The notes under the pieces are model-generated. The model was not told the DNA's origin, did no database searches, and worked only from the letters and a program-made list of their open reading frames with translations. This document shows positions 1-35,545 of a stretch of 35,545 nucleotides of DNA, one piece after another. Both the position numbers and the translations under genes were made by a program. The stretch comes from Catenovulum agarivorans DS-2 (GTDB taxonomy: Bacteria; Pseudomonadota; Gammaproteobacteria; Enterobacterales; Alteromonadaceae), in the NCBI RefSeq assembly GCF_000568405.1, contig NZ_ARZY01000047.1, forward strand, positions 1 to 35,545, given 5' to 3'. The number at the start of each line of letters is the position of its first letter. Position 1 is the first letter of the stretch.

Positions 1-228
1 TTTCGCAGCGATTTCAACACTTCAGGGACACAGCATCCCCTATGGCCTACATTATTCTCTGTCTACGCTTCGCATTGCTTGTTCAATTATTTGTGGCCGC
101 ACCACGGGAGAATCTTCGATAATCCATAACCTCCGCACAACACGCAAGACTCGATACTGGTGGTTGGCTAGACCTTACCAGACAGGGACTTTCACCCTGT
201 AAGATGCGCCAAGCTTCGCTTGTCGCAC
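1..228 (-). mobile_element. Probable 5' end of a group II intron, running off the left edge
   Basis: Read on the minus strand from 228, the sequence opens with GTGCG, the consensus 5' end of group II introns. It then folds into compact stems: TGCG pairs with CGCA around an AAGC-GAA-GCTT hairpin, followed by ACAGGG-TGAAAG-TCCCTGT. The GGGTGAAAGTCCC hairpin is typical of domain I of bacterial group II introns. The junction lies inside the right-hand core of an attC-like site (GTTA then GTGCG), which fits the known preference of some group IIC introns for attC sites. The reverse transcriptase/maturase ORF would lie beyond the left edge, so neither the 3' end nor a protein can be seen. The call rests on motifs and folding by eye. 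It could instead be the structured start of another integron cassette. Confidence 0.5.
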
Positions 229-342
229 TAACGGCCCGCATAACGGGCAAAAATACGTAGGCTATAATACAGAGCGAAGCGAAGGGAGCCTACGTGTTTT
301 TGTCCCAGCGAGCTTGCGAGCGAGTTTATGCGATTGTTAGGT
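226..342 (-). other. attC-like integron recombination site (long, VCR-like)
   Basis: On the minus strand the site begins with ACCTAAC (336-342), a perfect RYYYAAC core, 6 bp after the stop codon of the cassette ORF. It ends with GTTA at 229-232, where the expected GTTRRRY core is interrupted by the intron-like GTGCG. Between them lies an imperfect palindrome about 117 bp long: CGCATAA pairs with TTATGCG, GGGCAAAAA with TTTTTGTCCC, and ACGTAGGCT with AGCCTACGT. Core sites at the ends of a mismatched long hairpin are the defining layout of attC sites. The length is in the upper range of known sites. Confidence 0.6.
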
Positions 343-348
343 GCGTGC

Positions 349-684
349 TTACCATGAAATATCGTATTTTGTACCGTAGGAGTTGATGTGGTCCCTAGCG
401 GCGAAATAAGTACTAAATGTAGGCGATTTACTTTTACGCTCCTGTCCTTCAAATTGCCAGAAATAAATAAAGCCTTCATCACTTATGGAGTAATCGATGT
501 AATCTAGATTATAAGGGTGAATCGTCACTTCTATTTCTGGTAAATCAAAGGATGTGTAATCGTATTTTTGCTTGAGCAATTTGGCACTGAATGGAATTTG
601 ATCATCGTAAAACCAAACGCCAGAGGCCAAAATTTCCTCTGAAAGAAGCGTTGGTTCCCATTCCGAAGTAAACCTATTTTTCAC
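349..684 (-). CDS. Integron cassette ORF, unknown protein (111 aa)
   Basis: This small soluble-looking protein has no family I recognise. It is acidic and aromatic-rich in the middle (several Y, F, W and D residues) and has no signal peptide or membrane segment. The GTG start at 684 is chosen because it follows an AGG at about 7 nt within GTTAGGTGC, the usual start of an integron cassette. A longer reading from GTG 708 would begin inside the attC hairpin and is less likely. The stop is 6 bp from the attC core at the other end, so the ORF fills the unit between two attC-like sites, as expected for a single-gene cassette. There is no promoter of its own; cassettes usually depend on an upstream one. 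Confidence 0.55.
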   Translation of the reverse strand: MKNRFTSEWEPTLLSEEILASGVWFYDDQIPFSAKLLKQKYDYTSFDLPEIEVTIHPYNLDYIDYSISDEGFIYFWQFEGQERKSKSPTFSTYFAARDHINSYGTKYDISW

Positions 685-690
685 CAAAGC

Positions 691-748
691 ACCTAACGCC
701 AATAGCACGGGCGCCGCTTGCGGCGTCCCGTGGCTATATTTGTTACGG
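691..748 (-). other. attC-like integron recombination site (short)
   Basis: On the minus strand this 58-bp element ends in GTTAGGT (691-697), a perfect GTTRRRY core, and starts with CCGTAAC (742-748), an imperfect RYYYAAC core. Its centre, 701-739, is a strong hairpin in which AGCACGGGCGCCGC pairs with GGCGTCCCGTGGCT around a short TTGC loop. Size, core positions and direction match a normal attC site preceding the cassette ORF at 349-684. Confidence 0.6.
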
Positions 749-802
749 CTGCAACCGTTTGAACCTGCTACAACGATAGTAGCGGAGCGTTGAGCGCAGC
801 CG
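746..802. repeat. Imperfect palindrome beside the attC site
   Basis: CGGCTGC (746-752) pairs with GCAGCCG (796-802), and an inner CTGCTAC pairs with GTAGCGG. It directly abuts the short attC-like site and may be a decayed further attC, but no intact GTTRRRY core is visible. Confidence 0.35.
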
Positions 803-805
803 ATA

Positions 806-1335
806 GTTAATTATTACAGGCTAAGGATGCCACACCATTACAGCATGGGGAATACCCTGCCACCTTTGGCCCACCAAAACGACTGCGAGAATTTTGATTA
901 CAGAGATACAGCCCGCCAGATGTTTTGTTTTTATCTAAACGCGGCCTTTCAGCACTGCGCTTAAAGTAAATCATTATTGGCCACCTAAATTGGCACCTTT
1001 AAAATTGGGCACAGCTTATGAATGCCAGTTAATTTACGCTATGAAATACTTTTCCAGAACTTGCACCGTAACAATTTATACATGCGCGATTTGCGCATTT
1101 TTCTACCCAACCTGCGCGCATATTTCTACTTGCTGTATTTTTAACAAATTCCCTAACACTTTGCCAGATATATTATTTCTTTAGCAACATAAATTATTTT
1201 CAGGAGAAACATACGCAAATTGCTCATTTTCTTGAATCTGAGAGAAAGCGCATTACACTGTATAAATAAACATATTCAAGGAAAGAAATTAAATGAAAAC
1301 TAGATCGCCTTTTTAAATAGCATTGCCACAAGCGT
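806..1335. other. Stretch without a recognisable gene
   Basis: The longest reading here is a 64-residue cysteine-rich frame at 990-1184 with no ribosome binding site and no family resemblance; I do not take it as a gene. The base composition is AT-rich and there is no tRNA, terminator or clear promoter. It separates the integron-like unit from the DUF6445 remnant. Confidence 0.4.
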
Positions 1336-1385
1336 AGGTAGATTGATTGTTTGGATTCACTTCGTTCGACCCAACCTACATTGGC
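1336..1385 (-). repeat. REP-like interspersed repeat
   Basis: On the minus strand the segment reads TGTAGGTTGGGTCGAACGAA followed by GTGAATCCAA and ends near CTACCTACGC. GTAGGTTGGG...GAACGAAGTGAA...CCAA is a widespread intergenic repeat in gammaproteobacterial genomes, as I recall. The ends form a short palindrome (GTAGGT/ACCTAC). Confidence 0.45.
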
Positions 1386-1416
1386 GTTACCCATCCATTG
1401 TTTGCCCCTTTGTACT

Positions 1417-1806
1417 TTAAAACGCTGCAAATATATTTGCAGTCAATCGACCACTTTTTGGCTGTGTCGATAAATCTTTTGTTTCGTCAATTAAACCTGA
1501 GTGTAACAATGTTCCGGGATAAACCACTAGCCGGTTTGATTTGTAGGCAATTGAGCCAAGTAGTTCGTATTCATCTGTACTGCTATTTATATATTGTTTT
1601 TCTGCCCTACCCCATGCGACGGCTTGGTCTTGCTGCACAGCTTGATAGTGTGCAAAGTTGTGTTGCTGAATATTTTCATAACCTGTTGGTTTGTGCCGAA
1701 AGAATCCAGTGCCAGAATAATCACCTTGGTTAAGGTAGTGCATAATGGCAAATTGCTTTGGGTTAAGTGCATCAAAGTGGGGTATACATTGCCCAGCGTT
1801 AAACAT
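1417..1806 (-). pseudogene. DUF6445-family protein, N-terminally truncated remnant (129 aa)
   Basis: The frame matches the C-terminal part of the DUF6445 family (2OG-oxygenase-like fold, function unknown). Visible family blocks are CIPHFD, GTGFFRH.PTGYE, NRLVVYPG.LLHSG and the terminal GRLTANIF. Full-length members are roughly 220-250 residues as I recall, so about 100 N-terminal residues are missing. Upstream the same frame reads only a few codons (IKTDRS) before a stop, and no ribosome binding site precedes the first ATG. In marine Alteromonadales this family often sits next to TonB-dependent receptor and tryptophan halogenase genes; neither neighbour is here. I read it as decayed. A short functional protein cannot be excluded. 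Confidence 0.6.
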
Positions 1807-2137
1807 TGAGCGATCGGTTTTAATTTAAATTTTGTTTTTTGTGTGTTTTTCACGATGAAGCTCCAACCCTTAGTGTTATCATTAAACATACTCGCAACAT
1901 AAATTTAACTGCAAGTTTCTTTCCATTCTTCCTAACGCCGCCTTGTTCCTTTAATTAAAACGTTCTGGTTAAAAGTAGAACCTTACACATCAAAATAAAC
2001 TTGCTCTGCGACCTTTTGAAAATAGAATAAATTCTTTTATAATCAGTTAAATACAAAAGACCACCGGTCACTTAAACCAATTAACCTGTATATTGACAAT
2101 GGATGACTTGTTTTTAAGCAGGGGTAAAACAGCGGGT
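1807..2137. other. Stretch without a recognisable gene
   Basis: AT-rich sequence between the DUF6445 remnant and the fbp terminator. Overlapping short frames (up to 100 codons on the minus strand at 1587-1889) show no family features and partly shadow the remnant. I see no gene, RNA or repeat in it. Confidence 0.4.
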
Positions 2138-2177
2138 AAAAAAAACGGCAAGTGAGCGCAAACTCCCACTTACCGTT
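2138..2177 (-). terminator. Rho-independent terminator after fbp
   Basis: Read on the minus strand, AACGGTAAGTG pairs with CACTTGCCGTT across a 12-nt loop with a single internal mismatch. It is followed directly by a run of eight T. It lies about 30 bp past the fbp stop. Confidence 0.85.
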
Positions 2178-2205
2178 GTTAGTTTTCAGCCTAACTAAAA
2201 GCTTA

Positions 2206-3168
2206 TTAACTATTTAGATAGGCATCGACTTCGTTAGCAGCACCACATACCACAGCAACACGCTGGTGTAGTGAAGTTGGCTGAATATCTAGTATACGTT
2301 GGTTATTTGCAACAGCTTTACCACCCGCATTTTCAACTAACATTGCCATTGGGTTTGCTTCGTATAACAAACGTAACTTGGCTGGCTGTTGTGGATTTTT
2401 GCTATCTTCTGGGTATAAGAAAATACCACCACGCTGCAATACTCGGTGTACATCACCAACCATAGCGCCATTCCAACGCATATTGTATCGCTTACCACGC
2501 GGGCCAGTTTCACCTGCAAGTAAGTTGGCAATGTAGTTTTGTGTATTAGCACCCCAAAACCTTTGATTTGCCATGTTGATTGAAAATTCTGATGCGTCAG
2601 GGTTAATTTGCATTTGTTCTTGGGTTAACAAATAGCTGCCGTTTGTGCGATCTAACGTATATAACCGTGTTGGCCCACCCGTGGTTAATGCCATCATAGT
2701 CGACGGACCATATAACACGTAGCCTGCCGCAAGTTGAGCAGACCCTGGCTGTGCAAATTGCAATGGTGAATCAGCAGGCACATCATCACGCGCAGCGTAT
2801 ATAGTAAATATAGTGCCAATTTGGCCATTGATATCAATGTTAGACGAACCATCTAATGGGTCAAATGCAACTATATATGCAGCGCCTTCTTTGCCAGCAA
2901 CAACATTGTCTTCTTCTTCTGAAGCAATTGAGCGCACATCAGGCGAATTAAGCAGCATATCTTTGAGAAGTTGGTTTGAAAGAATATCCAGCTTCTTCTG
3001 CGTTTCACCTTGAATATTCTCATCCAAGGTAGAGCCAAGTACACCAGAAAGTGCACCTTGGCTAACTCGAAACGAAATTTCTTTACTTGCAGCCAATATG
3101 GTTCTTAACACCATAATCAGCTCAAGTGGCACTCCATCTGCTCTTAGTGCAGGAATTAATCTTTTCAT
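2206..3168 (-). CDS. fbp: Fructose-1,6-bisphosphatase class 1
   Basis: Hydrolyses fructose-1,6-bisphosphate to fructose-6-phosphate in the cytoplasm, the committed step of gluconeogenesis. The 320-residue protein shows the class 1 metal/substrate motif [10 protein letters not shown] near residue 105, a C-terminal block [17 protein letters not shown] around 270, and an ISDIQP-like tail. Length is close to the usual 330. The ATG has GGAG 7 nt upstream. It sits 10 bp downstream of fba, so the two form one operon that ends at a strong terminator. Placed beside uronate genes, it would turn triose and pentose products back into hexose phosphate. Identity is secure; the link to uronate catabolism is inferred. 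Confidence 0.95.
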
Positions 3169-3178
3169 TGCTTGCTCC

Positions 3179-4267
3179 CTATACGTATCGATTTACGCAA
3201 TTGAGTTCTGCAAAAGATTGCTCAAGGCGTTTAACCATAGACTCTTCCGCCAAACGTAACCAAACGCGCGGGTCATAATACTTTTTATTTGGCTTATCAT
3301 CGCCGTCTGGATTACCGATTTGTGTTTGCAAGTAATCCTCTTTCGCTTGGTAGTATTGTTTAATACCATCCCAAGTAGCCCATTGTGTATCAGTGTCGAT
3401 ATTCATTTTAATGACACCGTATGCAATGGCCTCATTAATTTCTGCAGCTGACGAGCCTGAACCACCATGAAAAACAAAATCTAAGCTGTTGTGCTCTAAA
3501 GAGAACTGCTTTGAAACGTATTCTTGCGAGTTTTTCAATATAACCGGGGTTAATTTAACATTACCTGGCTTGTACACACCATGCACATTACCAAACGACG
3601 CTGCTATGGTGAAATTAGGGCTAATTTTACTCAACTGCTCATAAGCATATGCAACGTCTTCAGGCTGGGTATATAAAGCTGAGCTGTCTATTCCTGTGTT
3701 GTCGACGCCGTCTTCTTCACCGCCTGTGCAACCCAATTCAATTTCTAAACCCATATCCAATTTAGCTAATTTTGCTAGGTATTGAGCACATGTTTCTATA
3801 TTTTCTTCTAGCGGCTCTTCTGACAAATCAATCATATGTGAGCTAAACAGTGGCTTGCCTGTTTGCTGCACATGCTTTTCACTGGCTTCAATTAACCCGT
3901 CAATCCAAGGTAATAATTTTTTCGCTGCATGGTCAGTATGCAAAATAACCGGCACGCCATACAACTCAGCTACTGCGTGTATGTATTTAGCCGCTGCTAC
4001 CGCACCTTCCACCGCAGAACCCAATCCTTGATGTGTATCAAGTTTAAGGCCTTTACCAAGGAAAAAGCTTGCGCCACCGTTTGAAAGTTGAATAATAATT
4101 GGAGAGTTGACTTTACGCGCGGTTTCTAATGCCGCGTTTACCGAGTGACTCCCGACAACATTAACAGCAGGATATGCAAAATTGTTTGCTTTTGCATAGC
4201 TCAATAATGCTTGTACGTCGCTACCAGTAGCGACACCTGGTTTAACCATTTTGATTGTGTCTGACAT
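3179..4267 (-). CDS. fbaA: Class II fructose-bisphosphate aldolase
   Basis: Reversibly joins dihydroxyacetone phosphate and glyceraldehyde-3-phosphate into fructose-1,6-bisphosphate, using zinc. The protein closely follows the E. coli FbaA type: an N-terminal [30 protein letters not shown], the metal-site HTDHAAKK, and FHGGSGSS. The start is set at the ATG giving [11 protein letters not shown] (362 aa), which matches family N-termini. An ATG four codons upstream is possible but has no ribosome binding site. It leads the fba-fbp operon and lies downstream of the kdgK terminator, so it probably has its own promoter in 4280-4580. I could not identify that promoter with confidence. Confidence 0.95.
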
Positions 4268-4279
4268 AATATTTACCAT

Positions 4280-4583
4280 TGAATATTGTTAACTGACTCA
4301 CCTGTCTGCTTTGAACTGTTAGAGGCATGCTCAATAACAGCTACCGCACCAAGCCGATCGACATTATAACGAGCAAACGCGGCTTTACTGTTTCGAATAT
4401 GAACATTTGCACCACAAAACGTCATAATAAAACATTTTAGTGCACATTCAGTCACAAAACAAAAAAAACTAAATAACCTCAACTCGCGACAACAAGTTAG
4501 CTAATATATTGAATTGACGATGAAAAATAGCCTCTAGAAAGCGAGTTGCTTACCCCGAGTTCAGGTTAAATAATTGAGAGAAG
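4280..4583. other. fba upstream region, no gene recognised
   Basis: A 69-codon frame on the minus strand (4273-4482) overlaps the fba start and resembles nothing I know. I do not call it. The region presumably carries the fba-fbp promoter. No copy of the TGGCCTTACCA operator word is present here. Confidence 0.4.
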
Positions 4584-4645
4584 AAAAACGTGAGATACAA
4601 GCCGACAGACAAACGGGGAGCAGGCTTTATAGGTATCTCACGTTT
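4584..4645 (-). terminator. Rho-independent terminator after kdgK
   Basis: On the minus strand AAACGTGAGATAC pairs with GTATCTCACGTTT at the ends of a long hairpin with an inner GCC/GGC pairing, followed by a T-rich tract. It begins just after the kdgK stop. Confidence 0.75.
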
Positions 4646-4653
4646 AAAAATGG

Positions 4654-5574
4654 TTAGGTATAATCTGCCAAATTGACATCCGCAGGCAGAATTGCACCTG
4701 GGAACTGTACTACCACACGCGCAACATCGCACGCATGTATTATTGATTGCTCTACCGAGTCACCTCGCAATCGAGCGGCCATATATGTACCGGCAAATGA
4801 GTCACCAGCAGCGGTTGCATCAACTTGTTTTGCTGCAGCTTTAAACGGCACGTGACAAGTACCAGTTTGAGCAAAACCAAACACACCCGCCTTACCCGAT
4901 TTAATTATTAACTCTTGGTACCCAAAAGGTTTTATGTAAGCTTCTATTTCTGCTGGTGAGTTATGACCATAAAGGGTCATATGGTCATCCAAACCTGGTA
5001 GTAAAATATCAGCTAATGCGTAACACTTGTCGAAATAGCTTTGCGCGTGTTGCTTATCTCGCCATAGCCGCGCTCGATAATTTGGATCAAATGCGATGGT
5101 TAGCCCTTGTTCTTGCCAAGTTTGAATATATTGCAAAAACTTATTTTTATCTTGGTCAGATAAAATGGCGAGTGATATACCGCTAAAATAAATAACGCTA
5201 CCCGCTGCAAAAGCAAGATCTGTATGCGCATCTAACAAATCGATTATTTTGCTAGCAGCCGAACCTTTTCGCCAATAGGTAAAAAATCGTTCACCTGTAT
5301 TATCCGTGCTGATGCTATAAATACCAATGTTGGCGGTATCATGTCGCCAGCAGTATTGGCTTCCAACCCCGTGTTGTTTGCACTGCTCAACAAGCTGTTG
5401 GCTATAGTTATCATTGCCAACACCTGTCATAAATTCAACCGATTGCTGTTGGTTAAATCGCTTAGCGTATACCGCTGTGTTGAGCACATCACCTGCAAAA
5501 GATTTGTGCAATGAGGAAGCATCTTTTTCGCGAAGCTCCAACATGGCTTCACCAATTACAACTAATGCACTCAT
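4654..5574 (-). CDS. kdgK: 2-dehydro-3-deoxygluconokinase (PfkB family)
   Basis: Phosphorylates 2-keto-3-deoxygluconate (KDG) with ATP to KDPG, the common endpoint of pectin, alginate and unsaturated-uronate degradation. The 306-residue protein has the PfkB ribokinase layout: an N-terminal GEAMLEL strand, FAGDVLNTAVYAKR, a central FDPNYRARLW, and the C-terminal anion-hole/catalytic DATAAGDSFAGTYM. The AAGD variant with a following PGAI is shared with E. coli KdgK. It lies 18 bp downstream of the DUF4861 gene and ends at a terminator, closing a minus-strand group with gnd and the GH2 gene. It would take the product of KduD, encoded about 19 kb away. No KDPG aldolase (eda) is present in the window. 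Confidence 0.9.
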   Translation of the reverse strand: MSALVVIGEAMLELREKDASSLHKSFAGDVLNTAVYAKRFNQQQSVEFMTGVGNDNYSQQLVEQCKQHGVGSQYCWRHDTANIGIYSISTDNTGERFFTYWRKGSAASKIIDLLDAHTDLAFAAGSVIYFSGISLAILSDQDKNKFLQYIQTWQEQGLTIAFDPNYRARLWRDKQHAQSYFDKCYALADILLPGLDDHMTLYGHNSPAEIEAYIKPFGYQELIIKSGKAGVFGFAQTGTCHVPFKAAAKQVDATAAGDSFAGTYMAARLRGDSVEQSIIHACDVARVVVQFPGAILPADVNLADYT

Positions 5575-5592
5575 TTTTTACTCCATTTTAGT

Positions 5593-6507
5593 TTATTTCG
5601 CCCAAGCGTGATTATTTAAATACTGCTGCCATTGAGCAAAAGTAACGATTTCGTTAGCCTTTTCCCAACCATAACCCGCTCGATATTCTATTTGACCTTT
5701 GCTATCGGTTTCTAGAAGTATCAGCGCATGACCAGCGTCATAAACACCATTGCTTAAAATGGTTTTGAAAGACTTAATTTTTGCAGGATCTACAGCTACC
5801 GCGGTACCTAAACCGTAGCCATCCATCACTTCCCATGCTGCTAACCAGCCTTTAGCTTTATTGGTCGCCGTGGTTGCTTTTTCATCATGTGTGGTTACAC
5901 CAACAGTTACTGGTAAATTGGCTGCAGGTTGACCATCCACAAAGAAGGTTGATTTAACATTAAACATGCGATCGCCAAGTTCGATAGTGATCAGTTTTTC
6001 TTCTTGGTAAGTTTTACCCTGAATCTCACGTTCGTAATACAGTTTAAAACTGGTTTTAGCCGTTGACTGTTCGACCATTTCCCAACGAACCCAAGTTTCT
6101 AACGATTCTCTTTGATCATTGATCCATAATGAGGTGCCACCGCAACCAGCACTAGAGCCAACATGGTAGTTATCTAAACCTTCTCCGTGATCTTCATGGT
6201 AGCTTTGCCCCTTTTCAAAGTGCGCCTTGTACCACTTGTTTACAATTGGGTAGTTAACGCGCTTTAACCAACAGTCAACACCTGAGTTTTCAGCCCCACT
6301 ACGCGCAGCTGGGCCATATGCTCGAAAGGCAACTAAATCATTTTCCCACGCAAAATCATCTTTACGTTCTGGAACATAACGCGCAAATGTCGTTCTATTT
6401 TCTAGCTGTGACTCTACAGCTTTTGTTGAATGATTCTCTTCGCTGGTTGTAGTACAACCCAGTAGCAAAGACGCAACCAATGCACTTAATACGCCTGTTC
6501 GAAACAT
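5593..6507 (-). CDS. DUF4861 family lipoprotein
   Basis: A 304-residue secreted lipoprotein. Residues 1-18 form a signal peptide ending in the lipobox LLGC, with the cysteine at 18. The body shows blocks I associate with DUF4861: YVPERKDDFAWEND, AFRAYGPA, a GVDCWLKRVNYPIVNKWY segment, SYHEDHGEGLD, and VGSSAGCGG. Members are common in gut and marine polysaccharide utilisation loci, often near uronate genes. I do not know an established activity and assign none. It lies 44 bp downstream of gnd and 18 bp upstream of kdgK in the same direction, so co-transcription is likely. The histidine, aspartate and cysteine clusters near residues 110-140 are candidates for an active site. Confidence 0.85.
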   Translation of the reverse strand: MFRTGVLSALVASLLLGCTTTSEENHSTKAVESQLENRTTFARYVPERKDDFAWENDLVAFRAYGPAARSGAENSGVDCWLKRVNYPIVNKWYKAHFEKGQSYHEDHGEGLDNYHVGSSAGCGGTSLWINDQRESLETWVRWEMVEQSTAKTSFKLYYEREIQGKTYQEEKLITIELGDRMFNVKSTFFVDGQPAANLPVTVGVTTHDEKATTATNKAKGWLAAWEVMDGYGLGTAVAVDPAKIKSFKTILSNGVYDAGHALILLETDSKGQIEYRAGYGWEKANEIVTFAQWQQYLNNHAWAK

Positions 6508-6551
6508 ATTAGCCTCTCCGTTATTTGTCTGTTATGAGTTAGATAAAAGAT

Positions 6552-8021
6552 TTATACATCATAGGTTGTTGATGCTGTGTCCCCACCACGACCTGTCCAG
6601 TTAGTGTGGAAAAATTCCCCGCGTGGTGTATCAATACGCTCGTAAGTGTGCGCACCAAAAAAGTCTCGCTGTGCTTGCAATAAATTTGCAGGCAAACGTT
6701 CTGTCCTGAATCCATCAAAATACGTTAATGCTGCGCTTAAGCATGGCACAGCTAAACCGTTTGCGATAGCTTGACCAACTACATTTCTCCAGCCTGTTTG
6801 CGCGTCTGTCACTGTTTTGCAGAAATAGTCGTCTAACAATAGGTTGTTTAAATCTGGGTTGGTATCAAACGCTGCCTTAATGTTACCCAAGAATGCTGAT
6901 CGAATGATACAACCGCCTCGCCACATTAGCGCGATGCCACCATAGTTTAGTTGCCAATCAAATTCTTTTGCAGCTTCTTTCATAAGCTCGTAACCTTGGG
7001 CATACGATACAATTTTTGACGCGAGCAAGGCTTGGCGTAAGTCTTCAATAAATGCAGCTTTGTCGCCGCTGAAGGCAATTTGTGGGCCATTAATTTTTTT
7101 AGCTGCTTCAACACGTTGTGCTTTTTGGGCAGAAATGCAGCGTGCAAACACAGATTCAGCAATCAAAGTTAATGGCACACCAAGATCTAGTGCGGTAACA
7201 CCCGTCCATTTACCAGTACCTTTTTGCCCAGCTGTATCTAAAATTTTCTCAACGAGAGGCTCACCATTCTCATCTTTGTATGCAAAAATATCGCGGGTAA
7301 TTTCAACTAAATAACTATCTAATTCAGTTTCATTCCATTGTGCAAATACTTGGTGTATTTCATCTGCATCCATACCCAATAGATTCTTCATCAGGTAGTA
7401 AGCTTCACAAATTAATTGCATATCACCATATTCAATGCCGTTGTGCACCATTTTCACAAAGTGGCCAGCACCTTCGTCACCTACCCAATCACAACATGGT
7501 ATGGTTAATTCGCCGTTATCATCGGCTACTTTTGCCGAGATAGACTGGAAAATATCTTTAACTGCTGGCCATGCGTCTTTTGCACCACCAGGCATAATCG
7601 ATGGACCTTTTAATGCGCCTTCCTCGCCACCTGATACACCAGAACCAACAAACAAAATACCTTTTTCAGCTAACGCGCGGACACGGCGGTTTGTATCTGG
7701 GTAATGTGTGTTGCCACCATCAATAATGATATCGCCTTTGTCTAGGTGTGGTACAAGCTGTTCAATAAAGTCATCTACTGGCTGGCCTGCTTTTACCATT
7801 AGCATAATTTTTCTAGGGCTTTCTAAAGAGGCGACTAGCTCTTCAATATCGCGAGCGCCACGGATGTTTTTGCCTTCAGCTCGCCCAGTTAAAAACTTTT
7901 CAACTTTTTCATAACTGCGGTTATACGCGGTAACAGTGAAGCCTTTTGACTCCATATTCAAAATTAGGTTTTCACCCATTACAGCCAAACCAACTAGGCC
8001 AATATCTGATTTATCTTTCAT
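6552..8021 (-). CDS. gnd: 6-phosphogluconate dehydrogenase, decarboxylating
   Basis: Oxidises and decarboxylates 6-phosphogluconate to ribulose-5-phosphate with NADP(+), the last oxidative pentose phosphate step. The 489-residue protein has the Rossmann motif GLVGLAVMGENL at the N-terminus, the GVSGGEEGA loop near 130, KMVHNGIEYGDMQLI around 190, and the C-terminal RTE...QAQRDFFGAHTYER block. Length matches the long, dimeric type. No glucose-6-phosphate dehydrogenase or cytosolic lactonase lies nearby, so its substrate here would not have to come from glucose. The gluconokinase at 19.4 kb can supply it. It follows the GH2 gene by about 100 bp in the same direction and precedes the DUF4861 gene. 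Confidence 0.95.
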   Translation of the reverse strand: MKDKSDIGLVGLAVMGENLILNMESKGFTVTAYNRSYEKVEKFLTGRAEGKNIRGARDIEELVASLESPRKIMLMVKAGQPVDDFIEQLVPHLDKGDIIIDGGNTHYPDTNRRVRALAEKGILFVGSGVSGGEEGALKGPSIMPGGAKDAWPAVKDIFQSISAKVADDNGELTIPCCDWVGDEGAGHFVKMVHNGIEYGDMQLICEAYYLMKNLLGMDADEIHQVFAQWNETELDSYLVEITRDIFAYKDENGEPLVEKILDTAGQKGTGKWTGVTALDLGVPLTLIAESVFARCISAQKAQRVEAAKKINGPQIAFSGDKAAFIEDLRQALLASKIVSYAQGYELMKEAAKEFDWQLNYGGIALMWRGGCIIRSAFLGNIKAAFDTNPDLNNLLLDDYFCKTVTDAQTGWRNVVGQAIANGLAVPCLSAALTYFDGFRTERLPANLLQAQRDFFGAHTYERIDTPRGEFFHTNWTGRGGDTASTTYDV

Positions 8022-8122
8022 ACCAAAAATCCTACTTTACAAGCTCTGATCTGAGCGATTTTGACACAACTTGACCAAACAAACAATCTATTTGATTGGC
8101 CATAGTTAAAATTTAATTGCTG

Positions 8123-10573
8123 TTACAGTGGCTGCACAACTGTATAGACACCTTTAATATTTTGCGTTCTAAACTCAATAGTTGCCGGTTTATCTCCAGG
8201 CTTAAATTCAATTGATGCAACACCATTTGCCATTTGAATTCCATTAGTTCTGCCCGGTACACCATAGTTTTCATACAGATAACCATTTCCTTCCATCGAA
8301 GAAAAATGCGCTTTTTCTGAATAATCGATCACTCGATTACCATCTGCATCTCTAGCCTCGGCTGTGATCAATACATTGCCGTTTTCAAGTTTAGTTTGAG
8401 TTAATTTTATGTGGTCGTATTTGCCATGCTTGCCAACGACATAAGTAACTTGCAACTCATCTTTTGCCACTGTTTTACCTTTGCTATAGCCTTTTACTTC
8501 CAACTTGTTTATGCCGCTTTTAAAAGGGGTTTGCCAAACTAAACCGCCAGCAGGAAACTTAGTTGGATCTTTAGTGATTTTTCCTAAGCTTTCACCATTT
8601 AGCCAAAGCTCAGCCGATTCGGTGTTACAATACACGCTGACAGGTCGACCTTCTTTGGGTCCATTTCTGTGCGTCCATGTTTTTGATTCTATATAGCAAA
8701 ATGGTTCTTTTGCCCAGTAACTCTTAAACACATAATAAGCATCTTTAGGTTTGCCAGATGCATCAACTAAACCTTTTTGGTTCATGTAGGGTATTGGGTT
8801 TAGCGGTCGTAAAGGTGTACCAAAATCTTTAAAAGCCCATTGAGCATTACCAGCAAAACCAGCGGTCGATTCTGAAACCTTTAAGTGCCAATCAAATAGA
8901 TCAACCATATAGGATTCATTCCAGTCTGAGTCTTTAGCAACGCTTTTTACCACAGCTTGGTTCATTGCTTCCTCTACAGATACCTGCGCATCTAAAATAC
9001 CGTCTTTAGAAATTGGATTTTCTACATGACGTCCAACATGGCTAGAGCCGCCATATTCCATGTGCAAAAATGCCGGATATTTTTTCATTGAATCTTTTAT
9101 CGCCACTTCATATTGACCATAAGCGCCGCCATACCATCCAGCCCAAATTGAAGGAGAAAATGCATCAACCACATGCGCACCTGGGTAATACTTACGTATT
9201 GTGGTCATGCGAGTTGGATCTAACGCTTTAACCAACTGATTTAACTTAGTTAGATAAGGTAAGACGATTTCTTCTCGGCCACCTCCTGGAAAATCTTCTT
9301 CCCAATATATTTCATTGCCCAATGACCAAAATGCAATGCTTGGATGGTTGCGGTTTTGTTTGATTTGTTGACGCAATAAACGTTCGGTGTTTTGTTCCCA
9401 CTCGACTCCACCTTTACCACCGCGGCACCAAGGCAACTCATCCCATAAAATTAAACCGAGCTCATTCGCCGCTTTATATACTTCGGGATCTTGTGGATAG
9501 TGCGCCAAACGGACAAAGTTAGCGCCCATTTCTTTGATCATTTGCATATCTTTACGATGTTGCTCATTCGGTAAAGCAGCACCAAAACCAGAATGCTCTT
9601 CATGTCTATGTGTACCACGGATTAACACTGGTTCACCATTTACAAAAAAGCCTTGATGAGGGCGCATTTCAAACCAACGATAACCAATCACTTCAGTTTG
9701 ACTATGTACCCGTTTACCTTCGTCTAATAAATCGACTTGTACCTGATATAGGTTAGGTGCATCTGGCGACCACAACATTGGTTCAATCACTGGCGCCAAC
9801 GCGATTTCGACAAGCTGCTTTTGCTTGACTTGCACGGTTTGCTGTTGAACGATTTGTTTATTTGGGTCAAGCAATTTCAGTTGCACTTGCAACGCTTGGC
9901 GTTGTGATACTTGATTAAGCTCAATCTTAACTTGTGTTGTTGCAGATGCCTTGCTGACTTGCGGGATATCAATTTGCACATCGTCAATATAGGTTGTTGG
10001 TAGGTGTTTAATCCACACATCGCGCGTAATACCGCCATGCAAAAAGAAGTCAGCTTTTTGTGACGGAATTAAATTTGGATTGTATGCATTGCTCACCCTG
10101 ACTAATAATTGGTTATCTCCGTCAGTTAAATATTTTGAAATATTAAATTCAAAACCCAAATAACCACCCACATGCTGGCCAACATGCTGGCCATTAACAT
10201 ATAGGTCAGTTTCAAAATTTGCACCTTCAAAATAAATTATCGTATTGGCAGCTTGCTCTTGGTTGACTACCAAATTTCTTTTATACCAACTTGCGCTGCG
10301 ACGATACCCTGGTATTGCATCAATACTATCGTGCACATTCCATGAATGAGGCAAATCAACTACTTGCCAGTCTGTTTGTTTCAACGCTAGTTTTGCGTTT
10401 TCAGTATTGTTTTCTAAATACTGCCAATCATGGTTAATTAACAGTTGCTGTCCTGCGCTTGTGTGTAAAGGCTGAGCAGCTTGAGTGTGTATAGTTATTG
10501 CACTAAATAAAGCTAGACCGATTGCCGCAGCTGTCTGCGCAGCCTTTAATCGAATGAATCTAGTAAACTTCAT
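8123..10573 (-). CDS. Secreted GH2 family glycosidase (beta-glucuronidase or beta-galactosidase type)
   Basis: A retaining GH2 glycosidase of 816 residues. The start is set at ATG 10573: GAGGA lies about 9 nt upstream and a good signal peptide follows (KFTRFIRLK, then a hydrophobic stretch, cleavage near TQA-AQ at about 32). An upstream start at 10645 would translate through promoter and operator sequence. The sugar-binding and immunoglobulin-like domains occupy about 40-300. The TIM barrel follows, with acid/base N420-E421 (SLGNEIYWEE) and nucleophile E506 (LHMEYGG). A later MNQKG carries an N-x-K pattern seen in beta-glucuronidases but also in other GH2 enzymes, so it does not settle the substrate. 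Context favours glucuronic acid release. The gene is preceded by a promoter between two inverted operator copies. Confidence 0.85.
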   Translation of the reverse strand: MKFTRFIRLKAAQTAAAIGLALFSAITIHTQAAQPLHTSAGQQLLINHDWQYLENNTENAKLALKQTDWQVVDLPHSWNVHDSIDAIPGYRRSASWYKRNLVVNQEQAANTIIYFEGANFETDLYVNGQHVGQHVGGYLGFEFNISKYLTDGDNQLLVRVSNAYNPNLIPSQKADFFLHGGITRDVWIKHLPTTYIDDVQIDIPQVSKASATTQVKIELNQVSQRQALQVQLKLLDPNKQIVQQQTVQVKQKQLVEIALAPVIEPMLWSPDAPNLYQVQVDLLDEGKRVHSQTEVIGYRWFEMRPHQGFFVNGEPVLIRGTHRHEEHSGFGAALPNEQHRKDMQMIKEMGANFVRLAHYPQDPEVYKAANELGLILWDELPWCRGGKGGVEWEQNTERLLRQQIKQNRNHPSIAFWSLGNEIYWEEDFPGGGREEIVLPYLTKLNQLVKALDPTRMTTIRKYYPGAHVVDAFSPSIWAGWYGGAYGQYEVAIKDSMKKYPAFLHMEYGGSSHVGRHVENPISKDGILDAQVSVEEAMNQAVVKSVAKDSDWNESYMVDLFDWHLKVSESTAGFAGNAQWAFKDFGTPLRPLNPIPYMNQKGLVDASGKPKDAYYVFKSYWAKEPFCYIESKTWTHRNGPKEGRPVSVYCNTESAELWLNGESLGKITKDPTKFPAGGLVWQTPFKSGINKLEVKGYSKGKTVAKDELQVTYVVGKHGKYDHIKLTQTKLENGNVLITAEARDADGNRVIDYSEKAHFSSMEGNGYLYENYGVPGRTNGIQMANGVASIEFKPGDKPATIEFRTQNIKGVYTVVQPL

Positions 10574-10593
10574 AATTGTAGTCCTCAGTTTAA

Positions 10594-10607
10594 TTGGCCT
10601 TACCACC
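10594..10607 (+). promoter_or_regulatory. Operator-like site A at the GH2 promoter
   Basis: TTGGCCTTACCACC, containing the shared core TGGCCTTACCA. The core has the TGG-N5-CCA form of GntR/FadR-type operators. It lies just downstream of the predicted transcription start of the GH2 gene, the usual position for a repressor site. Its exact 14-bp inverted copy is at 10667-10680. Confidence 0.65.
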
Positions 10608-10616
10608 AAACCACAA

Positions 10617-10645
10617 AGAATAACTTTAGTCACAGACTGAGTCAA
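10617..10645 (-). promoter_or_regulatory. Sigma70-like promoter of the GH2 gene
   Basis: On the minus strand TTGACT (10640-10645), a 17-bp spacer, then TATTCT (10617-10622). The start of transcription would fall near 10610, about 37 nt before the GH2 start codon. The promoter lies between the two inverted operator copies. Confidence 0.55.
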
Positions 10646-10666
10646 TACAATAAAGAAAAAGAGGTA

Positions 10667-10680
10667 GGTGGTAAGGCCAA
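10667..10680 (-). promoter_or_regulatory. Operator-like site B, inverted copy
   Basis: GGTGGTAAGGCCAA, the perfect inverse of site A. The two copies are 73 bp apart centre to centre, close to seven helical turns, so a dimeric or tetrameric repressor could bridge them by looping. It also lies before the divergent YgjV-like gene. Confidence 0.65.
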
Positions 10681-10787
10681 AAGATCTATCAATCTATAAA
10701 AGTTCATATATGGACATATCTACAAAGGTATTAGTCTTGTTTTTAATTTATACTGCTGCCCCGAGCGAATTGACTGTAAACACGAAT

Positions 10788-11306
10788 ATGATGTTAGATT
10801 TCAACATAGCCCAAGCTTTCGGCATATTAAGCTTTATGATCGGCGCTTGTGCATTTTTACAAAAAAATGATCAGCACCTTAAAGTTTATTTATGTTTTTT
10901 ATTTGGCTGCCAAACTACTCATTTTTATTTATTGGGCGCTTATACAGCGGTAGCCGCAAACGCATTAAGTTTAATTCGTACAATTATTTCGGTTCGTTAT
11001 TCAAAAGCTTGGTTAGGTATTGTATTTATTTGTGCAAATGTATTTTGGGGCGTACTTTTATATACTACTCCCATCAGTTTGCTAGCAATTGCTGGGGCAT
11101 GCTTTGGTACTTACGCAGTATTCTTTTTGCAAGGCATACCAATGCGCATCGCTTTTATTTTGGGGGCGGTTAGCTGGTTAACACACAATTTATTTGTACA
11201 ATCGGTTGGGGCGACCTTGTTGGAGATAATGGTGATTATAACCAATTTAATCACCATATATCGTTTGTACAATGACAACAAATCTGTGCCTGTGATTACA
11301 CAGTAA
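10788..11306 (+). CDS. YgjV-family inner membrane protein
   Basis: A small hydrophobic protein with about five or six membrane segments, matching the YgjV family (function unknown). The recognisable N-terminal block is [22 protein letters not shown] followed by a central [10 protein letters not shown]. From ATG 10788 the protein has 172 residues, close to the E. coli member. The frame stays open back to a GTG at 10668, but that codon overlaps operator site B. ATG 10710 is another possibility. No start has a convincing ribosome binding site, so the N-terminus is uncertain. The 3' end overlaps the convergent MCP gene by 11 bp. I see no link to sugar metabolism apart from the shared divergent promoter region with the GH2 gene. 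Confidence 0.75.
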
Positions 11307-12987
11307 AGTTGTCCATCTCGCGATTTAACGCGGTTGCGTTGTCTTTAAGGTTTTGACTGGTACCAGCGACGCTTTTCACTTCGTCTTCCGTTTGACCAGT
11401 TAAATCACACAAAGCATGTAGGTTTTTATTTAAATCTTCGGTAACACTCATTTGCTGCGATGCTGCGGTTGCAACAACTGAGTTGACTTCGTTAATCACT
11501 TCTATTGACTCATTTACTTTTTCTAACGAGTGACTAGAGGCTTCAGCAACTTCTTGTGCTTCAACACTGGAGCGTTTACTGATTTCCATTGCTGCCACTG
11601 CATTTTGCGCACCCGTCTGTAATTTCTCAATCATTACCTTAATTTCTTCGGTACTGTTTTGTGTGCGGCTAGCTAGCGTGCGGACTTCATCTGCAACCAC
11701 GGCAAAACCACGCCCCTGTTCCCCAGCCCTTGCCGCCTCAATTGCAGCATTAAGCGCCAACAAGTTCGTTTGTTCCGCTATTTGTTGAATCACTTGCAAT
11801 ACTGAGCCAATCGAATCTGTTTCCCGTTCTAATTCATTCATTGCATGAGATGATTTGTTGATATCTAAATTGAGTTGCTGCAACTTATCTACTGCATCTT
11901 TCAACGCTTGAGCGGTTTTTCTCGATTCATCGTTGGCAACATGTGCGGCTTCAGCCGCTTTGTTACCATTGTTGGTGATCTCCTGTGCGCTGGCGACCAT
12001 TTCATAGATAACTTGGGTTAGGTATTCGGTTTTTATTCGCTGCTCTTGCACTAAATTTAAGCTAGTTTGTGATGACTGATCTAGTGATAAAGTTGAATTA
12101 TTAATGGTGGCCGCTTCTTGGCTGACAATCGTGACAATTCGGCGAATTTTTTCCGAAAAATCATTAAATGAACTGGCACAGCGGCCGACTTCGTCGTCTG
12201 TTTCAACTTTAAGCCTGTGGGTTAAATCACCATCGCCATGCGCAATATCTTGCAGTGCTTCGTTCATATTATCTAAAGGTTGCAATGCTTTTCGTATGAG
12301 CACCACTGACATAACTAAAGACAAAATTAATACGGTCGCACTCGCGATAACCGTTTTGCTAAGCAAACGCTCAAGCGTCATGTCAAAAGTATTAATTTTC
12401 TTCTGTACCGCAACTTCAATATCATCGATAAAATAGCCTGTTCCAAGCAGCCACTCATAGCCAGGAATATTTTGCGCATAGGCTAACTTGGGCGCTTGCT
12501 CTTTATCACCAAGCTTTTTAAAAGCGGTATATTGAACAAAATCACCTCCTCTTTTGGCGGCGTCGCGCATGTCGTGAAGTGGATGTTTTCCGCCTGGATG
12601 TTTGCTTGGATCAATATTAAGTTTTTTGGGCGGACGCGGACCTACACGACCATTGGCTATCGCATACATATCATAACTGTTTATAAAAAAGTATGTGCCT
12701 TCACCAAAATTAAAATTGTATACAAAATTGACAATTGCCTGATCGCGCTGCTCCGAAGGGGGCTGTTGCAAGGTTTCTTTCATTGCCGACAAACCAAGCA
12801 ATACTAAAGACTTAAGCTCATTTTTTTTCTGCGCCAACAAGGTTTCGCGCTCAGCTTTAACTTGTTCTTGCTTAAACGATTCCATCTCATTAACAATGCT
12901 CCATGTCAAAACAAAAGCGATAACAATTAGTGGCACTGCACAAATCATTAATAGCTTACTTTTTAGTAGTTTTAATTTTTTTAACAT
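11296..12987 (-). CDS. Methyl-accepting chemotaxis protein with a Cache sensor
   Basis: A membrane chemoreceptor of 563 residues. The ATG at 12987 is chosen over a TTG at 13020 because GGA lies upstream and it leads directly into the first membrane segment (about 13-32). The periplasmic part, about 35-208, has the single-Cache pattern ([18 protein letters not shown], then [20 protein letters not shown]). A second membrane segment (about 211-232), a HAMP domain (233-285) and a long coiled-coil signalling domain follow. Its tip, about 404-440, is the conserved hairpin [19 protein letters not shown]. It has no adapter-docking pentapeptide at the C-terminus. It ends a minus-strand group with the lactonase and binding protein, so its ligand may be a uronate or breakdown product; that is only inferred from position. 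Confidence 0.9.
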
Positions 12988-13120
12988 AGGTTTTTTCCAA
13001 CAGACTAATGGAGAGATCAACAGCTAATTGAGTTAAAGCATAGACAACAAATTGACTCGTCACCAATAAAGTAACAACTTTTTTGCATTTTCAATCAAAT
13101 CAAGTTCAATTGTGAACAGT

Positions 13121-14230
13121 CTAGTACACAACCGCCATAGGGGTAGGTATGCTGTACACTGGTTTATTGAAGGTTAAGGCGCCAGTTTGCACATTAACTT
13201 TAAAAATGGCGACGGTACTGCTTTCTTTTGCTAAAACAAGCGCCCATTTGCCTGAGGAATCAAAATTGATATGTCGCGAAATACTTCCGCGCACTGGCTC
13301 GTGTTCAACAAAATCTAACGTTCCGTTTGACGAATTAACATTAAATACCGACACTTGATCAAACCCTCGATTGACTAGATACAAAAATTGACCAGTTGGG
13401 TGCAGCTTAATGTCTGAAACATTAAACCAAGCTTCGTGCTGCAACTCAGGCAAAGGTTTGGTAGAAGTTAAATAGCTCAATTTCCCACCGTTTTGGCTAA
13501 CCTTATACAGACTAACCCGTGCGCGTAATTCATCACTTACATACGCTAAATCAAAAGCTTGATTAAAGGCAATATGCCTTGGGCCAGAACCCGCTGGCGC
13601 AGGTGCTTTTTGCACAAGATTAACCGTATTATTGTGTGGATTTATTTGATATACCCATATGTGATCAGAGCCTAGGTCAGCAAAATAAGCAAAATGACCA
13701 TTGGGAGAAAACCCTGACCAATGCGGATGTGGTGCTTTTTGTCGGCTATGGACACTCGCTCCAATGTGCTGATTTTGATAGCGCACAGACACCTGTTGGC
13801 CATTTTGAGTTAATTGATAAATTCCAATGTAAGAGGATTTGTAATAGGCCGCGGCTAAATTGTTTCCTTGATTATCAACCGAAATGTGCACAATACCCTC
13901 GGGTAAGCCGTCTAAGCTACTTAAATGCTGTAAATGGCCGTCTTGGATAATACGATAGGTATGAATACGACTACTTGCTTGCAATCGCTCGGCTAAATAA
14001 ACAATATTAAATTCAGGGTGTTTGGCAATGAAATAACCATTGTGTTTGTCTTCTACCTGTTTAATATCAGTTAGTTTGCCAGTATCTTGGTTAAATTTAG
14101 CAGCATAAATGCCAGCATCTAACGCTGCTACCCAAAGGTAGCCGCTGCTAGACGATTTTGTTTCGGCTTTGACTTGCGGATTGAACGCTAAAATAAACGT
14201 GCACAACAAGGTTATTATTATTTTTATCAC
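13121..14230 (-). CDS. Secreted beta-propeller lactonase (6-phosphogluconolactonase-like)
   Basis: A 369-residue protein of the seven-bladed propeller lactonase family (Pgl/YbhE-like). Repeated blocks such as GYFIAKHPEFNIVYLAE, PHPHWSGFSPNGHFAYFADLGSDHIWVYQ, GSGPRHIAFN and DIKLHPTGQFLYLVNRG are the propeller blades. The GTG start has AAGGA about 9 nt upstream. Unlike cytosolic E. coli Pgl it carries a signal peptide (IKIIITLLCTFILAF, cleavage near VKA-ET), so it acts outside the inner membrane and cannot use a phosphorylated intermediate in the cytoplasm. A sugar-acid lactone such as an aldonolactone or uronolactone is a reasonable but untested substrate. It lies 21 bp after the binding-protein gene, suggesting one transcript. 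Confidence 0.8.
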   Translation of the reverse strand: MIKIIITLLCTFILAFNPQVKAETKSSSSGYLWVAALDAGIYAAKFNQDTGKLTDIKQVEDKHNGYFIAKHPEFNIVYLAERLQASSRIHTYRIIQDGHLQHLSSLDGLPEGIVHISVDNQGNNLAAAYYKSSYIGIYQLTQNGQQVSVRYQNQHIGASVHSRQKAPHPHWSGFSPNGHFAYFADLGSDHIWVYQINPHNNTVNLVQKAPAPAGSGPRHIAFNQAFDLAYVSDELRARVSLYKVSQNGGKLSYLTSTKPLPELQHEAWFNVSDIKLHPTGQFLYLVNRGFDQVSVFNVNSSNGTLDFVEHEPVRGSISRHINFDSSGKWALVLAKESSTVAIFKVNVQTGALTFNKPVYSIPTPMAVVY

Positions 14231-14251
14231 CCAGAGATTTCCTTAATTCGG

Positions 14252-15139
14252 TTATTGTAAATATTGACTAAAATCGACCCACAACTTTTTGTTAGACAAC
14301 GGTGTCGCTTTCGGCAAAATGGGATTGTTAATCGGAATGACTTTCCATTTGTATTGGCTAATAATCTTTAACGTATCTTGATACTGACTTGTCGTTTTAA
14401 AATAAGCATCAAACTCGCCGCTATCTATCGCATTAAGCATGCCTTCTTCAATTTTCACCGCTAATTTGGGATTAGATTTGCTGACAAAAGGATAAACCGC
14501 CGTCGGCAAATGTAATAATAAGGTTTTTTCCAGCGCCAACGGTAAATTCGAATATTTTTTTAACTCAGGGGCAATTTCCATCACCCCCCGTGGAATATAA
14601 TCGAAACGCCCGCCCTCAAGCATAGGATACAAATTGGTCGCTTTGGTGGTTAATACTGAATTGATATTCTCTGCTTTAAATACCTTAGTTGTTGTCCAAA
14701 AACGCCCGACACCACCTTTTAGCTGTCTAAACTGTTGAAAGTCATTCACATCTGCGAAACGAGATTCATTGCCTTGGCGTATCATTAAAACTCGATAACT
14801 CATTAACCCTTTAAACATAGGGACACGCACAGGGATAAATCTATCTTCAAGTTCTTGGCTAGTGTTCAGCCACATCACATCGATGTCACCTCTATCCATT
14901 TGGGTAAAGGCTTGCTCACGAGATAACTTGTCGGTCACAGCATTAAGTGTAACGCCTTGCATATCCACATTGGCTAAAGCCATCTGCAAAATGCGCTTGT
15001 TATACTCTTGCAGCGCAACTTCTTCTATGTAGTAGTTAATCGTTTGGGCGTGAATTTGGTTGAAAAAAGCAACATAAATAAACGCGAATACTGCGGCCAA
15101 AAACCCTCGTTTAGTTTTAACAACTTGTGGTAACGCCAT
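14252..15139 (-). CDS. Solo periplasmic solute-binding protein (SBP_bac_3-like)
   Basis: A 295-residue secreted protein with a signal peptide (cleavage near IHA-QT, about 31) and a two-lobed bacterial solute-binding pattern: GDIDVMWLN in the first half, VGRFWTTTKVF at the hinge, and GRFDYIPRGVMEI in the second lobe. No permease or ATPase lies nearby. A paralogue with the same order of blocks (DRFDYFPRGVNEI) is encoded at 27493-28326, on the other side of the uronate operon. Solo proteins of this type sometimes deliver ligands to sensors rather than transporters, and an MCP follows two genes downstream. Ligand unknown. Confidence 0.75.
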   Translation of the reverse strand: MALPQVVKTKRGFLAAVFAFIYVAFFNQIHAQTINYYIEEVALQEYNKRILQMALANVDMQGVTLNAVTDKLSREQAFTQMDRGDIDVMWLNTSQELEDRFIPVRVPMFKGLMSYRVLMIRQGNESRFADVNDFQQFRQLKGGVGRFWTTTKVFKAENINSVLTTKATNLYPMLEGGRFDYIPRGVMEIAPELKKYSNLPLALEKTLLLHLPTAVYPFVSKSNPKLAVKIEEGMLNAIDSGEFDAYFKTTSQYQDTLKIISQYKWKVIPINNPILPKATPLSNKKLWVDFSQYLQ

Positions 15140-15280
15140 AGCAACCTCTTAACAAATTTAAATATCAGCTAGCATCCATTCAACGAATCTAATAACCTTG
15201 CACTCTGGTTAATAACTAAAGATAGCACGCAAAAATCAAACACGCTGCCAACCTAAACTAAATGGTTATAGAAATTGGTT

Positions 15281-15934
15281 TTAAGTATATTGGCGGACAA
15301 TTTTCACCGCTGCGGCTGCGGCACCAAAACCGTTATTGATATTGACCGTCATCACTCCAGGCGCACACGACGCCAGCGCACTAGAGAGTGCAGCTTGTCC
15401 ATCGGCAGAAACGCCGTAACCAACCGCAGTGGGCACCGCAATGACGGGAGCTGAAACTAAACCAGCTAGAACACTAAATAATGCGCCTTCCATTCCAGCG
15501 ACTGCAATGATGATCTTGTACTGGCGAATTTGCTCTATGTTATCTAACAAACGCCATAACCCTGCCACCCCTACATCAGCAATCAGCGGCGCTTCGATTC
15601 CATTAAACCTAAGCGTACGCTGAGCTTCAGTTGCAACCGAAACATCTGAAGTACCAGCACACACAATACAAACTTGCTTGCTGGATTGAACAATAGGTTC
15701 TAGATTTGCGATGGCCGTTTTAGAGGTCAGATCATAGTCAAGTTGCTGGCGAATTTCGGGCGACAAGGTAGCCCATTGCTCGCTGGATAACCGTGTCATC
15801 AACAATGCTTTTTGTTCCGCTAGGTTGTGTTCAACAATCGCTTGTAAATCTGAATTAGACTTACCTTGGCAAAAAACGGCTTCTGCCACACCTGTGCGAG
15901 TTTTCCGCTCGGCATCCCAAATAAAATTACTCAT
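15281..15934 (-). CDS. larB: LarB: pyridinium-3,5-biscarboxylate mononucleotide synthase
   Basis: LarB carboxylates and hydrolyses nicotinic acid adenine dinucleotide, the first step in making the nickel-pincer nucleotide (NPN) cofactor of LarA. The 217-residue protein has the PurE-like C-terminal domain: CIVCAGTSDVSVATEAQRT, DVGVAGLWRLL, VAGMEGALFSVLAGLV, VPTAVGYG and a terminal VNINNGFGAA. The N-terminal part with DAERKTRTGVAEAVFCQGKS is also typical. It is slightly shorter than the Lactobacillus protein (about 246). It is the last gene of the operon, starting 2 bp after larE. No terminator was found in the 141 bp that follow. Confidence 0.92.
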   Translation of the reverse strand: MSNFIWDAERKTRTGVAEAVFCQGKSNSDLQAIVEHNLAEQKALLMTRLSSEQWATLSPEIRQQLDYDLTSKTAIANLEPIVQSSKQVCIVCAGTSDVSVATEAQRTLRFNGIEAPLIADVGVAGLWRLLDNIEQIRQYKIIIAVAGMEGALFSVLAGLVSAPVIAVPTAVGYGVSADGQAALSSALASCAPGVMTVNINNGFGAAAAAVKIVRQYT

Positions 15935-15936
15935 AC

Positions 15937-16815
15937 TTAACTTACCTGCTTAATTTCTATCTGGGTCCATTGATTTGATTGTTCAGTTAAAAATGCCGAA
16001 CCTTTTTGATATTCGCGCACTTCAACAAAAACGCGTCCTTTAATTAAACAAGCCTGTGTAACTTGTTGAATCACCGCCGACAACAAAGGCTCAGCTGGCA
16101 ATTTGGCCAGTTCTATTACAACCCCATTGTGGGTAATACGACAACGTATATTGTCCAACTTTGGTAGCTTTGAGCGGACTAACCGCTCCATTTCATCGAT
16201 AAACTCAAGATCAGCCACGCTTACGCTAATGCCCGTTTCAATTCTACTGGCTAAACACGGCTGTGCGGGAAGCGCTTGCAAGTCAGTTAATCCAAAATAT
16301 TTAGCCAACTGATAAATTTCGACTTTGCTTATATTTGCTTCGACATACGGGTGATGTACTTTGTGCTCGGCTGCCGCAATTAATCCTGGACGATAATCAC
16401 CAAGGTCGTCCATGTTTGTCCCAGAAAAAATAACGTCGCAGGCATGTTTGCCGATACGCTGATACAAACTGCTCTTACAAAAATAACAGCGATTTACCGG
16501 ATTGCTACGATAATTTGGATTGTCTAATTCCTTGGCATCAACAATGCGTAGGTTCCATTGATGTTTGCTTGAATAAGCTTGAATGCGTTGTAACGCAGAC
16601 TTAGGCACAGCTGGTGAAGCTGCGTGCACAGCATTAACATGACTAGCTGAATAGCGATGTAATACATAAGTAAGCAACATACTATCAACACCGCCACTTA
16701 ACGCGACTGATACAGAGGCAAATTGATTTGCAAACTCAAGCAAATTATTTAGCTTAGCTTGCAACCCTTTGGGCATAAATTTTACGTTTGTTGCAAACAT
16801 ATCATTACCACTCAT
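15937..16815 (-). CDS. larE: LarE: ATP-dependent sulfur insertion enzyme, three-cysteine type
   Basis: LarE activates and thiolates the two carboxylates of the LarB product. The 292-residue protein has the PP-loop SGGVDS (40-45), a GTNMDDLGDYRPG segment (132-144) and the family block PCLASRIETG (186-195). Three cysteines stand out: C110 and C113 in NRCYFC and C187 in PCLASR. Two classes are known: one sacrifices its own single cysteine sulfur, the other holds a [4Fe-4S] cluster on three cysteines and can act repeatedly. This protein has the pattern of the second class. It lies 3 bp after larC and 2 bp before larB. Confidence 0.92.
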   Translation of the reverse strand: MSGNDMFATNVKFMPKGLQAKLNNLLEFANQFASVSVALSGGVDSMLLTYVLHRYSASHVNAVHAASPAVPKSALQRIQAYSSKHQWNLRIVDAKELDNPNYRSNPVNRCYFCKSSLYQRIGKHACDVIFSGTNMDDLGDYRPGLIAAAEHKVHHPYVEANISKVEIYQLAKYFGLTDLQALPAQPCLASRIETGISVSVADLEFIDEMERLVRSKLPKLDNIRCRITHNGVVIELAKLPAEPLLSAVIQQVTQACLIKGRVFVEVREYQKGSAFLTEQSNQWTQIEIKQVS

Positions 16816-16818
16816 TGA

Positions 16819-18093
16819 CTATAATTCTCGCGAAAATTTTGCCTGACGTCTTTGCTGTAAAGTTGCCAATGGTTCAATTTCGTCGTGCTCTATTTTGGTG
16901 GTTGAGTAGCCATTGCGTTCAACCGTTTTGGCATTCAAACCATCCACTTTATTATGAGTTCGTTTTAAACAGCTTCTATTCACACTGTAATGACGCAAGC
17001 CGATGGTCGAGGTCTGGTGAAAACACTCTGAGATTATATCTTGCAGCGCGTATGAATCTGCCATCACCCGAAAACATTCAACTGGTCGGTTTTTCTTGCC
17101 CTTGGCTGTAAAACAAACCAAATCTATCACCCCTGATAATTGGCGAATTTTGTCTGCCGCACAAGCAATTTCTTCACCTGTCATATCATCGATGTCAAAT
17201 TCAATCACTTCGATACTCAACGGCGTTTGTGGTGCATCAGCTCCTTCAAACACTAATGCCCGTAATATATTCGGCATATTTTTAAGCTGTTTAGTACCAA
17301 GCCCATAACCTGTAGCTGTTAAAGTCGAAACTGTTTTGTCGGCAAATAAGTTGGCTTGACGCAAATAAGCTAAAATAGCTGCTCCGGTTGGAGTAATGCG
17401 TTCTCCATGAATACCGTCATCAACAAAAGTAAAACCTTGCAATATTTCAGCCGTCGCTGGCGCAGGTACAGGCAACATTCCATGGGCGGTTTTAACCAAT
17501 CCTCCCCCTATCGGCAGTTTGGATATACTCCATACACAAGTTGATAACGCGTGCAAAATACTGGCGACCGCAACAACATCCATTACAGAATCCCAATCTG
17601 CCAACTCGTGAAAATGAACATCATCTAAGGTTTTATTGTGAATTTTCGCTTCTGCTTTGCCAATAATGGTTAGAATTGACTTGGCGATTTCGACAACTTC
17701 TGGGGCTAATTCACTGTGCGCTAGCATATGGCAAATGCCGCGATAAGTCGTTCGAGGATCATGATGGTGGTCATGGTCATGGTCATGGTCATGGTCATGG
17801 TCATGGTCATGGTCATGGTCATGGTCATGGTCATGGTCATGGTCATGGTCATGGTCATGGTCATGGTCATGGTCATGGGTATGCTGATGTAATTTTAACT
17901 TGAACTGCAAGCCACTAATGCCTTTATTCAAACCAGCTGCAATACTTGCTTGCCCAACATTATTTGGGATAACTTTTGTCACAGCATCCATGACAATAGC
18001 TTCAAGCCAAGGTTGGCTATCAATCATAGCCGAGATAAACATATCCCCTGCAATACCACCAACAATGTCCAGATGAATATGTTTATTGTGCAT
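16819..18093 (-). CDS. larC: LarC: nickel insertion enzyme (CTP-dependent) with an (HD)18 tract
   Basis: LarC inserts nickel into the dithiolated pyridinium cofactor, using CTP. The 424-residue protein begins with HLDIVGGIAGDMFISAM, has DDVHFHELADWDSVMDVV in the middle and later GERITPTGAAILAYL and EFDIDDMTGEE, all family blocks. Residues 73-108 are eighteen consecutive His-Asp pairs encoded by a perfect hexamer tract, followed by HHHD. Histidine-rich insertions are known in LarC, but this one is long and perfectly regular. In Lactobacillus the protein is made by a ribosomal frameshift between larC1 and larC2; here it is a single uninterrupted frame. Spacing to larA is 8 bp and to larE 3 bp. 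Confidence 0.93.
   Translation of the reverse strand: MHNKHIHLDIVGGIAGDMFISAMIDSQPWLEAIVMDAVTKVIPNNVGQASIAAGLNKGISGLQFKLKLHQHTHDHDHDHDHDHDHDHDHDHDHDHDHDHDHDHDHDHDHHHDPRTTYRGICHMLAHSELAPEVVEIAKSILTIIGKAEAKIHNKTLDDVHFHELADWDSVMDVVAVASILHALSTCVWSISKLPIGGGLVKTAHGMLPVPAPATAEILQGFTFVDDGIHGERITPTGAAILAYLRQANLFADKTVSTLTATGYGLGTKQLKNMPNILRALVFEGADAPQTPLSIEVIEFDIDDMTGEEIACAADKIRQLSGVIDLVCFTAKGKKNRPVECFRVMADSYALQDIISECFHQTSTIGLRHYSVNRSCLKRTHNKVDGLNAKTVERNGYSTTKIEHDEIEPLATLQQRRQAKFSREL
17770..17877 (-). repeat. Perfect hexamer tandem repeat (CATGAC)x18 inside larC
   Basis: Eighteen identical copies of CATGAC, 108 bp, in frame with larC and coding for (His-Asp)18. Copies are identical at the DNA level, so expansion was recent or is being kept uniform by slippage. 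Copy-number change would keep the frame. Confidence 0.97.
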
Positions 18094-18101
18094 ACAACAA
18101 C

Positions 18102-19391
18102 CTACTTATTCTCAAAATTCTCTTTGGTTGTCCATAATCCAAGTGCAGGATTACTAACGTAAAAAATTTCCTCGCCATTTGGCAGCGTGTTCCAACCATT
18201 TTCTAATTGCTCAGTTGGATAACGTTTTATCATCTCATCGTAATGGCAATACTGATAATTAACTTGCTCAATTTCTGCTTGGCTGACCGCATCTTTCGGA
18301 CAATAGGTCACGGTGAAACGATTATCACTGGTGCCATGAATTAAATGTGCAGCCGCGGACAAATTATTTTTCAGATCAGGGTTTTGTTCAATCGCGGCCA
18401 AAGTTTCGTCGGTCGTTTTATAACCAAATTTGCGAATTAACCCATCTATCGACATATCTTCGCCAAAACGTTTTAGCCCTGGGGCTAAAACAATCAGTTC
18501 GCCCCCGTCCGCAATTGCCATACGAGTGCGATAAATAGCTTTATTCCCCAACCAAGTGGTTTTAAATTCGGTCGGGTCTAAATACACAACGGCCTTTTTA
18601 ATCGGTTTATCGAGTAGATTAAGGTTGTGTTGTTGGCTTAACAAACAAGCTTGTTCATAGGTTGCATATTCATCACCACAAAACACACCCTTCAAAGCCA
18701 GTTGGCCGTTTTCTTTACCCAAAACGGTTAAAATAAAATCAATCGGCAAATGACTTAAAAACTGGTCAAACCCTTCATTTAAGGCACTACGAACTGGGGT
18801 TTTAATGCGTCCCATAATACGTTCCATACCATAAGCTGCTCCCAAGAAGTGAGACTTATGAATGGTATCTTCTCCACCAACACCAATTAGAATATTTTTG
18901 GTGTAGTTGGCCATACCAATTACTTCGTGCGGCACAATTTGCCCAACGGAGACAATCGCGTCCCAATCGTTATCCAATAACAGTTTATTGACCCCAACAT
19001 CCATAGTGTAATTCAGCTTGCCGTCTGACAGTTCATTAATTCGCTGCTCAGTAATTTGCCCAACAACTTTTACATCTTTACGCCAGTAATGTGGATGAAA
19101 TACCGACTTAGGAATATCCGCACCAAACATCATATCGAGTTCAGCATCCGTCATAGGATCATGTGTGCCTAACGCAGGCATAATTGCAACTTCACAGCGA
19201 TCTTTTAAGTTGTGATACAAGTAACTGGTAATAAATCCGGCTTTTGAATGAAACCTAGTTAAGTCGGGCGGCAACAACAATACTTTTTTCGCATTAGTTA
19301 AACGCTGGCTAATATATTGGTCAATAATATGTTCAAGCTGAGTATCGTCAATTAGCCCTGCTTGAGCCGTCTGGTGGATAGTAAAACTCAT
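18102..19391 (-). CDS. larA: LarA-family nickel-pincer racemase/epimerase, probably D-mannonate/D-gluconate 2-epimerase
   Basis: LarA enzymes swap the C2 configuration of alpha-hydroxy acids by hydride transfer to the nickel-pincer nucleotide. All key positions are present: D43 and R46 (PDLTRFH), H77 in GTHDP, H155 (proton transfer), K165 (covalent cofactor attachment) and H181 (nickel ligand). The H155-K165-H181 spacing of 10 and 26 is identical to H174-K184-H200 of Lactobacillus LarA. The protein has 429 residues. Family members are known to act on lactate, malate and, as I recall, D-gluconate. The gene abuts gntK with no gap and follows uxuB-uxaC and a TRAP transporter, so a six-carbon aldonate is the likely substrate rather than lactate. 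Substrate is inferred; the family is certain. Confidence 0.9.
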   Translation of the reverse strand: MSFTIHQTAQAGLIDDTQLEHIIDQYISQRLTNAKKVLLLPPDLTRFHSKAGFITSYLYHNLKDRCEVAIMPALGTHDPMTDAELDMMFGADIPKSVFHPHYWRKDVKVVGQITEQRINELSDGKLNYTMDVGVNKLLLDNDWDAIVSVGQIVPHEVIGMANYTKNILIGVGGEDTIHKSHFLGAAYGMERIMGRIKTPVRSALNEGFDQFLSHLPIDFILTVLGKENGQLALKGVFCGDEYATYEQACLLSQQHNLNLLDKPIKKAVVYLDPTEFKTTWLGNKAIYRTRMAIADGGELIVLAPGLKRFGEDMSIDGLIRKFGYKTTDETLAAIEQNPDLKNNLSAAAHLIHGTSDNRFTVTYCPKDAVSQAEIEQVNYQYCHYDEMIKRYPTEQLENGWNTLPNGEEIFYVSNPALGLWTTKENFENK

Positions 19392-19871
19392 TTATATTTC
19401 CTTGATAATATTCTGAACGATTGCCTCTAACGACTGATTAATGTCAATAACGAGTGCATGTTCAGGCTCTTCGAGCGTTGCCAATTGCGACATTAACAAG
19501 TCTGACTTCATAAAATGGCCAGTTCTGCTTTCAAGGCGGCTGAGTAACGTTGCAAAGTCCCCCTTTAAAAATACAAAAGTTACCGCCTGTGCTAGGTTAT
19601 CGGCTAAACAATCACGATAAGCTTGCTTAAGTGCCGAGCATGCTAACACGGCTCCGCCGTTTTGCTGCCATTGCTGCATTTCGGAATTAAGCTTTTGCAG
19701 CCAAGGCCATCTGTCTTCGTCAGTTAACGCAATGCCTGCAGACATTTTGTCGACATTACTTTGTGGGTGATAATCATCGGCATCAAAAAATGGTAATTGC
19801 AACTTTTCCGCTAGCTGTGTACCTACACTACTTTTACCACAGCCACTCACGCCCATAATCACATAAATCAT
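19392..19871 (-). CDS. gntK: Gluconokinase
   Basis: Phosphorylates D-gluconate with ATP to 6-phosphogluconate in the cytoplasm. The protein shows Walker A GVSGCGKSS at the N-terminus and the GntK block DADDYHPQSNVDKMSAG...L.DEDRWPWL, then CSALKQAYRD and the FLKGD...R...R.GHFM pattern. The ATG at 19871 (159 aa) has AAGG 8 nt upstream; a GTG two codons earlier lies too close to that site. It is slightly shorter than E. coli GntK (175). It sits between dctM and larA with almost no spacing. Because UxuB makes mannonate, which GntK does not normally use, an epimerase supplying gluconate explains why these genes are together. Its product is the substrate of gnd at 6.5-8.0 kb. Confidence 0.93.
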   Translation of the reverse strand: MIYVIMGVSGCGKSSVGTQLAEKLQLPFFDADDYHPQSNVDKMSAGIALTDEDRWPWLQKLNSEMQQWQQNGGAVLACSALKQAYRDCLADNLAQAVTFVFLKGDFATLLSRLESRTGHFMKSDLLMSQLATLEEPEHALVIDINQSLEAIVQNIIKEI

Positions 19872-19880
19872 AGTCACACC

Positions 19881-21179
19881 TTACCCTAAACCAAATAAAT
19901 TGGGTAAAAACTCACTTATAGCAGGCACATATGTCACCAACATTAATACCACTATCATAGCCATATACAATGGGATAAGCGGCCTAATGAGTTTTTCAAT
20001 CGAGGTTTTTGCTACTGCACAACCAACAAACAGTACCGACCCAACAGGCGGTGAAACTAGGCCTATAGATAAGTTAAGCACTATCATTATGCCAAAATGC
20101 AAGGGTGACATACCTAATGCTTCAGCAACAGGTAAAAAGATTGGCGTAAAAATTAATACCGCAGGGGTCATATCCATAAATGCGCCAATCACCAACAAAC
20201 AAATATTGATTAACAACAAAATCAGTAATGGATTTTCGCTTAACGTTAATAAAAACTCGCTGATGGCTTGCGGGATATTCACATAAGACATTATCCACGA
20301 CATTGCAGATGACGCACCAATCAACAACATAACAATTGCGGTGGTTTCAGCTGATTTAAGCAATATTTCAGACATTTCACTCATCTTAACTTCTTTATAG
20401 ACAATGACAGATAGAATGAGTGAATAAATTACAGCGATTGCGCCTGCTTCAGTTGCAGTAAAGACCCCTGAAATAATACCGCCAATCACGATAAATATCA
20501 GTAATAAGCTTGGCAATGCTGCTTTAACTTTTTCAAATACAACACTAAATGGTAGACGCGCTGCAGTTGGGTAACCTTTTGCTTTTGCATAACCCGCACA
20601 CACTAACATTAATGCTAGCGCAACCAGAATACCAGGTAGATAACCCGCGACAAATAATGCAGCAATTGAAACACCACCACTTGCAACAGCGTAGATAATC
20701 AAAATGTTACTTGGTGGTATTAACATACCCGTTGTTGCCGAGGTACAAGTGACTGCCGCGGCAAAGTTTTTGTCGTAACCGTTTTTCTCCATTTGCGGGA
20801 TCATAAAACTGCCGATTGCACTCGTTGCCGCCACAGCCGAACCTGAAATGGCACCAAACAATGTACATGACATTACGTTAACCAATGCTAATCCACCTGG
20901 TAAGAAACCAATTAATGCCATAGCACATTCAATTAAGCGTTTGGCGATACCACCACGCCCCATAATCAAACCTGATAAAACAAAAAATGGAATAGCCAAC
21001 AAAACAAAACTATTTACGCCACCAGCTAACCTTTGTGCGACCGTAGTCACTGCAGGCGCAAAGTCTATAGTAAATAACATAGTCACGGCTGTTGCGATCC
21101 CAATGCTAAATGAGATAGGTACATTAAGCAGCAACAGGGCAAAAAACGTAATAACTAAAACTAATCCTGAATAATCCAT
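19881..21179 (-). CDS. dctM: TRAP transporter large permease (DctM type)
   Basis: The large membrane subunit, 432 residues with about twelve hydrophobic segments, forms the ion-driven translocation path of a TRAP transporter. Family marks are VPISFSIGIATAV at the N-terminus, FVLSGLIMGRGGIAKRLIE, FGAISGSAVAATSAIGSFMIPQM and LIPPSNILIIYAVASGG. The start at 21179 is preferred because TAGG lies 7 nt upstream and the N-terminus then matches the family. An ATG at 21200 would overlap dctQ. It stops 9 bp before gntK. Confidence 0.93.
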   Translation of the reverse strand: MDYSGLVLVITFFALLLLNVPISFSIGIATAVTMLFTIDFAPAVTTVAQRLAGGVNSFVLLAIPFFVLSGLIMGRGGIAKRLIECAMALIGFLPGGLALVNVMSCTLFGAISGSAVAATSAIGSFMIPQMEKNGYDKNFAAAVTCTSATTGMLIPPSNILIIYAVASGGVSIAALFVAGYLPGILVALALMLVCAGYAKAKGYPTAARLPFSVVFEKVKAALPSLLLIFIVIGGIISGVFTATEAGAIAVIYSLILSVIVYKEVKMSEMSEILLKSAETTAIVMLLIGASSAMSWIMSYVNIPQAISEFLLTLSENPLLILLLINICLLVIGAFMDMTPAVLIFTPIFLPVAEALGMSPLHFGIMIVLNLSIGLVSPPVGSVLFVGCAVAKTSIEKLIRPLIPLYMAMIVVLMLVTYVPAISEFLPNLFGLG

Positions 21180-21187
21180 AGCTATGC

Positions 21188-21670
21188 CTATTGCCCCCAT
21201 ATTTGTGATGCTAATTGTTTGATTTTATTGATGCCGAACAACACAATAATCAAACCCGATAGAGGCACCGCAAAATATACGTAGCCCATTTTTATTTCTA
21301 ATGCTGCCGATGTTTGAATCGGTGTCATGGTTAAATCAACCAATGAAAACCCACCAAACACCATAACGTTAAGTGCAAAGCCAACAACACACAAATGAGA
21401 AAATATCCCGGCAACGGCTTGGCCTTTTGTCGATAGTTTGTTAACTAGAATATCTAAGCCTAAATGCGAGCCTGTTTGATAAGCATATGCAGCACCAAAC
21501 AAACTGATCCAAATAAGTAAGAAACGAGCAGCTTCTTCAGTAACTGAGCTAGGTGCTTGTAATACGTATCGTGAAATCACTTGCCAGGTCACCATAACTA
21601 CAATGAGTGCGCTTAAAGCCACCAGCAATTTTTTTAATAGACTTTCTACATGCGAGGTAACAGAATTCAT
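21188..21670 (-). CDS. dctQ: TRAP transporter small permease (DctQ type)
   Basis: A 160-residue membrane protein with four hydrophobic segments, the small permease subunit. The stretch WQVISRYVLQAPSSVTEEAARFLLIWISLFGAAYAY near residues 25-60 is the family signature. Its ATG overlaps the dctP stop codon (TAATG), so the two are translationally coupled, and dctM follows after 8 bp. Confidence 0.92.
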   Translation of the reverse strand: MNSVTSHVESLLKKLLVALSALIVVMVTWQVISRYVLQAPSSVTEEAARFLLIWISLFGAAYAYQTGSHLGLDILVNKLSTKGQAVAGIFSHLCVVGFALNVMVFGGFSLVDLTMTPIQTSAALEIKMGYVYFAVPLSGLIIVLFGINKIKQLASQIWGQ

Positions 21671-22653
21671 TATTTGCCCTCATTCATTGATGCAATTTGC
21701 TCAAGGTACTGGCCGATGCGTGTACCTTTAAAAGTTGCATGGAAATCTTGAACCGCGTTGATAAAAGGCGTTTTATCTGGGTATATCACTTCAACCCCTG
21801 CTTTTTTAACTTCAGCGAGTGCTTGTAACTCACCTTCAAGCCACAGCTGTTTTTGATATTCCACTGAATCTTGAATTGCTTTTTTTAACCAAAGCTGTTG
21901 TTGCTCTGTTAAGTTGTTATACACATGTGCACTACCAACAATGACATCTGGTACAGATGTATGCTCATTCAGAATATAATATTTGCTGATTTCGTAGTGA
22001 CGTGACAAATAAAACGAAGGTGGGTTATTTTCAGCGCCATCAACAACACCTTGCTGTAGTGCGGCGTACAGCTCACCGAACGAAATAGGTGTAGCTGCAC
22101 CACTAAACGCTTGCACCATTTTTACTGCGGTTTGGCTTTCCATCACACGGATTTTTTTGCCAGTTAAGTCTTTAGGCTCTTTAACCCGAGTATCAGTCAT
22201 ATAAAAACTTCGACTACCCGCATCGTAATAACCTAAACCAACTAAATGCGCTTTTTGGGTTTCGTTCAACAAGTTTTGTCCAACATCGCCATTAAGTACA
22301 CGCCATCTATGCTCGCGCGATTGAAAGATATACGGCAAACTGAACACCTTCATCTCAGGAACAAAACCTTCAATGGTTGCGGCAGATACTTTAGTCATAG
22401 CCAAACTACCAATTTGCAATAACTCAACCATCTCACGTTCGTTACCCAGTTGGGCACTTGGATAGATCACAACATCCATTTCACCATTTGAGTAATGTTG
22501 CAAACGCTCGGCCATATGTACCATAGCTTTGTGAACACTATGCTCAGTATCGAGCGTGTGGCCCATTCTGAGTACAACTTTTTGCTGTTCTCCGCCACAA
22601 GACGTTAACACCACCAAAAAGCTCAAACAAAAAACTGTTTTAAACCAGTTCAT
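21670..22653 (-). CDS. dctP: TRAP transporter solute-binding lipoprotein (DctP type), probably uronate-binding
   Basis: The 327-residue periplasmic component captures the substrate. Residues 1-19 are a signal peptide with a lipobox-like TSCG, so it is probably a lipoprotein. Family blocks are RMGHTLDTEHSVHKAM, VYPSAQLGNEREMVELLQ, KIRVMES (with the carboxylate-binding arginine), and FGELYAALQQGVVDGAENN. DctP proteins near kduI, kduD, uxaC and uxuB usually bind uronic acids. A GGGGGA lies just before the ATG. The gene begins only 10 bp after a terminator-like hairpin that separates it from kduI. Confidence 0.92.
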   Translation of the reverse strand: MNWFKTVFCLSFLVVLTSCGGEQQKVVLRMGHTLDTEHSVHKAMVHMAERLQHYSNGEMDVVIYPSAQLGNEREMVELLQIGSLAMTKVSAATIEGFVPEMKVFSLPYIFQSREHRWRVLNGDVGQNLLNETQKAHLVGLGYYDAGSRSFYMTDTRVKEPKDLTGKKIRVMESQTAVKMVQAFSGAATPISFGELYAALQQGVVDGAENNPPSFYLSRHYEISKYYILNEHTSVPDVIVGSAHVYNNLTEQQQLWLKKAIQDSVEYQKQLWLEGELQALAEVKKAGVEVIYPDKTPFINAVQDFHATFKGTRIGQYLEQIASMNEGK

Positions 22654-22662
22654 AAATCCCCC

Positions 22663-22696
22663 AAAAAAAGAGGCAGCGAATCACTTCAACTGCCTC
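22663..22696 (-). terminator. Terminator-like hairpin inside the uronate operon
   Basis: On the minus strand GAGGCAG pairs perfectly with CTGCCTC across a 13-nt loop, followed by seven T. It lies in the 58-bp gap between kduI and dctP, immediately before the dctP ribosome binding site. It should reduce read-through into the transporter, gntK and lar genes, or act as an mRNA 3'-end stabiliser for the upstream genes. Confidence 0.7.
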
Positions 22697-22711
22697 CAAC
22701 ACACACGACAA

Positions 22712-23554
22712 CTAGCGAAGTTCAGTTGGAGCATGAATATCCATATCGTCATATGCCAAGTTTTCACCTGCCATACCCCAAACGAAAGAATAATTAGCTG
22801 TGCCACAACCAGAATGAATTGACCAAGGAGGAGAAACCACAGCTTGTTCATTTGCCACCCAGATATGACGCGTTTCTTGCGGTTCACCCATAAAATGACA
22901 GACAGCTTGCCCTTGTGGGATTTCAAAATAAAAATAAGCTTCCATACGGCGATCATGCTGATGCGCTGGCATAGTGTTCCATACACTACCTGGCTGCAAA
23001 CACGTTATGCCCATTTGTAATTGGCAAGTTTCTACTACACCATTAACCAACAATTGATGGATTCTTCTTTGGTTAGACGTTTCTAAGCTGCCTAATTCAA
23101 GAATATTCGCGTCAGCCAAACCGACTTTTTTAGTTGGAAAAGCCTTATGTGCTGGCGCTGAGTTTAAATAAAAATGTGCAGGCGCATTTTTATTAGCACT
23201 GGCAAATGTCACTTGTTTGTTACCTTGGCCTACGTATAAAGCTTCTTTTGCTTCTAGTTGATATTCAACACCGTCAACTGTTACTACACCTAAACCACCA
23301 ACATTAACCACACCTAACTCACGGCGATCTAAAAAGTGCTCAGACTTAGTTTCGTCAATTGCAGTTAAACTGAGTACTTCATTGACAGGTACAACCCCAC
23401 CAATAATGTAACGGTCGTAATGAGTATAAATTAGGGTTATTTCGTCTTGCGTCATAATGTTGTGACACAAAAATTCATCTCTAAATTGCTGAGTATCAAA
23501 GGTTTTAATTTCGTTACGGCCAATTGCATAACGGGTTGTACAATTAATTGTCAT
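22712..23554 (-). CDS. kduI: 5-dehydro-4-deoxy-D-glucuronate isomerase
   Basis: Converts 5-keto-4-deoxyuronate, formed spontaneously from unsaturated uronate, into 3-deoxy-D-glycero-2,5-hexodiulosonate. The 280-residue cupin-type protein matches E. coli KduI (278). The zinc site appears as PAHQHDRRMEAYFYFE (two histidines and a glutamate) plus a later PPWSIHSGCGT histidine. It starts 15 bp after kduD. Its presence means the polysaccharide is cut at least partly by a lyase. Confidence 0.95.
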   Translation of the reverse strand: MTINCTTRYAIGRNEIKTFDTQQFRDEFLCHNIMTQDEITLIYTHYDRYIIGGVVPVNEVLSLTAIDETKSEHFLDRRELGVVNVGGLGVVTVDGVEYQLEAKEALYVGQGNKQVTFASANKNAPAHFYLNSAPAHKAFPTKKVGLADANILELGSLETSNQRRIHQLLVNGVVETCQLQMGITCLQPGSVWNTMPAHQHDRRMEAYFYFEIPQGQAVCHFMGEPQETRHIWVANEQAVVSPPWSIHSGCGTANYSFVWGMAGENLAYDDMDIHAPTELR

Positions 23555-23569
23555 TATTTACTCCAATAC

Positions 23570-24340
23570 TTATCGGGCTAACCAGCCGCCGTCAACTGCT
23601 AATACGTGACCATTGACATAATCACTTGCGCTTGATGCTAAAAATACCGCGGCACCAACCAATTGATCAGGCTCACCCCATTGACCCGCAGGAATACGTT
23701 TTTCAATATCACGATTACGCTCAGGGTTGTCTTGCAAAGCTTGGGTGTTATCAGTTCTAAAATAACCAGGTGCAATTGCATTTACTTGAATGTTATTAAT
23801 CGCCCATTCGTTAGCCAATGCTTTGGTTACACCTGCAATACCATGTTTACTGGCTGTGTATGCTGGCACTGTAATACCGCCAGAATAAGACAACATAGAC
23901 GCGATATTAATAATTTTGCCTTGGCCACGTTCAATCATGCTTTTGCCAATTAAACGACTTAATAAAAACGCTGAATTTAAGTTAACGTTAATTACTTTTA
24001 ACCATTCGTCTTCAGGAAAATCGACCGCTGGGAAACGCGCAATTGTGCCGCCGTTATTTAATAAAATGTCGACTTGACCTTGCCATGCAAGCGCTGCTTC
24101 AGCCAAAGCTTTAACTGAGTCGCTATCATTTAAATCAGCTGCAACTTGAATAGCTTCACCACCTGCTTGCTCAATTAATTTAATGGTTTCATCACAACCG
24201 TTAGCTTTTGAGCTGCTACAAACAACCTTTGCACCCGCATTTGCTAAACCAAGCGCCAATGCACGGCCTAAACCTCGACTACTGCCTGTTACTAATGCAA
24301 CTTTGCCTGCTAAAGAAAACATTTTGTTTGAATCTGTCAT
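23570..24340 (-). CDS. kduD: 2-dehydro-3-deoxy-D-gluconate 5-dehydrogenase
   Basis: An SDR-family reductase that converts the KduI product to KDG with NAD(P)H. The 256-residue protein has the cofactor motif TGSSRGLG near 19, NNGG near 93, the catalytic YTASKHG (Y and K) and GYFRTDNTQAL, which is typical of KduD. AGAGG precedes the ATG by 6 nt. It lies 10 bp after uxaC and 15 bp before kduI. Its product is used by KdgK, encoded at 4654-5574. Confidence 0.95.
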   Translation of the reverse strand: MTDSNKMFSLAGKVALVTGSSRGLGRALALGLANAGAKVVCSSSKANGCDETIKLIEQAGGEAIQVAADLNDSDSVKALAEAALAWQGQVDILLNNGGTIARFPAVDFPEDEWLKVINVNLNSAFLLSRLIGKSMIERGQGKIINIASMLSYSGGITVPAYTASKHGIAGVTKALANEWAINNIQVNAIAPGYFRTDNTQALQDNPERNRDIEKRIPAGQWGEPDQLVGAAVFLASSASDYVNGHVLAVDGGWLAR

Positions 24341-24350
24341 ATGTAACCTC

Positions 24351-25787
24351 TTATTTTGACGTCTTGGTATTTTGGTAAGCTTCTTTTGCTAAGCGATAAG
24401 AAAGATCATGCGCCAAATCAAAAGCGGCACTTTCAGAAATTCTATGTTCAGCGACCATTTGCGCTAAGAAACGGCAATCTATACGACGAGCAACATCATG
24501 GCGCGCAGGTATAGATAAAAACGCACGGGTATCGTCGTTAAAACCAACGGTATTGTAGAAACCTGCTGTTTCTGTGATTGAGTGGCGATAACGCAACATG
24601 CCCTCAGGCGAATCATGAAACCACCAAGCAGGTCCTAATTTAAGTGCAGGATAATGACCCGCTAAAGGCGCTAGCTCACGCGTATAAGTCGTTTCGTCTA
24701 AGGTGAATAAAATAATGCGCAAATCCGTAGAATTGCCGTATTTATTTAACAGCGGCGCCATGTTTTGCACAAATTCAGCTTGTACTGGAATATCGCCGCC
24801 CTTGTCGCGACCAAAATTTTGCAATACTTGGCCATTATGGTTGCGATAAACACCAGGGTGAATTTGCATTACCATGCCATCTTGCAAACTCATGCCTGCA
24901 AGCTCGGTTAACATTTGTGCACGGAATAATTCGGCTTGCTCTTTGCTGAAGTTACCAGAACGAACTTGACTAAATAAACGCTCACATTCACTTGCAGTTA
25001 AATCAGCTGTTTTCGCGGTTGCATGACCATGGTCGGTGGCTGTTGCGCCGTGCTCACGGAAAAATGCCCGGCGGTCACGAATTGCAGCTAAATAGCCTTG
25101 CCAGCTAGCACAGTCTTGACCTGTTATATCAGCAAGTTTTGTTAAGTTATGTGCAAAATTTCCGCTTTCAGGATCAACAATGTCGTCTGGACGGAAAGTA
25201 GTAATAACGGTTTTATCTATGCCTGTGCCTTTTAATTGCGCATGGTATTTTAAATCGTCTAAACCACCTTCAGTGGTTGCCAATAACTCAATGTTGAATT
25301 TTTCCAACAAAGCACGAGGTTTAAATTCATCGCTGGCTAAAATTTCATTGATACGGTCGTAAAAGAAATCAGCTGAATCTTCAGTTAATTCAACTTCAAA
25401 CCCAAAAATGCTGCACAACACGTGATCCATCCACATACGTGACGGCGTGCCATGAAATAAATAATAATGTTTAGCAAAACACCGCCAAATTTTACGGTAG
25501 TCGCTTTCAACTGCACCACCATCTAAACGCTTAATCCCCAATGACTCTAAACTAACACCCTGGCTATAGAGCATTCTAAAAACATAATGGTCTGGAATAA
25601 TCAGCAATTCAGCCGCATTGGAGAAATTGTTATTTTCAGCAAACCAACGAGGGTCTGTATGGCCGTGTGGGCTAACAATGGGTAAATCTTTTATCGACGC
25701 GTATAAATCACGACTGATGCTTCTTAATTTGCTATCAGCACTAAACAAGCGGTCTTCATGAATTGAGTATGGTGCAAAGTTGGCCAT
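24351..25787 (-). CDS. uxaC: Glucuronate (uronate) isomerase
   Basis: Isomerises D-glucuronate to D-fructuronate (and D-galacturonate to D-tagaturonate). The 478-residue protein of the amidohydrolase superfamily shows the metal motif HGH at 41-43 followed by TDPRWFA, GTPSRMWMDH near 115, TTEGG.DDL, TFRPDDIVDP, and QIHPGVYRNH, all as in E. coli UxaC. It is second in the operon, 26 bp after uxuB. The partner UxuB suggests that the main substrate here is glucuronate rather than galacturonate, since no altronate genes are seen. Confidence 0.95.
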   Translation of the reverse strand: MANFAPYSIHEDRLFSADSKLRSISRDLYASIKDLPIVSPHGHTDPRWFAENNNFSNAAELLIIPDHYVFRMLYSQGVSLESLGIKRLDGGAVESDYRKIWRCFAKHYYLFHGTPSRMWMDHVLCSIFGFEVELTEDSADFFYDRINEILASDEFKPRALLEKFNIELLATTEGGLDDLKYHAQLKGTGIDKTVITTFRPDDIVDPESGNFAHNLTKLADITGQDCASWQGYLAAIRDRRAFFREHGATATDHGHATAKTADLTASECERLFSQVRSGNFSKEQAELFRAQMLTELAGMSLQDGMVMQIHPGVYRNHNGQVLQNFGRDKGGDIPVQAEFVQNMAPLLNKYGNSTDLRIILFTLDETTYTRELAPLAGHYPALKLGPAWWFHDSPEGMLRYRHSITETAGFYNTVGFNDDTRAFLSIPARHDVARRIDCRFLAQMVAEHRISESAAFDLAHDLSYRLAKEAYQNTKTSK

Positions 25788-25813
25788 TTAAACCTCTACC
25801 TAAAAATTTTCTA

Positions 25814-27274
25814 TTACGCTAATGACGCTAAAAATGAATCTATTTCACTATAGGCTGTAACAACCGAATCTACGAATTGCTGATTTGCCAATAGTTCTTT
25901 TTCAACTATGCCGTCAATCGCTAAAAATGCACTGACGTCTGACTTGGCATCACCGGTAAAGCCACTAACAACCTGCTGCATAAGTTGATTTTTCGGATCA
26001 GCAATGTCGGCTTGCTGTTCGGTGCGAGCAACAATAAATTTAATCCAGGCTGCAACAACAATAGATAAACGTTCAATTGACCGACCAGCTGCTAAGTTTT
26101 CTTTAATTGGCTCTAAGGTACGAACTGGAATTTTTAACGAACCATCGGCTGCAATTTGAATTAACAAATGACGAATCGACGGATTGTCGTAACGCTCAAG
26201 AATGGCTTGAGCATAATCGGCAAGATCTAAACCTGCTGGCGCGTCAATCGATGGGATAATTTCGTGTTCAAGCAGCTCGCTAATAAAAGCTTTCACTTGC
26301 GTGTTATTAATAGCGTTATAAACAGTATCAATCGACAGTAAGCTGCCAATGTAAGCAAGCGCTGAATGTGTGCCATTTAAAATACGCAATTTAGTTTTTT
26401 CAAAACCGTCAACGTCGTTGGTAAACATCACACCTGCTTTTTCCCATGCTGGGCGCGCCATACTAGGAATATCTTCAATGACCCATTGCGCAAAAGGTTC
26501 ACGTTGCACAGGTACGCTATCTGTATAACGACAGTTTTCTTCCACCGCGGCAACGGTTGAACCTTCGGTTTTTGGGGTAATGCAATCAACCATGGTATTA
26601 GGGAAATGTGCATTGGCCGAAATCCAATTGGCAAGTTCAGAGTTAATTTCATTCGCTAAAGCAACAGTGGCTTTTTTCAGTTTGTCACCATTGTGCGGCA
26701 AGTTGTCGCAGGCAATAACATTAAAAGCAGGTTGCCCCTTATAAAAACGACTTAAAAAGCCTGCCACTAAAATACCTACAGCCGATTTTGGTGAAGTAAT
26801 ATTGCCAATATCATGCTGAATATTAGCTGATTGAATGTCTAAATCACCTGCTTCATTCAAACAATAACCTTTTTCAGTCACAGTTAAAGAAACCAGTTTG
26901 ACTGATGGTAAAGCCAATGTTGCTAGCACATCAGGCATTTGCTTAGATGCAACTAGAGCTTGTTTAATTGAACCTATAATTTGAAAGCTTTGTGTTTTGC
27001 CACAAACCACATTAGTGTATAAACCGTCTTGAGCGTTTATTTGATCTTTCAATTGCTCATTACTAAAGGCAACAGCACAAATTCCCCATTGTAAATCATT
27101 GGTTTGCTCTAAAACTTGTTCGGTAAATACCGCTTGATGAGAACGATGAAACGCACCTAGACCTAAATGAACAATACCAATATCTAATTCAGATCTTTTG
27201 TATGACGGTAATTGAACACCTGCTTCAGCTAGGCTTAAAGTATGTTGTGCTAGATAATCATTGCTAAGTTGCAT
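25814..27274 (-). CDS. uxuB: D-mannonate oxidoreductase (fructuronate reductase)
   Basis: Reduces D-fructuronate to D-mannonate with NADH. From ATG 27274 the protein has 486 residues, equal to E. coli UxuB; a TTG nine codons upstream is unnecessary. Long-chain mannitol dehydrogenase features are IVHLGLGAFHRSHQA (about 34-48), SLTVTEKGYC, VIACDNLPHNG, FPNTMVDCITP, and the catalytic KLRILNGTHSALAYIG. UxuB is favoured over UxaB by close similarity to the E. coli UxuB sequence as I remember it. It is the first gene of the operon and has a strong promoter with an adjacent operator. In the standard pathway UxuA would dehydrate the mannonate, but no uxuA occurs in the window. Confidence 0.92.
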   Translation of the reverse strand: MQLSNDYLAQHTLSLAEAGVQLPSYKRSELDIGIVHLGLGAFHRSHQAVFTEQVLEQTNDLQWGICAVAFSNEQLKDQINAQDGLYTNVVCGKTQSFQIIGSIKQALVASKQMPDVLATLALPSVKLVSLTVTEKGYCLNEAGDLDIQSANIQHDIGNITSPKSAVGILVAGFLSRFYKGQPAFNVIACDNLPHNGDKLKKATVALANEINSELANWISANAHFPNTMVDCITPKTEGSTVAAVEENCRYTDSVPVQREPFAQWVIEDIPSMARPAWEKAGVMFTNDVDGFEKTKLRILNGTHSALAYIGSLLSIDTVYNAINNTQVKAFISELLEHEIIPSIDAPAGLDLADYAQAILERYDNPSIRHLLIQIAADGSLKIPVRTLEPIKENLAAGRSIERLSIVVAAWIKFIVARTEQQADIADPKNQLMQQVVSGFTGDAKSDVSAFLAIDGIVEKELLANQQFVDSVVTAYSEIDSFLASLA

Positions 27275-27353
27275 AGGTGTACCTGAGTGATTTATTGACA
27301 ATTTGCTTTATAATGAGCGACTTTGATACAAAATAACTAAGTAATTGACTAAA

Positions 27354-27381
27354 ATTATAATTAAAAACCGACCATAGTCAA
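27354..27381 (-). promoter_or_regulatory. Sigma70-like promoter of the uronate operon
   Basis: On the minus strand TTGACT (27376-27381), a 16-bp spacer, and a perfect TATAAT (27354-27359). Transcription would begin near 27347, giving a leader of about 70 nt before uxuB. Confidence 0.75.
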
Positions 27382-27382
27382 G

Positions 27383-27393
27383 TGGCCTTACCA
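27383..27393 (+). promoter_or_regulatory. Operator-like site at the uxuB promoter
   Basis: TGGCCTTACCA, identical to the core of the two GH2 sites and the TonB-receptor site. It lies 1 bp upstream of the -35 box of the uxuB promoter and between uxuB and the divergent binding-protein gene, so it could control both. Confidence 0.65.
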
Positions 27394-27492
27394 ATTATTT
27401 TTAACCGAAATCTAACACTCTCATTCGAAAAATGAAAACTTTTATATGCTATATTTAAGTAACTCAAGGCATGAACTTAGGGCCGATTAACC

Positions 27493-28326
27493 ATGGCCAA
27501 GACGAAAAGCATTCTGTTTATCTTTAAAAATCTGACTCTTGTAGCCAGTCTGCTGCTATCTGCAGTTATACAAGCCAAAGATGTTATTTTGGTGACACCG
27601 AGTAGCTCGCCAATTGATGTGCGTGGAACATACGCAAGTGCCTTGTTAATACAAGCGCTGTCTCATAGCAAACCAAAACACTATAACGTAGTTTTTAGCC
27701 CACCTATGAATGAAGCCCGCGCCGAAAAACAAATGCATTTAGGGAGGAACGTACATGTAATGTGGGCAGCGGCTCGCGTTGAGTGGGAAAATACGCTAAT
27801 AGCAGTCAAACAGCCATTGCTTAAAGGCCTATTAGGTAAGCGTGTGTTCTTCATCAATAAAAATAAGCAAAACCTATTTAGCATTATACGCAATATAAAT
27901 GAACTAAAGAAACTCAGGCTGGGTACCGGGCATGTGTGGTCAATCACACGAATTTTTGAGAATAACCAATTTAACTTAGTTACTAGCTCAAGTTACGAAG
28001 GTTTATTTAAAATGCTTGCCAAAGATAGATTTGATTATTTTCCACGCGGGGTAAATGAAATATTAGAAGAGTTTGCCACGCGTAAAGAAATGTACCCTAA
28101 TATGGCAATTGAACAAGATATAGTACTGAAAACCGATTTACCAGTTTATTACTACGTAACACCAGCCAGTCCTGAAATAGCGAAAGATATTGAAGTTGGC
28201 TTAGCTGCTATTATAAAAAATGGTACTTTTGATAAATTGTTCGACCAGCATTTTAGCCAACTGCAAACATCCTTGCAGTTGACTAATCGTAAGGTATTTA
28301 AACTAACCTCACCTCATAAAGACTAG
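27493..28326 (+). CDS. Solo periplasmic solute-binding protein, paralogue of the one at 14252-15139
   Basis: A 277-residue secreted protein. Residues 1-28 form a signal peptide (KSILFIFKNLTLVASLLLSA, cleavage near IQA-KD). The bacterial solute-binding layout is visible: HVMWAAARVEWE, then LRLGTGHVWSITRIFE, then DRFDYFPRGVNEILEEF. The order and wording of these blocks match the other solo binding protein in this window. No ABC permease or ATPase is adjacent. It is divergent from uxuB and shares the operator-bearing intergenic region, which suggests co-regulation with uronate use. Ligand unknown. Confidence 0.75.
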   Translation: MAKTKSILFIFKNLTLVASLLLSAVIQAKDVILVTPSSSPIDVRGTYASALLIQALSHSKPKHYNVVFSPPMNEARAEKQMHLGRNVHVMWAAARVEWENTLIAVKQPLLKGLLGKRVFFINKNKQNLFSIIRNINELKKLRLGTGHVWSITRIFENNQFNLVTSSSYEGLFKMLAKDRFDYFPRGVNEILEEFATRKEMYPNMAIEQDIVLKTDLPVYYYVTPASPEIAKDIEVGLAAIIKNGTFDKLFDQHFSQLQTSLQLTNRKVFKLTSPHKD

Positions 28327-28332
28327 GGCAGA

Positions 28333-29874
28333 CTAATAGGCTCGTACTTTTATAAATTCACAGCCATTATTTGCAACAAGTTGCAAAGTTGTGCCACTAA
28401 AGCTACTCGAGCTGACATAATTACTGGTTATTTCAAGGCTGCCACTGCCATCAATTGATGAAACTGAACCTCTAAAATTACAACTTGAATTAGCATCACT
28501 GTCCCAAAACTGTACGTTTTCACCCGACAAACTTTGACCAAAATCAACACAGGTTGCGCCCGCCAAGGTTATTTCGGTTTTGCTGTTCCAGTTCACAGAA
28601 ACGCTTGAATCACAGCCTGACGGATCAGTTGGGGTAGTGCCACCGTCATTTGGATCTTCCGGATCGGTTGGGTCTTGTGGATCAGTCGGGTCTACTGGAT
28701 CTGTATTAGAAGGCGCTGAACCACAACCATTAGTTAATTCATCAAAGCAAGCATACGGCCCTTGGTATGGTTGCTCAATTGAAGTGTTTAACTGATCTTC
28801 AATTTTGTTTAATTGATATGTTGCATCAACCACTTTTGTACCATTATCTAGACGGGTGTTGTCTTTTGCGTACACAGTTTCTTCAAGCAACTTATAAATG
28901 GGTGATGAAGTATTTAAGGTAAATTCATTACCATAAATGTTTGATGCTCTGTGCTCTTGGTAAGTGAAAATGGCATGTGCAATGTTATTATCACCTTCCC
29001 AGTCCATTTTGTTGTATCTAACAATGACATCTGTACCTTTTAAATCGATAAAACTATCTGCTGCAGGGTTGCCACTTGTACCAATTATGCCTTTACCACT
29101 CAAATAGTTAGACTCGATAACTGTGCCTTTAGTACCCGATTTAACATCAAAAGTTTCTGCGGTAACCTCTGGCCCTATAGTACAACCACCGATTAAATTG
29201 TAATTGCTTGGGTCAAGCGTTGCTGACTCATGCCCATTGTGTGTACCAACGTAAACACCTTCACCAAAGCCTTCTTTGCCCGAGCGTTTACCCGTATTAT
29301 GGATATAACAATTGGTAAGCTTGTTATAAGAGCTCGACTTTCTGAAGTGAACAGCTTCTGCGCCAACATCAGACACTTCAACATTATCAATTACATTGTG
29401 GTTAGCACCTTCAAGCATGATGCCTTTTTGTGCAGTTTTAAATTTGAGATCTTTTATTACCCAGTGGTCACCTGTTAAATACAGGATATAACCCGAATCA
29501 ACATTTTCACCTTTTAAGGTTTGTTTGTCCGACTTAGCATAACTTCTAAGAGTAATGGGGTTAGACGAAGTACCACTTTTATCACTAAAAAAGTGCGCTG
29601 GGCTGCTACCACTATTTTCGGTCCCCTTTTGCCCAAGATAATTACCTGGGAAAACAATAATTTCATCCCCAGCACTGGCGTTTTTAAGCGCTGTTTGCAA
29701 TTCGGTTGCAGAATAAACATTGATGTTTTGTGCTGATAGTTCGAAAGAAATACCACAAGCAGTTATGGATGCGGCACAAATTGCAAAAAATGCAGAGGCC
29801 TTGAAGTTTTTATTTAGTTTTTTCATTAGAGAATGATCCCATGTGTTTAATTGTGTAAGTGCGAAGCCATTCAT
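28333..29874 (-). CDS. Secreted right-handed beta-helix protein, polysaccharide-lyase-like, with a C-terminal cysteine-rich module
   Basis: Probably a lyase or related enzyme acting on an extracellular polysaccharide. The ATG at 29874 has AAGGAA 8 nt upstream (513 aa). ATG 29826 would begin directly at the signal peptide (MKKLNKNFKAS, hydrophobic, lipobox-like ITAC) but lacks a ribosome binding site. The mature part begins NINVYSATELQTALKNASAGDEIIVFPGNY, the entry of beta-helix lyases of the pectate lyase/chondroitinase B type, followed by repeated short helix rungs to about residue 370. A linker rich in D, P and T (about 395-420) leads to a 90-residue module with several cysteines that I do not recognise and may bind carbohydrate. 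I cannot name the PL family or the catalytic residues. Confidence 0.7.
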   Translation of the reverse strand: MNGFALTQLNTWDHSLMKKLNKNFKASAFFAICAASITACGISFELSAQNINVYSATELQTALKNASAGDEIIVFPGNYLGQKGTENSGSSPAHFFSDKSGTSSNPITLRSYAKSDKQTLKGENVDSGYILYLTGDHWVIKDLKFKTAQKGIMLEGANHNVIDNVEVSDVGAEAVHFRKSSSYNKLTNCYIHNTGKRSGKEGFGEGVYVGTHNGHESATLDPSNYNLIGGCTIGPEVTAETFDVKSGTKGTVIESNYLSGKGIIGTSGNPAADSFIDLKGTDVIVRYNKMDWEGDNNIAHAIFTYQEHRASNIYGNEFTLNTSSPIYKLLEETVYAKDNTRLDNGTKVVDATYQLNKIEDQLNTSIEQPYQGPYACFDELTNGCGSAPSNTDPVDPTDPQDPTDPEDPNDGGTTPTDPSGCDSSVSVNWNSKTEITLAGATCVDFGQSLSGENVQFWDSDANSSCNFRGSVSSIDGSGSLEITSNYVSSSSFSGTTLQLVANNGCEFIKVRAY

Positions 29875-30177
29875 TTATACATTTCCTTAACATCAAAAAC
29901 ACTAGCACAACACAATTGGCCTGACAACATGATCATTTAAACAGTATTTTCAAAAAAGTGTTCCTGTAGATCGATTAAAAAACCAAATCAAATTCCACAA
30001 TAAAAACTATAAAACATCGAATAATGATAAAAATCCGCTAATTACTTCCATACAAATAAGAAAAATAAACATTTAATAAAAATTATTGGCCTTACCACTT
30101 TAACACCATACCTTTTAATGCTACCATCCAGATGTTTTTACATAAAAATAACTTTAATTAACATTATGAGGTACAAA
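29875..30177. promoter_or_regulatory. Divergent promoter region between the lyase-like gene and the TonB receptor
   Basis: Very AT-rich. It holds the operator word at 30086-30097 and a weaker relative, TTGGCCTGACAA, at 29916-29927 close to the start of the lyase-like gene. No clear -10/-35 pair was identified for either gene. Confidence 0.5.
30086..30097 (+). promoter_or_regulatory. Operator-like site upstream of the TonB receptor
   Basis: TTGGCCTTACCA, with the same 11-bp core as at the GH2 and uxuB promoters. It lies about 80 bp before the receptor start codon. Confidence 0.65.
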
Positions 30178-33165
30178 ATGAGCACCCATACTAAAACTCA
30201 GCATTTGTTTCAAAGAACCACATTAAGTGCGCTAATTGCATTGGCGTGTACACCAGCATTTGCTCAAGATGCAGCAACAAACAGCGAAGAAGAGGTAGAA
30301 GTTATTTCTATCGTAAGTAGTATTCGCGGTAACTTGCAGTCAGCCATAAACGAAAAGAAATTAGCCCCAACCATTGTTGATGGCATTTCAGCAGACGATA
30401 TTGGCACCTTACCCGCATTAGATATGGGTGAAGCGTTACAAGCTGTGCCAGGTGTACAGTTAAACCGTGAAGGTTCGCGCCGCGAATCCAGCGTAAACTT
30501 ACGTGGTTTACCCTCAGGCTTTGTATTAACTACAGCGAACGGTGTATCTATCGCTACACCAACACGTGAAGCTTCTCCTTATGGTGCGGCTAACCCATTT
30601 GGCGCATACAACCCAGCGGTATTTAATGGCATTACGGTACAAAAATCGTTAACTGCAGATATGGTTGAAGGTGGTATTGCTGGTACAGTTAACCAAAAAG
30701 TAAAAAGCCCATTACAACGTAAAAGCTCTTTACGCATGCAAATTGGTGGTAGATACGAAGAATTGGCCGACTCAATTGACCCTGAAGTTTCTATCTCAGG
30801 TTCGACTCACTTAATTGATGACGTATTAGCTGTATCTGGTACTTTGTCTTTCTCGCAACAAACATTCCGCCAAGACGTTATCCGTATTAATGCTTACGAC
30901 AGTTTAAAAGCAGCTAACTTTGCGCCAGATGGCACAGCAGAAGAACAAAGTGCTGCATATAACAGCTGGTTAAGTGAAAATAATTTACATGAAGATTCAA
31001 CCATTTTATTCCCAGGTGAGTATCGTCAACAAAGTGAAGTAAACAAAGGGGATAGGTTCTCGTTTTCTGGTGGCATTGAATACAAGCCAACTGAAAACTT
31101 AAAGCTTGGTTTTACCAGCATTATTACTGAACGTAACCTAGATGAAGCGCGTTTAGAACAGCTTGAAATGCGTTTAGATCAATCAAGCGTTAAAGTTATC
31201 CCAACATTAGATAAATACCCACTTCGCGCAACTGGCGAGAAAAACAATGCTGGTCAAGAAACCTATGTTTTGTCAGGCGTAGATTTTGAGCGCCCACGTT
31301 ATTACTTCGACAATCGTAAAGATGAACAATTGCAAGACGCTGCTGCTTATATGTTTGATGCAGAGTGGACACATGATATGTGGACAGTGGATGCAAACTT
31401 AACCTTGTCTGAAGCAACTAACCGCCGAACAGAGGTATTACTGTCTAACCGTACTAATACGCCAGCGAGTATTAAAGGTTCGGTTTACACAGGTGAAGGT
31501 GAAATTGAAAACTTTTATTTCAATATGACAGGCGCTGACCAAGCAATGGATTTTGACAATGCAGTTTGGGAGCCAAAAAACCAAGTAGCCAATACAGCCA
31601 CAACCAAAAACGCGGCTGATGGCCTATACCTACTAATTACCGGTAACTATGAGCAAGTAGCACATACAAACGACTCATTCAAATTAGATTTTACCCGCCA
31701 ATTTGACGAAGGCTTTTTGAAAAACGTTAAATTTGGTTACCGTTTTGCCGATGTTTTCCAAGATTCAACCTATGCAAAAGGTTCATCTGTGGGCGTTAAC
31801 CCAACAGGCATAATGACCAGCGATCGCATAACTGATCCTGCATATGTATCGGAAGAAGCATTCTTTGGTGGCTTAACCGATGGTTTTGTTTCAGCAGACG
31901 AAGGCTGGCGTTCATTTGATTTTGATTCAATGAATAGAGATTTAAAGAATTCGATTAAAATTGAAGACATTGCACCTGCAGGCAATGGTGAAACCGCTAA
32001 ATATACCCCAACTGGTTACATTCAACGTGGTGGTCGTCAAGCAGATGGCTTTATTTATAGCTCAGGTTTAAAAACCAATGCATTATACGGTATGGCAAAC
32101 TTTGAGTTTGAATTATTTGGCCCCATGTTGTTAAACGGTAATATTGGTGGTCGTTATATTGAATCAGAAACAGAAGCAAAAGCACCAGATGTAGGTGGCG
32201 AAGACATCAATAACTTGCCACTCGCTGTATTTAAAAACGAATACAATCACTTTTTACCAAGTGTAAACTTATCAACTAACTTAGATGACGACGAAAATGT
32301 AATTGTACGTTTTGCTTACAACAAAAACATTGCCCGCCCTGACCTGCGTTCAGCTTCACCTTCATCGAAGTTTTCTTACATTCAAGGTGTAGGTGCAACT
32401 GTGCAATTACCAGGTTCGAACATCAAACCATTTGAAGCGGATTCGTACGACTTATCACTTGAGTGGTACAACCGTGAAGGCAGTGCAATTACCTTAGCCC
32501 TATTCAAAAAAGAAATTAGCAACTTATTTGATACCCAAGACTTGTGTGAAGCTTCAGCGCTGGCAGGTACAGGTGTTGATTTAGGTAACTTAAGCGTGCA
32601 AAACGATGGTAAATGTATTACCGACGGTAACGACAATTTATCAGATCCTGACCTATTGGTTGCTGGTGACGCTGTAAATATGAGCGGTATTGTTAATATT
32701 GCGGATACCATTTCAATTAAAGGTATGGAAATTTCAATTCAACAGAATTTAGACTTTTTACCTTTCCCATGGAATGGTTTGGGTGGTGTAATTAACTACT
32801 CACAAACACAACAAGACGACAATGACGCAAACCGTATTCCGGGCATTTCAGATAAAAGCTACAACGCCATTGCATACTATGAGCAAGACAGCTTTGGTGT
32901 ACGTTTAGCTTATAACTACCGTACCGCATACGACTTACGCACCTCAGGTACAGCAAATGGTTTTGCAGATAGAAGTGTTGCTGCTGCGGGTCGTTTAGAT
33001 GCATCAGCCTACTATAAAATTACCAAAGACCTACAAATTAACTTTAAAGCTTATAACTTAACTGAGAATTTGTACGAAGAATACCAAACCCACGAGTGGA
33101 TGCCACGCGCAACCAAATACTCAGGTAAAGTATTCACCTTTGGTATTAAATACAACTTTTTATAA
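30178..33165 (+). CDS. TonB-dependent receptor, oligosaccharide uptake type
   Basis: An outer-membrane active transporter of 995 residues. The start at 30178 is chosen because GAGG lies 8 nt upstream and a clean signal peptide follows (cleavage at AFA-QD, about 29). An ATG 20 codons earlier has no such signal. A TonB-box-like EVEVISIV precedes the plug domain (about 45-170; GTLPALDMGEALQAVPGVQLNREG, VNLRGLPSGFV, ADMVEGGIAGTVN). The remainder is the barrel, ending in KYSGKVFTFGIKYNFL with the terminal phenylalanine-leucine pattern. It belongs to the Xanthomonas/Caulobacter-type receptors common in marine polysaccharide degraders. The shared operator upstream links it to the uronate operon. Confidence 0.92.
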   Translation: MSTHTKTQHLFQRTTLSALIALACTPAFAQDAATNSEEEVEVISIVSSIRGNLQSAINEKKLAPTIVDGISADDIGTLPALDMGEALQAVPGVQLNREGSRRESSVNLRGLPSGFVLTTANGVSIATPTREASPYGAANPFGAYNPAVFNGITVQKSLTADMVEGGIAGTVNQKVKSPLQRKSSLRMQIGGRYEELADSIDPEVSISGSTHLIDDVLAVSGTLSFSQQTFRQDVIRINAYDSLKAANFAPDGTAEEQSAAYNSWLSENNLHEDSTILFPGEYRQQSEVNKGDRFSFSGGIEYKPTENLKLGFTSIITERNLDEARLEQLEMRLDQSSVKVIPTLDKYPLRATGEKNNAGQETYVLSGVDFERPRYYFDNRKDEQLQDAAAYMFDAEWTHDMWTVDANLTLSEATNRRTEVLLSNRTNTPASIKGSVYTGEGEIENFYFNMTGADQAMDFDNAVWEPKNQVANTATTKNAADGLYLLITGNYEQVAHTNDSFKLDFTRQFDEGFLKNVKFGYRFADVFQDSTYAKGSSVGVNPTGIMTSDRITDPAYVSEEAFFGGLTDGFVSADEGWRSFDFDSMNRDLKNSIKIEDIAPAGNGETAKYTPTGYIQRGGRQADGFIYSSGLKTNALYGMANFEFELFGPMLLNGNIGGRYIESETEAKAPDVGGEDINNLPLAVFKNEYNHFLPSVNLSTNLDDDENVIVRFAYNKNIARPDLRSASPSSKFSYIQGVGATVQLPGSNIKPFEADSYDLSLEWYNREGSAITLALFKKEISNLFDTQDLCEASALAGTGVDLGNLSVQNDGKCITDGNDNLSDPDLLVAGDAVNMSGIVNIADTISIKGMEISIQQNLDFLPFPWNGLGGVINYSQTQQDDNDANRIPGISDKSYNAIAYYEQDSFGVRLAYNYRTAYDLRTSGTANGFADRSVAAAGRLDASAYYKITKDLQINFKAYNLTENLYEEYQTHEWMPRATKYSGKVFTFGIKYNFL

Positions 33166-33174
33166 TTGACGCAT

Positions 33175-33191
33175 GTGGGGCCTAGCCCCAC
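33175..33191 (+). terminator. GC-rich hairpin after the TonB receptor
   Basis: GTGGGGC pairs perfectly with GCCCCAC around a 3-nt loop, 10 bp after the receptor stop. There is no T-run directly after it, so it may protect the mRNA end rather than terminate. Confidence 0.5.
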
Positions 33192-33220
33192 TTATAAAAT
33201 AACCAGACGTCCGTTTGGTT

Positions 33221-33265
33221 AACAACCTAAGCCGGGGCACTAACTGGCTTAGGTTGTTTGTTTTT
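33221..33265 (+). terminator. Rho-independent terminator after the TonB receptor
   Basis: AACAACCTAAGCC pairs perfectly with GGCTTAGGTTGTT (13 bp), followed by TGTTTTT. Confidence 0.9.
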
Positions 33266-33279
33266 AAACAACATCTCAA

Positions 33280-33320
33280 TTTTTATACCTTTAGAATTTC
33301 GCGAGTTGTAAGCTATAAAT
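33280..33320 (+). repeat. 41-bp direct repeat, left copy, flanking fic
   Basis: Matches 34974-35014 at 39 of 41 positions, including 26 identical bases at the right-hand end (around TTTCGCGAGTTGTAAGC). It begins 14 bp after the TonB receptor terminator. Confidence 0.9.
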
Positions 33321-33337
33321 AATATCAGCCTTACATT

Positions 33338-33415
33338 AAAAGCTAATCACAACTTGCATTAAAAGCTAATTCAAATATACACTAAAAGCTAACAAATAAC
33401 TTCAACAAAAGCTAA
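33338..33415 (+). repeat. Four phased 9-bp repeats upstream of fic
   Basis: AAAAGCTAA occurs at 33338, 33361, 33384 and 33407, each exactly 23 bp from the next. Flanking bases are partly conserved (ATT or ACT before most copies). The last copy ends 10 bp before the fic start codon, so a bound protein would cover the ribosome binding site region. This looks like an operator array, plausibly for the DNA-binding N-terminus of the Fic protein. Confidence 0.85.
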
Positions 33416-33425
33416 CGGTGTTAAC

Positions 33426-34937
33426 ATGAATCAAGTATCAAAAAAGCTTGCACACTCGCTAGAGCAATTAAAGCTCTTACAAGATCGTGGGATTATTGCT
33501 GTGCAATCAAAAATGCTTGAGCGCACCGATAGAGAGCGTTTAACCAAACATGGCTTCATCAAAGAAGTGATGCGAGGTTGGTATATTCCTTCAAGCCCCG
33601 ATGAGCAACAAGGTGATAGTACCGCTTGGTATACGTCCTTTTGGGATTTTTGTAGCGCGTATCTTGATGAGCGTCTTGAGCAAAATTGGTGCTTATCGCC
33701 AGAGCAATCCATCCAAATTCACATTGGTGATAAAACCGTTCCTCCTCAGTTATTAGTTCGTTCGCCTAAAGGGCGCAACAAGCCAACGACATTGCTTCAC
33801 AATACTTCAGTATTCGATATCCGCTCTGCGATGCCAGAACAAACGCAATTAACAGTCGTTGATGGTTTAAGAGTGTATAGCTTGGCTGCAAGTTTAGTAC
33901 ATTGTGCTAAAGCTACCTTTGCCCAAAAGCCCATTCAAATGAGAACGCTACTTTCAATGGTGACAGATGCCTCAGAAGTACTAAGTATCTTACTTGATGG
34001 TGGCCATGTGGCCAGTGCTAGCCGGTTAGCTGGCGCATTTCGTAATATTGGCCGAGACTTGATAGCGAATAGTATTCTCAAGGGAATGGATGCTGCTGAC
34101 TACAAAGTGAAAGAAGTTGACCCGTTTGAAGATAAAACTCAGATAACCTTTGGTCGCCGTGAGGTTTCACCCTACGTAAATAGATTGCGTTTACTATGGC
34201 AAAACATGCGAACAGATGTGATCGCCCATTTTCCTGATGCACCGGATGCAAAAACCAATATTCAGGGCTACTTAGCTGAAGTTGAAGACAAGTTTGTTAC
34301 TGATGCTTATCATTCGTTATCTATTGAAGGCTATCGAGTAACGCATGAGTTAATTGAACATGTACGTTCAGGCAACTGGGATCCTGAACAGTCTGATGAT
34401 AGCAGAAAACATTTAGATGCAATGGCCGCAAAAGGCTATTGGGATGCCTTTCAGCAAGTAAAGCTAGCGGTAGAACAGGTCTTAGAAGGGGCAAACCCTG
34501 GTGAAGTATTTGAAGCAGTTCATGCTGATTGGTACTTAGCTTTATTCGGCCCTAGTGTTGCCGCTGGCATTATTAAACAGTCTGATTTAGCCGGTTATCG
34601 AACAGGTCCTGTTTATATTCGAAAATCAAAACATACCCCACCAACCAAAGCAGCAGTTAGGGAGTTGATGCCTGCACTATTCGACTTATTAATGGATGAA
34701 GAGCACCCAGCAGTGAGAGCGGTTTTGGGTCATTTTATCTTTGTTTATATTCACCCATATTTTGATGGCAATGGTCGCATGGGACGATTCATTATGAACT
34801 TGATGATGGCCGCAGGTGGTTATTCGTGGACGGTTGTGCCTGTTGAACGCAGAGATGAGTATATGCTGGCACTGGAAGCTGCCAGTGTAGAGCAAAATAT
34901 TACGCCTTTTACAAAGTTTATTGCCTCGTTATTATAG
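33426..34937 (+). CDS. Fic-domain protein (class II-like) with an AbiEi-like N-terminal DNA-binding domain
   Basis: Fic enzymes transfer AMP or related groups to target proteins. In this 503-residue protein the catalytic motif HPYFDGNGRMGR (H443 to R454) is complete. An inhibitory motif of the [ST]xxxE[GN] form, S297-L-S-I-E301-G302, lies in a helix before the core, as in self-inhibited class II Fic proteins. Residues about 8-55 (LEQLKLLQDRGII, then RERLTKHGFIKEVMRGWYIP) resemble the winged-helix of AbiEi antitoxins, a DNA-binding regulator. Such a protein could repress its own gene through the four repeats just upstream. There is only a weak ribosome binding site. The gene stands alone between 41-bp direct repeats, without a separate antitoxin gene. 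The targets are unknown. Confidence 0.88.
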   Translation: MNQVSKKLAHSLEQLKLLQDRGIIAVQSKMLERTDRERLTKHGFIKEVMRGWYIPSSPDEQQGDSTAWYTSFWDFCSAYLDERLEQNWCLSPEQSIQIHIGDKTVPPQLLVRSPKGRNKPTTLLHNTSVFDIRSAMPEQTQLTVVDGLRVYSLAASLVHCAKATFAQKPIQMRTLLSMVTDASEVLSILLDGGHVASASRLAGAFRNIGRDLIANSILKGMDAADYKVKEVDPFEDKTQITFGRREVSPYVNRLRLLWQNMRTDVIAHFPDAPDAKTNIQGYLAEVEDKFVTDAYHSLSIEGYRVTHELIEHVRSGNWDPEQSDDSRKHLDAMAAKGYWDAFQQVKLAVEQVLEGANPGEVFEAVHADWYLALFGPSVAAGIIKQSDLAGYRTGPVYIRKSKHTPPTKAAVRELMPALFDLLMDEEHPAVRAVLGHFIFVYIHPYFDGNGRMGRFIMNLMMAAGGYSWTVVPVERRDEYMLALEAASVEQNITPFTKFIASLL

Positions 34938-34973
34938 ATTTTAACGCTTTGAAAAAATATTAACTTTTAGCTG

Positions 34974-35014
34974 TTTTTACACCTTTAAAATTTCGCGAGT
35001 TGTAAGCTATAAAT
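34974..35014 (+). repeat. 41-bp direct repeat, right copy, flanking fic
   Basis: 39 of 41 positions match the left copy at 33280-33320. It lies 36 bp after the fic stop and 13 bp before the end of the truncated small gene at 35028-35177. Confidence 0.9.
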
Positions 35015-35027
35015 CTCTACAGTTGAA

Positions 35028-35177
35028 TTAGACCATTATAGTCGGTAAGTTGTGTATGTGGTCAGCTTCTACGATAGATGCTGCTACCTTGTCATTTAAT
35101 AGAAATGATCTTATGCGAAGCACTCCTGTCTCAATGATGGTGAGCAGTAAACCCTGTATGTCAGTTGGTAAGTTCAT
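35028..35177 (-). pseudogene. Truncated small conserved protein (49 aa)
   Basis: The frame reads MNLPTDIQGLLLTIIE, then GVLRIRSFL, then EADHIHNLP and stops shortly after. I recall a family of small proteins (about 75-90 aa, function unknown) sharing the pattern LLRIR...IEADHIHNLP. Members continue for 20-30 residues beyond this point, so the C-terminus seems lost. AGGG precedes the ATG, so translation is likely. The break falls 13 bp from the right 41-bp repeat of the fic unit, which suggests the rearrangement that placed fic also cut this gene. It follows the membrane-protein gene by 7 bp. Confidence 0.5.
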
Positions 35178-35184
35178 TTCATCC

Positions 35185-35445
35185 CTACAAATTAGGCTGT
35201 CTAAGCCACTCAATAAAACCTGCTAAAATCAAGAGAAAAAATACTAAACTTAGTTGTACAAGTAACGCAGACAATATTCGTTTTACCCCAATCACATGAC
35301 GTCGATTAAAGTTAAGAGTGCAAGCTTTATGCAATACTGCAGTGAAAAATATAAACACCAAATACCATGCCCCAAATTGGGTAGATATCGAAAATATAAT
35401 GACGTACAACACAACCCACAAAAATACATCAATAACTTTATACAT
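35185..35445 (-). CDS. Small membrane protein, unknown function (86 aa)
   Basis: Two hydrophobic segments near the N-terminus (about 7-40, possibly two helices) and one near the C-terminus (about 58-80) are separated by a basic loop (NFNRRHVIGVKR). AAGG lies about 9 nt before the ATG. I do not recognise a family. It is probably co-transcribed with the truncated small gene that follows after 7 bp. Confidence 0.6.
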   Translation of the reverse strand: MYKVIDVFLWVVLYVIIFSISTQFGAWYLVFIFFTAVLHKACTLNFNRRHVIGVKRILSALLVQLSLVFFLLILAGFIEWLRQPNL

Positions 35446-35545
35446 ATTTCACTACCTTATATTCCGAAGCTTATATGTGGAATATTCCCGAAAGGAGTTA
35501 ATGCTTCATTTAAGGAGGGCGTTCGAAAATCTGTGTCAGCCTAGT

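Follow-up and report, generated by a model that had tools for sequence, protein, structure and literature searches.

How might D-mannonate leave a glucuronate pathway in a genome in which no mannonate dehydratase is recognised? The question is raised by a locus of Catenovulum agarivorans DS-2, where genes for UxaC and a UxuB-like reductase share an operon with gntK and with the gene of a nickel-pincer enzyme of the LarA family. In the initial annotation of the window (the whole stretch of 35,545 nucleotides that was analysed), LarA had been proposed to replace mannonate dehydratase by converting mannonate to gluconate. From the gene content, we consider it highly probable that the operon would carry a route from glucuronate through fructuronate, mannonate and gluconate to 6-phosphogluconate by way of nickel-pincer LarA.

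Organization of the operon

Twelve open reading frames on the minus strand, from 15281 to 27301, form one operon and no gap between them exceeds 58 bp, which bears out the gene order and tight spacing described earlier. They encode a UxuB-like reductase, UxaC, KduD, KduI, a TRAP transporter (DctP, DctQ and DctM), GntK, LarA, LarC, LarE and LarB.

27354..27381, minus strand: sigma-70-type promoter-like site upstream of uxuB, 11 of 12 consensus matches
25814..27301, minus strand: uxuB-like, opening the operon, 495 aa; reductase of fructuronate (or tagaturonate) with Pfam Mannitol_dh N and C, scoring 362 bits with the NCBIfam fructuronate reductase profile (under its cut-off of 603)
24351..25787, minus strand: uxaC, glucuronate/galacturonate isomerase, 478 aa; NCBIfam 569 bits (cut-off 387), PF02614
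23570..24340, minus strand: kduD, 2-dehydro-3-deoxygluconate 5-dehydrogenase, 256 aa; TIGR01832 345 bits (cut-off 339)
22712..23554, minus strand: kduI, 5-dehydro-4-deoxyglucuronate isomerase, 280 aa; NF002091 432 bits (cut-off 250)
21670..22653, minus strand: dctP, TRAP solute-binding protein; TIGR00787, PF03480
21188..21670, minus strand: dctQ, TRAP small permease; PF04290
19881..21200, minus strand: dctM, TRAP large permease; TIGR00786 453 bits
19392..19877, minus strand: gntK, gluconokinase, 161 aa, P-loop GVSGCGKSS; TIGR01313 185 bits (cut-off 114)
18102..19391, minus strand: larA, group-18 nickel-pincer enzyme, putative hexonate epimerase, 429 aa; NF052594 627 bits (cut-off 500)
16819..18093, minus strand: larC, nickel insertion protein; TIGR00299 and NF052512, both over cut-off
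15937..16815, minus strand: larE, sulfur insertase; TIGR00268 235 bits (cut-off 150)
15281..15934, minus strand: larB, nickel-pincer cofactor biosynthesis protein; NF033503 264 bits (cut-off 175)

The promoter-like site is the best of 25 in its region, and shuffled versions of the region average more, 39 sites, so it is graded as a consensus match only. For uxuB there are two candidate starts, 27301 (TTG) and 27274, the latter chosen in the initial annotation. The assignment of UxaC, the single match in the whole genome by profile search, stands, whereas that of UxuB holds at the level of the family. All the Lar proteins exceeded their cut-offs, and zero bases separate gntK from larA, which upholds the pairing of these two genes beside a full set of cofactor maturation genes (15281-18093). 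The best solved chain for GntK is 1knq, a gluconate kinase. LarC1 and LarC2 are encoded in a single larC ORF with a (His-Asp)18 tract, and LarE carries the P-loop SGGVDS together with a CXXC-C cysteine set of the [4Fe-4S] type (motif as in PMC9283937).

LarA and the proposed exit of mannonate

By profile score, LarA falls in NF052594 (NCBIfam, "putative hexonate epimerase"), equivalent to LarA-homologue group 18. Annotation as a lactate racemase was dropped, since LarA scored 48 bits with that profile, and 72 with malate racemase, versus 627 with NF052594. It aligned to 4NAR (GntE2) with an E-value of 5.7e-35 (phmmer, 124 bits), and the cofactor-binding and catalytic residues listed in PMC7583248 were mapped through this alignment. 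The set is complete, with cofactor residues R46, K165 and H181 and catalytic residues D43, H77, H155 and K284, among them the four (H77, H155, K165 and H181) named previously; none of the seven varies across the 92 aligned rows (90 distinct). Furthermore, the signature that the same paper gives for groups 18-20 has E-V/S following the catalytic His, a helix-11 W and A/V in helix 14. In agreement with it, E156, V157 and W280 are conserved in 92/92 rows; W280, which aligns with the W preceding the catalytic K of 4NAR, was taken as the helix-11 W. In the helix-14 region, N343 aligns with GntE2 N348, and 85 of the 92 rows have N at this position.

Searches with PF03786 gave no UxuA match in the window, as first noted, or in the whole genome, rated 100% complete; the genome-wide search had been set beforehand as a possible refutation of the proposal. 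As a positive control, UxuA was detected in Thermotoga maritima. ManD was likewise absent over its 550-bit cut-off in this genome, the best scores being 243 and 232 bits. LarA is therefore the only recognised mannonate exit here, and for this genome the idea that it replaces mannonate dehydratase stands. Four MR_MLE dehydratase-like proteins of the genome, which have no assigned substrate, count against the bypass. The replacement is not a general rule: ManD exceeded its cut-off in six of the seven other genomes of the genus, and of 50 LarA-18 genomes from elsewhere, 18 had UxuA over cut-off (13 of these strong and whole). These counts rule out strict replacement of UxuA or ManD across LarA-18 carriers, and the anti-correlation of uxuA with the gntK-larA pair that had been proposed does not hold generally. 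Among 60 relatives, UxuA occurs in none of the nine LarA-18 carriers. In most sister genomes, LarA is a second branch beside ManD.

In the route that we infer, substrates and flux directions alike, hexuronates would be taken up through the TRAP transporter, UxaC would isomerise D-glucuronate, and the resulting D-fructuronate would be reduced by the UxuB-like enzyme to D-mannonate. With a nickel-pincer cofactor supplied by LarB, LarE and LarC, LarA would then yield D-gluconate by C2 inversion through proton-coupled hydride transfer. Phosphorylation of gluconate to 6-phosphogluconate by GntK would pull the epimerisation forward. The components are all present: UxaC, a mannonate-forming reductase (by family only), the epimerase, the gluconokinase and an exit for 6-phosphogluconate. 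The route as originally drawn is well supported by context as far as 6-phosphogluconate, but its final Gnd step is not obligatory: zwf, edd and eda were all found in the genome, along with gnd in the window, and 6-phosphogluconate thus need not pass via Gnd. Three genes outside the operon are relevant.

6552..8021, minus strand: gnd, decarboxylating 6-phosphogluconate dehydrogenase, about 7 kb downstream of the operon; TIGR00873 775 bits (cut-off 427)
4654..5574, minus strand: PfkB kinase, KDG-kinase-like; NF052444 261 bits (below the cut-off of 400)
8123..10645, minus strand: GH2 glycosidase, beta-glucuronidase-like; NF050095 345 bits (below the cut-off of 950)

The GH2 glycosidase is a possible source of glucuronate. 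KduI and KduD, encoded in the same operon, would act in parallel on unsaturated uronates to give KDG, for which a KdgK-like kinase and Eda are available; the PfkB kinase is a possible partner of KduID. Neither this branch nor zwf-edd-eda figured in the initial annotation.

LarA loci in other genomes and alternative reactions

Comparisons were made with the 60 relatives, the Alteromonadaceae family and a wider collection of genome contigs; in class (369 genomes) and phylum (398 genomes) sets, group 18 was over cut-off in the genome's own entry only, which made these sets unusable for comparison. In all 22 loci from 18 Alteromonadaceae genomes, that of the window included, gntK is the immediate upstream neighbour of larA, no more than about 10 nt away. 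In two species, Catenovulum maritimum Q1 (591 aa) and Saccharobesus litoralis (589 aa, WP_159084288.1, on the closed plasmid NZ_CP026605.1), GntK-LarA is encoded as a linker-free single reading frame; these fusions are 76% identical and both keep all seven LarA residues. Galacturonate did not support growth of S. litoralis CCB-QB4, the strain with the fused operon (PMC7953866), a result that counts against the bypass.

In 80 wider loci, each neighbour was given the family of the single query with which it had its best phmmer score, which makes the PfkB and SDR groups approximate; NCBIfam profiles were run on two SDRs and three PfkBs. The gnd gene is frequently close to larA: 38 of the 80 loci have it within 5 kb, and no locus has it at 5-10 kb. 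The same 5 kb distance takes in an SDR in 28/80, both of those checked scoring over cut-off as D-mannonate oxidoreductase, and in 23/80 a PfkB-family kinase gene is encoded on the strand of larA no more than 300 bp away. Counting against the bypass, none of gnd, gntK, PfkB and SDR was seen in 30 loci, just eight of which are under 10 kb; in one of the 30, gntK is fused into larA. We lean slightly towards a broader reading, in which group-18 LarA would be the epimerase of a widespread hexuronate to 6-phosphogluconate shunt in Bacteroidota and relatives, Lentisphaerota and marine Alteromonadaceae. In this reading many loci of Bacteroidota, and a few from other groups, would have as gluconokinase an undescribed PfkB kinase encoded directly beside larA, a non-orthologous counterpart of GntK, and the GntK-LarA fusion of some Alteromonadaceae a bifunctional mannonate epimerase/gluconokinase.

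The adjacency and fusion of gntK and larA are compatible with either order of reaction. If GntK phosphorylated D-mannonate first, LarA would act on 6-phosphomannonate and so give 6-phosphogluconate; extracts of Lactobacillus suebicus have been shown to follow this order (PMC6978723). We regard this as unlikely: the characterised relatives, groups 19 and 20, use free mannonate (PMC7583248), and E. coli GntK cannot use mannonate, as cited in PMC6978723.

A second alternative concerns the reductase, which has 39% identity to E. coli UxuB and 25% to UxaB. Its tree mixes UxaA-linked and UxuA-linked homologues, with E. coli UxaB as an outgroup on a very long branch. Homologues adjoin uxaA in four relatives without UxuA, so the branch may include tagaturonate reductases, and homology cannot tell the UxuB-like protein from one. 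The product might then be D-altronate from tagaturonate, with LarA acting on altronate, another hexonate or an aldarate. Another natural substrate is also suspected for group 19 (PMC7583248), and UxaE was not found in this genome. Altronate, however, would not account for gntK and gnd. UxaE occurs in five of the 60 relatives, all LarA-18 carriers, each time in an operon and less than 4 kb from a larA, where it leads to fructuronate and mannonate; in other phyla the neighbouring SDR scores over cut-off as D-mannonate oxidoreductase in both cases checked. This alternative thus appears a little more doubtful still.

With ManD able to accept the product in six of the seven other genus genomes, LarA could also scavenge gluconate, running towards mannonate for dehydration to KDG. 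That is very improbable in a genome with neither UxuA nor ManD over cut-off, and with gluconokinase coupled to larA throughout the family loci, twice in one reading frame. Finally, although superfamily substrates are many and genomic context is not always indicative of activity (PMC7583248), racemisation of lactate, malate or another 2-hydroxyacid by a LarA placed here by chance is hardly credible given the profile scores, the group-specific residues and the constant gntK linkage.

Significance and comparison with known systems

If correct, conversion of mannonate to gluconate by LarA would give a function to a group for which we found no published assay in the literature, in several phyla and probably hundreds of genomes. 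It would explain how glucuronate can be used when the genome encodes no known mannonate dehydratase, and would divert uronate carbon to the pentose phosphate pathway and NADPH. Gut and rumen bacteria are among the carriers, and in them nickel availability would become relevant to uronate breakdown. Additionally, the GntK-LarA fusion provided by nature could serve directly as a test protein, and the PfkB kinase encoded next to larA is a candidate new gluconokinase.

In the lactate racemase operon of Lactobacillus plantarum, too, LarA has its own larB, larC and larE nearby. The substrate differs, as does LarE, sacrificial and single-cysteine there versus CXXC-C in Catenovulum (PMC9283937). The UxuA/ManD isomerase route has the UxaC and UxuB steps to mannonate in common but dehydrates mannonate to KDG, and neither dehydratase family is over cut-off in the Catenovulum genome. 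The hybrid pathway of L. suebicus also joins the isomerase route to 6-phosphogluconate, with phosphorylation before epimerisation and an epimerase gene that is not known (PMC6978723). Mannonate/gluconate activity has been demonstrated within the superfamily for Corynebacterium glutamicum GntE1/LarAH19 and Phytophthora LarAH15 (PMC7583248 and PMC11770544); the KM of GntE1, a member of a group other than 18, is very high, and the authors of that work suspect that its natural substrate is a different compound (PMC7583248).

A further close precedent is T. maritima GntE2/LarAH20 (4NAR), likewise a nickel-pincer epimerase in a uronate pathway with gluconokinase (PMC6978723), where UxaE, GntE, GntK and 6-phosphogluconate dehydrogenase are the members. 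For Thermotoga, Rodionova had in 2012 proposed a route that takes mannonate through gluconate to 6-phosphogluconate, as PMC6978723 and PMC7583248 describe and PMC7953866 mentions. GntE2 was shown in 2020 to convert D-mannonate to D-gluconate in vitro (PMC7583248); the initial annotation had already noted gluconate 2-epimerase activity of a LarA homologue as reported. The novelty claimed there for the bypass was too strong. GntE2 shares its cofactor-binding and catalytic residues with Catenovulum LarA but falls in group 20 rather than 18, and T. maritima has UxuA, which was not found in the Catenovulum genome. Unlike Thermotoga, Catenovulum has larC, larE and larB in the same operon as larA, a long-chain UxuB-type reductase instead of the SDR UxaD (PMC5673643), and relatives with GntK-LarA fusions. 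The concept of a gluconate bypass is therefore not new; the Catenovulum case appears better supported than that of Thermotoga, the fusions in its relatives included.

The gntK-larA operon and its products

Twelve genes on the minus strand form an operon in which Pfam and NCBIfam families give the order uxuB-like, uxaC, kduD, kduI, dctP, dctQ, dctM, gntK, larA, larC, larE, larB. The genes run head to tail with two overlaps and gaps of at most 58 bp, bearing out the gene order and tight spacing of the initial annotation.

27301 to 15281, minus: twelve-gene operon, uxuB-like to larB
16819-18093, minus: larC, a single ORF
6552-8021: gnd, on the same contig

The weakest assignment is the UxuB-like enzyme, with 362 bits against an NCBIfam fructuronate reductase cut-off of 603; homology does not place it as fructuronate-specific. 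Directly 5' of uxuB is a promoter-like site, the region's top match (11/12), although such matches are rarer in the region than in shuffles. Near gnd are genes for an FBP aldolase, an FBPase, a KDG-kinase-like PfkB and a GH2 beta-glucuronidase-like protein. The operon is flanked on each side by one of two mutually related proteins with no Pfam or NCBIfam match (14252-15139, minus; 27493-28326, plus); their relatives turn up again in the vicinity of other LarA and UxaC loci. A group II intron RNA match lies at the window end (1-192, minus).

LarA scored 627 bits with NF052594, "nickel-dependent putative hexonate epimerase" (cut-off 500), while none of the other listed LarA models gave it more than 72 bits. 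A sequence search of the PDB at E 0.001 gave a single match, 4NAR, which PMC7583248 identifies as GntE2 of T. maritima. Of the residues which that paper names, those for the cofactor correspond to R46, K165 and H181, and the catalytic ones to D43, H77, H155 and K284. All seven, including the four initially reported as intact (H77, H155, K165, H181), are invariant in an alignment of 92 rows, 90 of them distinct. The same is true of E156, V157 and W280, which agree with the signature of groups 18-20 in the loop and helix 11. LarE carries C110, C113 and C187, the CXXC-C set of the [4Fe-4S] type (PMC9283937). In LarC, 18 His-Asp pairs follow one another without a break (residues 73-108), likely a nickel-binding tract. 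Two operon copies elsewhere (L043, L046) have no visible larC ORF; other copies in genome G750 retain it. In several LarA operons a DsbD_2/TauE-SafE membrane protein, absent from the window operon, lies between larB and uxaE (L042:15769-16422, L235:14828-15511), and is a possible nickel or sulfur carrier for the cofactor.

Mannonate dehydratases and the place of LarA

The initial annotation proposed that LarA replaces mannonate dehydratase, and the whole genome was searched for uxuA: PF03786, detected in five known genomes as controls, had no match in the 143 contigs, rated 100% complete. To our knowledge, ManD is the one other mannonate dehydratase family; its best score in this genome was 243 bits (232 in a second search) against a cut-off of 550. 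Four proteins match MR_MLE_C and could include an uncharacterised mannonate dehydratase. The genes zwf, edd and eda are grouped on one contig, giving 6-phosphogluconate an Entner-Doudoroff exit besides Gnd.

Replacement thus holds for this genome, without UxuA or above-cut-off ManD, but does not generalise. ManD exceeded its cut-off in six of the seven other genomes of the genus, though not in the window's genome, C. maritimum Q1 or G760, a relative outside the genus, and in one of 50 wider LarA-18 genomes. The expected anti-correlation with uxuA failed in that wider set, where UxuA was above cut-off in 18 of 50 (13 strong and whole, four in pieces, one weak); in two MAG loci (L099, L100) uxuA lies next to the gntK-larA operon. 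Since many LarA-18 genomes keep UxuA or ManD, LarA is one branch, and only some genomes have no other known one.

Among 60 relatives, this genome included, nine carry group-18 LarA above cut-off (all eight of the genus, and G760). UxuA occurs in five, none of them carriers, and UxaC in 17, including all nine carriers. In four genomes without LarA or UxuA (G765, G767, G348, G560), the stretches examined encode this type of TRAP transporter and also carry uxaA, uxaC, eda, a UxuB-like gene and a KDG-kinase-like gene, with kduI and/or kduD as well in three, which argues that the upper half of the pathway is common and the lower half swapped. The nine carriers hold 12 larA genes in varied surroundings: uxaC is in the same stretch for six, five run on into uxaE, and gnd is near some. 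UxaE, absent from the window's genome, was found in five of the 60, every one a carrier and each within 4 kb of a larA; this co-occurrence and closeness tie LarA to fructuronate and mannonate.

Fusions and larA loci across phyla

A family survey of 395 genomes found group-18 LarA in 18 (22 genes), with gntK directly 5' of larA in all 22 loci. Two frames are fused.

L048:3707-5482, minus: GntK-LarA, 591 aa, C. maritimum Q1
L235:11521-13290, plus: GntK-LarA, 589 aa, Saccharobesus litoralis CCB-QB4, closed plasmid NZ_CP026605.1

The fusions are 76% identical, linker-free and keep all seven residues, so sequencing error is unlikely; the second is annotated gluconokinase only. Its plasmid operon comprises gntK-larA, larE, larB, TauE/SafE, uxaE and gnd, with a divergent LacI gene 5' and uxaC further on. 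Nearby genes encode a Fic protein, YgjV and a group II intron maturase; the first two also occur in the window.

A contig scan confirmed at least 533 relatives, of which the best 80 (at least 52% identity) were read; four of four tested exceeded the NF052594 cut-off. The 80 span Alteromonadaceae, Cellvibrionaceae, Lentisphaerota, Bacteroidota, Planctomycetota and others; only in the seven gammaproteobacterial loci was larB, larC or larE visible next to larA.

Neighbours of larA in the best 80 loci
gnd, within 5 kb: 38 (25 within 300 bp, same strand)
gnd, 5-10 kb: 0, among 422 six-frame ORFs of that bin
SDR, within 5 kb: 28
PfkB kinase (~359 residues), within 5 kb: 26 (23 adjacent)
gnd, SDR and PfkB jointly: 13
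none of gnd, gntK, PfkB or SDR: 30 (8 under 10 kb; one, L097, has a fused gntK)

Of the SDR neighbours, the two that were tested scored 377 and 430 bits with the D-mannonate oxidoreductase model, whose cut-off is 281. The PfkB gene lies directly 5' of larA in Bacteroidota and others (L105:5998-7080, L122:8846-9925 and similar); among NCBIfam models its best score, below the cut-off, is with a KDPG aldolase/kinase fusion. That it is a gluconokinase is a guess, because genes of the KDG pathway occur in some of these loci and L103 has gntK as well as PfkB.

Relation to known pathways

The bypass concept, which the initial annotation took to be new, is prior art: for Thermotoga, a route from mannonate through gluconate into pentose phosphate metabolism was put forward by Rodionova 2012 (as cited in PMC6978723 and PMC7583248), and PMC7583248 reports mannonate/gluconate activity for GntE1 and GntE2 and guesses a hexonate as the group 18 substrate. 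The gntE of that proposal is also mentioned in PMC7953866. A point against the present reading is that the authors of PMC7953866 describe S. litoralis CCB-QB4 as not growing on galacturonate and list a mannonate dehydratase; that strain has UxaE, unlike the window's genome. The words glucuronate and hexonate do not occur in the retrieved main text of PMC11770544, and in the open-licence PMC literature, main articles only, we found no paper assigning group 18, a GntK-LarA fusion or the PfkB neighbour. What appears new beside the Thermotoga route, as far as we have seen, is the assignment of group 18 by context, the GntK-LarA fusions, the cross-phylum cluster, and the finding of an operon that brings its own cofactor genes where the genome has no known mannonate dehydratase.
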